From positions 62,001 through 126,000 of the forward strand of contig NZ_VCQT01000012.1 in NCBI RefSeq assembly GCF_005938655.1: 64,000 nt of DNA. The letters are read 5' to 3'. The position numbers were made by a program, and so were the translations under genes. Below, piece by piece: positions 1 through 64,000 of the stretch (positions are counted from its first letter, which is position 1; every line of letters begins with the position of its first letter). Under the pieces are notes generated by a model. The model ran no database searches, had not been told where the DNA came from, and was given only the letters and a program-made list of their open reading frames with translations. The stretch is from Alloalcanivorax gelatiniphagus. GTDB taxonomy: Bacteria > Pseudomonadota > Gammaproteobacteria > Pseudomonadales > Alcanivoracaceae.

Positions 1-807
1 CAGATCCACCACATGGGCGCGCATGCCCCAGGCCGGGTTATGGGTGAGGCAATCGTTGAGGGTGCGCAGGCCCAGCAGCAGGCGGCCGATGCCGGTGATT
101 GCCACCGGCTGCTCCAGGAACAGCCAGTAGCGCTGTGACATGGCGGAGCCGTGCAGGAAACTCAAGCGCGGCAGCGGAAAATGGCCGCGCGCGGCCATGC
201 GGCCGTCGGCGCCGACGCGGTACAGGTTCACCCGCGCGCCCCGGCGGCCCAGGCTGACGCCATGGTTGTAGTAGCAGCCGGATTCCGGGTGGTGGTGGCC
301 ATGGGCGCTGAACGGCTCGAACGGCCGCAGGCCGCCGCCGAAGCCGGCCTCGCCCAGGGTGCTCAGATCGTCCGGGTCCAGGGCCCAGGGGCGGCCCCCT
401 TCCCATTGCGCCAGCAGCCGGTTGCCGTGGCGCACGATGCTGGTGTTGGCGGCGTTGGCCGGTGGCCGGCCCAGGTTGGCCAACGGGCCGCCCGGGGCAT
501 TGTGGCCGAAACCCCGTTTGCGGATGCGGCCGGCGGCGGTTTCCGCCAGGTATTTCGGGGTGCGCACGAAGCGGTTGCGGTAGCGGGCGCCGCCGTCGTC
601 AAAGGTGAGGGCATGGACCATGCCGTCGCCGTCGAACCAGTGGCCAAAGGTCTGGCCTCCCAGTTGGCTGCGGCCCGGGCCAATGCGCAAAAAGGTGCCG
701 CGCACCGCCGCCGGCACCCGGCCACGGATGGCCGTCGCCGGGATGCGCAGGTCCCGTTCCTGTTCCAGGTTGGCGAAACCGCCGCGGTGATCATGGCATC
801 GGTCCAT
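1..807 (-). CDS. Carotenoid oxygenase family protein, truncated by window edge
   Basis: Non-haem iron carotenoid cleavage oxygenase (RPE65/CCD family), which splits polyene or stilbene-type double bonds. Only the N-terminal 269 codons are present; the frame stays open to base 1. The family hallmark is near the N-terminus: GPG then HWFDGDGMVHAL. A later histidine-rich stretch (HGHHHPES) sits where the first iron-ligand His normally lies, and FLHGSAMS matches the region of the second ligand, usually HDFAIT. The ATG at 807 is preceded by GGAGG. It lies 111 bp downstream of the esterase at 919-2928 on the same strand, with a palindrome between, so it may have its own promoter. Family assignment is firm; substrate unknown. 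Confidence 0.85.
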   Translation of the reverse strand, partial: MDRCHDHRGGFANLEQERDLRIPATAIRGRVPAAVRGTFLRIGPGRSQLGGQTFGHWFDGDGMVHALTFDDGGARYRNRFVRTPKYLAETAAGRIRKRGFGHNAPGGPLANLGRPPANAANTSIVRHGNRLLAQWEGGRPWALDPDDLSTLGEAGFGGGLRPFEPFSAHGHHHPESGCYYNHGVSLGRRGARVNLYRVGADGRMAARGHFPLPRLSFLHGSAMSQRYWLFLEQPVAITGIGRLLLGLRTLNDCLTHNPAWGMRAHVVDL

Positions 808-857
808 GCGGGCGCCCTCCGGCGGTAGCAGTCCACGGACAGTGCCCCAGGTATACT

Positions 858-869
858 GGGTATATACCC
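858..869. promoter_or_regulatory. Perfect 12-bp palindrome upstream of carotenoid oxygenase
   Basis: GGGTATATACCC is a perfect palindrome about 50 bp upstream of the oxygenase start and embedded in a TA-rich patch (TATACT at 852-857) in otherwise GC-rich DNA. It could be a regulator site or part of a promoter for the minus-strand gene. Role inferred only from position. Confidence 0.35.
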
Positions 870-918
870 GGTGTGGCAAGCCCGGACCGCCCCGGGGGCG
901 GCCCGGGGCGGCGCTGGC

Positions 919-2928
919 CTAGGGCGGATTGATCGCCGCTTCCAGGCCGGTTTCCACGGACAGCCCGGTGTCCTGGCGGATTTCCAGGTAGCTGTCGTTG
1001 GCCAGCGTGTAGGCGGGCCAATGCAGGTCGTCGGGGCTGGGGTCGCCGGTTTTGGCGAAGTTGGTCCACAGGGTCATCATCCGGTCGCTGACCGTTTCGT
1101 CGTCCTGGTCGTAGCCCATGGACAGGTACAGGTCCACCGGGTCGCCCTGGGAGCCGGTGACGCCGTTGCCGTTGAGATCCCCGATCACCGGCCGTTGTCC
1201 CTGCGGCGTCAGCACCAGTCCGAGCAGGAAGTTCTGCACCAGCCCGGCGGGATGGTTGAACAGGTAGGGCAGTTCACAGCCGTGGCAGCTGCGCAGGCCC
1301 AGGTCTTCCCAGCCCGGCGGCACCCGGGTGAACTTGTAGATGTACTGGTTGGACTGGTAGGCCGCCGAGCGCTGTTCCAGCCACACCGGCAGGGCGGCGC
1401 GCAGGTGCGGGTAGTCGCCGGCGGTAACACCGGCCATCAGCGGTACATCGCTGGGCAGGCCGTCGATCACGTTCTGATAGTAGGTTTTGGTTTGATAGAA
1501 GTGGTCCACGTTGGGCCGGTAGGTCTGCCTGGGAATCTCGCCGGCGCGGTCGGCGTCGGTAAAGGCGGTCCAGGGCAGGGCGCGGGCCTGTTCCAACGTC
1601 TCCACGCCGACCCGCTCGAACAACGCCTGGCCGATGGCCTCGGATTCCGCCAGGGAATCGTTGGCGGCGCTGTCTTCCTCCAGGGGCGCGAAGCCGCTCA
1701 TAACGATGGCCTTGTGGAACAGGCCGGAGGCTTGGGGTGAGTTCATCAGCGAGTAGGTTTTACCGCCGCCCCCGGACTGGCCGAAGATCGTCACATTGTC
1801 CGGGTCGCCGCCGAAGGCGGCGATGTTGTCGCGCACCCATTCCAGGGCCATCACCAGATCCATCTGGCCATAGTTGCCGGAGCCGTTGTAGCCGCTCTCC
1901 TCGGTAAGGGCCGGGTGGGCGATGTAGCCGAACGGGCCCAGGCGATGATTGACGGTGACCAGCACCACGCCCCGGGTGGTCAGGCTGTCCGGGTTGTTGT
2001 ACTGCTCGGAGTTGCCGGACAGGATGGCGAAGGCGCCGCCGTGGAACCAGACCATCACCGGCAGGCCCTCGGCGTCCTTGGGCGCGGTCACGTTCAGGTA
2101 CAGCGAGTCCTCGCTCATGCCGCCCTCATTGACGCTTTCCAGCGCCGGGTCCTGGGCGGACTGGTCCGCCCAGTCGGTGGCCTGACGCACGCCCTGCCAG
2201 GGCCGGGGCGGCACCGGCGGCTTCCAGCGCAGCTCGCCCAGGGGTGGGGTGGCGTAGGGAATGCCAAGGAACTGCCAGGTGCCGTGGTCGGCTTCGAAAC
2301 CCAGCAGTTCGCCGCCGCTGGTGGTGACCTGTTTGCGCGGGCCGGTGGCGCGGCTGAAATGGGCCAGGGCGGTCTCGGCGGAGCGCACCCGGCGGGGCCG
2401 GGGGTCGGTGTCGCTGAACAGCGCTCGCTGGTTGAGCTGGTCCAGCAGCGGCTGCAGCTCGGTCCGGAACGTGGCGGTGTCGCGGCTGAAGTCGATGTCC
2501 GCCGCGTGTTCGGAGACCACTCCGGCGATGGCTTCGCTGATCTGGATGCCGTTGTTCAGGTCGCCGTCCTGGTCCAGGGTCTGCAGCAGGATCAGCTTGT
2601 TGTGCACCTCCGCTTGGTCGGCGGCCGCGGCGCCGTCGGTGATGCTCAACGGGGTCAGTACCCCGGCGCCCCGGGCGCCGCCCAGGGCCAGCTCGCCGAT
2701 AAAGAAGCTCACCGTGTCGCCGTCCCGGTAGCGGAACCGGCCCTGGCCGTCGGTGACGGCGGCGTCCCGGTCGCCGGCCCGGTAGCCAAGCCCGGCCACC
2801 GGGCCGTCCATGAAGGTGCCCTGGCGGCTGGCGCCGCCGGGGGACCGGCTGTCACTGTCGCCGCAGCCGACCAGCGCCAGTGGCGCCAGAGCCAGGGCCA
2901 GGCCGGTTATTCGTGCCATGGATCGCAT
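919..2928 (-). CDS. Type-B carboxylesterase lipoprotein
   Basis: Secreted, lipid-anchored alpha/beta-hydrolase of the carboxylesterase/para-nitrobenzyl esterase family (669 aa). A lipoprotein signal ends in LVGC (Cys22). Residues 35-200 form an extra N-terminal domain with a FxYxxGDxVxFxIGELxLG pattern. The esterase core begins about residue 200: EDSLYLNV signature near 273-280, oxyanion-hole HGG at 296-298, and nucleophile GQSGG with Ser385. HGCELPYLF supplies the catalytic His. The acid position (GVTAGD) looks like Asp where Glu is usual. The ATG at 2928 follows GGAGAA. It lies 27 bp downstream of a paralogous esterase on the same strand, probably one operon. The substrate is likely an ester of modest size. 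Confidence 0.85.
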   Translation of the reverse strand: MRSMARITGLALALAPLALVGCGDSDSRSPGGASRQGTFMDGPVAGLGYRAGDRDAAVTDGQGRFRYRDGDTVSFFIGELALGGARGAGVLTPLSITDGAAAADQAEVHNKLILLQTLDQDGDLNNGIQISEAIAGVVSEHAADIDFSRDTATFRTELQPLLDQLNQRALFSDTDPRPRRVRSAETALAHFSRATGPRKQVTTSGGELLGFEADHGTWQFLGIPYATPPLGELRWKPPVPPRPWQGVRQATDWADQSAQDPALESVNEGGMSEDSLYLNVTAPKDAEGLPVMVWFHGGAFAILSGNSEQYNNPDSLTTRGVVLVTVNHRLGPFGYIAHPALTEESGYNGSGNYGQMDLVMALEWVRDNIAAFGGDPDNVTIFGQSGGGGKTYSLMNSPQASGLFHKAIVMSGFAPLEEDSAANDSLAESEAIGQALFERVGVETLEQARALPWTAFTDADRAGEIPRQTYRPNVDHFYQTKTYYQNVIDGLPSDVPLMAGVTAGDYPHLRAALPVWLEQRSAAYQSNQYIYKFTRVPPGWEDLGLRSCHGCELPYLFNHPAGLVQNFLLGLVLTPQGQRPVIGDLNGNGVTGSQGDPVDLYLSMGYDQDDETVSDRMMTLWTNFAKTGDPSPDDLHWPAYTLANDSYLEIRQDTGLSVETGLEAAINPP

Positions 2929-2955
2929 GTTGTTCTCCTCGATTTTTATTGTTCG

Positions 2956-4956
2956 TCAGTCTTCCAATACCGCGCCCAGGCCGCTTTTCACCTCGGCGGT
3001 GGCGCTGATTTCCACATAGCTTTCGGTGGCGTCGTCGTAGAGCGGGTAGGTCAGTTCGCCGGGAATGTCCGGGCTGCCGGTTTTGGCGAAGTTGGTCCAG
3101 ATGGTGAGCATCCGGTCGATCACCTGATCGTCGGTGGCGTTGAAGCCCGCCGACGCCATGATGTCCGCCGGGTCGCCCTGGGAGCCGCTCACGCCGTTGC
3201 CGTTCAGGTCGCCGATCACCAGCGACTGGCCGGTGGCCGGGTCGATCACCAGCCCCAGCAGGTAATGGGTGACCACGCTCTCCGGCATGTTGAAGGTGTA
3301 GGCCAGCTCGGCGCCGTGGTAGGCCTGCACGCCCCGGTCCCTCCAGCCGGCGGGCTGGTGGGTGAAGTAGGTGGCGTAGTGGTTGGCGGAGCACAGTGGC
3401 GCCATCCACGGGAAGACGTTGATGGCGGTGCTGGTGGGGTCCGGCGTGTCGTTGGCGTTGACGCTGAACATAAAGGGCACGTCGTTCTGGTTGCCGGACT
3501 CGAACGCCACCCGTTCGGTATAGGGCAGGTAGTGATTGTCCACATTGGTATAGGGCGTCAGGGTGGCGGCGGCGGCCACCACCTGGCGCCAGTCGGCGTT
3601 GCGCATGTCCTCCAGGGAGGCGGCGCCCAGGTTGGTCTGCAGCTGGCTGCCGATGGCCTCCGCGTCGGCCAGGCTACGGGTGTCGGGGATCAGGGTGCCG
3701 CTCTGGCTGATGGCCCGGTGGAACAGGCCGGCGGCCCGGGGCGAGGCCATCAGCGACAGGGTTTTCCGGCCGCCACCGGATTCGCCGAAGATCGTCACGT
3801 TGTCCGGGTCGCCGCCGAAGGCTTCGATATTGTCCTGGACCCATTGCAGGGCGGCGATCAGATCCATCTGCCCGTAGTTGCCGGAACCGTTGTAGCCGCT
3901 TTCCGCGCTCAGATCCGGGTGGGCGATGTAGCCGAACGGCCCCAGCCGGTGATTGACGGACACCTGCACCACGCCCCGGCTGGCCATCGCCTGAGGATTA
4001 TTGAACGGCTGGGTGTTGCTGGTCAGGGCGGTGAAGCCGCCACCGTGGAACCAGACCATCACCGGCAGCCCCTCGGCGTCCTTGGGCGCGGTCACGTTGA
4101 GATACAGGGAGTCCTCGCTCATGCCGCCTTCGCCGAAGCGTTCCAGGGCGGTGTGCTGCGCCGCCTGGTCGCTCCAGGCCACCGCCTGGCGCACCCCCTG
4201 CCAGGGCTCCGGCGCCACCGGTGGTTTCCAGCGCAGCTCGCCCAGGGGCGGTCGGGCATAGGGGATGGCCAGATATTGCCAGGTGTCCGCGTTGCCCTCG
4301 AAGCCGAGCAGCCGGCCACCGGTGGTGGCCACCTCATGGCGCGGGCCGGCGGCTCTCAGAAAGGTGTCGCGGGCATCCGCCGCCGAGGTCAGGGGGCGGG
4401 GGCGCGGGTCCGTGTCGGAGAAGGCGCCGGCGTTCTCCAGCGTGGTCAGTACCTCCCCCAGGGCGCTGTTGAAGTCGGCGCTGTCCTGGGCCGGGTCCAG
4501 GCTGGCGGCGGCGTCGGAGACCTGCTGGCGGATCCGCTCGGTGAGCTGAATACCGTTATTGAGATCGCCGTCCGCGTCCAGGCTGTGCAGCAGCACCAGG
4601 GTATTGGCCGCCGGCGTGTCCAGGGCAGCCCTGCTCTCGCCGCCCAGGTCGGCTTCGGTGAGCCGCGCGGAGGGGGCGCCCTGGCCCAGGGTCAAGGCAC
4701 CGATGGCGAAGGTCAGGGAGGCGTCGCCGGTATAAACGAAGCGGCCGTCGGCGTCGGTGGTGCGCGTGGCGCCATCGCCCTGGCGGTAGTCCAGCCCGGC
4801 CACCGGGATGGCACCGAATACGCCGTTGCGTGATTGGGGGGCCGGGTCGTGATGCGAGGATGAGCCGCCGCAACCGGCCATCACCAGGGCCAGCGAGGTG
4901 AGCGCGGTGGCGCTGAAGGTGGCGCGCCAGGGATTCTGAAGAGCGCTTATTTTCAT
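2956..4956 (-). CDS. Type-B carboxylesterase lipoprotein, paralogue
   Basis: Second member of the tandem pair (666 aa), colinear with its neighbour over the whole length. Lipobox MAGC (Cys29), followed by a Gly/Ser/His-rich linker, the same N-terminal IGALTLG-type domain, then the esterase core with EDSLYLNV, HGGGF and GESGGG (Ser393), and HGAELAYTF for the histidine. As in the neighbour, the expected acid region (SVNAND) has Asp. I chose the ATG at 4956 rather than an in-frame ATG 38 codons upstream because only the later start gives a proper signal peptide and has GGGAG before it. Probably first gene of a two-esterase operon divergent from an AraC regulator. Confidence 0.85.
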   Translation of the reverse strand: MKISALQNPWRATFSATALTSLALVMAGCGGSSSHHDPAPQSRNGVFGAIPVAGLDYRQGDGATRTTDADGRFVYTGDASLTFAIGALTLGQGAPSARLTEADLGGESRAALDTPAANTLVLLHSLDADGDLNNGIQLTERIRQQVSDAAASLDPAQDSADFNSALGEVLTTLENAGAFSDTDPRPRPLTSAADARDTFLRAAGPRHEVATTGGRLLGFEGNADTWQYLAIPYARPPLGELRWKPPVAPEPWQGVRQAVAWSDQAAQHTALERFGEGGMSEDSLYLNVTAPKDAEGLPVMVWFHGGGFTALTSNTQPFNNPQAMASRGVVQVSVNHRLGPFGYIAHPDLSAESGYNGSGNYGQMDLIAALQWVQDNIEAFGGDPDNVTIFGESGGGRKTLSLMASPRAAGLFHRAISQSGTLIPDTRSLADAEAIGSQLQTNLGAASLEDMRNADWRQVVAAAATLTPYTNVDNHYLPYTERVAFESGNQNDVPFMFSVNANDTPDPTSTAINVFPWMAPLCSANHYATYFTHQPAGWRDRGVQAYHGAELAYTFNMPESVVTHYLLGLVIDPATGQSLVIGDLNGNGVSGSQGDPADIMASAGFNATDDQVIDRMLTIWTNFAKTGSPDIPGELTYPLYDDATESYVEISATAEVKSGLGAVLED

Positions 4957-5217
4957 AGTAATGGACTCCCGTTTGTTATTTTTTCCGGGAATGAGAACCG
5001 GCGCGCATCGCCGCCGAGGCGCAGTCCGGTTTCTTTCCGGTGTCGAACATTCAGGGTGGCGTATGCGCAAGCGGAAGGATTGAACGGTTTTGCCTCACAC
5101 CGCCGGACGGTGGCCGCCGCACCGCAAAAACGTACAAGGTGGACCGTTTGAGACATGGGCTATGATGACGGGCGGGCTCTATGCCGGCGGCCCCCGCCGC
5201 CGCGAAGGAGAACAGCC

Positions 5218-6036
5218 ATGGCGTTGAGAAGCGTGCCCGGCGACGGCCCCGGCTTCGGGCTGCTGTCGCACCGGGTCAAGGATCACGTGTACATGATCGG
5301 GCGGCGCGGTTTTATCTATACCGCGCCCTGGATCAGCACCGGCACCACCCGCCCGCCGTCGGCGGCATTGCTGCTGGCTGTGGGAAACGGCCGTTTCGCC
5401 GTCAACGCTGGCGGCCGGGAAATTCACACCGGCGCGGTGCTGATTCCACCGTTCGTGCCCCGCGCCCTGATCGCCCGGGACGTGCCGGTGGTGGGGTTCC
5501 ACGTCACGCCCAGTTCCTGCTGTTACGACCGGCTTGCCCAGCTGGCGGCGGGCCGGGTGCGCCCGCTGGAGCGGGATTGGTTCGGTGACTTCGACGGGGC
5601 CCTGGACGCGCTGTTTCATGGCCACTATCCCGCCGCCGGGGCGCCGGCGCTGTATCAGTCGGTGCTGCGGGAACCGTTCCGCCACCTGCAGGCACCGCCC
5701 CACGGTGACCCGCGCGGCCCGCGCATTCGCGCCCTGCTGGAGCAGCAACCGGAACTGAGCCTCTCGCAACTGGCCGAGCAGCTGGGCATGTCGTATTTCT
5801 GGGCGTCCCGCCTGATGCGCGACGTGTTCGGTATGTCGCTGCGCGATTACAAGGCCTGGCGCAAACTTCAGTGCGTGTTCGAGCTGCTGCACTCGCGCCG
5901 CAGCCTCACCGACATCGCCCACGCCGCCGGCTTCACCGATTCCGCCCACCTGTCACGCACCTACCAACGCTGGTTCGGCCAGCCGCCTTCTTACAGCCGT
6001 AACAGAAACCATGTGCGTATCCTGCGTTGCTGGTAG
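5218..6036 (+). CDS. AraC family transcriptional regulator
   Basis: DNA-binding regulator of 272 aa. The C-terminal third carries two helix-turn-helix motifs of AraC type (LSQLAEQLGMSYFWASRLM, then LTDIAHAAGFTDSAHLSRTY). The N-terminal part is a cupin-like sensor with a GGREIHTGAVLIPPF stretch. The start at 5218 has AAGGAGAACAGCC in front; an in-frame ATG at 5155 lacks a ribosome site. It is divergent from the esterase pair with a 261-bp intergenic region, so control of the esterases is the simplest guess. A C6060-T6082 hairpin follows it. Confidence 0.88.
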   Translation: MALRSVPGDGPGFGLLSHRVKDHVYMIGRRGFIYTAPWISTGTTRPPSAALLLAVGNGRFAVNAGGREIHTGAVLIPPFVPRALIARDVPVVGFHVTPSSCCYDRLAQLAAGRVRPLERDWFGDFDGALDALFHGHYPAAGAPALYQSVLREPFRHLQAPPHGDPRGPRIRALLEQQPELSLSQLAEQLGMSYFWASRLMRDVFGMSLRDYKAWRKLQCVFELLHSRRSLTDIAHAAGFTDSAHLSRTYQRWFGQPPSYSRNRNHVRILRCW

Positions 6037-6059
6037 ACGCCCCGCCGGTCTGAATGTCA

Positions 6060-6082
6060 CCGTCTTCACGGCGGTTTTTTTT
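6060..6082 (+). terminator. Putative Rho-independent terminator after AraC gene
   Basis: A short hairpin (CCGT-CTTC-ACGG) lies just before a run of eight T, 24 bp after the AraC stop. The stem is short, so strength is uncertain. Confidence 0.5.
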
Positions 6083-6143
6083 GACAGTGAGAGAATGAAC
6101 GATAAACCTATCAGCACCCGCACAAACCCGGTCCCCCGTAGTT

Positions 6144-7571
6144 ATGAGCAAACGCATTAATTTTGACATGTCATCAGGCGACAAGGATGAGCCCCCTTCC
6201 ATTGCGGGGCTGAATGCCTTTTCCCCCTCTTTGCTCGCCGACATTTTCAATCAGCTGCCGGAAGCGGTGGTGGTGGCCGATATGAGCCGCCGGGTGGTGT
6301 ATGCGAATCCCGCCACCGAGCGCCTGTTCGGCTACTGCCGATCGGAAATGATTGGCCAGCGGACTTCCCTGTTCTATGCCCATTCCGAGGATTTCAACGA
6401 GCAGGGAGAGCAGCGCTATAACCCCAACGTCAATGGCGGCATGGACAATTACCGGATGTCCTATCGCTGCGCCGACGGCAGCGTGTTTCTGGCGCACACC
6501 TGCGGCGGCTTGCTGCGTGACCTGGAAGGAAAGCCCAGTGGCTATATCGCGCTGGTGCGGCCGTCCCGGCCGATGGAAAAATCCATTGATACGCTGCAGC
6601 GCCTGCACGCCATCAGCGCCAATCCGGCCCTGGACAGGGGCGCGCGGATCGACGCCATTCTGGCATTGGGCGCGAGTCACTTTGATTTGCCGTTGGCGAT
6701 TCAGTCGCGCATCGACGGTGAGCAATACCTGGTGGAGCATTGTGTCAGCCCGGATGGTGCGGTGGTGCCGGGCGCCCGTTTCGATTTGCCGGGCACCTAC
6801 TGCGTGACCACCCTGCGGGCCGGCCGCCCGGTCGGGTTTCACCACACCGCGCAAAGCGAACTCAAGAAGCACCCCTGCTACCTGAACTTCGGATTGGAAT
6901 CCTACATCGGCAGCCCGATTCACGTGGGCGGAAGGGTATACGGCACCCTCAACTTCTCCTCCCCGGAGCCCTGCTCGCCGTTTACCCCGGACGATCTGAT
7001 CTTCATGCAGTTGCTGGCGGACACCGTGGGCCATGAAATCCACGAGCGGGAGATGAACGATCAACTGCGCGCCCTGGCCCGCACCGATGAACTGACCGGC
7101 CTGGCCAACCGCCGCGCGATCATGGAAACCCTGGAGTGGCAAATAGCCCGGGCGCGCCGCTCCGGGCTGCCCCTGTGTGTGCTGTCCATGGACCTGGATC
7201 ATTTCAAACAGGTTAACGACACCTGGGGGCATGCCGGCGGTGACAGCGCCCTGCGAGCGTTCGCCCGGGTGCTGGTGCGCTCCTGCCGGGAGGTGGACCG
7301 CTGCGGCCGGTTGGGTGGCGAGGAGTTCATCATGGTGTTGCCGGATACCGACCTGGACGGCGGTCGGGCGGTGGCGGAACGTCTGTACGACACCATGGCC
7401 GCCACGCCATTGCAGGTGTCCGACCAGGACCGTATCACCATGACGTTCAGTGCCGGTCTGGCCCTGCTCCGCCCCGAGGAAACCGTGGCCCCGCTGCTGC
7501 ACCGGGTGGACGCGGCGCTGTACCAGGCCAAGAACAGTGGCCGTAACCGCCTTTGCGTGGCCGGCGACTAG
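6144..7571 (+). CDS. PAS-GAF-GGDEF diguanylate cyclase
   Basis: Cytoplasmic c-di-GMP synthase of 475 aa with no membrane segment. Residues about 32-145 form a PAS domain (VVVADMSRRVVYANPATERLFGY), about 150-300 a GAF-like domain, and 305-475 the GGDEF domain. The active site is intact: GGEEF at 391-395 and the metal-binding SMDLDHFK near 348. An RxxD inhibitory site (R382-D385) lies exactly five residues before GGEEF, so product feedback is expected. No EAL domain. No clear Shine-Dalgarno precedes the ATG at 6144, and an in-frame ATG at 6168 is an alternative. The ligand of the sensor domains cannot be told from sequence. Confidence 0.9.
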   Translation: MSKRINFDMSSGDKDEPPSIAGLNAFSPSLLADIFNQLPEAVVVADMSRRVVYANPATERLFGYCRSEMIGQRTSLFYAHSEDFNEQGEQRYNPNVNGGMDNYRMSYRCADGSVFLAHTCGGLLRDLEGKPSGYIALVRPSRPMEKSIDTLQRLHAISANPALDRGARIDAILALGASHFDLPLAIQSRIDGEQYLVEHCVSPDGAVVPGARFDLPGTYCVTTLRAGRPVGFHHTAQSELKKHPCYLNFGLESYIGSPIHVGGRVYGTLNFSSPEPCSPFTPDDLIFMQLLADTVGHEIHEREMNDQLRALARTDELTGLANRRAIMETLEWQIARARRSGLPLCVLSMDLDHFKQVNDTWGHAGGDSALRAFARVLVRSCREVDRCGRLGGEEFIMVLPDTDLDGGRAVAERLYDTMAATPLQVSDQDRITMTFSAGLALLRPEETVAPLLHRVDAALYQAKNSGRNRLCVAGD

Positions 7572-7642
7572 CCGCCGTCCGCGCCACCGGCGGGCCATGT
7601 TAGGATGGCGCCCCCCTGCCGCCGACACGGTAACCTCCGCCG

Positions 7643-8287
7643 ATGAAACCCGCCCGCGAAACCCTGGATCTCACCGGCCCGGCGGGCCGCCTGCGTCTTA
7701 CTCTGGATCATCCCGTCGGTGAGCCCGCTGGCGTGGTGCTGGTGGGGCACCCGCAGCCGGTGCTGGGCGGCTCGCCCCGCCACCCGGTGCCCCATGCCCT
7801 GGCCCGGGCCCTGCGCGAGGCCGGCTGGCTGGCGGTGCGGCCCGCCTTCCGGGGCGTGGACGGCTCCGACGGCGAACACGATGCCGGCGAGGGCGAGACC
7901 GACGACACCCTGGTGATGATCGAGGCCCTGCGCCGGCGCTGGCCGGAGCTGCCCCTGGCGCTGGTGGGGTTCTCTTTTGGCGCCTGGGTGTTCGCCCGGG
8001 CGGCGGCGCGCCTGGATCAGCCGGTGGCGGCCCTGGCGCTGCTCGGCATGCCGGTGGGGCAGGTGCCCGATGGCCGTCACTATCAACCGGTGGCGGTGCC
8101 CGACGGCGCCCTGCTGTTGCACGGCGAGGACGACGAGCGCGCGCCGCTGGCGGACCTGCTGGCCCATCTGCGCGCCGCCCGCCACCCGGTCACCGTGTTC
8201 CCGGGCACGGACCATTTCTTCAAGGGCTGCCTGCCGGCGGTCGCCGCCCGGGTGGTCGAACACCTGGGCCCGGTGGCGCGGCGGTGA
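7643..8287 (+). CDS. Small alpha/beta hydrolase (COG2945-like)
   Basis: A 214-aa alpha/beta hydrolase. It has HPQPVLGG near residue 36, the long RPAFRGVDGSDGEHD loop, nucleophile elbow GFSFG with Ser111, an acidic HGEDDERAP segment, and GTDHFF with the likely catalytic His. Proteins of this type are dienelactone-hydrolase-like esterases of unknown substrate. No signal peptide, so cytoplasmic. Its stop overlaps the start of the next gene in a GTGA arrangement, which indicates translational coupling. Confidence 0.8.
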   Translation: MKPARETLDLTGPAGRLRLTLDHPVGEPAGVVLVGHPQPVLGGSPRHPVPHALARALREAGWLAVRPAFRGVDGSDGEHDAGEGETDDTLVMIEALRRRWPELPLALVGFSFGAWVFARAAARLDQPVAALALLGMPVGQVPDGRHYQPVAVPDGALLLHGEDDERAPLADLLAHLRAARHPVTVFPGTDHFFKGCLPAVAARVVEHLGPVARR

Positions 8288-8616
8288 ACCGGTTCGCTGC
8301 CTGGCGCCGTGCCCGGGCCCGGCGCCACTCACAGCGCGCCGCGCTGGCCGCCGAGGACGCGGCCCTGGCCCGCACCGGCCGGGTGGGCGCGGAGCTGTTC
8401 GCCCGCTTCAGCGAGGCCCACGGCTACGGCACCGCCACCCCCATGAGCTGGTTGACCAATCGGCTGACTGTGTTGCACCGGCGTCTGCGTGAAGGTGGTA
8501 CCCTGGAGCTGCACGAACCCGGCGCCGCGCCCCTGATGGTGCCGGGCGCCGGAGACCACGGCGAGACCGTTTTTCTGCAATGGATCGGGCGCCATTTTCC
8601 TGATTCGCTGGCCTGA
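8284..8616 (+). CDS. Hypothetical protein, 110 aa
   Basis: Not recognised. Begins at a GTG that overlaps the stop of the preceding hydrolase (GTGA), so it is co-translated with it. The protein starts with a basic Arg/Ala-rich helix (residues 1-30) and ends with ETVFLQWIGRHFPDSL. No signal peptide or membrane segment. Composition and codon usage match its neighbours, and the overlap supports it being real. Confidence 0.6.
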   Translation: MNRFAAWRRARARRHSQRAALAAEDAALARTGRVGAELFARFSEAHGYGTATPMSWLTNRLTVLHRRLREGGTLELHEPGAAPLMVPGAGDHGETVFLQWIGRHFPDSLA

Positions 8617-8681
8617 TCCGGCGCCGGCCCGATCCGATGCCGGAACATTTGAACAAGGAATACTGATGGGAGCCCTGCCCC

Positions 8682-9104
8682 ATGAGCGATGAACAAACCC
8701 CCTGGCGCTGTGCCCGGGGCCGGCCCTACGACCCCTTTCCGGTACTGGACGCCCTGGCCGCCGGCGATGCTGGCGCGCTGGACCGTCTGCGCGACCACCT
8801 GGTGCACAACGGCGCCGTGGGCACCGCCTCCTACGCGGCGGTGCCGCGGCTGGTGGACGCCGGCCAGCTGGCGCTGGTGGCGGCCATCGAACTGGGCCGC
8901 GAGGAAGAGGGCGCGCCGTCGCTGCCGGCGGCCCTGCGCACGCCCTATCTGCGCGCCGTGGAGCACGCCCTGGAGCGGGTACCCGGTGACAGCGAATGCC
9001 TGCAGGCATGGTATGCCCTGCACGCCGCCCGGCGTGGCCACCGCGAACTGGCGCGGGCCCTGCAGTTCATGGACCGCCGCGAGATTCTCGCCCGCCACGG
9101 CTGA
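8682..9104 (+). CDS. Hypothetical helical protein, immunity-like
   Basis: A 140-aa, probably all-helical protein. The segment VHNGAVGTASYAAVPRLVD resembles a phrase (xGDVGxASYAAVPHLV) that I associate with HEAT-like immunity-type hypothetical proteins, but this is from memory. It lies seven bases before an Imm10-like gene on the same strand, which adds to that reading. No toxin gene is nearby. Function not proven. Confidence 0.55.
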   Translation: MSDEQTPWRCARGRPYDPFPVLDALAAGDAGALDRLRDHLVHNGAVGTASYAAVPRLVDAGQLALVAAIELGREEEGAPSLPAALRTPYLRAVEHALERVPGDSECLQAWYALHAARRGHRELARALQFMDRREILARHG

Positions 9105-9111
9105 GCCACCT

Positions 9112-9504
9112 ATGGACCAAGCACCGATCACCTTCCACGCCCGCTCCGTGGTGCTCGAGCATCCGCGCGGCGCCAGCTATCTGCTCGGCTTCGCCGACGA
9201 CCCGGACAGCCCGCGGCACTACCTGATGCTGCAGCGCGACTTCGAGCCCCTGGAGGCGGTGGAGGAAGCGCCCGGCTATTACCTGGAATGGTGCGGCCCG
9301 GAGCAGGCCGGGTGGGGCGGTGTGGATACCGTGACCCAGGCCGCCGACCGCGTCACGTTCACCTTCGAACCGGCGGTGGGAGCTATGCTGGGTTTCCGTT
9401 GTCTGACCATCACCTTCGACGCCGGTGGCGTGGATCATGCCACCCTGGCGGCGCGGTTGCGGCGGATGTTCCGCGACTGTGGCGTGGAACTATCCCTTCT
9501 TTAA
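9112..9504 (+). CDS. Imm10-like immunity protein
   Basis: A 130-aa beta-rich protein with the layout of the Imm10 family. An N-terminal strand leads to YLMLQRDFEPLE, then GYYLEWCG, GWGGVDTV, VTFTFEP and a C-terminal ITFDAGGVD strand. Imm10 proteins neutralise cognate polymorphic-toxin domains in the cytoplasm. I placed the start at ATG 9112, just after the previous stop; upstream sequence in the same frame is the shadow of the previous gene. No toxin gene is present in the window, so it would be an orphan immunity protein. The family call is by pattern only. Confidence 0.6.
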   Translation: MDQAPITFHARSVVLEHPRGASYLLGFADDPDSPRHYLMLQRDFEPLEAVEEAPGYYLEWCGPEQAGWGGVDTVTQAADRVTFTFEPAVGAMLGFRCLTITFDAGGVDHATLAARLRRMFRDCGVELSLL

Positions 9505-9588
9505 ACCTCCGGTGCATGGAGCGCGCGGCATGGACAAAGTCCGCAAGCAGCAACTCTGGCAACGTCGGCTGGCACCTGGATAACTGAT

Positions 9589-10401
9589 ATGAACGAACCC
9601 GAACAACCTGTGATCAAGCCGGCGGTCCGCGAAGAGATCATGGCGCGCCTGGCCGCCGCCGAGCGCGAGCACGGGGTGCGCATTCTGATGGCGGTGGAAT
9701 CCGGCAGCCGTGCCTGGGGTTTCCCCTCGCCGAACAGCGATTACGACGTGCGTTTCGTGTACGCGCACCCGCGGGACTGGTATCTGTCCCTGGACCTGGA
9801 AGACCGCCGTGACGTGATCGAATACGAGATCACCGACGACATCGACCTGAACGGTTGGGATCTGCGCAAGGCGCTGAAACTGTTCGCCAGATCCAATCCG
9901 TCCTTCGTGGAATGGATTCAGTCACCCATCGTCTACCGGGACGACGCCGGCTTCGCCGAGCGCGCCCGGGAACTGCTGCCCCGGGTTTACGCGGTGGACA
10001 GCGGTGTGTTCCATTACCGGAGCATGGCCGACAAGAATTTTCACGGCTATCTGAAGGCTCAACTGGTGCCGCTGAAAAAGTACTTTTATGCGTTGCGCCC
10101 GCTGCTGTCGATCCGCTGGCTGGAGCGCTACCGCACACCGGCGCCCATCGAATTCGACCGGCTGCGCCAACTGGTGGCGGACAACAGTGCCGTCAGCAAG
10201 GACATCGAGCGGTTGCTGGCGCGCAAGCAGCGCAGCCAGGAAAAGGAATTCGTGCCGGCGATGCCGGCGCTCAACGACTTTATCGAACAGGAGCTGTCCC
10301 GGTTTTCCCGCTATCAGGCCAAGGGCGACGCGCCGGCCGGCGGCGAACTGGAATCGCTCAATGAATTTTTCCGTGATTGCCTGCCTGGAGAAACCCCATG
10401 A
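9589..10401 (+). CDS. RlaP-type nucleotidyltransferase
   Basis: A 270-aa DNA polymerase beta-superfamily nucleotidyltransferase of the RlaP/YcgL type (PF10127). The signature is clear: ESGSRAWGF with the GS pair at 39-40, then SDYDVRF with D51 and D53 as metal-binding acids, followed by the family's RSMADKNFHGYL and LKKYFYALRPLL segments. Some relatives are linked to RNA repair loci, others act on unknown acceptors. The stop overlaps the next start (ATGA), so the two proteins are probably made together. Cytoplasmic. Confidence 0.85.
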   Translation: MNEPEQPVIKPAVREEIMARLAAAEREHGVRILMAVESGSRAWGFPSPNSDYDVRFVYAHPRDWYLSLDLEDRRDVIEYEITDDIDLNGWDLRKALKLFARSNPSFVEWIQSPIVYRDDAGFAERARELLPRVYAVDSGVFHYRSMADKNFHGYLKAQLVPLKKYFYALRPLLSIRWLERYRTPAPIEFDRLRQLVADNSAVSKDIERLLARKQRSQEKEFVPAMPALNDFIEQELSRFSRYQAKGDAPAGGELESLNEFFRDCLPGETP

Positions 10402-11015
10402 CCACGTCCTGGCGTCTGGATGACGCCCAAGCGGTTGCCGATGAAAACCCCTATACCTTCCACAAACCGTCCGCCACGGCGGTGAGCGCCCTGACGCCCG
10501 GCGAACGGGCCAAGCTGATTTTTCTGTTCGACAGCGACGACCCGGAGGCGCCCACCGGCGAGCGCATGTGGGTGGAAATCCTCAGCATCGGCGACGGCGT
10601 GTTCGAAGGGCGGCTGGCCAATGAGCCGTTGTACATCCAGGGCCTGGCGCCGGGTGAGACGGTGCGCTTCGAGGCGCGCCATATTATCGATGTGAGCGTG
10701 GACGATCCGGAGCCTTCCATGGCCCGGAAATACGCCCGCTACTGCCTGGTTTCCCGGGACGCCTATGACGACGGTGGAAACGTGGGCTTCATGTACCGGG
10801 AACAGCCGGTGGACGACCAGGACAGTGGCTGGTGCTTTATGAGCGGCGAGGAAAGCAATGACTACCTGGACGACCCGGCCAATGTGCTGAACCTGCCCCT
10901 GGGCGCGGTACTGGCCAAGGACGACAGCTTCGCGGCGCTGCTGTCCTGGCCGCCGGAAGTGGCTTTCGAACGCGCCGAGGACGGCACCTTCCGGGAAGTG
11001 TCGATGCCCCAATAG
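10398..11015 (+). CDS. DUF2185/Imm33-like protein with DUF2314-like N-terminus
   Basis: A 205-aa protein in two parts. Residues 1-100 (GERMWVEILSIGDGVFEGRLAN then LAPGETVRFEARHI) look like a DUF2314-type small beta domain. Residues 110-200 match DUF2185/Imm33: CLVSRDAYDDGGNVGFMYRE, DSGWCFMSGEESNDYLDDP and LNLPLGAVLAKDD. Such proteins are usually considered immunity or regulatory proteins. The start at 10398 overlaps the RlaP stop by four bases and has GGAG before it; an upstream in-frame ATG at 10377 is less likely. Confidence 0.7.
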   Translation: MTTSWRLDDAQAVADENPYTFHKPSATAVSALTPGERAKLIFLFDSDDPEAPTGERMWVEILSIGDGVFEGRLANEPLYIQGLAPGETVRFEARHIIDVSVDDPEPSMARKYARYCLVSRDAYDDGGNVGFMYREQPVDDQDSGWCFMSGEESNDYLDDPANVLNLPLGAVLAKDDSFAALLSWPPEVAFERAEDGTFREVSMPQ

Positions 11016-11089
11016 GCGTCACCGGCGCGAATCGCCGCGTCTGGGTGGCATGAAGCTTGCTCTTCCATCAGTGGCCTGACGTTTCTTAC

Positions 11090-11108
11090 CGGGCACGGGC
11101 CGTGCCCG
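11090..11108 (+). other. GC-rich hairpin before formamidase-like gene
   Basis: CGGGCACG and CGTGCCCG with a three-base loop form a stable hairpin about 40 bp before the next ATG. It may end transcription from upstream or shape the 5' leader. There is no T run, so it is not a classical terminator. Confidence 0.4.
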
Positions 11109-11147
11109 GGGCGGAGGGCCCGATTTTGGGTACTGGGAGGCAAGATC

Positions 11148-12476
11148 ATGCGCGTTATCGGAACATCCCTGCTGGGCGTCGGCCTGGCGCTGCTCACCGC
11201 GCCGGCCCACGCCGCGGACTGCGCCGCCGGCGACGCCCGGCATTTCACCCTGGCCGCCAACAAGGACACGGTGCACTGGGGCTATTTCAGTAAGGACGCC
11301 AAGCCGCTGATTGAGGTGAACTCCGGCGACTTCGTGACCCTGGAAACGCTCACCCATCATGCCGGGGACGACTACGACCGCATGATCAAGGGCGACGACG
11401 GCGCCGAGAGCGTATTCCACTGGACCAAGGACGAGAAGGGCGTGGAGCGCCGTGGCGCCGGTCCCATGGATGCCTCGGTATACGGGCGCGGCGCTGGCGA
11501 AGGCTTCGGCGTGCACATCATGACCGGCCCGGTGAAGGTGTGCGGCGCGGAACCCGGTGACGTGCTGGAGGTGCGCATCCTCGACGTGCACCTGCGCCCC
11601 AGCGGCAATCAGGAATTCGCCGGCAAGACCTTCGGCTCCAACGTGGCCGCCAACTGGGGCTTCCAGTACAACGATCTGATTGAGTCGCCGGACCAGCGCG
11701 AAGTGGTCACCATCTTCGAACTGGACAGCAGCGGCGCCAATGTCTGGGCCAAGCCGCTCTACAACTTCCGCTGGACGCCGCAGACCGACCCCTATGGCGT
11801 GGAGCACGAGACCATCGATTACCCCGGCGTGGTGGTCGACCACGACACCGTGGACGAGCAGCCGGTACTGGAAGGCGTGCAGATTCGCGCCCGGCCGCAC
11901 TTCGGCACCATGGGCGTGGCGCCCCGGGAAGCGGACATGGTGGACACCGTGCCGCCGGCCTACTTCGGCGGCAACATCGACGACTGGCGCATCGGCAAGG
12001 GTGCCACCATGTACTACCCGGTGGCGGTGGACGGCGCTCTGTTCTCCGTGGGTGACCCGCACGCCGCCCAGGGCGATTCCGAACTCAGTGGCACCGCCAT
12101 CGAAACTTCGCTCACCGGGGTATTCCAGCTGATTCTGCACAAGCAGGCGGACCTGAAAGGCACGCGGCTCAGCGGCCTTTACTATCCGCTGCTGGAAACC
12201 GACGACGCCTGGGTGGTGCACGGTTTCAGCTACCCCAACTACCTGGCCGAGCTGGACCAGCCGCAACAGACGATCTATCAGAAATCGTCCATCGATCTGG
12301 CCATGCGCGACGCCTTCCGCAAAATGCGCCACTTCCTGATGACCGCCCAGGGCCTCACCGAGGATGAGGCGGTGAGCCTGATGTCGGTGGGCACCGACTT
12401 CGGCATCACCCAGGTGGTGGACGGCAACTGGGGCGTGCACGGCACCGTCAAGAAGGAGGTGTTCATACACCGCTGA
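11148..12476 (+). CDS. Secreted acetamidase/formamidase family protein
   Basis: A 442-aa member of the FmdA/AmdA amidase family, which hydrolyses small amides to ammonia and an acid. A Sec signal peptide ends at AHA-AD (residues 1-22), so it acts in the periplasm; most relatives are cytoplasmic. Family features are HWGYFSKDAKP, SGDFVTLETLTHHAGD, the GFGVHIMTGPVKVCGAEPGDVL block, and the late GDPHAAQGDSELSGTAIE segment. The start at 11148 is preceded by GGGAGG. The true amide is unknown; linkage to the aminophenol genes 9 kb downstream is suggestive only. Confidence 0.82.
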   Translation: MRVIGTSLLGVGLALLTAPAHAADCAAGDARHFTLAANKDTVHWGYFSKDAKPLIEVNSGDFVTLETLTHHAGDDYDRMIKGDDGAESVFHWTKDEKGVERRGAGPMDASVYGRGAGEGFGVHIMTGPVKVCGAEPGDVLEVRILDVHLRPSGNQEFAGKTFGSNVAANWGFQYNDLIESPDQREVVTIFELDSSGANVWAKPLYNFRWTPQTDPYGVEHETIDYPGVVVDHDTVDEQPVLEGVQIRARPHFGTMGVAPREADMVDTVPPAYFGGNIDDWRIGKGATMYYPVAVDGALFSVGDPHAAQGDSELSGTAIETSLTGVFQLILHKQADLKGTRLSGLYYPLLETDDAWVVHGFSYPNYLAELDQPQQTIYQKSSIDLAMRDAFRKMRHFLMTAQGLTEDEAVSLMSVGTDFGITQVVDGNWGVHGTVKKEVFIHR

Positions 12477-12576
12477 GTGGCGTGGGGCGGTCTTTATAGT
12501 GTTTTGCAAAACCCGGGTTTCGGGGGGCGGTTTCGCCCTCCACACTGGGGGCAGCTGAACAACGAAAGGAGGCACC

Positions 12577-12933
12577 ATGTACAGCGCGGAATACGCAACC
12601 AACCACCCCACCCGGGATGAAATCCAGGGTATCGCCGAACCTACGGTACTGGAGTTTGGCAGCCCGGACTGCCCCTACTGCCAGAAAACCGAGCCCATGG
12701 TGAAGGCCGCGTTCCAGGACTTTCCCGGTATCAGCCACGTGAAACTGGCGGATCACCAGGACAAGATGCTGGGGCGCGCGTTCAACGTGGACAAATGGCC
12801 GACGCTGATCTTTATTCAGGAAGGGCGGGAAGTGAGCCGTCTGGTACGGCCGGAAAACGAGGACGCGATCCGCGACCGGATGGAGGACATCGATGCCAAC
12901 CCGGCGCGCAGCGCACAAAGCGGCGGCTCCTGA
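12577..12933 (+). CDS. Thioredoxin family protein, CPYC active site
   Basis: A 118-aa thioredoxin-fold protein with active site CPYC (Cys32, Cys35) in a VLEFGSPDCPYCQ context and the cis-Pro segment KWPTLIF. It lacks a signal peptide, so it is cytoplasmic. It is a paralogue of the CGHC protein at 55050-55376: both share LEFG before the active site and a WPTLIF...V.RLVRP tail. The start follows GAAAGGAGGCACC. Probably a protein disulfide reductase of unknown partner. Confidence 0.85.
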   Translation: MYSAEYATNHPTRDEIQGIAEPTVLEFGSPDCPYCQKTEPMVKAAFQDFPGISHVKLADHQDKMLGRAFNVDKWPTLIFIQEGREVSRLVRPENEDAIRDRMEDIDANPARSAQSGGS

Positions 12934-12942
12934 GGAGCCGCC
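12922..12942. terminator. Strong hairpin between convergent thioredoxin and porin genes
   Basis: A nine-base-pair stem GGCGGCTCC/GGAGCCGCC with the loop formed by the thioredoxin TGA stop. It lies between convergent genes and may stop or stabilise transcripts from both sides. No long T tract. Confidence 0.55.
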
Positions 12943-12966
12943 GAAAAGTGGACCGGGTAAAGCGGA

Positions 12967-14019
12967 TCAGAACTTGAAGCGGCTGCCGACGCCGTAGGTG
13001 TTACCGTCGCCGGTATCTTCCAGGTCGTCGCGCATGAACGCCACGTACACGTCCAGCACTTCGTTGAACGGGTAGTCGTAGCCCACCGTCCAGGTATCCC
13101 GGTCGGTGTCGCGGCTGCCGCTGTAATCGGTGGTGGCGTAGGAAGCCAGCGCGAAGCCCTTGCCCACCGGTACCGACACGCCGGCCTGGCCGGTATCGGT
13201 GTCGATGTCGCCGCTGGCGGTGCCGGTCTCAAGCTGCTGGTAGGAAGCGAACACCTTGACCACGCCGAAGTCGTAGCTGGCGCCGGCCATCAGACCATCC
13301 TGCTCCAGGGCGCCCAGCGCGCCCGCGTCACCGACCCCGCCATTGGTATCGATGGCACCTTCCTGGATGCTGTGCCCGGCGGCGGTGAGCATCAGGCCAC
13401 CGGCCCGGTAGGTCAGGTTACCGCCGACCCGGTTGGCACCGTTATCCCCTTCCTGTTCCCCGAACGAGTACATCACGTTGGCGGTCACGCCACCCAGGGT
13501 GGGGGTGGTGTAGGACAGCGCGTTGGCCCAGGTGGAGTCACCGGCCATGGGGCCGTTATTGCCGCCCAGGAAGGAGTGCTGGATCAGCGGCGAGAAGCCG
13601 AAAGCGCCGCCGAACGGGTTGGCGATCAGCGTGGGCACGAACATGGGCGCGGTGCTGCGGCCCGCCTTCAGGGTGCCGAAGTCCCCCACCACACCGATAT
13701 AGGCGTTGCGGGCGAAGAACTCGTCGCCGCCATAGCGGCGGTCTTCACCGGTGTCCGGGCGCAGGAAGCTTTCCACCACCGCTACGCCTTTCATGCCATT
13801 GGGCAGGTCGGTGCTGATCTTGGCCCCCAGGAATGAGGTGGTCATGCCGCCGGCGTCCAGTTTGGCGGTGCTGTCGTCGTCGCCGGGCAGCTCCTTGCTG
13901 CCGGCCCAGACGTCCAGCACACCGTAGAAGGAGGCTTCGGTATCGGCGTGGGCCAGGCCGCTGAGTGCGGTCAAGGAGGTGGCGGCCGCCAGCAAGGTGG
14001 TGTTCAGAGTGCGTTTCAT
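12967..14019 (-). CDS. Outer membrane porin (general Gram-negative porin)
   Basis: A 350-aa trimeric-porin-type beta barrel. The signal peptide runs to LAHA-DTEAS; the mature start SFYGVLDVW and the C-terminal YGVGSRFKF with terminal Phe are typical of porins recognised by the Bam machinery. Internal GGNLTYRAGGLMLTAAGHS and similar strands fit a 16-strand barrel. It is a paralogue of the porin at 41639-42709; the two lie on either side of the catabolic genes. It may admit the aromatic substrate to the periplasm. The ATG at 14019 has AGAGGAACC before it. Confidence 0.88.
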   Translation of the reverse strand: MKRTLNTTLLAAATSLTALSGLAHADTEASFYGVLDVWAGSKELPGDDDSTAKLDAGGMTTSFLGAKISTDLPNGMKGVAVVESFLRPDTGEDRRYGGDEFFARNAYIGVVGDFGTLKAGRSTAPMFVPTLIANPFGGAFGFSPLIQHSFLGGNNGPMAGDSTWANALSYTTPTLGGVTANVMYSFGEQEGDNGANRVGGNLTYRAGGLMLTAAGHSIQEGAIDTNGGVGDAGALGALEQDGLMAGASYDFGVVKVFASYQQLETGTASGDIDTDTGQAGVSVPVGKGFALASYATTDYSGSRDTDRDTWTVGYDYPFNEVLDVYVAFMRDDLEDTGDGNTYGVGSRFKF

Positions 14020-14687
14020 TAGTGGTTCCTCTTATTCGAATGAGTCTCGCGGGCCGGCTCAGACAGGCCGAAACGCCGCTTTTTTCTTGCATACAAGAAT
14101 GGTTTTTGTTGGATCTGACGGGGCTCCCGGTGGCTAATATAACCCGTCTTGGTGCACTCCTTGCGGCCAAAAAGCCGTGCCAAACCGCTTCTGCTTGATG
14201 CTTTGGCGGTACTTGCTGGCGTGTTCCATGGGGTGTTTGCCCGGATTGGCTCCGGCGAGCGCTTTTCTATCCCTTTGTTTTTATCTTAAGTGATTGTTTT
14301 TAGTTAATTTTAGATCGTTTTGTTTTTCCGGAAGAGCAGAAAGCTAATCATGTATACATGGACGAATCAAGGTATACGCCAGACTCGTCTTATCTTCTGG
14401 GAACAACTATTGAAGGGGGAGGCGCTGGCCGATGCCGGGGCGGGAGCGGTCCGCGTGGAGGACCGACCACGGGTTCGTTTTAAGGTCATATCTATTGCCC
14501 TTTCCGTCCTCTTATGAGAGACAAAAAATATGATTTATTATTGAGCAGTGTCAGATGGCGAACAGGATTTTATAAAAAATACAGATAAAACAGTGTCTTA
14601 AGTCAATTTTCCCACATTTGACATCCTGAAATGAGGGCGAGCATCTTAAGGGGACACTTTGGGTGGTTCGTAATGTGGGACATGAGA
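14020..14687. other. Long intergenic region with AT-rich patch
   Basis: About 670 bp between the divergent porin and IclR genes. Bases 14260-14640 are clearly AT-richer than the rest of the window. It contains a perfect 12-bp palindrome CATGTATACATG at 14349-14360 and the IclR promoter/operator described separately. A 65-codon TTG-started frame (14320-14517) has no recognisable content and I do not call it. The composition suggests regulatory DNA or a join between segments of different origin. Confidence 0.5.
14610..14680. promoter_or_regulatory. Inverted TCCCACATT pair around IclR promoter
   Basis: TCCCACATT at 14610-14618 is repeated in perfect inversion as AATGTGGGA at 14672-14680. A candidate promoter lies between: TTGACA at 14618-14623, overlapping the first site, and CATCTT at 14642-14647 with an 18-base spacer. 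The second site ends seven bases before the chosen IclR ATG. This fits autoregulation by the IclR protein. A related sequence (AATGGTGGGA, 28374-28383) lies before the paralogous IclR gene. Confidence 0.45.
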
Positions 14688-15470
14688 ATGGAAAAAGACA
14701 ACGCCTCCTCGCTGGATCGTGTGCTCGACATTCTGCTGCTGTTCGCCGGGCACGGGCAGGTCGTCAAACGCACCGAGATTGAACGGCGTTTCGGCCTCTC
14801 ACGCAGCTCCGCCTACCGTTATCTGCACACCTTGCGCCGCCGTGGCCTGATTACCGGCATGGCGCGCAGCGGCGAGTATGTGCTCAGCCCCGGGTTCGCC
14901 CGGCTGGTGGCCCTCACCGAGGAGAACGGGCGCGACATGTGCGCCCTGGTCCGTCCCATATTGCGAGAATTGGCCGGCATGACCGGGGAAACCGCCCTGG
15001 TTACCCACCGGGTTGGCGAACGGGTGCTGTGCGTCGGCTGCCAGGAGGGGCCGCGGGTGGTACGCGTGGGGCTGGCGCCGGCCCTGGAAACCCCCCTCTA
15101 CGTGGGTTCCTCCGCCAAGGTGCACCTGGCGCACATGCCCGATTACGACATCCGCCGGGTGCTCGATCACTGCGCCACCCTGAGTCCGGAGCAATGGTCC
15201 GGTAACGTGGAGCGTCTCGAACAGGAACTGGTGGAGATTCGAGAGCGGGGCTATGCCACCAGCGTCGGCGAACTGGAAGAGGGGGTCTTCAGTACTTCGG
15301 TGCCGGTGTTCTGCCATGACGGCTCCCTGCTGGCGGCGGTGACCGTGGCCGCCGTGGGCGACCGGGCCGAGAACCCGGAGGATGGCCTGCTTGATCACCT
15401 GCGCATCGCCGCCGCGCGCATTGCCCGCGAGTGGCCGCGCTCGCAGCACCAGGCCCGGCAGGCGGGCTGA
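14688..15470 (+). CDS. IclR family regulator, cassette 1
   Basis: A 260-aa IclR-type regulator. The N-terminal winged helix-turn-helix is at 5-70 (SSLDRVLDILLLFAGHG, RFGLSRSSAYRYLHTLRRRGL), followed by an IclR effector-binding domain ending in EDGLLDHLRIAAARIARE. I start it at ATG 14688 (MEKDNASSLDR) because the paralogue at 28473 begins at the equivalent place; ATGs at 14631 and 14682 are alternatives. It heads an apparent operon with an amidohydrolase and an ABC transporter, so it probably controls uptake and catabolism in response to substrate. Confidence 0.88.
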   Translation: MEKDNASSLDRVLDILLLFAGHGQVVKRTEIERRFGLSRSSAYRYLHTLRRRGLITGMARSGEYVLSPGFARLVALTEENGRDMCALVRPILRELAGMTGETALVTHRVGERVLCVGCQEGPRVVRVGLAPALETPLYVGSSAKVHLAHMPDYDIRRVLDHCATLSPEQWSGNVERLEQELVEIRERGYATSVGELEEGVFSTSVPVFCHDGSLLAAVTVAAVGDRAENPEDGLLDHLRIAAARIAREWPRSQHQARQAG

Positions 15471-15475
15471 TCACC

Positions 15476-16846
15476 ATGGCGACGACCCTGCTACGTGGCG
15501 GTCACGTGATGACCTTCGATGCCGACGGCCACGAATACCGCGACGGCTGCGTACTGGTGGTGGATGACCGCATCCAGTTCGTCGGCGCCTGTGCCGACCT
15601 GCCGCGCCGGCCGGTGGACCGGGTGCTGGACGTCACCGGCAAGCTGGTGATGCCCGGCCTGGTCAATGGCCACTCCCATCTTTCCATGATCTTCGGGCGC
15701 ACCCTGGGGCCGGAAAAACGGCTGCTGGAATGGCTCGACGTGCAGATGCCGCTGATGGAGGCCTTCGACGAGGAGGCCATGTACGTGGCGCAGATGCTGG
15801 GCTGCCTGGAAAACCTCAAGAACGGCAACACCTCCCTGGTGGAAAACCTGTTCTCCACCCACCCGGACGGTTACATGCCCGAGGACGCCGCCTTCCAGGC
15901 GATCAGCGACGCGGGCATCCGGGGCACGGTGGCGCGGGCCTTTGAAGGTCGGCATTTCCGGCCCAGCTTCATGGAGACCCTGGACCAGCAGGCGCGGCGG
16001 GTCACCGACCTGGCGCACCGTTGGCACGGGGCCGGCGACGACCGCCTGCGGCTTTCCATCGGGCCGCTGCTGCCCTGGTGCATGACCGAGGAAATGTACC
16101 GGGAAACCCGTGCCCTGGCCGACGACCTGGACCTGTGTCTGCACATGCACGTGGCCGAGTCGCCGGAGTTCAATCAACTGATCGCCCGCCACTTCGGCCG
16201 CGAAATTCGCCAGGTGGAACTGCTTCACGAGACCGGCTGCCTGGGGCCGGACGTGCAGGTGGCGGCGGTGTCGGACGTGTCCCAGCGGGAAATCGAACTG
16301 CTGGCGGAGACCGACACCCGGGTGCTGCTGGACCCGCCCACGCGGCTGTTCTGGGGCACCGGCTTCCCGGCCCTGAAACCCTTTCTCGACGCCGGCCTGA
16401 CCTGCGGCCTGGCCACCAACGGTCCCGCCGCCAACTGCGGCCAGGACCTGTTCGAAAGCATGAAGTACGCCTGCGCCACCGCCAAAACCGCCGCCGACGA
16501 CCCGCTGGCGCTAAGCCGCCACCGGGTGCTGCGCATGGCCACCAGCGAAGGGGCCCGGGCGATTGATCGTGACCATCAGGCCGGGCGCCTGGAAGTCGGC
16601 ATGAAAGCCGACCTGATTACCGTGGATCTGCGGCAACCCCATCTTTCTCCCACTTTGGATATCGCCTCGGCGCTGGTGTTCAGCGCCAAGGGCACCGACG
16701 TGCGCGAGGTGATGGTGGACGGAAAGCTGCTGATCGAAAACCGCGAAGCTTTGTTCATCGATGAGGGCGCGCTGTTGCGTCAGGCCGATGTCATCGCCCG
16801 GCGTTGTCTGCGTGACGCCGGTTTGCACCGTTACCTGCATCAATAA
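15476..16846 (+). CDS. Amidohydrolase superfamily protein with altered metal site, cassette 1
   Basis: A 456-aa protein of the AtzA/TrzN/SAH-deaminase-like amidohydrolases. Visible features are the N-terminal beta sandwich, the beta-1 motif GLVNGHSHLSM (H66, H68), and the beta-5 HMHVAES. Two usual residues are absent: the beta-6 AHxVHL region reads AAVSDVS, and the beta-8 GTDGAASNN reads ATNGPAANC, so the metal/general-base Asp is Asn. The paralogue at 29273 has the same changes. It follows IclR by five bases and precedes ABC transporter genes. Possibly an amide, carbamate or ring hydrolase for an aminophenol precursor, or a diverged binding protein. Family firm, activity open. Confidence 0.82.
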   Translation: MATTLLRGGHVMTFDADGHEYRDGCVLVVDDRIQFVGACADLPRRPVDRVLDVTGKLVMPGLVNGHSHLSMIFGRTLGPEKRLLEWLDVQMPLMEAFDEEAMYVAQMLGCLENLKNGNTSLVENLFSTHPDGYMPEDAAFQAISDAGIRGTVARAFEGRHFRPSFMETLDQQARRVTDLAHRWHGAGDDRLRLSIGPLLPWCMTEEMYRETRALADDLDLCLHMHVAESPEFNQLIARHFGREIRQVELLHETGCLGPDVQVAAVSDVSQREIELLAETDTRVLLDPPTRLFWGTGFPALKPFLDAGLTCGLATNGPAANCGQDLFESMKYACATAKTAADDPLALSRHRVLRMATSEGARAIDRDHQAGRLEVGMKADLITVDLRQPHLSPTLDIASALVFSAKGTDVREVMVDGKLLIENREALFIDEGALLRQADVIARRCLRDAGLHRYLHQ

Positions 16847-16856
16847 GGAGAATTCA

Positions 16857-17600
16857 GTGTTCGTTAAGGTGGGATCCATTATTGCCGCCATTTTGGCATG
16901 GTTCGGGCTGTCCTTTCTGTTTCCGGAAACGATCCTGCCGGGGCCGTTTCAAACGGCAATGGTGCTGGCGGACAACTTCGCCAACGGCGATGTTTTTCAG
17001 CATCTGTTCGCCACCCTGTGGCGGGTAATGGGCGGGCTGGCGCTGGCCATGGCCATCGGCATTCCGGTGGGCGTGCTGATGGGCGTCAACCGCTTCGCCG
17101 AAAAGACCCTGGATATCTGGGTGATGGTGGCGCTCACCGTGCCCAGCCTGTGCTACGCGATCTTCGCGTTCATCTGGATCGGCCTCAATGAAACGGCGGC
17201 CATCGTCGCCATCGGCCTGACCTCGGCGCCCTCCATCGCCATCAACCTCTGGGAAGGCGTCAAGAACATCGACACCCGGCTGTTCAAGATGGCCAAGGTG
17301 TTCAACGCCTCGCGCTGGGTAATCATCCGCCGCGTTCTGTTCCCCCAGGTTCTGCCTTACATCATGGCTTCGCTGCGCTTCGGTCTGGGCATCGTGTGGA
17401 AGATCACGGTGCTGGTCGAACTGCTTGGCCGGCCGGACGGCGTCGGCTTCGAACTCTTCTACTGGTACCAGCTCGCCAACATGCAGCAAGTGCTGGCGTG
17501 GACCCTGCTGTTCACCATCGTGATGCTCTTTATCGAGCTGGTCATCCTGCAAAACATGGAGCGCAAATTGTTCTCCTGGCGTCCCAAGGTGAAGATCTAA
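16857..17600 (+). CDS. ABC transporter permease, NitT/TauT type, cassette 1
   Basis: A 247-aa inner-membrane permease of the SsuC/TauC kind with about six membrane helices. The first lies at residues 4-22 (IIAAILAWFGLSFLFPETI). The EAA-like cytoplasmic loop reads NASRWVIIRRVLFPQVLPYIMASLRFGLG. It starts at GTG 16857 with AAGGAG seven bases earlier; an upstream frame extension is a shadow of the amidohydrolase. The ATPase gene overlaps its stop (TAATG). It is highly similar to the permease at 30676. Confidence 0.88.
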   Translation: MFVKVGSIIAAILAWFGLSFLFPETILPGPFQTAMVLADNFANGDVFQHLFATLWRVMGGLALAMAIGIPVGVLMGVNRFAEKTLDIWVMVALTVPSLCYAIFAFIWIGLNETAAIVAIGLTSAPSIAINLWEGVKNIDTRLFKMAKVFNASRWVIIRRVLFPQVLPYIMASLRFGLGIVWKITVLVELLGRPDGVGFELFYWYQLANMQQVLAWTLLFTIVMLFIELVILQNMERKLFSWRPKVKI

Positions 17601-18403
17601 TGGATAAAGGAATCAGCATCAAAGGCCTGGTCAAGGACTACCCGGGCCATCGCAAGGGCGAGCGCGGACAACGGGTCCTCAATGGCCTGGACCTGTCCAT
17701 CGCCGACAACGAATTCGTCTGCATTCTGGGGCCCTCCGGCTGCGGCAAATCCACCCTGCTGAACACCCTGTCCGGGCTGGACAACGACTACAGCGGCGAA
17801 GTCCGCTTCGGTGGTCAGCCGGTGGGCCGTAACGGCAAGCCGCCGGTGAAGATGGGCTATCTGTTCCAGGACCCGCGCCTGCTGCCCTGGCTCACCGCCG
17901 AGCGCAACGTGGACTTCGTGCTGGAAAATTCCGACGTGCCGAAGAGCCGCTGGGCGGAGATCAAGAACCACTATTTCTCGCTCACCGGCCTGGAGGCGTT
18001 CCGCGACCACTATCCCCATGAGCTGTCCGGCGGCATGGCCCAGCGCCTGTCCCTGGTGCGCGCGCTTTCCATCGAGCCGGACGTGCTGTTCATGGACGAG
18101 CCGTTCAGTGGCCTCGATGAACTCACCGCCCGGCGCATGCGGGTGGACCTGTTGGACATCTGGAGCCGCACCGGCAAGACCATTCTGTTCATCACCCACA
18201 ACAGCTACGAGGCCACCTTTCTGGCCGACCGGGTGGTGGTGCTTTCCCAGGGAAATATCCGCGAGGAAATCCCGGTGGAGGTGCCGCGCCCCCGTCATTA
18301 CGACGACCCCGCCCTTTTCGAGATCAGCAAGCAGGTGTCCGCCAATTTCATTGCCGCCGCCGAAGAAGCGGAGCGGGCCCGACTGCAACCACAAGCCGGC
18401 TGA
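17600..18403 (+). CDS. ABC transporter ATPase, NitT/TauT type, cassette 1
   Basis: A 267-aa nucleotide-binding subunit. Walker A GPSGCGKST is near residue 47, the Q-loop in YLFQDPRLLPW, the signature LSGGMAQR near 146, Walker B VLFMDEPF, and the switch His in FITHNSYEA. It powers the permease encoded immediately upstream. ATG at 17600 overlaps the permease stop by one base. Family members import sulfonates, nitrate, pyrimidine precursors or aromatic acids, so substrate cannot be read from this subunit. Confidence 0.92.
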   Translation: MDKGISIKGLVKDYPGHRKGERGQRVLNGLDLSIADNEFVCILGPSGCGKSTLLNTLSGLDNDYSGEVRFGGQPVGRNGKPPVKMGYLFQDPRLLPWLTAERNVDFVLENSDVPKSRWAEIKNHYFSLTGLEAFRDHYPHELSGGMAQRLSLVRALSIEPDVLFMDEPFSGLDELTARRMRVDLLDIWSRTGKTILFITHNSYEATFLADRVVVLSQGNIREEIPVEVPRPRHYDDPALFEISKQVSANFIAAAEEAERARLQPQAG

Positions 18404-18410
18404 AGCCGGC
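18395..18410 (+). other. Stem-loop at ATPase stop codon
   Basis: GCCGGC-TGAA-GCCGGC spans the ATPase stop and is followed by an A-rich leader to the binding-protein gene. It lacks a T run. Such hairpins may protect the 3' end of an upstream message segment and help give more binding protein than transporter. Confidence 0.4.
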
Positions 18411-18444
18411 CAAAAAAAACGACAAAACAATTGGGAGCATACCG

Positions 18445-19440
18445 ATGAAAAACGATCAATCACGGCTAACGGTACGACTGGCGCTGTCCCTGCTGATGGT
18501 GGCGTTCGGCTCGCTGGCGCTTGGCGCCCGCGCCGACGACACACCGATTCGTCTGGCGGACATGGCCCAGTCCCTGAACGGCATCGCCTCCCAGGTGATG
18601 ATCGACCAGCAGCTGGATCACAAGCACGGCGTGGACGTGACCTATAAGGGCTATCCGACTCTGGATGGGCTGTTCAACGCCATCCGTGGCAAGCAGGTGG
18701 ATATGGGCTTCGGCGGCTGGACCGGCTTCGCCCAGTTCCGCGCCCAGGGCTTCCCGGTGGTCAATGTGTTCCCGGTGGGGCGCGGCGCCACCCTGGACGT
18801 GCTGGTGCCGGTGGACTCCGAGCTGCAAAGCCTGGCTGACCTGAAAGGAAAGCGGGTGGCTTCCTACGCCGGCGCCGCCGGCACCGCCACCGTGCTGCTG
18901 CGGGTGGTGCTCAACGACTTCTACCAGTTCGACCCGGCCAGCACCGGCGACCTGCAATACGTGGGCCCGGGCATTATCCCCGCGCTGCTGGACAGCGGCG
19001 ATGTGGACGCCGGTCTGCTTTTCGACCCGCTTGCCACCAAGGCCATTGCCTCCGGCAAGTACCGCAGCATCGGCAATCTCGGCGACATCTATAAAGAAGA
19101 AACCGGCGACGATTTTCTGTGGATCTCCCTGGCCACCAACGACGACTTCGCCGACGCCAACCCGGAAGCCGTTGCCGGCTTCCTGCAAGCCTGGCTGGAA
19201 GCGGTGGAATACGTGAAAGCGCATCCCGCCGTGTTCCAGGCCTATGGCGAAAAACTGGGCCTGGATCAGGCCGGCATCGACATGCTGGCCGAACGGGTGA
19301 TCCGCGACTACGCCACCACCTGGAACGAGCAGTACATCGATGGCCTGAAGGCATTCGCCGACCGCGCCAGCCGGGTGATGGACAAGGGCTTCCTGGACCA
19401 GTTGCCCGCCGACGCTTTCTCCACCCAGTACGCCCCATGA
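18445..19440 (+). CDS. Periplasmic substrate-binding protein (NMT1/TauA-like), cassette 1
   Basis: A 331-aa secreted ABC receptor. The Sec signal ends at ARA-DD (about residue 31). The NMT1/SsuA-type fold is shown by MAQSLNGIASQVMIDQQLDHKHGVDV, KGYPTLDGLFNAIRGKQVDMGFGGW and DLKGKRVASYAGAAGTATVLL. It belongs with the permease and ATPase just upstream. It is far closer to the protein at 33321 (roughly four residues in five identical by eye) than that protein is to its own neighbour at 32246. The ligand is unknown; position before amn genes suggests an aromatic amide, carbamate or aminophenol derivative. Confidence 0.88.
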   Translation: MKNDQSRLTVRLALSLLMVAFGSLALGARADDTPIRLADMAQSLNGIASQVMIDQQLDHKHGVDVTYKGYPTLDGLFNAIRGKQVDMGFGGWTGFAQFRAQGFPVVNVFPVGRGATLDVLVPVDSELQSLADLKGKRVASYAGAAGTATVLLRVVLNDFYQFDPASTGDLQYVGPGIIPALLDSGDVDAGLLFDPLATKAIASGKYRSIGNLGDIYKEETGDDFLWISLATNDDFADANPEAVAGFLQAWLEAVEYVKAHPAVFQAYGEKLGLDQAGIDMLAERVIRDYATTWNEQYIDGLKAFADRASRVMDKGFLDQLPADAFSTQYAP

Positions 19441-19519
19441 CCTGAAGCGGGCCGGCGGCGGTGCTGATCGCAGGGAGCCCCGCCGACCCTCCATTGAATC
19501 AAATAAGGAACCAGCTGAA

Positions 19520-20413
19520 ATGTCTTTCGATGATCTTCCCGACCAGCCGCCGATCTATCCGCGTGAAGCGGAGGACTACGCGCGGCAGGCCCTGGACAGG
19601 TCCCGCCGCGCCTCGGCACGGGTCAGGAATCATATGGACATCCGCTACGGGGATGACTACTGGCAGAAGATCGATATCTATCTGCCGGATGACACCGAGG
19701 CCACCGATCTGCCGGTGCTGCTGTTCGCCCATGGCGGTGCCTGGACCCACGGCTATAAGGAATGGTTGGCGCTGATGGCGCCGGCCATCGTCGATACCCC
19801 GGCGATCTTCGTGTCGGTGTCCTACCGGCTGGCGCCGGAGTGCCGCTTCCCGGGACCGCTGGAAGATTGCATAGAGGCACTGGCCTGGGTGTACGACCAC
19901 ATCGGTGAATACGGCGGCGATGTGGACCGCCTCTACGTGGGCGGGCATTCCGCCGGCGGCCACCTGTTCGCGCTGGCGGCGCTGAAGCCGGAAATGCTGA
20001 CCCGCGCCGGTCTGCCCGCCAACCTGATCAAAGGCTGCATGCCGATCTGTTCGCAACTGAACCTGGTGTTCGACGACCCGGCCCCGGACAGCGGCGAGGC
20101 GCGCATCTACGAGATGTTCCTGGCGGACCGGGCCGACGACCGGGCGGCCAGCCCGTTGCACAGCATTGGCGCCAACCCGCCGCCGTTTTTCATTGCCCAC
20201 GGCGGCGACGATTTCCCGCGCATCATCGAAAGCAACAAGAAGATGATCGCCGCCCTGGCCCGGGCCGGCGCGGCGGTGCGCTCCCATGTGGAACCCGGCG
20301 CCACCCACTTCGGGCTGGCCCTGCAGATGGAAGACCCGGGCTCGCCGGTGATGCGGACGCTGCGCGATTGGCTGCGGCACGGACCCTGCGGCTTCGACGG
20401 CCCGCTGCACTGA
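19520..20413 (+). CDS. Alpha/beta hydrolase, arylformamidase-like
   Basis: A 297-aa alpha/beta hydrolase of the kynurenine-formamidase/hormone-sensitive-lipase-like branch. It carries oxyanion motif HGGAW at 71-75, FVSVSYRLAPECRFPGPLEDC typical of this branch, nucleophile GHSAGG with Ser144, and a C-terminal GATHFG with the likely His. There is no signal peptide. It lies in the run of genes leading to amnB, so a role in freeing 2-aminophenol from an N-formyl, N-acyl or ester conjugate is plausible. That role is inference from position; the family is also full of general esterases. Confidence 0.8.
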   Translation: MSFDDLPDQPPIYPREAEDYARQALDRSRRASARVRNHMDIRYGDDYWQKIDIYLPDDTEATDLPVLLFAHGGAWTHGYKEWLALMAPAIVDTPAIFVSVSYRLAPECRFPGPLEDCIEALAWVYDHIGEYGGDVDRLYVGGHSAGGHLFALAALKPEMLTRAGLPANLIKGCMPICSQLNLVFDDPAPDSGEARIYEMFLADRADDRAASPLHSIGANPPPFFIAHGGDDFPRIIESNKKMIAALARAGAAVRSHVEPGATHFGLALQMEDPGSPVMRTLRDWLRHGPCGFDGPLH

Positions 20414-20435
20414 GCCCCATGACAGGAGAGAGACC

Positions 20436-20783
20436 ATGGCACGTTCGGACACGGTAAAGCGCTATTTGCGGGCCATGGAGGCCGGCGACCTGGCCACGGT
20501 GATGGGCTGCTTCGAGCAAGACGGCACCGTGATGTCGCCGGTGTACGGCGAGGTACCGGTGGGGCCGTTCTACGAAACCCTGTTCGCCGACACGGTGGAA
20601 GCCAGGGTAGGGCTGCGGGAACTGTATTTCAGTGAAGACGGCGACGGCATCGCCGCGCACATCGATTACATCTGGGAACGCCAGGACGGGTCCCGAATGC
20701 ACGTGGACATGGTGGATCTGTTCCGATTCCGCCCGGACTCGGAACGCATCGGCCACCTGTCGATTGTGTTCAAACCGTCCTGA
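20436..20783 (+). CDS. SnoaL/NTF2-like protein
   Basis: A 115-aa cone-fold protein: an N-terminal helix (VKRYLRAMEAGDLATVMGCFEQDG), the beta strand set around GTVMSPVYGEVPVGPFYETLF, and a C-terminal SRMHVDMVDLFRFRPD. NTF2-like folds serve as small isomerases, hydrolases or binding proteins. The gene starts after GACAGGAGAGAGACC and sits between the hydrolase and amnB, within the catabolic operon. No catalytic residue can be assigned with confidence. Confidence 0.75.
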   Translation: MARSDTVKRYLRAMEAGDLATVMGCFEQDGTVMSPVYGEVPVGPFYETLFADTVEARVGLRELYFSEDGDGIAAHIDYIWERQDGSRMHVDMVDLFRFRPDSERIGHLSIVFKPS

Positions 20784-20856
20784 GGACGGCTCGCAGGAAG
20801 CGTCTGTATCTGTCGCTACCGACGACCCCGTGCCAACAGAAAGCCGGGGCCAATAA

Positions 20857-21783
<927 letters not shown>

Positions 21784-21813
21784 AGCGGCCGCCCACAGAC
21801 GAGGAGAACAAAG

Positions 21814-22623
21814 ATGACCGTTGTATCCGCTTTTCTGGTGCCCGGCAGCCCGCTGCCCTACCTGCGTCAGGACAACGCGCCCTGGCAGCCGCTGGCCGCC
21901 GGTTATGAAAAAGTCCGTGAAGCGCTGCAGGCCTCCCGGCCGGACGCGCTGCTGATCTACTCCACCCAATGGTTCGCGGTGCTCGACCAGCTGTGGCAGG
22001 CGCGCCCGCACCTCACCGGCGAGCACGTGGACGAGAACTGGTACGAGTACGGTGACCTGACCATCGACCTGCGTTCCGACACCGACCTGGTGGACGCCTG
22101 CATCGGCGGCTGCGCCGATATCGGCATCCGCGCCAAGGGCGTCAACTATGACCACTTCCCGGTGGACACCGGCACCATCGTCGCCAACAACTTCGTCAAT
22201 CCCGGCGGAAAAATCCCGCTGGTGATCGCCGCCAACAACCTTTACCACGGCCCCGGCGAGACCGAGAAGCTGGCGGCCATGGCGGTGGAGCAGGCCGACA
22301 AGCAGGGTAAGCGCCTGGCGGTGCTGGCCATCGGTGGTCTGTCGGCGGCCTATTTCGATGAAGAGATCGATATCGCCGAGGACCGCATTCGTCACGACGC
22401 GGACGACGCCGCCAACCGCCAGCTGCTCGATGCGCTGGCCAACGGCGACCGACGTTCCGCCAGTGAGGCCCTGGGTCGCTTCAATGAGACCACCAAGGCG
22501 GACATGGGCATGAAACATCTGTCCTGGCTGTTGGGCGCCACCGGCGACTTCAAAGGCGCCCGGTTGCACGCCTACGGCCCCACCTATGGCGCCGGCGCCG
22601 CGGTGGTGGAATTCAATTTGTAA
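21814..22623 (+). CDS. amnA: 2-Aminophenol 1,6-dioxygenase alpha subunit
   Basis: A 269-aa LigB-fold partner of AmnB (FLVPGSPLPYLRQDNAPW at the start, NYDHFPVDTGTIVANNFVNP in the middle, KHLSWLLGATG near the end). In this enzyme class the alpha subunit lacks the complete iron site and has a structural role. In line with that, the His-rich elements of AmnB are not conserved here. It is followed 24 bp later by a strong terminator, so the dioxygenase genes may be expressed more than the rest of the operon. Confidence 0.9.
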   Translation: MTVVSAFLVPGSPLPYLRQDNAPWQPLAAGYEKVREALQASRPDALLIYSTQWFAVLDQLWQARPHLTGEHVDENWYEYGDLTIDLRSDTDLVDACIGGCADIGIRAKGVNYDHFPVDTGTIVANNFVNPGGKIPLVIAANNLYHGPGETEKLAAMAVEQADKQGKRLAVLAIGGLSAAYFDEEIDIAEDRIRHDADDAANRQLLDALANGDRRSASEALGRFNETTKADMGMKHLSWLLGATGDFKGARLHAYGPTYGAGAAVVEFNL

Positions 22624-22646
22624 CCTTTCGATCGCGCTCACGATCC

Positions 22647-22674
22647 GCGCGGCCCGCGGGCCGCGCTTTTTTTT
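22647..22674 (+). terminator. Strong intrinsic terminator inside the amn operon
   Basis: A perfect 20-base palindrome at 22647-22666 (left half GCGCGGCCCG) is directly followed by eight T. It lies 24 bp after amnA and 33 bp before amnC. Only about 25 bp remain before the amnC ribosome site, too little for an obvious promoter, so amnC onward probably relies on read-through. Confidence 0.85.
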
Positions 22675-22707
22675 ACCGCGATCCTCGCTGTCTTCAGGAG
22701 TGCGCAA

Positions 22708-24165
22708 TTGATTTCCGAATACCGTAACTACATCAATGGCCGGTTCGTGGAATCCCCGAACACCTTCGAGGATCTGAACCCGGCCAATGGCGAACTGGTG
22801 GCCCGGGTCCACGAGGCCGACGCCGCGCTGGTGGACCAGGCGGTGCGCGCCGGCCGTGCCGCGTTGCCGGCCTGGCGCAACACCAGCGCCGAACAGCGTG
22901 CCCAGTATCTGGAGCGCATCGCCGCCGTGATCGAACGGCGCGCCGACGATTTCCTGGCCGCCGAAGTGGCCGACACCGGCAAACCGGTGTCCGTGGCATC
23001 GCGGGTGGACATCCCCCGGGGCGCCGCCAACTTCCGCGCCTTCGCCGCCATGATCCGCATGAGCGGCGGTGAGGTGTATGAAACACCCACCCCGGAGGGC
23101 CGGGCGCTCAACTATTCCCTGCGTCAGCCCCTCGGCGTGGTGGGCATCATCTCGCCCTGGAACCTGCCGCTGCTGCTGTTCACCTGGAAGGTGGCGCCGG
23201 CCCTGGCCTGCGGCAACGTGATCGTGGCCAAACCCTCCGAGGAAACACCGGGCACCGCCACCCTGCTGGCGGAGGTGATGGACGAGGTGGGCCTGCCCGA
23301 AGGGGTCTTCAATCTGGTGCACGGCTTCGGGCCCGGTTCCGCCGGTGCCGCCATCGTCGATCACCCGGACGTGGACGGCATCACCTTCACCGGCGAATCG
23401 AAAACCGGCGCCACCATCATGCGCAACGTGGCCGACAAGGTGCGGCCGGTGTCCTTCGAACTGGGTGGCAAGAACGCCGCCCTGGTGTTCGCCGACGCGG
23501 ACTTCGACAAGGCGGTGGCCGGCGTGGCCCGCTCCAGCTTTCTCAATACTGGCCAGGTGTGCCTGTGTACCGAGCGGGTCTATGTGGAGCGGCCGATCTT
23601 CGACCGCTTCGTGGCGGCGCTTGCGGAACAGGCCCGCGCGCTGCGCCCCGGTGATCCGCTGGACCCGGAGACCACCCTGGGGCCGCTGATTTCCCGCCAG
23701 CACCGCGACAAGGTGCTGTCCTACTACGCCCTGGCCCGGGAGGAGGGCGCCACCGTGGTCACCGGCGGCGGCGTGCCGGCCCTGGGCGGCAAACTCGACC
23801 AGGGCTGCTATGTGGAGCCGACCATCTGGACCGGCCTGGACCAGTCCGCCCGCTGCCTGCAGGAGGAGGTGTTCGGCCCGGTCTGCCACGTGATGCCGTT
23901 CGACACCGAGGAGCAGGCGATCGCGCTGGCCAATGACAGCCGCTACGGGTTGGCCAGCGCCATCTGGACCACCCACCTGGATCGCGGCCACCGCCTGGCG
24001 GCGCGCATCGATGCCGGGCTGGTGTGGCTGAACACCTGGTTCCTGCGCGACCTGCGCACCCCGTTCGGCGGCATGAAGCTGTCCGGCCTGGGCCGCGAGG
24101 GCGGGCGCCATTCTCTGGATTTCTATTCCGAACTGAAAAACGTCTGCGTGCAGATGTCGCAATAA
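22708..24165 (+). CDS. amnC: 2-Aminomuconic 6-semialdehyde dehydrogenase
   Basis: A 485-aa NAD-dependent aldehyde dehydrogenase that oxidises the ring-cleavage product to 2-aminomuconate. The catalytic Cys285 (TGQVCLC) and Glu251 (ELGGK) are 34 residues apart as usual; PWNLPLLLFTWKVAPALACGN is the cofactor-binding region. The sequence is of the 2-hydroxy/aminomuconate semialdehyde dehydrogenase type (GLGREGGRHSLDFYSELKNVC at the end). It starts at TTG 22708 with AGGAG seven bases before; no ATG fits. It follows a terminator, so its level may be set by read-through. Confidence 0.9.
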   Translation: MISEYRNYINGRFVESPNTFEDLNPANGELVARVHEADAALVDQAVRAGRAALPAWRNTSAEQRAQYLERIAAVIERRADDFLAAEVADTGKPVSVASRVDIPRGAANFRAFAAMIRMSGGEVYETPTPEGRALNYSLRQPLGVVGIISPWNLPLLLFTWKVAPALACGNVIVAKPSEETPGTATLLAEVMDEVGLPEGVFNLVHGFGPGSAGAAIVDHPDVDGITFTGESKTGATIMRNVADKVRPVSFELGGKNAALVFADADFDKAVAGVARSSFLNTGQVCLCTERVYVERPIFDRFVAALAEQARALRPGDPLDPETTLGPLISRQHRDKVLSYYALAREEGATVVTGGGVPALGGKLDQGCYVEPTIWTGLDQSARCLQEEVFGPVCHVMPFDTEEQAIALANDSRYGLASAIWTTHLDRGHRLAARIDAGLVWLNTWFLRDLRTPFGGMKLSGLGREGGRHSLDFYSELKNVCVQMSQ

Positions 24166-24182
24166 AGCCGGGAGGCGTTGCC

Positions 24183-24992
24183 ATGCAAACGACAATTACC
24201 GAAACCCTGGCCCGCGCCGCTCAGCGGTTGCGCGCCGCCCACGAAACCGGCCAGCCCTGTGAGCCGGTCCGGGACCTGATCGGCGCCGACGATCTGGACA
24301 GCGCCTATCAGGTCCAGGAGATCAACAGCCGTTACTGGGAAAGCCGTGGCCGCCGGGTGGTGGGCGGCAAGATCGGCCTCACCGCCCGGGTGGTGCAGGA
24401 GCAACTGGGCGTGGATCAACCGGACTACGGCCTGCTGTTCGCCGATATGGGGGTGGCCGACGGCGGTCTGATTCCCTGGCATCAGGTTTCGCAGCCCAAG
24501 GTGGAAGCGGAAGTGGCCCTGGTGCTGAGCCGTGACCTGAGCCACGACCAGATCACCCTGCCGGAGCTGATCGCCGCCACCGACTATGTGCTGCCGGCGC
24601 TGGAAGTGGTGGGCAGCCGCATCGCCAACTGGGACATCACCATCGCCGATACGGTGGCGGACAACGCCTCCTGCGGCGCCTGGGTGCTGGGCACCACGCC
24701 GCGCTCGTTGCGCGAGGTGGACCTGACCCTGTGCGGCATGAAGCTGACCCGCCGGGGCGAGCCGGTGTCGGTGGGCGCCGGCGCCGCCTGCCTGGGCAAT
24801 CCGCTCAACGCCGCCCTGTGGCTGGCCAACACCCTGGCGCGGGCCCGCCGGCCGCTGCGCGCCGGTGACCTGATTCTCACCGGCGCGCTCGGCCCGATGG
24901 TGGCGGCGGCCCCCGGTGATCGCTTCCGCGCCCATATCGAAGGCCTCGGTTCGGTATCGGTGGGCTTCGGAAAGGAGAATGACCATGACTGA
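24183..24992 (+). CDS. amnF: 2-Oxopent-4-enoate hydratase
   Basis: A 269-aa MhpD/DmpE-type hydratase that adds water to 2-oxopent-4-enoate to give 4-hydroxy-2-oxovalerate. The length equals that of MhpD. Family landmarks are [45 protein letters not shown] and a C-terminal [13 protein letters not shown]. It differs from the decarboxylase at 26974 by lacking [20 protein letters not shown]. The ATG at 24183 is preceded by GGGAGG. It overlaps the next gene by eight bases. Confidence 0.9.
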
Positions 24993-25929
24993 CAAAATCA
25001 AAGTGGCGATCCTCGGCTCCGGCAATATCGGTACCGACCTGATGATCAAGATTCTGCGCACCGGCGAACGGTTGGAGATGGCCGCCCTGGTGGGCATCGA
25101 TGCGGAATCCGACGGTCTGGCCCGTGCCCGGCGCCTGGGCGTGGCCACCTGCGACACCGGCGTGGAAGGGTTGGTGGCGCTGCCCGTCTTTGAACATATC
25201 GCCCTGGTGTTCGACGCCACCTCCGCCGGCGCCCACCGCCACAACGAGCGGGTGCTGCGCGCCGCCCGGCCGGACATCCGCGTGATTGATATGACCCCGG
25301 CGGCCATCGGGCCCTATTGCGTGCCGGTGGCCAACCTGGACGAACACCTGGACGCACTCAACGTCAACATGGTCACCTGCGGTGGCCAGGCCACCATTCC
25401 CATTGTCCACGCGGTATCGCGCCTGGCACGGGTGCACTACGCCGAGATCGTGGCTTCCATCGCCAGCAAATCCGCCGGCCCGGGCACCCGCGCCAATATC
25501 GACGAATTCACCGAAACCACCTCCCTGGCGCTGGAAAAAGTGGGCGGCGCCGAGCATGGCAAGGCGATCATCGTGCTTAACCCGGCGGAGCCGCCGCTGC
25601 TGATGCGCGACACCGTCTATGTGTTCTGCGAACCGGCCGACCAGCAGGCCATCGCCGACGCCATCGCGGAAACCGTGGCCAGGGTCAACGCCTACGTGCC
25701 CGGCTACCGGCTCAAGCAGGAGGTGCAGTTCGAGCAGTACGGCGAGGACGGCCCCCTGTACATGCCCGGTGAAGGCGACCGGGTGGGGCTGAAGATCACA
25801 GTGTTCCTGGAAGTGGAAGGGGCTGCCCACTATCTGCCGGCCTACGCCGGCAACCTGGACATCATGACCTCGGCGGCGCTGGCCACCGGTGAACGGATGG
25901 CGTCCCGGCTGGCCGGCGCGGCCGCCTAG
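24985..25929 (+). CDS. amnH: Acetaldehyde dehydrogenase (acylating)
   Basis: A 314-aa MhpF/DmpF-type enzyme converting acetaldehyde, NAD and CoA to acetyl-CoA. N-terminal Rossmann motif [12 protein letters not shown], catalytic Cys132 in [10 protein letters not shown], and [17 protein letters not shown]. It forms a channelling complex with the aldolase encoded next. ATG 24985 has AAAGGAG eight bases before; ATG 24979 is too close to that site. It overlaps the hydratase stop by eight bases. Confidence 0.93.
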
Positions 25930-25949
25930 GTCGCAAGGGAGAAATAAGC

Positions 25950-26981
25950 ATGACTAAAAAACTCTACATCTCCGACGTCACCCTCCGTGACGGTTCCCAT
26001 GCCATCCGCCATCAATACAGCGTGGCGGACGTGCGCCGCATCGCCGCCGCTCTGGATCAAGCCCGGGTGGATTCCATCGAGGTGGCCCACGGCGATGGCC
26101 TGCGCGGCTCCTCGTTCAACTATGGCTTCGGCGCCCATACCGATCTGGAATGGATCGAGGCGGTGGCGGACACGGTTTCCCACGCCAAGGTGGCGACCCT
26201 GTTGTTGCCCGGTATCGGCACGGTGAAGGATCTGCGCGACGCCCACGCCGCCGGCGCCTCGGTGGTGCGGGTGGCCACCCACTGCACCGAAGCCGACGTT
26301 TCCAGACAGCACATCGAACTGGCCCGACAACTGGGCATGGATACCGTGGGCTTTCTGATGATGAGCCATATGACCACACCCGCGGAACTGGCCCGCCAGG
26401 CCAAATTGATGGAGGACTACGGCGCCACCACCGTCTACGTGGTGGACTCCGGCGGCGCCCTGTCCATGGATGATGTGCGTGACCGCTTCCGCGCCTTCAA
26501 GGACGTGCTCAAGCCGGAAACCGGCACCGGCATGCACGCCCACCACAACCTGAGCCTCGGGGTGGCCAACTCCATCGTCGCGGTGGAAGAGGGCTGCGAC
26601 CGCATTGACGCCAGCCTGGCGGGCATGGGCGCCGGCGCCGGCAACGCGCCCCTGGAAGTGTTTATCGCCGCCGCCGACCGGCTTGGCTGGGACCACGGCT
26701 GCGACCTGTACACCCTGATGGACGCCGCCGACGACATCGTGCGGCCGCTGCAGGACCGGCCGGTGCGGGTGGACCGGGAAACCCTGGCCCTGGGCTATGC
26801 CGGTGTGTACTCCAGCTTTCTGCGCCACGCCGAGAACGCCGCCGCCCGCTACGGGCTGAAAACCGTGGACATCCTGGTGGAGCTGGGCCGACGCCGCATG
26901 GTGGGGGGCCAGGAAGACATGATCGTGGATGTTGCTTTGGACATGCTCAAGAATCGCCAACCGGAGACCGACCATGCCTGA
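25950..26981 (+). CDS. amnG: 4-Hydroxy-2-oxovalerate aldolase
   Basis: A 343-aa MhpE/DmpG-type class II aldolase that splits 4-hydroxy-2-oxovalerate to pyruvate and acetaldehyde. HMG-CoA-lyase-like TIM barrel with [16 protein letters not shown] (catalytic Arg/Asp), [12 protein letters not shown] for the metal His pair, and [17 protein letters not shown]. Partner of the acylating dehydrogenase upstream. It overlaps the following gene by eight bases. Confidence 0.94.
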
Positions 26982-27792
26982 CAAGAAAACGCCCGAGCGA
27001 AATAAGGCGCGCCGCAAAGGCACGGACCCGAAGGATATCCAGGCCATGGCGGAACGGGTGGATGAGGCCGCCCGCCAGGGCCAGGCCATCGACCAGTTCG
27101 CCGCCGGCACCCTGAACGTCAGCGACGCCTACGCGGTGCAGGCCGCCTCGGTGGAGCGCCGGCTGCGGCGCGGCGAAGCGCCCATCGGCATCAAGCTCGG
27201 CTTTACCAGCCGCGCCAAGATGGTACAGATGGGCGTGGAGGATCTGATCTGGGGCCGGCTCACCGACGCCATGCTGGTGGAGGAGGGCGGCCAGATCGAC
27301 CTGGACGCCTATGTTCACCCCCGGGTGGAACCGGAACTGGCGTTTCTGATCGAAAAGCCGCTGACCGGACTGGTCACCCTGCCCCAGGTGCAGGCCGCCA
27401 TCGGCGCGGTGGCGCCGGCCATGGAAATCATCGATTCCCGCTACCGGGACTTCAAATTCGACCTGCCCAGCGTGGTCGCCGACAACGCCTCGTCGTCCGG
27501 CCTGGTGCTCGGCGCCTGGCGCCGCGCCGACCTGGATATCGCCAACCTGGGCATGGTCATGAGCCTGGATGGCGAGGTGCGCCAGGTGGGCTCCTCCGCC
27601 GCCATCCTCGGCCACCCCCTGCGCGCCCTGGTGGCCGCCGCCCGGCTGGTGGGGGAGGCCGGGCTGAGCCTGCGGCCCGGCGACGTGGTGCTGGCCGGCG
27701 CCGCCACCGCCGCCGAACCGCTGCGGCGCGGCCAGCATGTGGAACTGCGGGTGCAGCACCTGGGCGGTGCCGAATTCCAGGTGGCCGGATAA
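26974..27792 (+). CDS. amnE: 4-Oxalocrotonate decarboxylase
   Basis: A 272-aa DmpH-type decarboxylase that turns 4-oxalocrotonate into 2-oxopent-4-enoate. Distinguishing segments are [39 protein letters not shown] and [21 protein letters not shown], which match the decarboxylase rather than the hydratase branch. A Lys/Arg-rich N-terminal extension of about 20 residues is unusual. The ATG at 26974 overlaps the aldolase gene. Confidence 0.9.
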
Positions 27793-27802
27793 GGAGCGTG
27801 CC

Positions 27803-28249
27803 ATGAGCGAGCAATCCCGGGACGCCACCGCGTCCCACGGCAAAACCCTGGCCCACAAGGCCAAACCCCGGGGCCGTTTTCCCCATGTGAAGCGGGCCGG
27901 CGACTTCCTGTTCGTCTCCGGCACCAGCTCGCGCCGCCCGGACAACAGCTTTGTCGGCGCCGAGGTGGATGAAATGGGCGTCACCCGGCTGGATATCGAG
28001 GCCCAGACCCGGGCGGTGATCGACAATATCGCCGATATCCTGGCCAGCGAGGGCGCCGGCCTGGAAGACCTGGTGGAAATGAGCTGCTTCCTGGTCAACA
28101 TGAATGACTTCGGCGGCTTCAACCGGGTCTGGGGCGAGTATTTCCACGGCGGCGGCCCCACCCGGACCACCGTGGCCGTGCACCAATTGCCCCATCCCCT
28201 GCTGCTGGTGGAAATGAAGGCGCTGGCCTACAAGCCGCTGCCCCGCTGA
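27803..28249 (+). CDS. amnD: 2-Aminomuconate deaminase (RidA family)
   Basis: A 148-aa YjgF/RidA-fold enzyme. In 2-aminophenol pathways this protein releases ammonia from 2-aminomuconate to give 4-oxalocrotonate. Visible features are [25 protein letters not shown], the PTRTTVAV segment holding the conserved Arg, and LLVEMKALA with the conserved Glu. The N-terminal extension [11 protein letters not shown] is typical of AmnD-type members. It is the last gene of the amn set; a hairpin follows 28 bp later. Confidence 0.9.
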
Positions 28250-28277
28250 CATCCCCGCTTTTTTACCCCTCCCCGGC

Positions 28278-28295
28278 GGGGCGCTCCAGCGCCCC
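28278..28295 (+). terminator. Hairpin after amnD
   Basis: GGGGCGCT-CC-AGCGCCCC forms an eight-base-pair stem just downstream of amnD. There is no T run right after it, so termination may be incomplete or depend on Rho. The rest of the 223-bp gap holds only the candidate site at 28374-28383. Confidence 0.45.
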
Positions 28296-28373
28296 GTCTC
28301 AGCCCCCCTTTGTTCCCGGCGATCACACAATTTGCCGCTCTCGGGTATGGAAACCAGGGCCCAGGGAGTTTTA

Positions 28374-28383
28374 AATGGTGGGA
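28374..28383. promoter_or_regulatory. Candidate IclR site upstream of cassette 2
   Basis: AATGGTGGGA resembles, with one inserted base, the AATGTGGGA half-site flanking the promoter of the paralogous IclR gene at 14688. It lies 90 bp before the IclR start here. Weak evidence, based on two loci. Confidence 0.3.
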
Positions 28384-28472
28384 CGGTCGGTGTGCCGGCG
28401 TCTGCGTCCTGACGGTCCGGCCGGTCCCGACGGCTTGGATTTTCAGCCCGACCCACTTTCCGGAACACAACT

Positions 28473-29252
28473 ATGAACAACAACGACAACGTCTCATCGC
28501 TGGACCGGATCCTGGACATCATGCTGATGTTCGCCGGTCATGGCCGGGTGGTGACCCGCAGGGAAATCGAGCGACGCTTCGGTTTGTCGCGCAGTTCCGC
28601 CTACCGCTACCTGCACAGCCTGCGCCGGCGCGGCCTGATCACCGCCATGGCGCGCAGTGGCGAGTTCGTGCTCAGCCCCGGCTTCGTGCGGCTGGCAGCG
28701 CTCACCGAGGAATACGGCCGCGACATGTCGGAAATCGCCGCGCCGATCCTGCGCGAGCTGGCCGGCATCACCGGCGAGAGCGCCATGGTCACCCATCGAG
28801 CCGGTGACCGGGTTTTGTGCGTGCGCTTTCAGGACGGGCCCCGGGCGGTCCGGGTGGGGCTGGGCCCCGCCGCCAACACGCCTTTGTACAAAGGCGCCTC
28901 CGCCAAGGTGCACCTGGCCTATATGACGAAGGCGGATATTCGTGACGTGCTGGACCATTGCCGCACCCTGTCGGCGGAGGAGTTTCCTCGGCAGGTGGAC
29001 GACCTGGAGAGTGAGTTGCTGGAGATCCGTGAACGGGGCTACGCCACCAGTGCCGGTGAGCTGGAAGCCAGCGTGGTCAGCGTGGCGGTGCCGATCATCG
29101 GCTCCGACAACAACATACTCGGCGTGGTGGCGGTGGCGTCGGTGGGCGAGCGCGCGCAATCCCCGGAAGACGGACTGCTCGATCACCTGCGCATCGCCGC
29201 CGCCCGCATCAACCGGGAATGGGACCGGGCCAAGCCCCTGGAACTGTTTTAA
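28473..29252 (+). CDS. IclR family regulator, cassette 2
   Basis: A 259-aa IclR regulator colinear with that at 14688 (SSLDRILDIMLMFAGHG, RFGLSRSSAYRYLHSLRRRGLIT, GERAQSPEDGLLDHLRIAAAR). Winged HTH at 6-70, effector domain after residue 85. The ATG follows AACACAACT, with no strong ribosome site. It heads the second amidohydrolase/ABC cassette. The effector domains of the two regulators differ more than the HTH parts, so they may answer to different ligands while binding similar sites. Confidence 0.88.
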   Translation: MNNNDNVSSLDRILDIMLMFAGHGRVVTRREIERRFGLSRSSAYRYLHSLRRRGLITAMARSGEFVLSPGFVRLAALTEEYGRDMSEIAAPILRELAGITGESAMVTHRAGDRVLCVRFQDGPRAVRVGLGPAANTPLYKGASAKVHLAYMTKADIRDVLDHCRTLSAEEFPRQVDDLESELLEIRERGYATSAGELEASVVSVAVPIIGSDNNILGVVAVASVGERAQSPEDGLLDHLRIAAARINREWDRAKPLELF

Positions 29253-29272
29253 CCCAACCTCAGGGGGGACGG

Positions 29273-30661
29273 ATGACAACCACATTGTTTCAAGGGGGCC
29301 GGGTCCTGACGCTGGACGCGGACGGAAACGATTACCCGGACGGCTGCGTGCTGGTCCGCGATGACCGCATCGAATACGTGGGCCCCCGCCACCAGCTACC
29401 GGACACGCCGGTGGATCAGACCCTCGATATGAGCGGCAAACTGGTGATGCCCGGCCTGGTCAATGGCCATACCCATCTGAGCATGGTGTTCGGCCGTACC
29501 CTGGGCCCGGAAAAGCGGCTGATGCAGTGGCTCGACCAGCAACTGCCGATCATTGAAGCGTTCGACGAAGAAGCCATGTACGTGGCGCAGCTGCTCGGTT
29601 GCCTGGAAAATCTCAAGAACGGCAACACCACCCTGGTGGAGAACCTGGTGGCGCCGCACCCGCCGGCCTACACGCCGGAAAACGCGGTGCTCCAGGCGAT
29701 GCGCGACGCCGGCGTGCGCGCCACCCTGGCGCCGGGGTTTCTCGGCCGCAACTTCCGCCCCAGCTATATGGAAAGCCTGGACCTGCAGGCGCGGCGGATC
29801 ACCGACCTGACCCACGAATGGCACGGCGCCGACAACGATCGCCTGCGCCTGGCCACCGGCCCGCTGCTGCCCTGGTGCATGACCGAGGCCATGTTCCGCC
29901 AGACCCGCGCGCTGGCCGACGATCTGGGCATCTGCCTGCACATGCACGGTGCCGAAACCACCGAATTCAACAACCTGATCGCCAAACACTTTGGCCGCGA
30001 CATCCGCCAGGTGGAACTGCTGGCCGAAACCGGCTGCCTGGGTCCGGACGTGCAACTGGCGGCGGTGTACGACATCTCGGCCGGCGAGGTGGCGCTGCTC
30101 GCCGAGAGCGACACCCGCGTGTTGCTGGACCCGCCCACCCGGCTGTTCTGGGGCACCGGTTTCCCGGCCATTCACCCGTTCCTGGAGGCCGGCATCACCT
30201 GTGGTCTGGCCACTAACGGGCCAGCCGCCAACTGCGGCCAGGACCTGTTTGAAAGCATGAAATACGCCTGCGCCACGGCCAAGACAGCCAAGGGCGATCC
30301 GGATGCTCTGGATGCGACCCGGGCGTTGCGCATGGCCACCTCGGAAGGCGCCAAGGCCATCGGCCGCGACGGGCAGGTGGGCTGCCTGGCGCCGGGCATG
30401 AAGGCCGATGTGATCACGCTCGACCTGCAACAACCGCACCTGGCGCCGACCCTGGATGTGAGCGCGGCGCTGGTGTACAGCGCCCGGGGCACCGACGTCC
30501 GTGACGTGATGGTGGATGGTCGCTTATTGATTGAAAATCGCCGCGCCCTGTTGATCGACGAGGCGGCGCTGCTCGGGCAGGCCGAACAACTGGCCCGGCG
30601 TTGCGCCGAGGCGGCCGGCATCAAGCTGCCCGATGAGGGCCGGCGGATGGCGGAACAATAA
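29273..30661 (+). CDS. Amidohydrolase superfamily protein with altered metal site, cassette 2
   Basis: A 462-aa paralogue of the protein at 15476, similar end to end. It keeps GLVNGHTHLSM on beta 1 and HMHGAET on beta 5. It also shows AAVYDIS instead of a beta-6 His and ATNGPAANC instead of the beta-8 GTD. The shared change in both copies argues for selection rather than decay. It starts 20 bp after IclR (GGGGGGAC before ATG) and precedes permease, ATPase and binding-protein genes. It might process a second but related substrate. Confidence 0.82.
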   Translation: MTTTLFQGGRVLTLDADGNDYPDGCVLVRDDRIEYVGPRHQLPDTPVDQTLDMSGKLVMPGLVNGHTHLSMVFGRTLGPEKRLMQWLDQQLPIIEAFDEEAMYVAQLLGCLENLKNGNTTLVENLVAPHPPAYTPENAVLQAMRDAGVRATLAPGFLGRNFRPSYMESLDLQARRITDLTHEWHGADNDRLRLATGPLLPWCMTEAMFRQTRALADDLGICLHMHGAETTEFNNLIAKHFGRDIRQVELLAETGCLGPDVQLAAVYDISAGEVALLAESDTRVLLDPPTRLFWGTGFPAIHPFLEAGITCGLATNGPAANCGQDLFESMKYACATAKTAKGDPDALDATRALRMATSEGAKAIGRDGQVGCLAPGMKADVITLDLQQPHLAPTLDVSAALVYSARGTDVRDVMVDGRLLIENRRALLIDEAALLGQAEQLARRCAEAAGIKLPDEGRRMAEQ

Positions 30662-30675
30662 CAAGGAAAAAGCCT

Positions 30676-31419
30676 GTGCTGTTAAAACTGGGATCGATGC
30701 TGGCCGTGGTGGCGGCCTGGTTCGGGTTGTCATTGCTGCTGCCGGCAACGGTACTGCCGGGTCCCTGGCAAACCCTCAATGTGCTGCTGGAAAACATCGC
30801 CGACGGTCAGGTGCATCAGCATCTGCTGGCCACCCTGGGCCGGGTGCTGGGCGGCCTGGCCCTGGCCATGGCGGTGGGGGTGCCGGTGGGCATCATCATG
30901 GGGCTCAACCGGTTCGCCGAAAAAACCCTGGACGTGTGGGTGATGGTGGCGCTCACCGTGCCGAGCCTGTGCTACGCGATCCTCGCCTTTATCTGGATCG
31001 GCCTTAACGAGACCGCCGCCATCGTCGCCATCGGCCTGACCTCGGCCCCCTCCATCACCATCAATCTGTGGGAAGGCGTCAAGAACATCGACACCCGTCT
31101 GTTCAAGATGGCCCGGGTGTTCAATGCCTCGCGCTGGGTGATCGTGCGCCGGGTGCTGTTTCCTCAGGTGCTGCCCTACATCATGGCGTCGCTGCGCTTC
31201 GGCCTGGGGATCGTCTGGAAGATCACGGTGCTGGTGGAACTGCTGGGCCGCCCCGATGGGGTCGGCTTCCAATTGTTTTACTGGTATCAGCTGGCGGACA
31301 TGGCCCAGGTGTTGGCCTGGACCCTGCTGTTCACGCTGGTGATGCTGTTTATCGAACTGGTGATTCTGCAACGGCTGGAACGCCGGCTGTTCGCCTGGCG
31401 CCCGGAGGTGAGACTGTGA
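30676..31419 (+). CDS. ABC transporter permease, NitT/TauT type, cassette 2
   Basis: A 247-aa permease, same length as its paralogue at 16857, with about six membrane helices and the loop NASRWVIVRRVLFPQVLPYIM. Start is GTG 30676 after ACAAGGAAAAAGCCT. Its stop overlaps the ATPase start (GTGA). Likely paired with the ATPase and one or both downstream binding proteins. Confidence 0.88.
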   Translation: MLLKLGSMLAVVAAWFGLSLLLPATVLPGPWQTLNVLLENIADGQVHQHLLATLGRVLGGLALAMAVGVPVGIIMGLNRFAEKTLDVWVMVALTVPSLCYAILAFIWIGLNETAAIVAIGLTSAPSITINLWEGVKNIDTRLFKMARVFNASRWVIVRRVLFPQVLPYIMASLRFGLGIVWKITVLVELLGRPDGVGFQLFYWYQLADMAQVLAWTLLFTLVMLFIELVILQRLERRLFAWRPEVRL

Positions 31420-32222
31420 GCCAAGAGATGGAAGCCGACAACGGTATCCGGGTTGAAGGGTTGATCAAGGAGTTTCCCGGCCAGCGGGTCCTCGACGGGC
31501 TTAATCTGACCGTGGGCAACGGCGAGTTCGTTTGTCTGCTGGGGCCGTCCGGCTGCGGCAAGTCCACCTTGCTGAACATCCTTTCCGGTCTGGACAGCGA
31601 CTACCGTGGCAGCGTGCATTTCGGCGGCCGGCCCATGGTGCCCGGGGGCAAGCCGCCGGCCACCATCGGCTATCTGTTCCAGGAGCCCCGTCTGCTGCCC
31701 TGGCTCAGCGCCGAGCGCAACGTGGACTTCGCCCTGGAAAATTCCCGGGTGCCCCGGTCCCGCTGGGGCGACATCAAGGACCGCTATTTCGCCCTCACCG
31801 GGCTGCAGCCGTTCCGCGATTACTACCCCCATGAACTGTCCGGCGGCATGGCCCAGCGGCTGTCGCTGGTGCGGGCCCTGGCTATCGAGCCGGACGTGCT
31901 GTTCATGGACGAGCCGTTCAGCGGCCTGGACGAACTCACCGCCCGGCGGCTGCGGGTGGACCTGCTCGACATCTGGCGGGAAACCGGCAAGACCATTCTG
32001 TTCATCACCCACAACAGCTACGAGGCCACCTTTCTGGGCGACCGGGTGGTGGTACTGTCCCAGGGGGGCATCCATAACCAGATCAGCGTGGACGTGCCGC
32101 GCCCCCGGGACTACGACGATGCCGCCCTGTTCCAGGTCGGCAAAACCGTTTCGGCCACCTTTATCGAGGCCGCCGAGGCGGCGGAGCGGGCACGCGCGCG
32201 GGGGACCCGTTCCTCCCACTAA
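31416..32222 (+). CDS. ABC transporter ATPase, NitT/TauT type, cassette 2
   Basis: A 268-aa ATPase with Walker A GPSGCGKST, Q-loop YLFQEPRLLPW, signature LSGGMAQR, Walker B VLFMDEPF and switch His FITHNSYEA. Starts at GTG 31416, coupled to the permease stop. Differs from the cassette 1 copy mainly at its N-terminus (MSQEMEADNGIRVEGL) and C-terminal tail. Confidence 0.92.
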   Translation: MSQEMEADNGIRVEGLIKEFPGQRVLDGLNLTVGNGEFVCLLGPSGCGKSTLLNILSGLDSDYRGSVHFGGRPMVPGGKPPATIGYLFQEPRLLPWLSAERNVDFALENSRVPRSRWGDIKDRYFALTGLQPFRDYYPHELSGGMAQRLSLVRALAIEPDVLFMDEPFSGLDELTARRLRVDLLDIWRETGKTILFITHNSYEATFLGDRVVVLSQGGIHNQISVDVPRPRDYDDAALFQVGKTVSATFIEAAEAAERARARGTRSSH

Positions 32223-32245
32223 CAACAACGAGAAAGGAGAACACC

Positions 32246-33259
32246 ATGTACAAAGAAAAAACACGGGGGCGTGCCCTTGGTTGGGCGCTGGTGGGGCTGC
32301 TGATCGGCGCCCTGGCGGTGACCGCCCGGGCCGAGGTGGCGACGGTGCGCATGGGCGATATGCCCCAGTCGCTGATCACCGTGGTGTACCAGGTGATCGT
32401 CGACCAGGGGTTGGACAAGAAACACGGCATCCGCCTGGAGCGGCAGGCCTATCCGACCATCGAGGGGCTGTTCAACGCGGTGCGCGGCGAGCAGGTGGAT
32501 GTGGGCTTCGGCGGCTGGACCGCCTTCGCCCAGTTCCGGGCCCAGGGCTACCCGGTGATCAATGTCTACCCGGTGGGCCGGGGCGCCACCCTGGACGTGC
32601 TGGTGCCGGTGGATTCGGGCCTGCAAACCCTGGAAGACCTGAAGGGCAAACGCATCGTGTCCTATGCCGGCGCGGCGGGCACCGGAACGGTGCTGCTGAG
32701 AGTGCTGCTTAACGATTTCTACGGCTTTGACCCGGCCACCACCGGCGACCTGCAATATGCCGGCCCCGGTGTCATTCCCAGCCTGCTGGAAAGCGGCGAC
32801 GTGGCCGCCGGCCTGCTGTTCGACCCCATGGCCGCCCGCGCCATGGCGTCTGGCAAGTTCCGCAGCATCGGTAATCTGGGCGAGCTTTATAAAGCGCGCA
32901 CCGGCGATGAGTTCCTGTGGATCGCCATGATCACCAATGATTCGTTCGTGGACAGCCACGCCGACGCCATGGCCGGTTTCTTGCAGGCCTGGGTGGAAGC
33001 GCTGGCCTATGTGCGAGGCCACCCGCAGGTGTTCAAGGACTTCGGCGAGAGCATGGGGCTGGATGAAGCCGGCGTGCGGTTGCTGGCGGAACGGGCCATT
33101 CTCGACTACGACACCTCGCCCTGGAACCGCCGTTATATCGACGGCCTGATGGGGTTCGCCGAGCGCGCCCGGCGGGTGATGGGCAAAGGGTATCTGGAGA
33201 GCGTTCCCGAGGACGCCTTCAGCACCCGCTTCGTGCCGGACCCGGACCAAGACCGGTGA
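32246..33259 (+). CDS. Periplasmic substrate-binding protein, cassette 2, copy A
   Basis: A 337-aa secreted receptor with signal peptide ending at ARA-EV (about residue 29). The same NMT1-like fold: MPQSLITVVYQVIVDQGLDKKHGI, YPTIEGLFNAVRGEQVDVGFGGW, DLKGKRIVSYAGAAGTGTVLL. It is the most divergent of the three binding proteins in the window; for example the DMxQSLxxxxxQVxxDQ segment differs at several positions likely to face the ligand. It may bind a different compound from the other two. Confidence 0.87.
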   Translation: MYKEKTRGRALGWALVGLLIGALAVTARAEVATVRMGDMPQSLITVVYQVIVDQGLDKKHGIRLERQAYPTIEGLFNAVRGEQVDVGFGGWTAFAQFRAQGYPVINVYPVGRGATLDVLVPVDSGLQTLEDLKGKRIVSYAGAAGTGTVLLRVLLNDFYGFDPATTGDLQYAGPGVIPSLLESGDVAAGLLFDPMAARAMASGKFRSIGNLGELYKARTGDEFLWIAMITNDSFVDSHADAMAGFLQAWVEALAYVRGHPQVFKDFGESMGLDEAGVRLLAERAILDYDTSPWNRRYIDGLMGFAERARRVMGKGYLESVPEDAFSTRFVPDPDQDR

Positions 33260-33320
33260 AGGGCGAAACAGTTTTTTAATGGTTTTGATCACATAACGAT
33301 AAAGCTGGGAGAACAGATCC

Positions 33321-34316
33321 ATGAACGGTAAAGGTTTGATGAGAAACACTCTGCTGGGGGCGCTGCTGCTGGTGGCCACGTTGTGCACGCTGGCGTTGAA
33401 CGCCCGGGCCGACGATACCGAAATCCGCATTGGCGATATGGCGCAGTCCCTGAACGGCATCGCCTCCCACGTGATGATCGATCAGGGGCTTGATCATAAA
33501 TACGGCGTGGACCTGAAGTACAAGGGCTACCCGACGCTGGACGGCCTGTTCAATGCCATTCGTGGCAAGCAGGTGGACGTGGGCTTCGGCGGCTGGACCG
33601 GCTTCGCCCAGTTCCGTGCCCAGGGCTTCCCGGTTTTCAACATCTACCCGGTGGGCCGTGGCACCAGCCTGGACGTGCTGGTGCCGGCGGATTCCGATAT
33701 CCACAAGCTGGAAGATCTGAAGGGCAAGCGGGTGGCTTCCTACGCCGGCGCCGCCGGCACCGCCACGGTGCTGCTGCGGGTGGTGCTCAACGACTTCTAC
33801 CAGTTCGACCCGGCCAAGGACGGTAACCTGCAGTACGTGGGGCCGGGCATTATCCCCACCCTGCTGGACAGTGGCGACATCGACGCCGGCCTGCTGTTCG
33901 ACCCGCTGGCCACCAAGGCCATCGCCTCCGGCAAGTACCGCAGCATTGGTAACCTGGGCGACATCTACAAAGAGAAAACCGGCGACGACTTCCTGTGGAT
34001 CGCCCTGGCCACCAACGACGACTTCGCCGAGGCCCACCCGGAAGCGCTGTCCGGCTTCCTGAAAGGCTGGGTGGAAGCGGTGGCCTACGTGAAAAGCCAC
34101 CCGCAGGTGTTCCAGGCCTACGGCGAGAAGCTGGGCCTGGATCAGGCCGGCATCGACATGCTCGCCGAGCGGGTCACCCGTGACTACGCCACCACCTGGA
34201 ACGAGCAGTACATCGACGGTCTCAAGGCGTTCGCCGAGCGCGCCAACCGGGTGATGGACAAAGGCTATCTGGACGAGCTGCCGGACGACGCCTTCTCCAC
34301 CCGCTTCGTGCCCTGA
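33321..34316 (+). CDS. Periplasmic substrate-binding protein, cassette 2, copy B
   Basis: A 331-aa secreted receptor, signal ending at ARA-DD. It is nearly a duplicate of the protein at 18445 (same length, about four-fifths identical by eye, including RGKQVD.GFGGWTGFAQFRAQGFPV) and clearly less like its neighbour at 32246. A 61-bp gap without a hairpin precedes it. Its last 52 bases overlap the end of the convergent MFS gene. It may use either permease/ATPase pair. Confidence 0.87.
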   Translation: MNGKGLMRNTLLGALLLVATLCTLALNARADDTEIRIGDMAQSLNGIASHVMIDQGLDHKYGVDLKYKGYPTLDGLFNAIRGKQVDVGFGGWTGFAQFRAQGFPVFNIYPVGRGTSLDVLVPADSDIHKLEDLKGKRVASYAGAAGTATVLLRVVLNDFYQFDPAKDGNLQYVGPGIIPTLLDSGDIDAGLLFDPLATKAIASGKYRSIGNLGDIYKEKTGDDFLWIALATNDDFAEAHPEALSGFLKGWVEAVAYVKSHPQVFQAYGEKLGLDQAGIDMLAERVTRDYATTWNEQYIDGLKAFAERANRVMDKGYLDELPDDAFSTRFVP

Positions 34317-35830
34317 TCATCCCGTCGTGGCCGTAGCCGCCAGGCGGTAAGCAGGGCGGTGGCGGCGATGATCGCCGCGCCCACCGCCGCGTTGGTGTGC
34401 AGGGCCGCGTTGAAGGCCGCCCGGGCGGCGGCCATCAGCGGCTCGGCCAGGGCCGGCGACAGGCCGGCGCTGGCACCCACGGCCCCGCCCAGGGTGTCAC
34501 CGGCGGCCAGCGCCTGCTCCGGGGTCAGCCCCTCGGGCAGGGTGGTCAGCATGTGGTGGCGGTAAACCGCCGCCCCCAGGCTGCCGATCACCGCCACCCC
34601 CAGGGCCATGCCCAGTTCGGTGGCGGTCTCCGAGGTGGCCGAAGCGGCGCCGGCCTTTTCCGGCGGCGCCGCGCCCACCACCATATCGGTGCCGAGGATC
34701 ATCATCGGCATCACCCCCAGCCCCATCACCGTCATGCCGGTGATCAGCAGCCACAGGTCGTCCAGGCTGTTGACGCCGATCAGCGCCACAAAGCCGAACA
34801 CCGCCAGCCCCAGCCCGCCGCTGACCAATTGCCAGCGCGGCAGATAGCCGGTCAGGCGCGGAATCAGTAACGACAGGGCGGTTTGCAGCACCGCCGGCGG
34901 CAGCATGGTCAGGCCGGCGTGCAGCGGCGACAGGCCGAGCACCCCCTGCAGGTACTGGAACACCATCAGCCAGGCGCCGGACAGCGCCAGAATGGACAGC
35001 ATCATGGCGCCCACGGAGGTGCTGAAATCCCGATTGGAGAACAGCGCCAGGTCGAACATGGGCGTGGCCAGGCGCCGCTGGCGGCGCACGAACAGGGCGC
35101 CGATCAGCAGGCCGGCGAGCACCGCCACCAGCGGCAGCAGGCCGGGGCCGTTGCGGGCCAGATCCTTGAGGCCGTAAATCAGCGCCAGCACCGTGGCCAC
35201 CGACAGTAGGGCGCTGGTCCAGTCCTGGCGGCCGGCGTCCCGGTCACGGAATTCCGGCAGCAGCCAGGGGCCGGTGATCAGCAGCAGGGCCATCACCGGC
35301 ACCCCGAGCAGGAACACCGATCCCCACCAGAAGAACTCCAGCAGGGCGCCGCCCACCAGCGGGCCGATGGCGCTGCCGACGATAAAGCCGGTCATCCACA
35401 CGGTGATCGCCAGGGTGCGCTCGCTGTCCACCTGGAACATATTGCGCAGCAGCGACAGGGTGGAGGGCATCAGGGTGGCGCCGGCCACGCCCAGCAGGGC
35501 GCGGGCCAGGATCAGGGTTTCCGCGCTGGGCGCGAACGCCGCCATCACCGAGGCCAGGCCAAAGGCGGTGGCGCCGCCCAGCAGCAGCCGGCGCCGGCCG
35601 ATGCGGTCGCCCAGGGTGCCCATGGTGACCAGGAAACCGGCGATCATGAAACCGTAGATATCCAGGATCCACAGCAGCTGGGAGCTGGTCGGGCGCAGCT
35701 CCGCGCTGAGGTGCGGCGCCGCCAGATGCAGCACCGTCATATCCAGTGCCAGCAGCACGGTGGGCAGCATCAAAACCGCCAGGCCCAGCCATTCACGGCG
35801 GCTGGCGGGGGCGGGCTGAGGGCGGTTCAT
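34265..35830 (-). CDS. MFS drug/solute exporter, DHA2 (14-TM) type
   Basis: A 521-aa inner-membrane proton antiporter of the EmrB/QacA/SmvA type, about 14 helices. Motif A appears as GTLGDRIGRRRLLL and motif C-like glycines in ARALLGVAGATLMPSTLSLL. The start at 35830 (MNRPQPAP) follows AGGAG; an in-frame ATG at 35905 has no ribosome site. The C-terminal tail is charged and overlaps the 3' end of the binding-protein gene at 33321-34316 on the other strand. It may export toxic aromatic compounds such as aminophenols, but no sequence feature proves it. Confidence 0.88.
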   Translation of the reverse strand: MNRPQPAPASRREWLGLAVLMLPTVLLALDMTVLHLAAPHLSAELRPTSSQLLWILDIYGFMIAGFLVTMGTLGDRIGRRRLLLGGATAFGLASVMAAFAPSAETLILARALLGVAGATLMPSTLSLLRNMFQVDSERTLAITVWMTGFIVGSAIGPLVGGALLEFFWWGSVFLLGVPVMALLLITGPWLLPEFRDRDAGRQDWTSALLSVATVLALIYGLKDLARNGPGLLPLVAVLAGLLIGALFVRRQRRLATPMFDLALFSNRDFSTSVGAMMLSILALSGAWLMVFQYLQGVLGLSPLHAGLTMLPPAVLQTALSLLIPRLTGYLPRWQLVSGGLGLAVFGFVALIGVNSLDDLWLLITGMTVMGLGVMPMMILGTDMVVGAAPPEKAGAASATSETATELGMALGVAVIGSLGAAVYRHHMLTTLPEGLTPEQALAAGDTLGGAVGASAGLSPALAEPLMAAARAAFNAALHTNAAVGAAIIAATALLTAWRLRPRRDDQGTKRVEKASSGSSSR

Positions 35831-35980
35831 CGGGAAGCTCCTACTGGGAAATCGATCACGGTATGTACACGGGGGCCGGGTGACTCTGAGCCGGCGGGCG
35901 GGCATTGTACGTCAGATCGCGGTCAATCCCGCGACACCATAAGCAAAACAGGGAGATCCCGGACAGGGAAGGAGGACAAC

Positions 35981-36898
35981 ATGGTGACACGTCGTGATTT
36001 TCTCAATGGTGCCCTGTGGGGCGGGGTGGCGCTGGCCATGGGCCTGCCGGGGCCGGCCCGGGCCGGCGAACCGGCGGCGCTGCGTAGCCGGGCGATTCCG
36101 GCCAGCGGCGAGACGCTGCCGGTGATCGGCGCCGGTACCTCCGGCAGTTTCGTGGCGGACATCGGCGGCGACAAATACCAGCGGCTCAAGGAAGTAATGA
36201 AGATCTTCTTCGACAGCGGCGCCACCGTGTTCGACACCAGCCCCAACTATGGCGGCGCCGATCGCGTGCTCGGCGCGCTGCTGGAAGAAGGCGGCTGGCG
36301 GGACCAGTGCTTCCTGGCCACCAAGATCGCCGCCGACAGCCGCGCCGCCGCCGAACGCCAATGGACGCAATCGTTGGCGGCGCTGCGCACCGACCATGTG
36401 GAGCTGCTGCAGGTGCACAATCTGCGCCACTGGAAAACCCAGCTGCCCTACGCCCGGGAGTTGAAGGAACAGGGAAAAACCAAGTACGTGGGTGTCACCC
36501 ACTACCTGGAACGGGGCCTGGACGAGATGGCCGCCATTCTGCGCCGCGAGCCCCTGGACTTTATTCAGATCAATTATTCGGTGAACGCCCCGGAGGCCGC
36601 CAAGGAGGTGCTGCCCCTGGCCCGGGACAAAGGCGTGGCGGTGCTGATCAACCGGGCCTTCGACGACGGTTCCCTGTTCGCCGCCACCAAGGGCCGGCCG
36701 CTGCCGGGCTGGGCCGCCGAAGTGGGCGCCGAAAGTTGGGCCCAGCTGTTCCTCAAATTCGCCATCAGCCACCCGGCGGTGACCGCGGTGATCCCCGCCA
36801 CCAGCAAGCCGGCGCACCAGCGCGACAATCTGCAAGCCGGCCGCGGCGCCCTGCTCAGCGAGGCCCGGCAACGTGAACTGATGGCCATGGACTGGTAA
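35981..36898 (+). CDS. Tat-exported aldo/keto reductase
   Basis: A 305-aa TIM-barrel oxidoreductase. A twin-arginine signal is present (TRRDFLNGALWGG, cleavage after ARAG near residue 28), implying export in folded form, perhaps with NADP(H) bound. AKR features are FDTSPNYGGADRVLG (catalytic Tyr), ATKIAADS, LLQVHNLRHW (His), and KYVGVTHYLERGLDEM. The start follows GAAGGAGG. It is divergent from the MFS gene and three bases upstream of a transporter gene. Periplasmic AKRs are uncommon, and the physiological substrate is unknown. Confidence 0.82.
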   Translation: MVTRRDFLNGALWGGVALAMGLPGPARAGEPAALRSRAIPASGETLPVIGAGTSGSFVADIGGDKYQRLKEVMKIFFDSGATVFDTSPNYGGADRVLGALLEEGGWRDQCFLATKIAADSRAAAERQWTQSLAALRTDHVELLQVHNLRHWKTQLPYARELKEQGKTKYVGVTHYLERGLDEMAAILRREPLDFIQINYSVNAPEAAKEVLPLARDKGVAVLINRAFDDGSLFAATKGRPLPGWAAEVGAESWAQLFLKFAISHPAVTAVIPATSKPAHQRDNLQAGRGALLSEARQRELMAMDW

Positions 36899-36900
36899 CG

Positions 36901-38217
36901 GTGGCGGCGGCGCGCAGCGGGCATCCACTGCCGCGCCTGGCGGCGCGGCTGTTCAATATCGAGCCGGCGGAGGCGCCGGCGGTGATCGCCGGGCTGGCCC
37001 TGTTCTTTCTGCTGTTCACCGGCTATTTCATGCTGCGGCCGGTACGCGAAACCATGGGCGTGGCCGGCGGCGTGGACAACCTGCAGTGGTTGTTCACCGG
37101 CACCTTCGTGGCCACCCTGGCGGTGCTGCCCCTGTTCGGCTGGTTGGCCTCGCGGGTGGCGCGCCGGCGTATTCTGCCCGCCGCCTACGGTTTCTTTGTG
37201 GTCAATTTGCTGTTGTTCGCCGGGCTGTTCGCGGTGGCCCCGGACCATGTCGGGGTGGCGCGCACCTTCTACATCTGGCTGTCGGTGTTCAATCTGGTGG
37301 TGGTGTCGCTGGCCTGGAGCGTGCTGGCGGACGTGTTCAGTATTGCCCAGGGCAAGCGGCTGTTCGGCATCATCGCCGGTGGCGCCAGCCTGGGCGGCTT
37401 GGTGGGCCCCGGGCTCGGCACCCTGCTGGTGGTACCGGTGGGGCACGCCGGCCTGGTGCTGCTGGCGGCGCTGCTGCTGGCCGCCAGCGCCGTGGCCGGG
37501 ATATGGCTGTACCGCTGGCGCGACCGCCATCCATTGCACGACGAGGCGCAACCGGCCCGGGCGGAGCGTGGCCGTGCCCTGGGTGGCAATCCCTTCGACG
37601 GCGCCCTGGAGGTGTTGCGCACGCCATTCCTGCTGGGCATTGCTCTGTTCGTGGTGTTGCTGGCCAGTGTCAGCACTTTTCTTTATTTCGAGCAGGCGCG
37701 GCTGGTGGCGGAGACCTTTCCGGACCCCACCCGCCAGACTCAGGTGTTCGGGCTGATCGATACGGTGGTGCAGTTTCTCGCCATCCTGACCCAGGTGTTC
37801 GTCACCGGACGCCTGGCCCAGCGCCTGGGCATCGGCGTGCTGCTCACCGCGGTGCCGGTGCTGATCGCCGCCGGCTTCCTGTGGCTGGCCCTGTCGCCGG
37901 TGTTCTCGGTGTTCGTGGTGATCATGGTGGCGCGCCGGGCCGGCGAGTACGCGCTGGTCCGACCCGGCCGGGAGATGCTGTACACCTCGGTGCCGCCGGA
38001 GCAGAAGTACAAGGCCAAGAACTTTATCGACACGGTGGTCTACCGGGGCGGCGACGCGGTCAGCGGCTGGCTGAAACGGGGCCTGGATTTGCTCGGCGAA
38101 TTGCCCGGGCTGGCCATGTTCATCGGCGCCGGCATCGCCCTGGCCTGGGCCGCCACCGGCCTGTTGTTGGGCCGCGCCGAACGCCGCCGCGAGGCGCGCG
38201 GCGAACGTATCGGCTGA
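36901..38217 (+). CDS. MFS/NTP-NDP-exchanger-like membrane protein
   Basis: A 438-aa integral membrane protein with about 12 helices. The opening LFFLLFTGYFMLRPVRETMGVAGG, and later SVLADVFSIAQGKRLFGIIAGGASLGGLVGPGLG and RPGREMLYTSVPPEQKYKAKNFIDTVVYRGGDA, are typical of the bacterial proteins related to ATP/ADP translocases. True nucleotide exchange is proven only for intracellular bacteria; free-living relatives are uncharacterised. It begins at a GTG two bases after the reductase stop, so the two are co-expressed. Confidence 0.8.
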   Translation: MAAARSGHPLPRLAARLFNIEPAEAPAVIAGLALFFLLFTGYFMLRPVRETMGVAGGVDNLQWLFTGTFVATLAVLPLFGWLASRVARRRILPAAYGFFVVNLLLFAGLFAVAPDHVGVARTFYIWLSVFNLVVVSLAWSVLADVFSIAQGKRLFGIIAGGASLGGLVGPGLGTLLVVPVGHAGLVLLAALLLAASAVAGIWLYRWRDRHPLHDEAQPARAERGRALGGNPFDGALEVLRTPFLLGIALFVVLLASVSTFLYFEQARLVAETFPDPTRQTQVFGLIDTVVQFLAILTQVFVTGRLAQRLGIGVLLTAVPVLIAAGFLWLALSPVFSVFVVIMVARRAGEYALVRPGREMLYTSVPPEQKYKAKNFIDTVVYRGGDAVSGWLKRGLDLLGELPGLAMFIGAGIALAWAATGLLLGRAERRREARGERIG

Positions 38218-38229
38218 CCCCGGCCGGGT

Positions 38230-38982
38230 TTACAGAACCACGCCGCCGGCCACCTCGATGCGTTGCCCGTTGACCCAGCCGTTGCCCGGCGACAGCAGCG
38301 CGGCGATGGCGCCGCCGATGTCGTCCGGCAGGCCGACGCGGCCGAGGGCGGTGGCGCCGGCCACCTGGGCGTTGGCCTCCTGGTTGTCACGGATCACGCC
38401 GCCACCAAAATCGGTTTCGATGGCGCCCGGGGCCAGGGTATTGACGGCGATACCGCGCTCTCCCAGCTCGTGGGCCAGATAACGGGTCAGCACCTCGATG
38501 CCGCCCTTCATGGTGGCGTAGGCGGCGAAGCCCGGCATGCAAAAGCGCGCCAGCCCACTGGAGATATTGACGATGCGCCCGCCATCGGCGATCAGCGGCA
38601 GCAATCGCTGGGTCAGGAAGAACGGCCCCTTGAGGTGAATCCGCATCAGGGTGTCGAACTGTTCTTCGCTGGTCTCCGCGAACGGCGTGTTGATGCCGAT
38701 GCCGGCGTTGTTGATCAGATGGTCGAACCGGTCGGTTTGCCAGGTATCGCGCAGGGCGGCGCGCACCTGCTCAACGAAGTCGGCAAAGCTGTCGCTGTCG
38801 GCCACATCCAGGGGCAGGGCCACCGCCCGGCGGCCCTTGGCCCGGATCGCCTCGACCACCTGGTCGGCGGCCTCCCGGTTGCGCTGATAGGTCAGGATCA
38901 CATCGCTGCCCTGGTCGGCCAGATGCAAGGCCGCGCTGCGGCCCAGGCCGCGACTGGCGCCGGTAATCAATGCAAGGGTCAT
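38230..38982 (-). CDS. Short-chain dehydrogenase/reductase
   Basis: A 250-aa classical SDR. It has TGASRGLGRSAALHL for NAD(P) binding, NNAGIG, the active-site Ser in NISSG and the YATMK motif (Tyr, Lys). An Arg-rich cofactor region (TYQRNRE) suggests NADPH. It resembles FabG-type 3-oxoacyl reductases with relaxed specificity. Divergent from a LysR gene, with an inverted repeat between them, so it is probably the target of that regulator. Confidence 0.88.
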   Translation of the reverse strand: MTLALITGASRGLGRSAALHLADQGSDVILTYQRNREAADQVVEAIRAKGRRAVALPLDVADSDSFADFVEQVRAALRDTWQTDRFDHLINNAGIGINTPFAETSEEQFDTLMRIHLKGPFFLTQRLLPLIADGGRIVNISSGLARFCMPGFAAYATMKGGIEVLTRYLAHELGERGIAVNTLAPGAIETDFGGGVIRDNQEANAQVAGATALGRVGLPDDIGGAIAALLSPGNGWVNGQRIEVAGGVVL

Positions 38983-39018
38983 GGTTCTCTCCGTTCAAAT
39001 TGGGAAGATGGCGTCCAC

Positions 39019-39045
39019 TTTATTGATTGCCATAAAGCCAATAAA
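39019..39045. promoter_or_regulatory. Candidate LysR operator between SDR and LysR genes
   Basis: TTTATTG at 39019-39025 and CAATAAA at 39039-39045 form a perfect seven-base inverted repeat with a 13-base spacer, in the 114-bp divergent intergenic region. The T/A-ended dyad is of the LysR-box type. Suggests shared control of both genes. Confidence 0.5.
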
Positions 39046-39096
39046 TGGGTGAAATCCGTAAAGACTGTTCACTGAATGCGAACAAAGGGGCGTGCG

Positions 39097-40002
39097 ATGG
39101 ACCGTGTTCAGGATTTACGGGCTTTTGTCCGGGTGGCGGAGTTGGCCAGCTTCACCGTGGCCGCCGAGCAATTGGGGCTGCCCAAGGCCAGTGCCTCCAC
39201 CGCCGTGAAGCGGCTGGAGGAGGAAATGGGCGTGCTGCTGTTGCAGCGCACCACCCGGCGCGTGGCCCTGACCCTGGAAGGTCGCGCCTTCTACGAACGG
39301 ACCAAGGATCTGCTGGCCGATCTGGATGATATGGCGTCCATGTTCCAGGTGGGCGGCGATGCCCTGACCGGGCGATTGCGGGTGGACATGCCCAGCTCCA
39401 CCGCCCGCAAATTCGTGATCCCCCGCTTGCCGGAGTTTCTCGACGCCCACCCGCTGCTGGACCTGGAGCTGAGCGCCACCGACCGGCGCGTGGACCCGGT
39501 CCGCGAAGGGTTCGACTGCGTGTTGCGGGTCGGTGACGTGGGCGATGTGAATCTGTTCGCCCGGCGCCTGGGCATGTTCGCCATTGTCAACTGCGCCAGC
39601 CCGGCCTATCTGGCCCGCCATGGCACGCCGCGTACCCTGGCGGATCTGGCCGGCCACCGGCTGATCCATTACGTGCCCGGCCTGGGCGGTGGCTCGCCGG
39701 GCTTCGAGTACCCCCAGGGGGACGGTTACGCCTCGCTGCCCATGGACGGCGCGCTCACGGTGAACAGCGCGGAAAGCTATGAAGCCGCCTGCCTGGCCGG
39801 CCTGGGCATCGTCCAGACTCCGGAGGCGGACCTGCGACCGCACCTGGAGGCCGGCCGTCTGGTGACGGTGCTGCCGGATCTGCGCCCGGAGCCGATGCCG
39901 GTGACCCTGCTGTACCCGCAGCGGCGACATTTGCCGCGCCGCACGGCGGTGTTCATGGAGTGGCTGGCGGAGGTGCTGCGGCCCAGCCTGGCGCCGCTTT
40001 AA
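39097..40002 (+). CDS. LysR family transcriptional regulator
   Basis: A 301-aa LTTR. The N-terminal HTH is LRAFVRVAELASFTVAAEQLGLPKASASTAVKRLEEEMG; the substrate-binding domain follows residue 90. The ATG at 39097 has AAAGGGG before it; an in-frame ATG seven codons earlier is weaker. It belongs to the subgroup (with LLQRTTRRVALTLEG) often found next to SDR or quinone reductase genes. It is probably autoregulatory and controls the SDR. Confidence 0.9.
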   Translation: MDRVQDLRAFVRVAELASFTVAAEQLGLPKASASTAVKRLEEEMGVLLLQRTTRRVALTLEGRAFYERTKDLLADLDDMASMFQVGGDALTGRLRVDMPSSTARKFVIPRLPEFLDAHPLLDLELSATDRRVDPVREGFDCVLRVGDVGDVNLFARRLGMFAIVNCASPAYLARHGTPRTLADLAGHRLIHYVPGLGGGSPGFEYPQGDGYASLPMDGALTVNSAESYEAACLAGLGIVQTPEADLRPHLEAGRLVTVLPDLRPEPMPVTLLYPQRRHLPRRTAVFMEWLAEVLRPSLAPL

Positions 40003-40092
40003 CGGTGCCCGGCAAGGACCACCGCACGAATCTTCCAGAATCGGCGCCGGTGCCCGGTGTAAACTCAGGGGCTGCTGCGCGGAGAGCCGTTC

Positions 40093-40938
40093 ATGACCAC
40101 CTCATCCCAAGGCGATAACTGGGTCCGCGTCGGCCGTGACGCGGACAGCGGCATCGAAACGATCCGCGCCCATTTCGAGGGCCACGCCTACGACCCCCAT
40201 TGGCACGACACCTATGCGGTGGGCGTCACCGAGCAGGGGGTGCAGCGTTTTCACGTGGGCCGGGTGCGCCATGAAAGCGTGCCGGGCCGAGCCATGCTGC
40301 TGGAGCCGGGCCAGGTGCATGATGGCGTGGGCCCGGTGCCCGGCGGCTTCACCTACCGGTTGCTGTATCTGGACCCGGGCTGGTTGCGCGATCAGATGGG
40401 CCGCCTGTTCGCCCAGATCCCGGACACCTTCGAACTGAGCTTCGCCGCCACCCTCTGCGACGATCGGCGGGTGACCGGGGCCATCGCCACCGCGTTCGAA
40501 GCGCTGCAGGAGGGCGAGATGCGCCTGGTTCGCCAGACCGCGGTGGACCGGCTGCTGGCCCGGCTCACCGACCATGCCCGCTGGCGGACGGCGGCGGATC
40601 GGACCCCGCTGGAGCCCTCGCCGGCCCGGCGTGCCCGGGACTATCTGCACGCCCATCTCACCGAGGACCCGGGTCTGGACGACCTGGCCGCCGCCGCCGG
40701 GGTGGACCGGTTTCGCCTGTCCCGCTCGTTCAAAGCCGCCTTCGGGGTGCCGCCCCATGCTTATCTGGTGCAGTTGCGGCTGGTGCGCGCCCGCCGCCTG
40801 CTGGCGGCGGGCTGGTCACCGGCGGACACGGCGGCGGCGGTGGGGTTCGCCGACCAGAGCCACCTGGGCCGCTGGTTCCGGCGCGCCTACGCCATGACCC
40901 CGGCCTACTACCGGCGCCGCACAAAGCTTCCAGACTAG
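40093..40938 (+). CDS. AraC family regulator with cupin sensor
   Basis: A 281-aa regulator: an AraC-type cupin at 20-100 (YDPHWHDTYAVGVTEQGVQRFHVGR) and two C-terminal HTH motifs (LDDLAAAAGVDRFRLSRSF, PADTAAAVGFADQSHLGRWF). The start follows GCGGAGAGCC. It lies directly before a LysE-type exporter gene on the same strand, an arrangement common in proteobacteria, so it probably regulates that exporter. Confidence 0.9.
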   Translation: MTTSSQGDNWVRVGRDADSGIETIRAHFEGHAYDPHWHDTYAVGVTEQGVQRFHVGRVRHESVPGRAMLLEPGQVHDGVGPVPGGFTYRLLYLDPGWLRDQMGRLFAQIPDTFELSFAATLCDDRRVTGAIATAFEALQEGEMRLVRQTAVDRLLARLTDHARWRTAADRTPLEPSPARRARDYLHAHLTEDPGLDDLAAAAGVDRFRLSRSFKAAFGVPPHAYLVQLRLVRARRLLAAGWSPADTAAAVGFADQSHLGRWFRRAYAMTPAYYRRRTKLPD

Positions 40939-40987
40939 CGGGGAGGGCGGCGGCAAAGTGGCGATTCCTTTCGCTACGTTGACGGCC

Positions 40988-41575
40988 ATGGAATCCCTGT
41001 TGCCCTTTATACCCTTCGCGCTGGTCGCCTCGGTGACCCCCGGCCCCACCAATATCCTGGTGCTCGCCTGCGCCTCCCGCCACGGTTTGGTGGCGGCCCT
41101 GCCGATGGTGGTGGGCGCCGCCGTCGGCGCCGCCTCGGTGCTGCTGCTGGTGGGCACCGGCCTGGCCCGTCCCCTGGCGGCGCACCCTTCGGTGCGTGTG
41201 CTGATGGCGGCGGTGGGGCTGGGCTGGCTGACGGTGCTGGCGGTGCAGCTGTTCCGGGCGGCGCCGGCGGTGAGCCAGGATGATGACGCCCGGCGCGGCC
41301 GTCTCGGGCTGATCGCCACCGCCGGCCTGCAATGGATCAACCCCAAGGCGTGGATGATGGCGGTGGCGGCCACCGGGGTGTTCGGCGGAGAAGGCGTGTC
41401 GATGACGGTGCTGGCGGGGGTGTTCTTCGTGGTGGCGCTGCCCTGCGTGCTGGTGTGGGCGTTGCTCGGTGCCGGGGCGGCTCGTTGGATTCACGATCCG
41501 CGCTGGATGCGGCGGTTCAATCGGGGGATGGCGTTGCTGTTGCTGCTGTCCGCCTGGGTGGCGGTGTTCGGATAG
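40988..41575 (+). CDS. LysE/RhtB family amino-acid exporter
   Basis: A 195-aa inner-membrane exporter with about six helices. The opening PFALVASVTPGPTNILVLACASRHG is the family signature, and QWINPKAWMMAVAA is another hallmark. I chose ATG 40988 because relatives begin close to MESLLPF; a GTG at 40958 with a GGGAGG upstream would add ten residues and is a real alternative. It is probably co-transcribed with the AraC gene. Confidence 0.85.
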   Translation: MESLLPFIPFALVASVTPGPTNILVLACASRHGLVAALPMVVGAAVGAASVLLLVGTGLARPLAAHPSVRVLMAAVGLGWLTVLAVQLFRAAPAVSQDDDARRGRLGLIATAGLQWINPKAWMMAVAATGVFGGEGVSMTVLAGVFFVVALPCVLVWALLGAGAARWIHDPRWMRRFNRGMALLLLLSAWVAVFG

Positions 41576-41596
41576 TCGGGATGGTAGTAAAGAGTA

Positions 41597-41624
41597 GCGG
41601 GCTTCGCCGGTCGGCGAAGCCCGC
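41597..41624. terminator. Bidirectional hairpin between LysE and porin genes
   Basis: A 12-base-pair stem (GCGGGCTTCGCC with its complement) and a GGTC loop, placed between convergent genes 21 bp after LysE and 14 bp before the porin stop. No T run on either side. It is a likely shared transcript end. Confidence 0.6.
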
Positions 41625-41638
41625 GCGGGGAAGGCGGC

Positions 41639-42709
41639 TTAGAACTTGAAGCGCGCGCCCACGCCGTAGGTGGAGCCGGTGCCCACGTCGTCGATGTCGT
41701 CGTGCAGGTACATGGCGTACAGGTCCAACTGGTTGCTGACGATGTAGTCGTAGCCCGCCGCCCAGGTGTTGCGCTCGTAGTCCACCGCGCCGCTGAAGTC
41801 GGAGTTGGCGTAGGAGGCCAGCACGTTGCCGGGACCCGCGGGTACCGCCACGCCGGCTTGCCAGGTGTCGGTGTCCACATCGCCGGCGGTGGTGTCGGTC
41901 TCCAGGGTCATGTACTGACCGTACAGGGTGGCCACGCCGAAGTTGTAGGACAGGCCGGCCATGGCCGCGTCCTGGTCGGTGGCGCCGGGAATGTTGCCGC
42001 GCTCACCGGCGCCGCCGCCGTTGTCCAGGGTGCCTTCGCGCACGCGCATGGCCGCCACCGTGGCCACCAGACCGCCTTTCCGGTAGATCAGGTTACCGCC
42101 CACCTTGTTTTCGCCGCTCTCGCCTTCCTCTTCGCCGAAGGCGTACACCAGGTTGGCCTTCAGGCCACCGAAGCTGGGCGTGGTGTAGTTGATGCTGTCG
42201 TTCCAGGTGGTGTCGCCCATCACCGCGCCGCCGTTACCACCGTTGAAGGTGTGCAGCATCATCGGGGAGAACGCGAAGGAGTCCTTCACCGAGTTGGTAA
42301 CCACCATGGGAATGAAGAACGGCGACTTGGTGCGGCCCGCTTTCAGTTCACCCCAGGTCTTGCTGGACGCGCCGATATAGGCGTTGCGGCCGAAGAATTC
42401 GTCGCCTTTGTAGCGGCCTTCCTCGCCGGTGTCCGGGCGCAGGAACATTTCCGCCACGGCCATGAAGGTGACGTCCTCGTTGACCTTGTAGTCCACCCGG
42501 GCCCCCAGGAACGAGGTGGACATGCCACCGCCGGCCAGTTGCGCGGTGCTGTCCTGATTGGCGGGCTTTTCGATGCTGCCGGCCCACAGGTCCAACAGAC
42601 CGTAGAACTTGGCTTGCGGTTGGGCGGCGACGGCGGTGCCGGACAGCAGCAGGCCGCCGGCCAGAGCGGAACCGGCCAGGGTGGCGAAGGTTTTGTTATG
42701 ACGTTTCAT
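41639..42709 (-). CDS. Outer membrane porin, second copy
   Basis: A 356-aa general porin related to that at 12967-14019. Signal peptide ends near AVA-AQPQA; the mature part begins AKFYGLLDLWAGS and ends YGVGARFKF with terminal Phe. Shared strand segments include RPDTGEEGRYKGDEFFGRNAYIG and GGNLIYRKGGL. I place the start at ATG 42709 (MKRHNKTF), which gives a proper signal; the in-frame ATG at 42784 does not. Possibly selected for substrates of the nearby catabolic clusters. Confidence 0.88.
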   Translation of the reverse strand: MKRHNKTFATLAGSALAGGLLLSGTAVAAQPQAKFYGLLDLWAGSIEKPANQDSTAQLAGGGMSTSFLGARVDYKVNEDVTFMAVAEMFLRPDTGEEGRYKGDEFFGRNAYIGASSKTWGELKAGRTKSPFFIPMVVTNSVKDSFAFSPMMLHTFNGGNGGAVMGDTTWNDSINYTTPSFGGLKANLVYAFGEEEGESGENKVGGNLIYRKGGLVATVAAMRVREGTLDNGGGAGERGNIPGATDQDAAMAGLSYNFGVATLYGQYMTLETDTTAGDVDTDTWQAGVAVPAGPGNVLASYANSDFSGAVDYERNTWAAGYDYIVSNQLDLYAMYLHDDIDDVGTGSTYGVGARFKF

Positions 42710-42989
42710 AGCTGGATACCTTTTTAAAAGCACAAACCGCCCCGGGACGCCGCTGAAAGCGCCTTTTTTGATTGTCGCTGGCAAGTAAGACGGGCGGGTT
42801 CGCTATCGGATTTTTGTGTGGATGACTCCTGGTTTTTGTCATCGGGCATGCACCGAAAGTGCGCGTCCTTGAGGGTTACTTTGTCGTTATGGTGCACTGT
42901 CGGCAATCGTGAAAAAAAGAAAAAGTCCACGATATAGACGATAAGAGTTCATGAATGCAGAAATGAAATAGCACTGAAAAATAAGGGTC
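42710..42989. other. Porin upstream region
   Basis: About 280 bp without a credible gene. It contains the porin 5' leader and probably its promoter. AT-richer stretches at 42890-42980 could hold promoter elements, but I see no convincing consensus pair. It joins directly to the inverted-repeat element. Confidence 0.4.
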
Positions 42990-43471
42990 CATCGCGCTTT
43001 GCCGGGAAATTGATGAGGGAGGTCTTCTCTATCCGGGACGCGAATCTGTGTGGGTGCCTTCCGGGATCGCTCAAGCCCGCAAGCGGTCCGGCCACCCATC
43101 ACAGATGGGCGGCGTTCGGCGGCGCGCGAAGCAGTGCTTCGCAACACGCTTGCCTCACCCATGGGCGCTCCCGTTTTTGGCATCCCTGCCAAAAAGGGTC
43201 CCGGAAGGCACCCACACAGCTCCGCTTCGAGGTAGCGGAACCGTTCCGGGTAAGAACAACGATGAACCAGGGTGGGTGGTGGTGGCGGCTCCGTAGAACT
43301 CATTGCGTGGAAGATCACTGCTAAGCGTCTCAGGGCGCGACGCCCTTCCGGGACCCTTGAGAACAGGACGTTCGAAAGGGAGCCCCCATGGACGGGTTCA
43401 CGGCGTTCCCGGAAGGGCGTCGCGCCCTGAGACGCGCCCCGGCTGGAGAGACTTCCCGCCAAAGCGCGATG
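42990..43471. repeat. Composite inverted-repeat element with nested hairpins
   Basis: The ends 42990-43008 and 43453-43471 are 19-base inverted repeats with one mismatch. Inside are two further perfect inverted pairs: 43046-43066 with 43199-43219 (21 bases), and 43325-43353 with 43407-43435 (29 bases). Smaller stems lie at 43095-43109, 43127-43141 and 43174-43195. Both large stems share the core CCTTCCGGGA. Several short frames cross it but mirror the repeat and look non-coding. No clear target-site duplication was seen. It may be a non-autonomous mobile element or a structured RNA/REP-type element. Confidence 0.75.
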
Positions 43472-43475
43472 AGCC

Positions 43476-43506
43476 AAAAAAAGGCCCGGTTAAAAAACAC
43501 CGGGCC
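43476..43506 (-). terminator. Rho-independent terminator of minus-strand amidohydrolase operon
   Basis: Read on the minus strand, an eight-base-pair stem (GGCCCGGT/ACCGGGCC, 43499-43506 with 43483-43490) is followed by seven T. It lies 27 bp after the stop of the amidohydrolase gene. A classical intrinsic terminator. Confidence 0.88.
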
Positions 43507-43532
43507 GAGGTTTGGGAGAGATTGAATCAGCG

Positions 43533-44408
43533 TCAGTCGTTGTAACCGAACAGTTCCGCCGGGTTATCGACCAGGATTTTCTGCCGCTCGCCGGCGTCCG
43601 GCGCGTAGCGGTAAAGCAGCTCCAGAAGTTCCGCGTCGTTAGGCGGCGGTGACTTGGACAGCGGGTGCGGCCAGTCACTGGCCCAGACCACCCGGTCCGG
43701 GGCCGCGTCGATGTAGGCGCGGGCAATCGGCAGCACATCGTTCCAGGGATGACCCTGGGTGGAGATCTTTTCACCCAGTGAAAGCATTACCCAGAAGTTG
43801 CCTTTCTTGAGCAGCTCCAGGGTCTTCTGGACATTGGGATCGTTGACGCCCAGGTTGGCGTCGGCGCGGCCCAGATGGTCGATCAGCACCGGGATATCCA
43901 GGTTCTCGTACAGCTCAACGCTGCCCAGAATGCCGTCCTTCTCCGGTTGGATCTTCACGTACCAGCCCAGCTCCTTGAGCCGGCCGGCGGCGCGCTGGAA
44001 TTCCTGCGGTGACAGGCCCACGCCCAGTTCCTTGCGGAAGGTGAAGCGCGCGCCGCGCACGCCGGCGGCGTGCAGCTCCTCGATGTAACCGTCATCCCGC
44101 TCCTTGAGCGCGATGGCGTTGGCACAGCCACGGTAGTCCGGGCCGGCCTTTTTCAGGGCGTCCAGCACCACACTGTGATCCGAGCCGTAGGTGGTGGCCT
44201 GCACGATCACGCCGCGCTCGATGCCCAGGGCGCGGTGCATTTTCAGCGCCGCGTCGATGGTGGCGGAAGGCATCTTGAACGGCGCGTCCGGACGCGGCGG
44301 GTACACCGCCGGATCGCCGAACACATGGAACTGCGAGTCGCAGGTACGCGCCGGCGGCGCTTCCACCGGTGCCCGCGGGTCCGGATTAAAAGGGTAATAC
44401 TCAGGCAT
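43533..44408 (-). CDS. TIM-barrel metal-dependent hydrolase (Amidohydrolase_2/LigI-like)
   Basis: A 291-aa COG3618-type hydrolase, a group containing pyrone and sugar lactonases. The opening CDSQFHVFGD replaces the usual HxH by QFH, as in LigI-like members. Later features are IVQATTYGSDHS, HAAGVRGARFTF, DHLGRAD, and the Asp in WASDWPHP. I start at ATG 44408, with AGGAG before it; an ATG five codons earlier lacks one. It is last in a three-gene operon with RidA and TctC proteins, so it likely opens a lactone, pyrone or lactam in the imported compound's pathway. Confidence 0.83.
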   Translation of the reverse strand: MPEYYPFNPDPRAPVEAPPARTCDSQFHVFGDPAVYPPRPDAPFKMPSATIDAALKMHRALGIERGVIVQATTYGSDHSVVLDALKKAGPDYRGCANAIALKERDDGYIEELHAAGVRGARFTFRKELGVGLSPQEFQRAAGRLKELGWYVKIQPEKDGILGSVELYENLDIPVLIDHLGRADANLGVNDPNVQKTLELLKKGNFWVMLSLGEKISTQGHPWNDVLPIARAYIDAAPDRVVWASDWPHPLSKSPPPNDAELLELLYRYAPDAGERQKILVDNPAELFGYND

Positions 44409-44465
44409 GGTGGCTCCTGCCATTGAACATGGAAGGGCCGCGGGGCGGCCCGTACACGGGAAAGA

Positions 44466-44858
44466 TCAGTCCCTGGCGGTGATCACCGCTAGCACGTCGC
44501 ACTGAATCAGAAACTTGGATTCCACCGGGTTCTGAATGGCGTGCCGCGCCGGGCGGGAAGCCGGATCGGGGAACATCTTCAGCCACTGCTCATTAAGCAC
44601 TTCGCGCTGGGAGCGGTCCTGCATCCAGACGGTCATCTTCAGGATGTCGTCGGTGCCGCCGCCGGCGGCCTCGACGATGTTGCGCACGTGCTGGAACATG
44701 AACGCGCATTGCGCTTTCAGATCGGCGCCCAGTTCGCCGGTGGCCGGGTCGGTGCCGTTGATTACGCCGGTGGCCATCAGGTCCCCGATCCGGCTGGCCG
44801 CCGGGATCGGGTTCTGGTGGGAGAAGCCGGCGCTGTGCACGCTCTGGCGTCGTGACAT
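44466..44858 (-). CDS. RidA/YjgF family protein
   Basis: A 130-aa RidA-fold protein: HSAGFSHQNPIPAASRIGDLMATGVINGTDP, QCAFMFQHVRNIVEAAGG, then SRPARHAIQNP with the conserved Arg, and the FLIQCDVLAV end strand. The usual Glu near the C-terminus is not obvious. It could deaminate an enamine/imine intermediate of the pathway. It sits between TctC and the hydrolase on one transcript. Confidence 0.85.
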   Translation of the reverse strand: MSRRQSVHSAGFSHQNPIPAASRIGDLMATGVINGTDPATGELGADLKAQCAFMFQHVRNIVEAAGGGTDDILKMTVWMQDRSQREVLNEQWLKMFPDPASRPARHAIQNPVESKFLIQCDVLAVITARD

Positions 44859-44886
44859 TGTTGCGTTCCTTCTCGGTAAAAGCGGC

Positions 44887-45852
44887 TTAGCGGTGGATAT
44901 TGGCGCCGCGAATCAGGGTGCCCCAGCGGTCGTATTCCTTCTGCAGGAACGACTTGAAATCGGGCACGCTCATGGCGCGGGCGTCGGCGCCGGCGGTTTC
45001 GAATTTTTTCACCACCGCCGGGTCGGCGAGAACTTTTGCCAGCGCCTGGTTGAGTTCGTTGACGATCTTGTCCGGGGTGCCGGCGGGGGCGAACAGGCCG
45101 GTGAAGGTTTCCGATACCGCATCCGAGTAGCCCAGCTCTTTCAGGGTGGGCACGTCGGGCAGGGCGGGCAGGCGCTCCGGAGAAGTCACCGCCAGGGCGG
45201 TCAGTTTGCCGCTGGTCACGTACTGCTTGGCCACGGTGAGCTGATCAAAGTTGAAGTCCACGCGGCCGCCGAGCAGGTCGGTGGTGGCGGGGGCGTTGCC
45301 CTTGTAGTGCACGGTCAGCCACTCGGTTTTCAGCAGGCGCTGCATCATTTCGCTGATCAGGTGGTTCTGGGTGCCGGCGCCGGGGGAGGCCATGGCCAGT
45401 TCACCGGGGTGTTCCTGGGCGTACTTGAACAGTTGCTCGGCGCTTTTCATGCCCAGCTCCGGATTGCTTTGCAGCACCAGCGGCACGAACGAGATCGAGC
45501 CGATCGGCGCGAAATCGTCCTTCCAGTAGTAGTTGTCCTTGCGGAACAGCATGGGGCTGAACAGCACCGGGCCGTTGGGGGCCACGAACAGGGTGTAGCC
45601 GTCCGGGTCGGACTTGACCACGTAGGAGGCGGCGATCATGCCACCGGCGCCGGGGCGGTTTTCCACCACGAACGGTTGGCCGAATTCCTTTTCCAGACCG
45701 TCTGCCACGATGCGCGCGGCCAGGTCCACGTTACCGCCGGGCGGGTAGGGCACCACCAGGTGAACGGGTTTGGAGGGCCAGTCCGCGGCCTGGGCGCCCA
45801 CGCCCAGGCACAGCAGCATCAACAGGGTGGTCAAACGTTGGAATAAACGCAT
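44887..45852 (-). CDS. tctC: Tripartite tricarboxylate transporter receptor (Bug/TctC family)
   Basis: A 321-aa periplasmic binding protein. Signal peptide ends at AQA-AD (residue 22). Bug-family landmarks are WPSKPVHLVVPYPPGGNVDLAARIV, VVENRPGAGGMIAASYV, SPGAGTQNHLISEM and SGKLTALAVTSPERL. Its membrane partners TctB and TctA are encoded in the divergent operon at 50784-52746, so both arms are needed for uptake. Bug proteins bind carboxylates, including aromatic ones. Confidence 0.9.
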   Translation of the reverse strand: MRLFQRLTTLLMLLCLGVGAQAADWPSKPVHLVVPYPPGGNVDLAARIVADGLEKEFGQPFVVENRPGAGGMIAASYVVKSDPDGYTLFVAPNGPVLFSPMLFRKDNYYWKDDFAPIGSISFVPLVLQSNPELGMKSAEQLFKYAQEHPGELAMASPGAGTQNHLISEMMQRLLKTEWLTVHYKGNAPATTDLLGGRVDFNFDQLTVAKQYVTSGKLTALAVTSPERLPALPDVPTLKELGYSDAVSETFTGLFAPAGTPDKIVNELNQALAKVLADPAVVKKFETAGADARAMSVPDFKSFLQKEYDRWGTLIRGANIHR

Positions 45853-45975
45853 GGTTTTTATTCTCCGTTCTCTGTCCGGCGTCCGTGTTCGGCGCCGGTT
45901 TCAATTGGAAGGTGCGGGTGAATGAATACTTTCCGGAATCCGCCGCCGGGGCGGCAACCGTTAAATTCCCGGAAG

Positions 45976-45990
45976 GTCCACATAATGGAC
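45976..45990. promoter_or_regulatory. Operator dyad site 1
   Basis: GTCCACATAATGGAC, an imperfect dyad in the 337-bp divergent region between tctC and the flavin-reductase-like gene. It differs in one base from site 2 at 46082. A probable binding site for the IclR regulator encoded at 46816. The rest of this gap shows no gene. Confidence 0.65.
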
Positions 45991-46081
45991 GCAGGCGTTC
46001 ATCACCGGATCGGCATGGACCGCAGGATACTCTGAAAGGTGCTTATACGGGGGCTGGCCCGGAATCGGTTATGGTTGAAAC

Positions 46082-46096
46082 GTCCACATAGTGGAC
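46082..46096. promoter_or_regulatory. Operator dyad site 2
   Basis: GTCCACATAGTGGAC, a perfect six-base dyad around ATA. Its centre is 106 bp from that of site 1, close to ten helical turns, so the two sites face the same side of DNA and could be bridged by one regulator tetramer controlling both divergent operons. Confidence 0.65.
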
Positions 46097-46189
46097 ACTA
46101 TTGTCAGCGCCATGTTGATTCGCCACAGGCTCCCTCTTAGCTTTCCTGCTAGCCCATCGAGCGGCCGGTCGACTTCCAGGAGAATAAAT

Positions 46190-46819
46190 ATGCAAATCGA
46201 CACCGATTCCCTGTCGCCACAGGAATGCTATCGATTGATCAGCGGCATCGTGGTGCCCAGACCGATAGCCTGGATCACCACCCAGTCCGCCGACGGCGTG
46301 GTCAACCTGGCGCCCTTCAGCTGTTTCACCTTCGTGTCCAACAGCCCGCTGATGGTGGGTATCAACATCGGCCGCAAGGCCGGCCGTGAAAAGGACACCG
46401 CCCGTAATATCCGGGCCCTGGACCAGTTCGTGGTCAATATCGCCGACTGGACCATGGTCGAGGACGTGCACGCCAGCGCGGTGGAATACGACGCCCATGA
46501 AAGCGAAGTGGAAAGCCTGGGCCTGACGGTGCTGCCGTCGGAAACGGTGACGCCGCCGCGCCTGGAAAAAGCGCCGATCAGCCTGGAATGCCTACTGCAC
46601 AGCGTGACCGGTTACGGCAACACCGGCGCCGAGTTCTTCGTCGGCCGGGTGACCCGCATCCATGTCAGCGACCGGCTCTACGAAAACGGCCGCATCGACA
46701 CCCGCGCCCTGCAGCCGGTGTGCCGCATCGCCGGCGCCAACTACGCCACCCTGGGTGAGATCCGCCAGCTCAAGCCGGTGTCACAGACGCCCAAGAGCGT
46801 CATCGAGCCGGAATCATGA
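46190..46819 (+). CDS. Flavin reductase-like FMN-binding protein
   Basis: A 209-aa protein of the flavin_reduct (DIM6/NTAB) family. Features are YRLISGIVVPRPIAWITTQSADGVVNLAPFSCF and VGINIGRKAGREKDTARNIR, then FVVNIAD. This subgroup (with the PRPIAWI motif) usually lacks a recognised oxygenase partner; none is encoded in the window. ATG 46190 follows CCAGGAGAATAAAT. Its stop overlaps the IclR start by ATGA. Its role could be FMN-dependent reduction of a pathway intermediate. Confidence 0.85.
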   Translation: MQIDTDSLSPQECYRLISGIVVPRPIAWITTQSADGVVNLAPFSCFTFVSNSPLMVGINIGRKAGREKDTARNIRALDQFVVNIADWTMVEDVHASAVEYDAHESEVESLGLTVLPSETVTPPRLEKAPISLECLLHSVTGYGNTGAEFFVGRVTRIHVSDRLYENGRIDTRALQPVCRIAGANYATLGEIRQLKPVSQTPKSVIEPES

Positions 46820-47664
46820 ACGCCGGCGACGGTCTTCCGCCGGACACCGAGCTGGGGGAACCGACCCGGACCGAAGCCGGGGAGGGCGGTAAAACCCTGG
46901 GCGCGCGCAGCATCCGCCGGGCGGTGGCGATTCTGCGCATCCTCGCCACCGGGCAGGAACACGGCGTGCGGATCACCGATATCGTCCAGCAGACCGGCCT
47001 CAACCGCCCCACGGTGCACCGCATCCTGCGCGTGCTGATCGAGGAAGAGGCGGTGGAGCAGGACCCCAATACCCGCCGCTACATGGTGGGCCCGGAAGTG
47101 TCCCTGCTGGGCCTGTCCCGGGCCGCCCGGGTGCCGGTGAAATCGGTGGCCGAGCCCTACCTGCGGCACATCGCCGAACAATGCGGCGACAGCGTGTTTC
47201 TCACCATCCGCAGCGGTTTCGATTCCATCTGCGTGGACCGCAAGACCGGCAATTACCCGGTCAAGGTGCTGTCCATCGAGGTGGGTGCCCGCCGCCCCCT
47301 GGGGGTGAGCGTATCCGGCCTGGTGCTGATGGCCTTCGCCGAGCCGGATGACTGCGAGGAAGTGCTGCTCGGCAACGAGCAACGGCTGGTCAGCCACGGC
47401 CTGGAACTGGACCTGGTTCGCCGCCGCATCACCGAGACCCGCTCCCTGGGCTACGCCTACAGCGAGGTGGGCGTGGTGCCGGGCACCCGCGCCCTGGCGC
47501 TGCCGGTATTCGATGCCGAGCAGCAGCTGGTGGCCTCGGTGGCGGTGTCCGCCATGTCCGACCGGCTCAGCCCGGAGCGCCTGGCCATCCTGGTGCCGCT
47601 GATCCGCCGTCAAACCGAACTGATCGCCCAGCGACTGAACGAAATTCAGACCCGCCGCCGTTAA
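46816..47664 (+). CDS. IclR family regulator of second catabolic divergon
   Basis: A 282-aa IclR regulator with a 25-residue Glu/Gly-rich N-terminal extension. The HTH is RRAVAILRILATG, then ITDIVQQTGLNRPTVHRILRVLIEEEAV, and the effector domain follows residue 95. It is not closely related to the two IclR proteins at 14688 and 28473. It is translationally coupled to the flavin-reductase-like gene and is the natural candidate to bind the twin dyads at 45976 and 46082. Confidence 0.88.
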   Translation: MNAGDGLPPDTELGEPTRTEAGEGGKTLGARSIRRAVAILRILATGQEHGVRITDIVQQTGLNRPTVHRILRVLIEEEAVEQDPNTRRYMVGPEVSLLGLSRAARVPVKSVAEPYLRHIAEQCGDSVFLTIRSGFDSICVDRKTGNYPVKVLSIEVGARRPLGVSVSGLVLMAFAEPDDCEEVLLGNEQRLVSHGLELDLVRRRITETRSLGYAYSEVGVVPGTRALALPVFDAEQQLVASVAVSAMSDRLSPERLAILVPLIRRQTELIAQRLNEIQTRRR

Positions 47665-47681
47665 CGTTTTCAGGAGATACC

Positions 47682-48368
47682 ATGACATCCGTGACTCTGC
47701 GCCCGGGAGGGCCCCTGCTGAGCGGTGCCGTCTACGGCTGCCTGCTCAATGTCCAGGAAGAACTGGACCGGCTCGGTGACGCCATCAACGAAGCGCCCTA
47801 CAACGGCGCGCCCACCGGCCCGGTAATGTACGTGAAAACCCCGAACACCCAGATCGCCGCCGGTGAACCGGTACCGATCCCCGCCGACGTGGACCAGGTG
47901 CGCGTGGGCGCCACCCTGGGCGTGGTGATCAAGAACACCCTGACCCGCGCCAGCGCCGACCAGGCCCGCGCCGCCATCGCCGGCTACACCCTGGTCAATG
48001 ACGTGACCGTGCCCCACGAGAGCCTGTTCCGGCAGCCGCTCAAGCAGAAATGCCGGGACGGCTTCTGCCCGATTGGCCCGAATCTGGTGGACGCCGCCGA
48101 TCTGCCCGACCCGGATGGTCTCACCGTGCGCGCTCTGGTCAACGGCGAATGCCGCCAGCAATGGCGGCTGGCCGAACTGGTACGGCCGGTGGCCACGCTG
48201 CTCGCCGACCTCTCCGATTACACCAGCCTGTACCCCGGTGATCTGATCCTGGTGGGGGTGTCCCCGGACGCGCCCCTGGCCGGCGCCGGCGATACCGTGG
48301 CGGTGGAGATCGACGGCCTGGGTCGTCTTGAAAATCCGTTGGTCCGCGAAGGGGAGAACGCCCGATGA
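47682..48368 (+). CDS. HpaG N-terminal-half-like FAH-family protein
   Basis: A 228-aa fumarylacetoacetate-hydrolase-fold protein matching the N-terminal half of HpaG (isomerase/decarboxylase of homoprotocatechuate breakdown): GAVYGCLLNVQEELDRLGDAINEAPYNGAPTGPVMYVKTPNT at the start, TLVNDVTVPHESLFRQPLKQKCRDGFCPIGP in the middle. In E. coli the two halves are fused; here they are separate genes with a four-base ATGA overlap. Likely decarboxylates or isomerises a 5-oxo-pent-3-ene-tricarboxylate-like intermediate. Confidence 0.85.
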   Translation: MTSVTLRPGGPLLSGAVYGCLLNVQEELDRLGDAINEAPYNGAPTGPVMYVKTPNTQIAAGEPVPIPADVDQVRVGATLGVVIKNTLTRASADQARAAIAGYTLVNDVTVPHESLFRQPLKQKCRDGFCPIGPNLVDAADLPDPDGLTVRALVNGECRQQWRLAELVRPVATLLADLSDYTSLYPGDLILVGVSPDAPLAGAGDTVAVEIDGLGRLENPLVREGENAR

Positions 48369-49111
48369 AACAAGCCCGAATCGCATTCGAAGGCCGCGTG
48401 CAGCAGGCCTGGGAAGACAACGGCAAGCTGCGTCTGGCGGACGGCCGCCGGGTGGAGGAAACCGAGGTGGTGTGGCTGCCGCCGGTGACCCCGGGCACGA
48501 TCCTGGCGCTGGGGCTGAACTACGCCGACCACGCCGCCGAGATCGCTTCCAAGGCGCCGGAGGAACCGATGGTGTTCCTGAAGGGCGCCAACACCCTGGT
48601 CGGCCACCGCGCGTTCACGCCGCGCCCCGTGGACGCCACCAATATGCACTATGAGTGCGAGCTGGCCATCGTGGTCGGCAAGCCGGCGCGCAACGTGGCC
48701 AAGGCGGACGCCTACGACTACATCGCCGGCTACACCGTGGCCAACGACTACGCGGTGCGCAACTACCTGGAAGGGTTCTACCGGCCCAACTTCCGCATCA
48801 AGAGCCGTGACAACTGCACCCCCATCGGCCCCTGGCTGGTGGACGCGGCGGACATTCCCGATCCCATGAACCTGCGCCTGACCACCCGCGTCAACGGCGA
48901 GACCACCCAGGAAGGTTCCACCAAGGACATGATTTTCGACGTGCCGTTCCTGATCGAATACTTCAGCGGCTTCATGACCCTGCGGCCCGGCGACGTGATT
49001 CTCACCGGCACGCCCAAGGGCACCGTCAACGTGATGCCCGGCGACGAGGTGGTCACGGAAATCGAGGGCATTGGCGCCCTGCACAACACCATTATCGAGA
49101 GGAAGCCCTGA
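48365..49111 (+). CDS. HpaG C-terminal-half-like FAH-family protein
   Basis: A 248-aa FAH-fold protein corresponding to the C-terminal half of HpaG. It has [25 protein letters not shown], the metal-binding [16 protein letters not shown] (Glu pair), and [39 protein letters not shown]. The end [20 protein letters not shown] is typical. Starts by ATGA overlap with the previous gene and shares one base with the hydratase gene, so the three are tightly coupled. Confidence 0.88.
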
Positions 49112-49929
49112 TGTCCGCACAGACCAAACTCGATGACGCCGCCATCCGCGATGCGGCGGAGCGCCTCGACCGCGCCGAGCAGGAACGCACCCAGATCGAC
49201 CATCTGACCCTGCAATACCCGGAGATCGGCTTCGCCGAGGCCTACGCCATCCAGCGCCAGTGGGTAGACATGAAAGTGGCCCGTGGCCGCCGGGTGATGG
49301 GCCACAAAATCGGCCTCACCTCCCGGGCCATGCAGCTGTCCGCGCGCATCGACGAGCCGGACTACGGCGTGCTGCTCGACGACATGTTGTTCGAGGACAA
49401 CGCGGAAATTCCGGTGGACCGGTTTATCGTGCCGCGCCTGGAAGTGGAGCTGGCATTCGTGCTGGAACGGGATCTCACCGGCCCGGACTGCACCGTGCTG
49501 GACGTGATGCGTGCCACCGAGTACGTGATCCCGGCGCTGGAAATCATCGACGCCCGGGTGCGTCAGGTGGACCCGGCCAGCGGTGCCCCGCGCAAGGTGT
49601 TCGACACCATTTCCGACAACGCCGCCAACGCTGGCGTGGTGCTGGGCGGGCGCACCATTCGTCCGTTCGACATGGACCTGCGCTGGAGCGCGGCGGTGTG
49701 CAGCCGCAACGGCCTGGTGGAGGAAACCGGCGTGGCCGCCGGCGTGCTCGGCCACCCGGCCAAGGGCATCGCCTGGCTGGCCAACAAGCTGGCCCCCCAT
49801 GGCGTCACCCTGAAAGCCGGCGAGATCGTGCTGGCCGGTTCCTTCACCCGTCCGGTGGCAGCGTCCGCCGGCGATACCTTCCACGTGGACTACGGCCCGC
49901 TCGGCGCGCTGGGTCTGCGCTTCGTCTGA
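49111..49929 (+). CDS. hpaH: 2-Oxohepta-3-ene-1,7-dioate hydratase
   Basis: A 272-aa hydratase of the HpaH type, adding water to 2-oxohept-3-ene-1,7-dioate to give 4-hydroxy-2-oxopimelate. Recognisable parts are [60 protein letters not shown] and [14 protein letters not shown]. Related in fold to amnF and amnE in this window but with the longer HpaH-type [16 protein letters not shown] insert. Followed by its pathway partner HpaI. Confidence 0.88.
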
Positions 49930-49941
49930 CAGGAGGCGGTT

Positions 49942-50739
49942 ATGGATCTTCCGGTCAATTCCTTCAAGCAGGCACTGCTGCAAGGCCGCACCCAGATCGG
50001 CCTGTGGTGCGCCCTGGCCAATGGCTACGGCACCGAGATCGCCGCCGGCGCCGGTTTCGACTGGTTGCTGATCGACGGCGAGCACGGCCCCAACGATGTG
50101 CGCTCGATCCTCGACCAGCTGCAGGCGGTGGCGCCGTATCCGACGCACCCGGTGGTGCGCCCGGTGAACGGCGACGCCGACACCCTCAAGCCGCTGCTGG
50201 ACGCCGGCGTGCAGACCTTTCTGGTACCGATGGTGGAAAGCGCCGAGCAGGCCCGCGCCATCGTCGAGGCCACCCGCTACCCGCCCCATGGCCGTCGCGG
50301 CGTGGGCGCCGGCCTGGCGCGGGCCTCGCGCTGGGGCCGGGTGCCGGACTACGTACACCACTGCCACGAACAATTGTGCGTGCTGCTGCAGGTGGAAAGT
50401 CGCGCCGGCCTGGACAACCTGGATGAGATCGCCGCCGTGAACGGGGTCGATGGCGTGTTTATCGGCGCCGCCGACCTGGGCGCGGACATGGGCTACCTGG
50501 GCCAGCCCGGTCATCCGGAGGTCAACGCCGCCCTGCTGGACGCCTTCAAACGCATCCAGGCGGCGGGCAAGCCCGCCGGCGCTCTCACCGTCAACGAGGA
50601 CCTGGCCCGGGAGCATCTCGCCGCCGGTTGCCGGTTTCTCGCCGTGGGCGCGGATGCCGCCCTGCTGGCGCGGGCCACGGACGCCCTGTCGCGCCGTTTC
50701 AAGGACCATTTGTCGCCGTCTCAGGCCGGCGGTTACTGA
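49942..50739 (+). CDS. hpaI: 4-Hydroxy-2-oxo-heptane-1,7-dioate aldolase
   Basis: A 265-aa class II pyruvate aldolase giving pyruvate and succinic semialdehyde. Catalytic and metal residues align with E. coli HpaI at a constant offset of three: His48 (DGEHGPND), Arg73 (VVRPVN), Glu152 (QVESRAG), Asp178 ([11 protein letters not shown]). The presence of HpaG-like, HpaH and HpaI genes together argues against a sugar-acid aldolase. ATG follows CAGGAGGCGGTT. Confidence 0.9.
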
Positions 50740-50783
50740 CTCTATTCTCACAACGCGCATGGCGCCTCGGAGGAGAATAATAA

Positions 50784-51230
50784 ATGGCTCGTTCCATTAA
50801 CTGGTTGCAGGTGAGCGCGGCGCTGCTGCTCGGCCTGTTTGGCCTCTATGTGATTGTCCAGGGCAGTGGCTACGACATGGGTTCGTTGCGCCGCATGGGT
50901 CCCGGTTTTTTCCCGGTGATGATCGGCTCGGTACTTTTGCTGTTCGCCACGCTGCTGGTGCTGGAAGTGTGGCATTCGGAAAGAAGCGAAGAGCAATTCT
51001 GGATTCCGCGCCCCATTCTCACCATCAGCGCCGGTTTCGTGGCGTTCGCCGCCTTGCTGGAGCGGGCCGGGCTGGTGCCCGCCACGGCGGCGCTGGTGTT
51101 GCTGGTGTCGCTGGCGGAAAAGCCGGTGCGGCCGGTGGCGGCGGTGGCCACCGCGGTGGGGCTGAGTGTGCTCGGCGTCCTGGTGTTCATTTACGGCTTC
51201 GGCATTCCGGTGGCCCCGTTCGAGTGGTGA
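50784..51230 (+). CDS. tctB: Tripartite tricarboxylate transporter small membrane subunit
   Basis: A 148-aa protein with four predicted membrane helices (about 8-26, 45-62, 75-95, 110-140). RRMGPGFFPVMIGSVLLL is the TctB signature. Partner of TctA encoded four bases later and of the divergently encoded TctC. The start follows CGGAGGAGAATAATAA. Confidence 0.88.
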   Translation: MARSINWLQVSAALLLGLFGLYVIVQGSGYDMGSLRRMGPGFFPVMIGSVLLLFATLLVLEVWHSERSEEQFWIPRPILTISAGFVAFAALLERAGLVPATAALVLLVSLAEKPVRPVAAVATAVGLSVLGVLVFIYGFGIPVAPFEW

Positions 51231-51234
51231 TTTG

Positions 51235-52746
51235 ATGGATATCCTTCACAATCTGGCGCTCGGCGCCGAGGTCGCGTTTTCCTGGCAGGGCCTGCTGTTC
51301 TGTTTCGTCGGTGTGCTGGTCGGCACCTTCGTGGGCGTGCTGCCCGGTATCGGTCCGCTGGCGGCGATTTCCCTGGCGCTGCCGATGACCTATTACCTGT
51401 CTCCGCCGATCGCGCTGATCATGCTGGCGGGGATTTTCTACGGTGCCCAGTACGGCGGCTCCATCGCCGCCATTCTGCTTAACCTGCCCGGCACGGCGTC
51501 GGCGGCGGTCACCTGTATCGACGGCAACCAGATGACCAAGCAGGGGCGCGCCGGCGTGGCCCTGTTCACCGCCGCCATCTCTTCGTTCTGCGGTGGCATC
51601 GTGGCGATTTTCATGGTGCTGGGGTTCACGCCCATGATCGCGTCCTTCGCCACGGATTTCGGCGCGGTGGACTATTTCTCGATCATGCTGCTGGGCCTGG
51701 TGGCGGCGTCCACCCTGTCCGTGGGCTCGCCGCTCAAGGGCATGACCATGGTGATGCTGGGCATCGCCCTGGGGCTGGTGGGCACCGACGACACCTCCGG
51801 CACCGAGCGCTTTACCTTCGGCGTGCTGGCGCTGTCCGACGGCATCAGTCTGGTGGCCCTGGCCATGGGGCTGTTCGGGGTGGGCGAGATCCTCGCCAAC
51901 CTGGGCCAGGAAAAACGCTCCCCGCTCAAGGCCAGTGGCCTGACCTTCAAATCCATGCTGCCCAAACGGCACGAATGGAACGGCCTGTGGAAGACCATCC
52001 TGCGCGGTTCCGGCATTGGCGCCTTCGTCGGCGCGCTGCCCGGCTCCGGTCCGGCGATTGCCGCCTTCATGGCCTATGCGGCGGAAAAGAAACTGGCCAA
52101 GAATCCGGAGAATTTCGGCAAGGGCGAAGTGCGCGGCGTGGCTTCTCCGGAATCCGCCAACAACGCGGCGGTGCAGGCGGCGTTCATTCCCACCCTGAGT
52201 CTGGGCATTCCCGGCGACGCGGTCATGGCGGTGCTGCTCGGCGCCATGATCCTGCACGGTATTTCGCCCGGGCCGGAACTGGTGACCAGTAATCCGGAGA
52301 TGTTCTGGGGCCTGGTGGTGAGCTTTGGCGTGGGCAACATCATGCTGCTGGTGCTGAACCTGCCGCTGATCCGGGTGTGGGTGCGCATGTTGTCGATTCC
52401 CTACCATGTGCTGTACCCGGCCATGCTGTTCTTTATCTGCATCGGCGTGTTCTCGGTGCGCTCCAGCGTGTTCGATATCTACACCGCGCTGTTCTTCGGG
52501 GTGGTCGGCTACTTCCTGATCCGCTTGAAATTCCCGGCGGCGCCGTTGCTGCTCGGCTTTATTCTCGGGCCGATGATGGAAGTGCATTTCCGCCGTGGTT
52601 TGCTGTTGGCCCGGGGTGACTACATGGCCTTCGTTGACAGCGTGCCCAGCACCATTTTCCTGATTCTTACCGCGCTGTTCCTGGTGCTGCCGCTGTGGGC
52701 CGCGTTCCGCAAGCGCACCGCGCGCGCGGCCAACCTGGGAGATTGA
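51235..52746 (+). CDS. tctA: Tripartite tricarboxylate transporter large membrane subunit
   Basis: A 503-aa integral membrane protein with about 11-12 helices. Family motifs are FVGVLPGIGPLAAISLALPMTYYL, MLAGIFYGAQYGGSIAAILLNLPG, the repeat GAFVGALPGSGPAIAAFMAYAAEKKLAK, and GVASPESANNAAVQAAFIPTLSLGIPGDAVMAVLLGA. The start at 51235 (MDILHNLALG) is the usual family start; upstream in-frame sequence is a shadow of tctB. Imports a carboxylate driven by ion gradient. Confidence 0.93.
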   Translation: MDILHNLALGAEVAFSWQGLLFCFVGVLVGTFVGVLPGIGPLAAISLALPMTYYLSPPIALIMLAGIFYGAQYGGSIAAILLNLPGTASAAVTCIDGNQMTKQGRAGVALFTAAISSFCGGIVAIFMVLGFTPMIASFATDFGAVDYFSIMLLGLVAASTLSVGSPLKGMTMVMLGIALGLVGTDDTSGTERFTFGVLALSDGISLVALAMGLFGVGEILANLGQEKRSPLKASGLTFKSMLPKRHEWNGLWKTILRGSGIGAFVGALPGSGPAIAAFMAYAAEKKLAKNPENFGKGEVRGVASPESANNAAVQAAFIPTLSLGIPGDAVMAVLLGAMILHGISPGPELVTSNPEMFWGLVVSFGVGNIMLLVLNLPLIRVWVRMLSIPYHVLYPAMLFFICIGVFSVRSSVFDIYTALFFGVVGYFLIRLKFPAAPLLLGFILGPMMEVHFRRGLLLARGDYMAFVDSVPSTIFLILTALFLVLPLWAAFRKRTARAANLGD

Positions 52747-52752
52747 TCGATC

Positions 52753-54183
52753 ATGCGTAACAACTTTATCGCCGGTGCCTGGAGCCGGGGCGCCGGCGCC
52801 CGGCCCAACATCAATCCCTCCGACACCACGGACGTGATCGATGAGTACGCCCAGGCCGACGCCGAACAAACCCGCCAGGCCATCGCCGCCGCCCGGGCCG
52901 CTTTTCCGGCCTGGCGCCGGGGCGGCATTCAGGCCCGCGCCGATGCGCTGGACTTTATTGGCCTGGAACTGGCCGCCCGCAAGGAAGAGTTGGGCCGGTT
53001 GCTGTCCCGGGAAGAGGGCAAGACCTTGCCGGAAGGCATCGCCGAGGTGAACCGGGCGGCGCAGATTTTCCGCTTCTTCGCCGGTGAAGTGCTGCGCCCC
53101 GGCGGCGAGACCCTGCCGTCGGTGCGCCCGGGCATGGACGTGCACATCACCCGGGAACCGGTGGGCGTGGTGGGCATTATCACGCCCTGGAATTTCCCCA
53201 TCGCGATTCCCGCCTGGAAGATCGCCCCGGCCCTGGCCCATGGCAACTGCGTGGTGTTCAAACCCGCCGACCTGGTGCCCGGGTCCGCCTGGGCGCTGGC
53301 GGAAATCATCAGCCGCAGCGGCCTGCCGGAAGGGGTTTTCAACCTGACCATGGGGCGTGGCAGCGTGGTCGGCCAGACCCTGCTGGAAAGCCCGGACGTG
53401 GACGCCATCACCTTCACCGGCTCCGGCACCACCGGTGCCCGGGTGATGGCCACCGCTGGCGCCCGCTTCGCCAAGCTGCAGCTGGAAATGGGCGGCAAGA
53501 ACCCGCTGGTGGTGCTCGATGACGCGGACCTGGACCGGGCCGTGGAAGTGGCGGTGCAGGGGGCCTATTTCTCCACCGGCCAGCGCTGCACCGCCTCGTC
53601 CCGGTTTATTGTGGAGAAGGGCATCCACGACCGCTTCGTGGACGGCGTGCAACGGCGCCTGGCCGGTTTGACCGTGGATCATGCGCTGGGTGAGGGCACC
53701 GATATTGGTCCGGTGGTGGACCAGAGCCAGCTCGACCAGGATCTGGGTTACGTGGATACCGGCCGCGACGAGGGCGCCCGCCTGGTGTGCGGCGGTGAGC
53801 GTCTGCAGCGCGGCAGCGACGGTTTCTACATGGCCCCGGCCCTGTTCGCCGACACCGACCCGACCATGCGCATCGCCCGGGAAGAGATCTTCGGCCCGGT
53901 GGCCTGCGTTCTGGCGGCGGACGATTACGAGCACGCCCTGGCCCTGGCCAACGATACCGAGTTCGGTCTGTCCGCCGGTATTTGCACCTCGTCCCTGAAG
54001 CACGCCAGCCACTTCCGCCACCACGCGGAAGCCGGCATGGTGATGGTCAACACCCCCACCGCCGGTGTCGATTACCACGTGCCCTTCGGTGGCCGTAAGG
54101 GCTCCAGCTACGGCTCCCGGGAACAGGGCCGCTACGCCGCCGAATTCTTCACCACGGTGAAAACCGCCTACGTGGCGCCCTGA
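52753..54183 (+). CDS. NAD(P)-dependent aldehyde dehydrogenase
   Basis: A 476-aa aldehyde dehydrogenase. Catalytic Cys279 (TGQRCTASS) and Glu245 (EMGGKNP); PWNFPIAIPAWKIAPALAHGN binds cofactor. The end GVDYHVPFGGRKGSSYGSREQGRYAAEFFTTVKTAY is characteristic of the 2-oxoglutarate-semialdehyde dehydrogenase branch. In this operon it follows HpaI, whose product is succinic semialdehyde, so oxidation of that product to succinate is a plausible role; the HpaE role is an alternative. Last gene of the operon; an inverted REP pair follows. Confidence 0.87.
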   Translation: MRNNFIAGAWSRGAGARPNINPSDTTDVIDEYAQADAEQTRQAIAAARAAFPAWRRGGIQARADALDFIGLELAARKEELGRLLSREEGKTLPEGIAEVNRAAQIFRFFAGEVLRPGGETLPSVRPGMDVHITREPVGVVGIITPWNFPIAIPAWKIAPALAHGNCVVFKPADLVPGSAWALAEIISRSGLPEGVFNLTMGRGSVVGQTLLESPDVDAITFTGSGTTGARVMATAGARFAKLQLEMGGKNPLVVLDDADLDRAVEVAVQGAYFSTGQRCTASSRFIVEKGIHDRFVDGVQRRLAGLTVDHALGEGTDIGPVVDQSQLDQDLGYVDTGRDEGARLVCGGERLQRGSDGFYMAPALFADTDPTMRIAREEIFGPVACVLAADDYEHALALANDTEFGLSAGICTSSLKHASHFRHHAEAGMVMVNTPTAGVDYHVPFGGRKGSSYGSREQGRYAAEFFTTVKTAYVAP

Positions 54184-54194
54184 TCTCGGCCCCC

Positions 54195-54254
54195 ATCGCG
54201 ACTGAAGTCGCTCCTACGGTTAAAGAACGAGGTAGGAGCGACTTCAGTCGCGAT
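54195..54254. repeat. Inverted REP pair (REPIN-like)
   Basis: A 23-base sequence at 54195-54217 is perfectly repeated in inverted form at 54232-54254 (GTAGGAGCGACTTCAGTCGC core), with 14 bases between. Each unit also contains its own small dyad. The same family, with GGC in place of GAC, recurs at 55376-55600. Resembles the GTAGGAGCGGCTT... REP elements of pseudomonads. It can also act as transcript end for the operon upstream. Confidence 0.85.
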
Positions 54255-54342
54255 GCTTTTGGGCCGCGCGACGCTTCGGCGTCCTCCCCTCCAGTGGTAA
54301 GCTCCGGACACCAAAAACGTTGAACCGGGTGCCGGCAAAAAC

Positions 54343-54969
54343 ATGGACGAACGCAAAACCTTCGCGGCCTGCTCCGCGATCCTACTGGTGGTGATGGCGG
54401 TACTGGCGGTGGCGCCGGTGGAGCGGGAAACCTGGCTGATGGAAAACGCCGTGGTGGCCCTGTTCCTGGCCGCCCTTTGGGGCACGCGCCGCTGGTTCCG
54501 GTTCTCCGCCGGCAGCTATGCGCTGATCACCCTGTTCCTGGTGCTCCACGAAATCGGTGCCCACTACACCTACTCGCTGGTGCCCTATGACGCCTGGGCC
54601 CGGCAACTGGCCGGCTTCAGCATCGACGAATTGTTGGGCTGGCAGCGCAATCAGTACGACCGCGTGCTGCATTTTCTGTACGGCGTGCTGCTGGTGCTAC
54701 CGCTGCGCCAGCTGTGCCGCGACGGTGTCGGCCTGCGCGGCGCCTGGGCCGGTTTCTTCGCGTTCTCCCTGATTCTGGCCAGCTCGATGATCTATGAACT
54801 GATCGAATGGGGCGCGGCGGTGGCCTTCGGGGATGGCAGCGATGCCTTCCTGGGTACCCAGGGCGACCCCTGGGACGCCCAGAAGGACATGGCCCTGGCC
54901 CTGCTGGGCGGGCTGATCGCGCTGACGCTGGCCGCGCCGCTACGTGCCCTGCGGGCGCGGCGCCACTGA
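54343..54969 (+). CDS. DUF2238 (YjdF-like) membrane protein
   Basis: A 208-aa inner-membrane protein with about six helices. Conserved features are LHEIGAHYTYSLVPYD, the QYDRVLHFLYG segment, MIYELIEWGAAVAFG and FLGTQGDPWDAQKDM near the C-terminus. The many His, Glu and Asp residues in membrane-proximal positions are typical of DUF2238, whose function is unknown. It is bordered by REP repeats and appears monocistronic. Confidence 0.85.
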   Translation: MDERKTFAACSAILLVVMAVLAVAPVERETWLMENAVVALFLAALWGTRRWFRFSAGSYALITLFLVLHEIGAHYTYSLVPYDAWARQLAGFSIDELLGWQRNQYDRVLHFLYGVLLVLPLRQLCRDGVGLRGAWAGFFAFSLILASSMIYELIEWGAAVAFGDGSDAFLGTQGDPWDAQKDMALALLGGLIALTLAAPLRALRARRH

Positions 54970-55049
54970 CCGGCCATCACCCACTTGAAGGGTGCCGGCC
55001 CGGTCGGTGTATGCTTGCCGACCCGAGCCCCCGATGCGGAGCAACGCCC

Positions 55050-55376
55050 ATGGCCTATCAATCCCATTACTCTCCGGAAACCCTGGACCGCGCCGCCGTG
55101 GACGCGCACCCCGGCGCCCGGGTGCTGGAGTTCGGCACCAATTGGTGCGGCCATTGCCACGCCGCCCAGCCGTTGATCCAGGCGGCCCTGGCCGAGTACC
55201 CGGACCTGGAACACATCAAGGTGGAAGACGGTAAGGGCCGGCCCCTGGGGCGCTCGTACCGGGTCAAGCTGTGGCCGACGCTGATTTTTCTGCGCGACGG
55301 TGAGGAGGTGGCGCGGCTGGTGCGGCCCCGTGACGACGCCGAAATCCGTGAGGCCCTGGCGCGCATCACCGCCTGA
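55050..55376 (+). CDS. Thioredoxin family protein, CGHC active site
   Basis: A 108-aa thioredoxin-fold protein with active site CGHC (Cys33-Cys36) in VLEFGTNWCGHCHAAQ and KLWPTLIFLRDGEEVARLVRP. A CGHC centre is more oxidising than CGPC, but lack of a signal peptide places it in the cytoplasm. Paralogue of the CPYC protein at 12577. Start at 55050 after CGGAGCAACGCCC; longer upstream frames are shadows. Confidence 0.87.
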   Translation: MAYQSHYSPETLDRAAVDAHPGARVLEFGTNWCGHCHAAQPLIQAALAEYPDLEHIKVEDGKGRPLGRSYRVKLWPTLIFLRDGEEVARLVRPRDDAEIREALARITA

Positions 55377-55600
55377 TCGCGGCTAAAGCCGCTCCTACCC
55401 ATATGATCACCGCCACCACAGCGCACGACGGGATTCCCCCACCCGACGCCGAATTGCCGTAGGAGCGGCCGGGCGGCGTTCCGCTTCAGCCGCGATCCCC
55501 CGCGCCCCCACCACCCGATGCCGAATTACTGTAGGAGCGGCTTCAGCCGCGATCCCCCGCAGCCCCACACCCTGCCTGTAGGAGCGGCTTCAGCCGCGAT
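55376..55600. repeat. REP cluster with tandem unit
   Basis: Four copies of a 23-base REP (GTAGGAGCGGCTTCAGCCGC core) lie between the thioredoxin and nuclease genes. One is inverted at 55376-55398 and touches the thioredoxin stop. One at 55459-55496 is split by about 15 bases. Two are direct and intact at 55531-55553 and 55578-55600. Copies two and three share flanking sequence (CCGAATT before, CCCCC after), so a larger unit of about 70 bp has been duplicated. Confidence 0.88.
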
Positions 55601-55658
55601 CACCCCCGGGCGGCGCCCGACACTCGCATCACCGGAAACCCACCCCTATACTAGCCAA

Positions 55659-57338
55659 ATGGACAGTATCGCCACCCCCGCCACCCTGGACGACCCGCTC
55701 TACTACCTGCGCAACTTCGAGACCGTGCTGCGCTGGGTAAGCGAGTGTCACGGGGACCTGCTCGACGACGCCGAACGGGCCTTCGTGGACGGCGTGGCGG
55801 CGCTGCCGGAGGCGCCCCGGGCGCTGCTTACGCGCATGGTGATGCGCAGCGGCGAGCTGTTCCGCGCCGACAAACTCCGTTACCCGGAAATCGGCCCGGC
55901 CATGCCGGCGCTGACGATCCTTGAAGCCGCCGGCTGGGTGCGCCGGGACGGCGATCTGACCCTGGAAGAACTGTTCCGCCTCTACACCAAGGCGGAGCTG
56001 GGCCGCGCCCTGGCCCCCCGGCTGGCCGCCGCCGGCCTGGACCGTCACGGTCGCAAGGCGGACTGGCTGGTGGCCCTGGCGGAACCGGCGTCGACGCCGC
56101 GCCCGCTGTCGGCCTGGGACCCGGAAGGCCACCTGCCGGCGGCCTGGCAGCTTACCGTGATGCCGGTGTGCGAGCGCCTGCGGCTGATGTTCTTCGGCAA
56201 CCTGTACCAGGACTGGCGCGAGTTCGTGCTCACCGAGCTGGGCACCTTCCGCTACGAGCGGGTGCGCCTGGACGCCACCACGCGGCCCTACCGCCACCGC
56301 GCCGACCTGGACGCCTGGCTGGCGCTGCACGCCTGCCGGCAACGGTTCGAGGCCGGCGAAGCGGTGGAGGCGGTGGCCGCCGATCTGCCCGCCGGCGACA
56401 CCGGCAACCCCTGGGTGGAGGAGCGTCGCCACAAGCTGCGCTATAAGCTGGCCCGGCAGTGGGAACGGGAACACCAGCTGGAACAGGCCGAGGCCCTGTA
56501 CGCGCAATGCCAGCACCCGGACGCCCGCGCCCGGCGGCTGCGGGTGCTGGAGCGGCGCGGTGAGTACCGGGCCGCCCTGACCCTGGCCGACGAAGCCGCC
56601 GCCCGCCCGGAAAGCGAAGCGGAGCGCCAGGCCCTGGACCGGTTGCTGCCGCGCCTGCATCGCAAGCTGGGGCTGCCCCGGCCCGCCCCGGCGGCGCCGC
56701 TGGCCACCGAGGAGTGGTCGCTGACCTTGCCGCTATCGCGCCTGATCGACGCCGGTCGCGTGGAGGGGGCGGTGGCCGAACATTTCCATGACGACCGGGC
56801 GCCGGTGTTCTACGTGGAAAATACCCTGCTCACCGGCCTGTTCGGCCTGCTGTGCTGGGAGGCCCTGTTCGCGCCTCTGCCCGGGGCCTTCTTTCATCCA
56901 TTCCAGAGCGGCCCGGCGGACCTGCACCGGCCGGACTTCGTGGCCCGGCGCCGGGACCTTTTCGCCGCCGCCTTCGCCGACCTGGAAAGCGGCCGCCACC
57001 GGCGGCGTATTCTCGATACCTTCCAGCGCAAGCAGGGCATTCAATCGCCGTTGGTGCATTGGGGCATGCTCTCCGAGCCGCTGCTGGAGCTCGCCCTGGA
57101 CTGCATTCCCGCCGCCCACCTGGCACGCCATGGCGAACGGCTGCTGTGTGACATCAAGGCCAACCGCGCCGGCCTGCCGGACCTGATCCAGTTTTTCCCG
57201 GAGCGCGGCGAGTACCGGATGATCGAGGTGAAAGGCCCCGGCGACCGGCTGCAGGACAACCAGCGCCGCTGGCTGAGCTACTTCGCCGAGCAGGAAATGC
57301 CGGCGGTGGTCTGCAAGGTAGCCTGGGAGGCCCGGTGA
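55659..57338 (+). CDS. FAN1-like VRR-NUC nuclease
   Basis: A 559-aa structure-specific nuclease of the bacterial FAN1 type, a family implicated in repair of interstrand crosslinks. The C-terminal VRR-NUC domain (about 460-559) carries the PD-(D/E)XK residues: Asp508 in GLPDLIQF and Glu523-Val-Lys525 in IEVKGPGD, then DNQRRW. The middle contains helical TPR-like repeats (about 250-380), and the N-terminal part a SAP-like helical DNA-binding region. ATG 55659 starts after the REP cluster; upstream frame is repeat DNA. Its stop overlaps the helicase GTG start. Confidence 0.88.
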   Translation: MDSIATPATLDDPLYYLRNFETVLRWVSECHGDLLDDAERAFVDGVAALPEAPRALLTRMVMRSGELFRADKLRYPEIGPAMPALTILEAAGWVRRDGDLTLEELFRLYTKAELGRALAPRLAAAGLDRHGRKADWLVALAEPASTPRPLSAWDPEGHLPAAWQLTVMPVCERLRLMFFGNLYQDWREFVLTELGTFRYERVRLDATTRPYRHRADLDAWLALHACRQRFEAGEAVEAVAADLPAGDTGNPWVEERRHKLRYKLARQWEREHQLEQAEALYAQCQHPDARARRLRVLERRGEYRAALTLADEAAARPESEAERQALDRLLPRLHRKLGLPRPAPAAPLATEEWSLTLPLSRLIDAGRVEGAVAEHFHDDRAPVFYVENTLLTGLFGLLCWEALFAPLPGAFFHPFQSGPADLHRPDFVARRRDLFAAAFADLESGRHRRRILDTFQRKQGIQSPLVHWGMLSEPLLELALDCIPAAHLARHGERLLCDIKANRAGLPDLIQFFPERGEYRMIEVKGPGDRLQDNQRRWLSYFAEQEMPAVVCKVAWEAR

Positions 57339-59644
57339 GCACGGTGAGCGAGGCAACCAGCTACACCGTGGCGGTACGCGCCCTGTGCGAATTCACCGCC
57401 AAGGCCGGCGATCTGGACCTGCGCTTCACGCCGTCGCCCACCGCCCAGGAGGGCATGGCCGGCCACGCCACCGTCGCCGGCCGACGCGGCCAGGGCTATG
57501 AAACGGAAGTGGCGCTGAGCGGCGAGCACCGTCATCTCAAGGTGCGCGGTCGCGCCGACGGCTATGACCCGGGCCGCAACCGGCTGGAAGAGATCAAAAC
57601 CTTTCGTGGCGACCTGACCCGCCAGCCGGACAACCACCGGGCCCTGCACTGGGCCCAGCTCAAGGTCTACGGGGCCCTGTTGTGCCGGGCCCGGGCGCTG
57701 GACAGCGTGGAGCTGGCGCTGATCTATTTCGACGTGGTCAAACAGAAGGAAACGCCGCTGCGGGAAATACACCACGCGGAGGATCTGGAGGTGTTCTTCC
57801 AGGATCAGTGCGAGCGTTTCCTGCAATGGGCGGACCGGGAGCTGGCGCACCGCCGGCGCCGGGATCAGCACTTGGCCACCCTGGTGTTTCCCCACGGCGA
57901 TTTCCGACCCGGCCAGCGGGTGCTGGCGGAGTCGGTCTACCAGACCGCCTGCACCGGCCGCACCCTGCTGGCCCAGGCGCCCACCGGCATCGGCAAGACC
58001 CTGGGCACCCTGTTCCCGCTGCTCAAGGCCGCCCCGGGCCGGGGGTTGGATAAGCTGTTTTTCCTTAGTGCCAAGACGCCGGGCCGGCGGCTGGCCCTGG
58101 ACGCGGTGCGCACCCTGACGCCGGACCCGGTGGCGCCGGAACCGGGCGACCCGCCCCTGCGTACCCTGGAGCTGATCGCCCGGGAAAAGAGCTGCGAACA
58201 CCCGGACCGGGCCTGCCACGGTGAATCCTGTCCGTTGGCGGAAGGCTTCTACGACCGCCTGCCGGCGGCCCGCGCCGCCGCCGCCGGCGAGGCCATGCTG
58301 GACCGGGCGCGGCTGCGCGAGCTGGCCCTGGAGCACGACGTTTGCCCCTACTACCTGAGCCAGGAGATGGCCCGCTGGAGCGACCTGGTGGTGGGTGACT
58401 ACAACTATTTCTTCGATCTTTCCGCACTACTGCACGGCCTGACCACGGAAAACCAGTGGCGGGTAGCGGTGCTGGCGGACGAAGCCCACAACCTGGTGGA
58501 CCGGGCCCGGGGCATGTACAGCGCCGAGCTGGATCAGATTACTTTCCGCCGTGTGAAGCGGGCGGTGCCCAAGGATCTCAAGGCCGCCTTCGAACGGCTT
58601 AACCGCCAGTGGAACGCCCTTAACAAGGACATCGACGCCGCCCAGCCGGACCAGGATTACCGGGTCCATGATGATCCGCCCCAGGCGTTTTTGTTGGCCC
58701 TGCAGCAGATGCTGGCCGCCATCAACGACCACATGGCCGAGCACCCGGAGCCCCTGGACGGCGACCTTACCCGCTTCTACTTCGACGCCCTGCATTTCAA
58801 CCGGGTGGCGGAACTCTACGACGGCGATGCCTTCCTGTTCGACAGCGAGCGGCTGGTGCCCGCCCGGGGCCGGCCCGGCTCGCGGCTTTGCCTGCGTAAC
58901 GTGGTGCCGGCGGCGCTGCTGGCGCCACGGTTCGAAACCGCCCGCGCCGCCGTGCTGTTCTCCGCCACCCTGAGCCCGGCGCGCTATTACGCCGACCTGC
59001 TCGGCCTGCCGGACAACACCGCCTGGGCGGACGTGCCCTCGCCGTTCCGCGCCGAGCAGCTCCAGGTGCGCATCGCCCGGCAAATCTCCACCCGCTACCG
59101 GGACCGGCAGGCGTCCCTGGCGCCCATCGCCGCCCTGATCGGCGAGCAATACCGGCAACGGCCCGGCAACTATCTGGCGTTCTTCAGCAGCTACGACTAT
59201 CTGGAGCGGGCGCTGGCGGTGTTCCGGCAGCAATGGCCGGACATTCCGGTGTGGGCCCAGGAACGACGCATGGACGAAAACGCCCGCCAGGATTTCCTGG
59301 ACCGTTTCCAGGAGGGTGGGGAAGGGATCGGCTTCGCGGTGTTGGGCGGCGCTTTTTCCGAGGGCATCGATCTGCCCGGCCGGCGCCTGATCGGCGCCTT
59401 CGTGGCCACCCTGGGGCTGCCCCAGGTGAACCCGGTGAATGAACAGTTCAAGGAACGGCTGGCGGCCCTGTTCGGCGACGGTTACGACTACACCTATCTG
59501 TACCCGGGCCTGCGCAAGGTGGTGCAGGCCGCCGGCCGGGTGATCCGCACCGGCGACGACGAAGGCGTGGTGCACCTGATCGACGACCGCTTCGGTCGCC
59601 GGCAGGTGCGCGGGCTGCTGCCGGAGTGGTGGCGGGTGGAGTAG
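57335..59644 (+). CDS. Nuclease-helicase fusion of DinG/XPD type with FeS cluster
   Basis: A 769-aa superfamily 2 DNA helicase. Residues 1-120 look like a RecB/Cas4-type PD-(D/E)XK domain: Asp75 (GRADGYD), Glu86-x-Lys88 (EEIKTF) and Gln108 (HWAQLKVY). The helicase follows: Walker A APTGIGKT at 215-222, four cysteines at 287, 294, 299 and 337 placed as in XPD-type 4Fe-4S domains, DEAH at 382-385, and late motifs GGAFSEGIDLPG and QAAGRVIRT. It begins at GTG overlapping the FAN1-like gene (GTGA), so the two form a coupled DNA-repair unit. Confidence 0.88.
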   Translation: MSTVSEATSYTVAVRALCEFTAKAGDLDLRFTPSPTAQEGMAGHATVAGRRGQGYETEVALSGEHRHLKVRGRADGYDPGRNRLEEIKTFRGDLTRQPDNHRALHWAQLKVYGALLCRARALDSVELALIYFDVVKQKETPLREIHHAEDLEVFFQDQCERFLQWADRELAHRRRRDQHLATLVFPHGDFRPGQRVLAESVYQTACTGRTLLAQAPTGIGKTLGTLFPLLKAAPGRGLDKLFFLSAKTPGRRLALDAVRTLTPDPVAPEPGDPPLRTLELIAREKSCEHPDRACHGESCPLAEGFYDRLPAARAAAAGEAMLDRARLRELALEHDVCPYYLSQEMARWSDLVVGDYNYFFDLSALLHGLTTENQWRVAVLADEAHNLVDRARGMYSAELDQITFRRVKRAVPKDLKAAFERLNRQWNALNKDIDAAQPDQDYRVHDDPPQAFLLALQQMLAAINDHMAEHPEPLDGDLTRFYFDALHFNRVAELYDGDAFLFDSERLVPARGRPGSRLCLRNVVPAALLAPRFETARAAVLFSATLSPARYYADLLGLPDNTAWADVPSPFRAEQLQVRIARQISTRYRDRQASLAPIAALIGEQYRQRPGNYLAFFSSYDYLERALAVFRQQWPDIPVWAQERRMDENARQDFLDRFQEGGEGIGFAVLGGAFSEGIDLPGRRLIGAFVATLGLPQVNPVNEQFKERLAALFGDGYDYTYLYPGLRKVVQAAGRVIRTGDDEGVVHLIDDRFGRRQVRGLLPEWWRVE

Positions 59645-59666
59645 TGCGGATCAGCCGTCGCGCGGA

Positions 59667-60356
59667 TTAACAGCCAAGCTGCTCCGCCAGGTCCAGCATA
59701 TCCTCGGCCAGAAAATCGTGGTCCTCGGAAAATTGCTTGGCCGGTCCTGTCGGCCCGTATTCCAAGGGCCGTTTCACATAGGCGGTGCGCAGCCCCGCCG
59801 CCCTGGCGGCCTCCAGATCTTCCTGATGGGTGGCCACCATCAGCACCTGCTCCGGTTTTACCTGGAAGGTTTCCGCGGCGCCCAGGTACACCTTGGGGTC
59901 CGGTTTAAAAGTGCCGAAGGTCTCGGCGGAGAGCACATCACTCCAGGGCAGGTCGCCGTGGCGGGCCAGATCCTCGAGCAGGCTCAGGTTGCCATTGGAC
60001 AGGGTGCAGGTGTTGAAACGACTCTTCAGCCGGTACAAGGCCGCCGAACTGTCCGGCCAGGGATCGAGCCGGTGCCAGGCCAGATTCAAGTGCCGCTTCC
60101 GGTCTTCATCCAGATCATCGATACCGAAGCGCGCCAGCATCTCTTCAAGGATCTGATAGTGGATGTCGTCAATCAGCGCCCAGGGCGCTTCCCCGGATAA
60201 CACCCGGGTGATGGCCGTTAGGTAGCCTTGCCGCCAGGTGAGAGCGAATTGATCGGCGGGCACCGGCAAATTCAGTGCCCGCGCTTCCCGTTCGATGGTG
60301 CTGAACCAATCCACCACCGTCCCGAACACATCGAAGGAAACCACCTTAATGCTCAT
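59667..60356 (-). CDS. Haloacid dehalogenase, type II
   Basis: A 229-aa HAD-superfamily enzyme of the 2-haloacid dehalogenase type. Nucleophile Asp9 in VVSFDVFGTVVDW, cap-domain Arg-rich segment, TLSNGNLSLLEDLAR with Ser/Asn, and the Lys in GTFKPDPKVY, then ATHQEDLEAARAAGL. Members hydrolyse short 2-haloalkanoates to hydroxy acids, though some act on other substrates. Separate from its neighbours; convergent with the helicase gene. Confidence 0.87.
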   Translation of the reverse strand: MSIKVVSFDVFGTVVDWFSTIEREARALNLPVPADQFALTWRQGYLTAITRVLSGEAPWALIDDIHYQILEEMLARFGIDDLDEDRKRHLNLAWHRLDPWPDSSAALYRLKSRFNTCTLSNGNLSLLEDLARHGDLPWSDVLSAETFGTFKPDPKVYLGAAETFQVKPEQVLMVATHQEDLEAARAAGLRTAYVKRPLEYGPTGPAKQFSEDHDFLAEDMLDLAEQLGC

Positions 60357-60422
60357 TGCCTCGCTCCATGGTTAACCGGACCCCAAGGTACCATGGCGAG
60401 GCGCGGCGGTGCCGGGTCGGGT

Positions 60423-61946
60423 TCAGTTGCCGCCGTACTGATCGCGCAGGGCCTTGCGGTTGAGCTTGCCCACGGCGGTCTTGGGAATGGCGTCGGTGAA
60501 GATCACTCGCTGCGGCTTTTTGTAGGACGCCACCTTGCCGGCGACGAAGGCGATCAGGCTGTCCTGGTCCACGTTCTGACCCGGCTTCAGCGCCACCACG
60601 GCGGTCACCGCCTCCACCCATTTGTCGTCCTGGACGCCAATCACCGCGCATTCCGCCACCGCCGGGTGGGCGATCAGCACGTCCTCCACTTCCCGGGGGT
60701 ACACGTTGTAGCCGCCGGTGATGATCATGTCCGAGGTGCGGTCCTTGAGATGCAGGTAGCCGCGCTGGTCGAACTCGCCCACGTCCCGGGTGCGCAGCCA
60801 GCCGCCCTCCATGAACATCTCCCGGTTCAGCGCCGGGGCATTGTGGTAGCCGGCCATCATCGACGGCGCACGCACCGCGATCTCGCCGGGCTCGCCGGTG
60901 GGCACGTCCTGGCCGGCCTCGTCCACCAGCCGGATTTCCACATCCAGGGACGGGCGGCCGCAGGCGCCCAGCAGATCGCCCCGGTGGTCCTCCGGGCGCA
61001 GCACCGCGATGGCCAGCGGGCACTCGGTCTGGCCGTAGTATTGCCAGAACTTCTCCCGGCCCCACAGCTGCATGGCCTGCTCGATCACCGGCCGGGGCAT
61101 GGGCGAGGCGCCGTAGATCACCTGGCGCAGCAGGCTCACGTCGGTGCTCTCGAAACGCGGATGGCCGAGCAGCATCTGCAGCATGGTGGGCACCATGTTC
61201 ACCGCCGTGATGCCTTGCTGTTCGATCAGGTCCAGGAAGGCGCCGGGATCGAAGCCGGGCATGATCACGGTGCGCGCGCCGCGCAGCCAGAACGGCAGCA
61301 CGAACACGCCGGAGGCGTGGATCAGGGAGGCCGCGTGCAGCATGGCGTCGTCGCGCTGCACGTCCAGCAGGTTGAGCAGCACGTTACGGCAGACACCGGC
61401 ATAGGACGCCTGGGTGTGCTGGGCGGCCTTCAAGGTGCCGGTGGTGCCGGAGGTGAACAGGGTCAGGATCACATCGTCCGGGGCCACCGCCACGTCCGGC
61501 GCCGCCGCGCTGCAGCCGGCGGCGGCGGCCAGCAGATCGTCGCCCACCGCGTCGGCGCCGATGCCGTGGCACACCAGCCCGGGCCGGGCGTCGCCCAGGG
61601 CCGCCGCGCGCTCCGCCAGGTCGGCGCCGTACAGCAGCATCCCGACGCCGGTTTCCTCCAGCATGCGGGCGTGCTCCTCCAGGGACAGACGGGCGTTCAG
61701 CGGCACCCGGTTGATGCCCGCCTTCACGCAGGCGAAGTCCACCGGCACGCTGTACAGGCTGTTATTCAGCAGCAGGGCGACCCGGTCACCCCGCCGCACG
61801 CCCCGCTCGATCAATGCGTGGGCCAGCTGGTTGCTGAGTGTCTGGGTCTCGCCGAAGGTCAGACTCTCGTCGCCGAACACAATGGCGGTGCGCTCCGGAT
61901 TGTAGCCGGCGCCCCGGTGAATCAGGTCCAGATAGGTGGTGCTCAT
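60423..61946 (-). CDS. AMP-forming acyl-CoA synthetase
   Basis: A 507-aa ANL-superfamily ligase. P-loop LFTSGTTGTLKAAQHT, A5 motif YGQTECP, hinge DRTSDMIITGGYNVYPREVEDVL, and the C-terminal catalytic Lys in PKTAVGKLNRKAL. It activates a carboxylic acid as CoA thioester. The adjacent crotonase-like gene and PaaX-like regulator suggest an aryl- or phenylpropenoyl-type acid. It is downstream of the crotonase-like gene on the same strand, 48 bp apart. Confidence 0.9.
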   Translation of the reverse strand: MSTTYLDLIHRGAGYNPERTAIVFGDESLTFGETQTLSNQLAHALIERGVRRGDRVALLLNNSLYSVPVDFACVKAGINRVPLNARLSLEEHARMLEETGVGMLLYGADLAERAAALGDARPGLVCHGIGADAVGDDLLAAAAGCSAAAPDVAVAPDDVILTLFTSGTTGTLKAAQHTQASYAGVCRNVLLNLLDVQRDDAMLHAASLIHASGVFVLPFWLRGARTVIMPGFDPGAFLDLIEQQGITAVNMVPTMLQMLLGHPRFESTDVSLLRQVIYGASPMPRPVIEQAMQLWGREKFWQYYGQTECPLAIAVLRPEDHRGDLLGACGRPSLDVEIRLVDEAGQDVPTGEPGEIAVRAPSMMAGYHNAPALNREMFMEGGWLRTRDVGEFDQRGYLHLKDRTSDMIITGGYNVYPREVEDVLIAHPAVAECAVIGVQDDKWVEAVTAVVALKPGQNVDQDSLIAFVAGKVASYKKPQRVIFTDAIPKTAVGKLNRKALRDQYGGN

Positions 61947-61994
61947 CAGACTCTCCCGTTATTGTTCTGTCCGTTGTTGTTGCGGATGCCGTCG

Positions 61995-62774
61995 TTATTC
62001 GAATTCGCCGTGGCGGCCGGCACCCTTGGCGAAGCGCTCCGCGCCGGCGATGGCTTCCTCGAACACCACCGGGTAGCCGCCGGCCCCTTCCCGGCGCAGC
62101 GCCTCCGCCAGCTCGTGGTCCCACTGGCCGTAGGCGGAGGCGCGGTCCGCCTTCATGCATTGTTGAGGGAAGCTGGCGATCTGACGGGCCAGGTCCTGGG
62201 CGGCTTCCAGGGCGGTGCCATCGTCCACCACCCGATTGGCCAGGCCCATCCGCAGGGCTTCCTCGGCGTCCACCGGGCGGCCGGTAAGAATCATGTCCAG
62301 GGCCCGGCCCTGGCCGACAATGCGCGGCAGGCGCACGGTGCCGCCGTCGATCAGCGGCACCCCCCAGCGCCGGCAGAACACCCCGAACACCGCCGAGCGC
62401 TCCACCACGCGCAGATCGCACAGCAACGACAGCTCCAGGCCGCCGGCCACCGCATGGCCGGACACCGCCGCGATCACCGGTTTGCTCAGCAGCATGCGGC
62501 TGGGACCCATGGGGCCCGGGCCGGTACCTTCCGGTTCGACCTCATTGCGCAGCTGCGGATCGCCCAGGGCTTGCAGATCGGCGCCGGCGCAAAAGGTGCC
62601 CCCGGCGCCGGCCAACACCGCCACCCGCGCCGCCTCATCGGCCTCGAAGGCCTCGAAGGCGGCACGCAACGCGACGGCGGTGGGCTGATCCACCGCATTG
62701 CGTTTCTCCGGGCGGTTGATGATGATCGTCCGGATGGCACCGTCCGTCCGGGTAAGCACTGGGGATGTCGACAC
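61995..62774 (-). CDS. Crotonase-fold protein lacking usual catalytic glutamates
   Basis: A 259-aa enoyl-CoA hydratase/isomerase-fold protein. The oxyanion-hole motif GTFCAGADLQAL and GHAVAGGLELSLLCD are intact. However, by alignment to the rat mitochondrial enzyme, the positions of Glu144 and Glu164 read Cys134 (FGVFCRRWG) and Asp160 (ALDMILTG). Simple hydratase activity is therefore doubtful. It is first in an operon with the acyl-CoA synthetase and divergent from the PaaX-like gene. Confidence 0.83.
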   Translation of the reverse strand: MSTSPVLTRTDGAIRTIIINRPEKRNAVDQPTAVALRAAFEAFEADEAARVAVLAGAGGTFCAGADLQALGDPQLRNEVEPEGTGPGPMGPSRMLLSKPVIAAVSGHAVAGGLELSLLCDLRVVERSAVFGVFCRRWGVPLIDGGTVRLPRIVGQGRALDMILTGRPVDAEEALRMGLANRVVDDGTALEAAQDLARQIASFPQQCMKADRASAYGQWDHELAEALRREGAGGYPVVFEEAIAGAERFAKGAGRHGEFE

Positions 62775-62820
62775 TGGGGACTCCTCGCCGGAAACGATGG
62801 GTCCCGGCCGTTGTTACTTA

Positions 62821-62878
62821 TTTTGTCTGTGTTTTCCAGATTAGGATATATTTCAGGTGTTGTCCATGAAAGACAAAA
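62821..62878. promoter_or_regulatory. Inverted TTTTGTCT pair at PaaX-like promoter
   Basis: TTTTGTCT at 62821-62828 and AGACAAAA at 62871-62878 are perfect eight-base inverted repeats 42 bases apart, in the short AT-rich divergent region; the second overlaps the first codons of the regulator. Possibly regulator sites for both directions. Confidence 0.35.
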
Positions 62879-63693
62879 GTGGAAATTTGGCTGGGCCTTC
62901 GACGGACAGCGCAATGAGCGCCACCGACATGGTGATGGACCTGCTCTCCACCCACGACCGCCACGAACTGTCGGTGGCCGCCCTCTGCCATGCCGGAGAA
63001 CTGTGCGACCTGCGCGCCCAGAACGTGCGGGTGGCCCTGAACCGCCTGCAACGGCAAGGACGGGTGGTCAGCCCTGAGCGCGGGCTGTACCGGCTGGATA
63101 CCGCCACCAGCGGCCTGTTCGGCGAAGTGGAAAGCTGGCTGCGCCGGGAGCAGCGGGTGCGCGACTGGACCGGCGGCTGGGCCGCGGTGCTCGACAGCGC
63201 CGTGCCGCGCCGGGACAAAACCGCCTGGCGCCGCCACGAACGGGCGCTGGCGTTGCGTGGCTTCCGCCTGCTCGGCGACACCGGCCTGCGCCTGCGGCCG
63301 GACAATCTGAGCGGCGGCATCGCCGGCCTGCGCAAGGACCTGGCCCGCCTGGGCCTGGCGCAGGAAGCCCGGGTATTCGCCGTCACCGAACTCTCCAGTG
63401 CCGACGAAAAACAAGCCCGCCGCCTATGGGACTGCTCCGCGCTCAAGCAACAATACCGGCACATGGCCCGGCAACTGGCCGCCAGCCACAAAACCCTCAC
63501 CCGCCGCCCGGAATCGGAAGTGGCCGCCGAAAGCCTGCTGCTCGGCCGCGCCGCCATCCGCCTGATCCTGCTCGACCCCCTGCTGCCCGATACCCTGATC
63601 GACAACCGCCCCCGCCACCAACTGATCGAACGCATGGGCGCCTACCAGCGCGACGCCAAGGCGATCTGGATGGCGATACTGAACAGGATTTGA
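62866..63693 (+). CDS. PaaX-like transcriptional regulator
   Basis: A 275-aa GntR-like repressor of the PaaX family. The N-terminal winged helix is at 15-75 (MVMDLLSTHDRHELSVAALCHAGELCDLRAQNVRVALNRLQRQGRVV), followed by the PaaX central domain (WLRREQRVRDWTGGWAAVLD) and the C-terminal domain (LLLGRAAIRLILLDPLLPDTLI). PaaX proteins sense aryl-CoA thioesters. Its divergence from the ligase/crotonase operon suggests it is their repressor, relieved by the CoA product. GTG 62857, TTG 62860 and ATG 62914 are other possible starts. Confidence 0.85.
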   Translation: MKDKSGNLAGPSTDSAMSATDMVMDLLSTHDRHELSVAALCHAGELCDLRAQNVRVALNRLQRQGRVVSPERGLYRLDTATSGLFGEVESWLRREQRVRDWTGGWAAVLDSAVPRRDKTAWRRHERALALRGFRLLGDTGLRLRPDNLSGGIAGLRKDLARLGLAQEARVFAVTELSSADEKQARRLWDCSALKQQYRHMARQLAASHKTLTRRPESEVAAESLLLGRAAIRLILLDPLLPDTLIDNRPRHQLIERMGAYQRDAKAIWMAILNRI

Positions 63694-63716
63694 AGCGTTT
63701 CACATTTTTGCTTATT

Positions 63717-63737
63717 AAACGCCCGAAAGGGCGTTTT
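63717..63737 (+). terminator. Rho-independent terminator after PaaX-like gene
   Basis: AAACGCCC-GAAA-GGGCGTTT, an eight-base-pair stem with a stable GAAA tetraloop and a short T stretch, 24 bp after the stop. Confidence 0.8.
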
Positions 63738-64000
63738 GCCTACAGCCATGTAAGAAATTGCTTACAAGCCTTCCCCCAAAGCTTTGCTAGTTTTTCCTTC
63801 ACGTAACAAAACACCGTCCGTCCACTGGGGGACAGGGCGGTTAAAAATCGTGGGGGAAAGGCATGGAAACGCCGCTGGCCAGTCATGGAAGCTGGATTCG
63901 TTTTGTCGGATCTCACCCGGCTTTCGGGCGTTGTGGACGCGCAAAGCGGTCAGATTGTTCTTTCCTGCACTGAATTCCGTCGGGTGCGTATGTGGGGACT
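63738..64000. other. Terminal intergenic region, no gene called
   Basis: AT-richer than the window average. It holds a six-base dyad TGTAAG-AAATTG-CTTACA at 63749-63766. Two overlapping frames stay open to the window end (from GTG 63850 and ATG 63885), and an ATG at 63863 with GGGGGAAA before it gives only 35 codons. A gene may begin here, but the frame cannot be chosen from this sequence. Confidence 0.4.

Follow-up and report, generated by a model that had tools for sequence, protein, structure and literature searches.

Two paralogous amidohydrolases, here termed AH1 and AH2, are encoded in a stretch of 64,000 nucleotides of Alloalcanivorax gelatiniphagus (contig NZ_VCQT01000012.1, positions 62,001 to 126,000; in the following referred to as the window) and carry Ala and Asn in place of the His after beta 6 and the Asp after beta 8. 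The clade to which they belong is real, narrow, and strongly conserved, and it represents a variant of an enzyme type already known, above an oddity and below a new kind. The enzyme is probably functional, with an active site that has been remodeled, and not a dead one. The reading that we favor, with a probability of about 0.5, is that AH1 and AH2 are active mononuclear metal hydrolases with a rebuilt metal site, belonging to the AtzA/SAH-deaminase branch of the amidohydrolase superfamily. In this very large family, most mechanisms are built on the beta-8 Asp. A clade without both residues, but with candidate substitutes at defined positions and two paralogues, would allow for a direct test of the minimal catalytic set of the family; it is also a warning against annotation from the HxH motif alone and hints that marine bacteria might form 2-aminophenol by an as yet unknown route.

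Sequence motifs and structural model

AH1 is encoded by a single open frame without a stop (456 amino acids), and AH2 (462 amino acids) is 73% identical to it (Table 1). The Pfam family Amidohydro_1 covers residues 57–418 of AH1 (E 5e-43); the two proteins reached 148.1 (AH1) and 153.4 bits against a cut-off of 25. The motifs of AH1 are GHSHL (H66, H68), HMHVAE (H223, H225, E228), QVAAVSDVS (A264, D267), and GLATNGPAANC (N315), whereas in AH2 the beta-6 motif is AAVYDIS and the beta-8 motif ATNGPAANC. Within the pair, beta 1 reads HSH or HTH and beta 5 HMHVAE or HMHGAE. In the phmmer alignment with the atrazine chlorohydrolase AtzA, whose numbering was counted by hand with a 20-residue tag offset, A264 corresponds to H276, N315 to D327, and D286 to residue 298. 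The original prediction, made from the letters alone, stated that HSH on beta 1 and HMHVAE on beta 5 are kept in AH1 and that the beta-6 His and beta-8 Asp are replaced. Translation, Pfam, phmmer, and the structural model bear this out, and the same changes were found, as predicted, in the paralogue starting at position 29,273.

Table 1. Positions of the genes and codons discussed in the text, counted from the first letter of the window
Feature	Position	Strand	Basis
IclR-family regulator, unit 1	14631..15470	+	Pfam IclR_C, HTH_IclR
AH1, amidohydrolase with A264/N315	15476..16846	+	translation; Amidohydro_1 5e-43; model pLDDT 93.8
Kept beta-1 H-x-H, AH1 codons 66–68	15671..15679	+	both His in 68/68 relatives
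Kept beta-5 His and HxxE Glu, AH1 codons 225–228	16148..16159	+	relatives: H225 68/68, E228 63/68
Ala for beta-6 His, AH1 codon 264	16265..16267	+	members Ala 8/8; other rows His 68/68
New Asp after beta 6, AH1 codon 267	16274..16276	+	8/8 members
New Asp directly after beta 7, AH1 codon 286	16331..16333	+	8/8 members; DSSP beta 7 282–285
Asn for beta-8 Asp, AH1 codon 315	16418..16420	+	relatives Asp 68/68 and 57/57
ABC permease, unit 1	16854..17600	+	Pfam BPD_transp_1
ABC ATPase, unit 1	17597..18403	+	Pfam ABC_tran
NMT1/THI5-like substrate-binding protein, unit 1	18445..19440	+	Pfam NMT1
Alpha/beta hydrolase, HGG and GHSAGGH motifs	19520..20413	+	Abhydrolase_3/BD-FAE; synteny
amn-type 2-aminophenol meta-cleavage operon, between units 1 and 2	20872..28249	+	
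IclR-family regulator, unit 2	28473..29252	+	~70% identical to the unit-1 IclR of related genomes
AH2, AH1 paralogue with A264, D267, D286, N315 alike	29273..30661	+	
ABC permease and ATPase, unit 2	30676..32222	+	homology to unit 1 genes
Two more NMT1-like binding proteins, unit 2	32246..34316	+	Pfam NMT1

Structure prediction and comparison with TrzN, proposed earlier as a check, yielded an AlphaFold model of AH1 with a mean pLDDT of 93.8 (input alignment of 76 rows) and a Z score of 50.4 to TrzN (3ls9). The best structure matches of the model were 3hpa (Z 52.9) as well as 8is4 and 7ww2 (both 52.7). DSSP assigned residues 260–263 to beta 6, 282–285 to beta 7, and 310–312 to beta 8; A264 follows beta 6, D286 follows beta 7, and N315 is located after beta 8.

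Residue conservation in the clade and its relatives

Residues were compared in a MAFFT alignment of 76 rows, comprising the eight clade members and 68 relatives (nine loci were dropped). All 76 rows share H66, H68, and H225, and E228 is a Glu in all members and in 63 of the 68 relatives. At position 264 the members have Ala (8/8) and the relatives His (68/68), at position 315 Asn (8/8) and Asp (68/68), respectively. Both H264 and D315 are kept in 57 out of 57 further Pseudomonadota loci detected by tblastn, which are the best-scoring further loci listed in the class and phylum searches and may overlap the 68. A first tblastn tally counted D315 in all 77 loci and H264 in 75 of them; the two exceptions (L033 and L057) show a His in the MAFFT alignment. 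Set against the subtype III metal site, all eight members contain the HxH on beta 1 and the beta-5 His, but Asn instead of the beta-8 Asp and Ala instead of the beta-6 His.

Two Asp residues are new. Asp267, located three residues beyond A264, occupies a position that is mostly H, W, or Y in relatives. Asp286 is present in all eight members and in none of the 68 and 57 relatives, which have only Asn (41) or Cys (27) in the MAFFT alignment and Cys (41) or Asn (16) among the further loci; a His was recorded in one relative in the tblastn tally. The original prediction overlooked both invariant Asp residues. It had named another Asp or His filling the metal site as a finding that would speak against it: a new invariant Asp is indeed located at the end of beta 7, as a candidate for this role only. 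Among the relatives, 62 positions are conserved to 80% or more, and 13 of these are changed in all eight members (e.g., N290 to Arg, N321 to Cys, and E232 to Phe); several barrel-rim positions are thus altered together. Residues 316–330 at the beta-8 rim are identical at 15 of 15 positions over the eight members. The barrel mouth, in segments defined post hoc with the data already seen, is invariant at 40 of 49 positions compared with 249 of 401 elsewhere (eight members; Fisher p 0.007). Position 123, which is aligned with AtzA Glu125, is Glu in 8/8 members and Asp in 93% of the relatives.

Distribution, phylogeny, and selection

The profile of the subfamily across genomes, also proposed earlier, revealed eight distinct genes in five genomes, three of which have two copies and two a single one. 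The clade is present in 5 of 46 family genomes including that of the source strain, and all five are among the 13 genomes of one genus, Alloalcanivorax. The other genomes are those of A. marinus NMRL4, A. marinus SY10-13, A. profundimaris ST75FaO-1, and an 'Alcanivorax sp.' MAG. The nearest relatives found outside the genus are about 35% identical. A contig scan with two peptide patterns, which covers only relatives carrying either pattern, assigned 6 of the best 80 of 295 relatives to the clade, with the next one at 34% identity. Among the matches listed at E up to 1e-75 for 369 class and 398 phylum genomes (overlapping samples, with at most four candidates scored per listed genome), the clade was found in its own genome only. 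In 19 plasmid records (E up to 1e-50), the best identity was 34.7%.

The eight members form one branch in a tree of 80 rows (SH-aLRT 100, stem 1.48). Because TrzN groups with other rows (support 96), its loss of the beta-8 Asp looks separate from that of the clade, although TrzN is itself a long branch. The tree also joined the clade to a Pantoea protein, which was not trusted as both are long branches. The dN/dS ratio was 0.06–0.32 in all 28 pairs of the eight genes (NG86, Nei–Gojobori), and YN00 returned values of 0.025–0.053 for only 5 of the 28 pairs. Decay or sequencing error was rejected on the agreement of all eight genes and the low dN/dS; chance or sequencing error appears an unlikely cause of A264 and N315, because both residues recur in 8/8 genes of five genomes under such ratios. 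The single branch, the purifying selection, and the agreement of the paralogues uphold the original view of a conserved new subfamily rather than decay.

Comparison with characterized amidohydrolases

AtzA (4v1x) is the best PDB sequence match of AH1 (E 4.2e-48) and shares the fold over the whole length of the model (Z 51.4, rmsd 1.9, 30% identity). Both proteins have the HxH, the beta-5 His, the Glu of HxxE, and a Glu at AtzA position 125. In contrast to AH1, AtzA contains His276 and Asp327, through which it also binds Fe (PMC4356373). Position 298 of AtzA is a Gln in the chain sequence, whereas AH1 has an Asp (D286); this residue, printed as Glu298, was called an outlier associated with the active site (PMC4356373).

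The triazine hydrolase TrzN resembles AH1 in its fold and in having no beta-8 Asp. Its site contains Zn, Thr325 takes the place of AtzA Asp327, and the enzyme is an efficient broad-range Zn hydrolase (PMC4356373). The same source describes TrzN as unique in having no beta-8 Asp and as the first member of a ninth metal-site subgroup. The trzN gene of plasmid pTC1 encodes GTTGSASND at the beta-8 site and LAHAV at beta 6. The loss of the beta-8 Asp therefore has a precedent in an active Zn hydrolase. However, TrzN keeps the beta-6 His274 and has a Leu at position 286, where AH1 has Ala and Asp, respectively; with Asn and Ala instead of a beta-8 Thr and a beta-6 His, AH1 does not fall into the ninth subgroup. 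The original prediction, which missed this Thr, was wrong in listing TrzN among the enzymes whose beta-8 Asp binds the metal. Nor is its suggestion of changed chemistry or a non-hydrolytic role warranted. Of the two losses, that of the beta-6 His is the rarer. No active precedent was found for the joint loss of both residues; among the titles listed for open-licence PMC papers, none concerned such a beta-8 Asn, and no paper in that set named both Alloalcanivorax and amidohydrolase.

NatAM (6sj0), a benzoxazole-forming amidohydrolase acting on an ortho-aminophenol-type compound (a 3-hydroxyanthranilate ester), has an amidohydrolase fold like AH1 (Z 42.0 to the model). It catalyzes a condensation and keeps His290 and Asp345 (PMC7204872), whereas AH1 is without both counterparts. 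The fold search had brought up NatAM as a possible close relative, which was rejected because NatAM keeps both residues. With A264 at the presumed position of the catalytic His, AH1 does not correspond to a NatAM-type condensing amidohydrolase. The highest profile scores and a close fold were obtained for SAH, MTA, and 5'-deoxyadenosine deaminases (4f0r, 4dyk, NF005557). In the alignment, read by eye, the canonical His and Asp are present in both 4f0r and 4dyk, while AH1 has neither.

Gene neighborhood of the two units

The unit of IclR regulator, amidohydrolase, ABC transporter, and alpha/beta hydrolase was found in 5 of 5 genomes by synteny. With the binding protein of unit 1, those of unit 2 share 65% and 83% identity; the more similar one (33,321–34,316) is the third NMT1-like binding protein of the locus and has no permease of its own. 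An aldo–keto reductase gene comes directly after unit 1, with no amn genes, in the genomes of A. profundimaris and A. marinus SY10-13. In the window, this reductase is encoded at 35,936–36,898 and has a twin-arginine-like N-terminus (RRDFLNGALWGG), so that it is perhaps periplasmic.

A relative of the alpha/beta hydrolase (41% identity) is encoded in Novosphingobium resinovorum HR1a, where no amidohydrolase is among the 16 features listed for the locus. In a sequence of the same class as the source (L109, 9,250–18,744; eight frames scanned), another relative (39%) is located beside RidA, short-chain dehydrogenases, and two styrene-monooxygenase-like proteins, which looks like an indole-type degradation cluster. 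Relatives of the binding proteins occur in Paracoccus yeei and Salipiger abyssi in clusters whose annotated genes look nic-like. Nicotinate catabolism was nevertheless rejected for the units, as an identity of 28% is too weak to assign a substrate. Promoter-like sequences numbered 3 (mean of shuffled sequences 2.3) and terminator-like sequences 15 (12.0), both close to what shuffling gives.

The operon between the units encodes AmnB, an AmnA-type protein, an AmnC-type dehydrogenase, a hydratase, an acetaldehyde dehydrogenase, an aldolase, a second FAA-type protein, and RidA (Pfam, NCBIfam). AmnB matched 8ihg (1.8e-162) and the dehydrogenase the 2-aminomuconate 6-semialdehyde dehydrogenase 4u3w (2.2e-219); a 73% identity to cnbCb of Comamonas testosteroni CNB-1 was also recorded for the operon. 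Both the 2-aminophenol 1,6-dioxygenase and the 2-aminomuconic semialdehyde dehydrogenase of a 2-aminophenol pathway are present. No MarR-type gene was seen beside the operon; Burkholderia LB400 has the MarR-type amnR at its amn genes (PMC3790839). Between the AmnA-type gene and the dehydrogenase gene, a perfect GC hairpin of eight pairs followed by eight T was detected (22,647–22,666).

Close AmnB genes occur in the same three of five genomes as AH2, but two contigs share the locus in the 'Alcanivorax sp.' MAG. The AmnB search gave only distant LigB-type matches in A. profundimaris and A. marinus SY10-13. Compared with A. marinus NMRL4, AmnB is 99% and AH1 88% identical; dS is 0.25–0.30 for three amn genes, 0.45–0.54 for AH1, AH2, the alpha/beta hydrolase, and the unit-1 regulator and binding protein, and 0.35 for the third binding protein. 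The unit without amn in two of five genomes, together with the lower dS of amn, suggests that amn joined later or was inherited differently, with the unit as the core. Given these two genomes, 2-aminophenol cannot be the general product.

Proposed mechanism and alternative interpretations

In the favored reading of AH1 and AH2 as metal hydrolases, a divalent metal would be held by His66, His68, and His225, and Glu228 would act as base or acid. In one of two mechanisms proposed for AtzA, the second, its counterpart Glu246 is the base (PMC4356373), and TrzN Glu241 is a proton donor. Asp286, whose strand neighbors that of the lost beta-8 Asp, may stand in for its carboxylate, either binding the metal weakly or orienting the water, whereas Asn315 would only form hydrogen bonds; Asp286 could as well bind the substrate as the metal. 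The presumed beta-6 His speaks against this mechanism by analogy, as it appears essential in AtzC and NatAM and is kept in TrzN: the Ala mutants of AtzC His249 (PMC4577212) and NatAM His290 (PMC7204872), both taken here as the beta-6 His, are inactive and abolish the product, respectively.

The substrate is most likely an imported N-heteroaromatic; the binding proteins are members of the NMT1/THI5-like family. The amidohydrolase would open or trim a compound taken up by its own NMT1-type ABC transporter under the control of IclR, and the neighboring alpha/beta hydrolase would process the product further. The unit accompanies amn in three of five genomes, which suggests that its product is channeled into 2-aminophenol catabolism in these genomes: a compound of the benzoxazole or 2-benzoxazolinone type might be opened by the amidohydrolase and trimmed by the alpha/beta hydrolase to 2-aminophenol. 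We regard 2-aminophenol as the end product feeding amn in these three genomes as a tentative assignment that may well be wrong. BxdA, which has another fold than the amidohydrolases, counts against the benzoxazolinone route. It is a known lactonase for a related methoxy-benzoxazolinone (PMC11297187). A bolder version, which we consider improbable, is a further metal-site class, in which the acid has moved from beta 8 to beta 7 (315 to 286) and the beta-6 His is dispensable. Such an enzyme may open a fused oxazole-type ring (benzoxazole, 2-benzoxazolinone) in the formal reverse of the NatAM reaction and feed 2-aminophenol to amn.

The retained His residues could also hold a metal that merely polarizes the substrate in a cyclization, lyase, isomerase, or decarboxylase type of reaction, with both residues lost because water activation is not needed. 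The AtzC counterparts of the lost residues hydrogen-bond the metal-bound water (PMC4577212), and NatAM is a precedent for condensation in the superfamily. Since NatAM itself keeps His290 and Asp345 and needs the former (PMC7204872), while Glu228 is kept and an Asp is gained in the clade, as a hydrolase would need, and the gene lies next to those for a hydrolase and a transporter in a locus of the degradation type, such a non-hydrolytic role seems rather unlikely. Catalysis might have been given up altogether, so that the protein would only bind a ligand or serve as a scaffold, for instance by sensing the imported compound in the cytoplasm. Such pseudoenzymes have parallels in the metal-less dihydropyrimidinase-related and PyrC-like proteins. 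The two lost residues are kept by all sampled relatives (68/68 and 57/57), and TrzN alone, a row added deliberately, is without one of them. However, the clade shows no variation at the three metal His, Glu228, and the beta-8 rim, two paralogues keep identical new residues, and each unit already contains an IclR regulator, which together make a pseudoenzyme a poor bet. Least credible to us is an ordinary SAH, MTA, 5'-deoxyadenosine, or 8-oxoguanine deaminase that tolerates both changes. The top NCBIfam model is indeed 5'-deoxyadenosine deaminase, and many top structure matches are named deaminases, but AH1 stays far below the curated equivalog cut-offs (279.7 vs. 522 bits for NF005557, 174.5 vs. 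779 for NF012037) and the locus is of a catabolic type. The Glu at position 123 is a mild further argument, given the Asp of most relatives and of the deaminase TriA at the position of AtzA Glu125 (PMC4356373).

Further observations in the window

A second catabolic-looking cluster (43,533–52,746) encodes an Amidohydro_2 protein, an IclR regulator, an FAA hydrolase, and a TctA transporter. An acetamidase/formamidase family protein (FmdA_AmdA; 11,148–12,476) with an apparent signal peptide is encoded near a porin and has a 96% identical copy in A. profundimaris. At 9,589–10,401, a protein of the RlaP family (RNA repair pathway DNA polymerase beta family) was identified with 288 bits.
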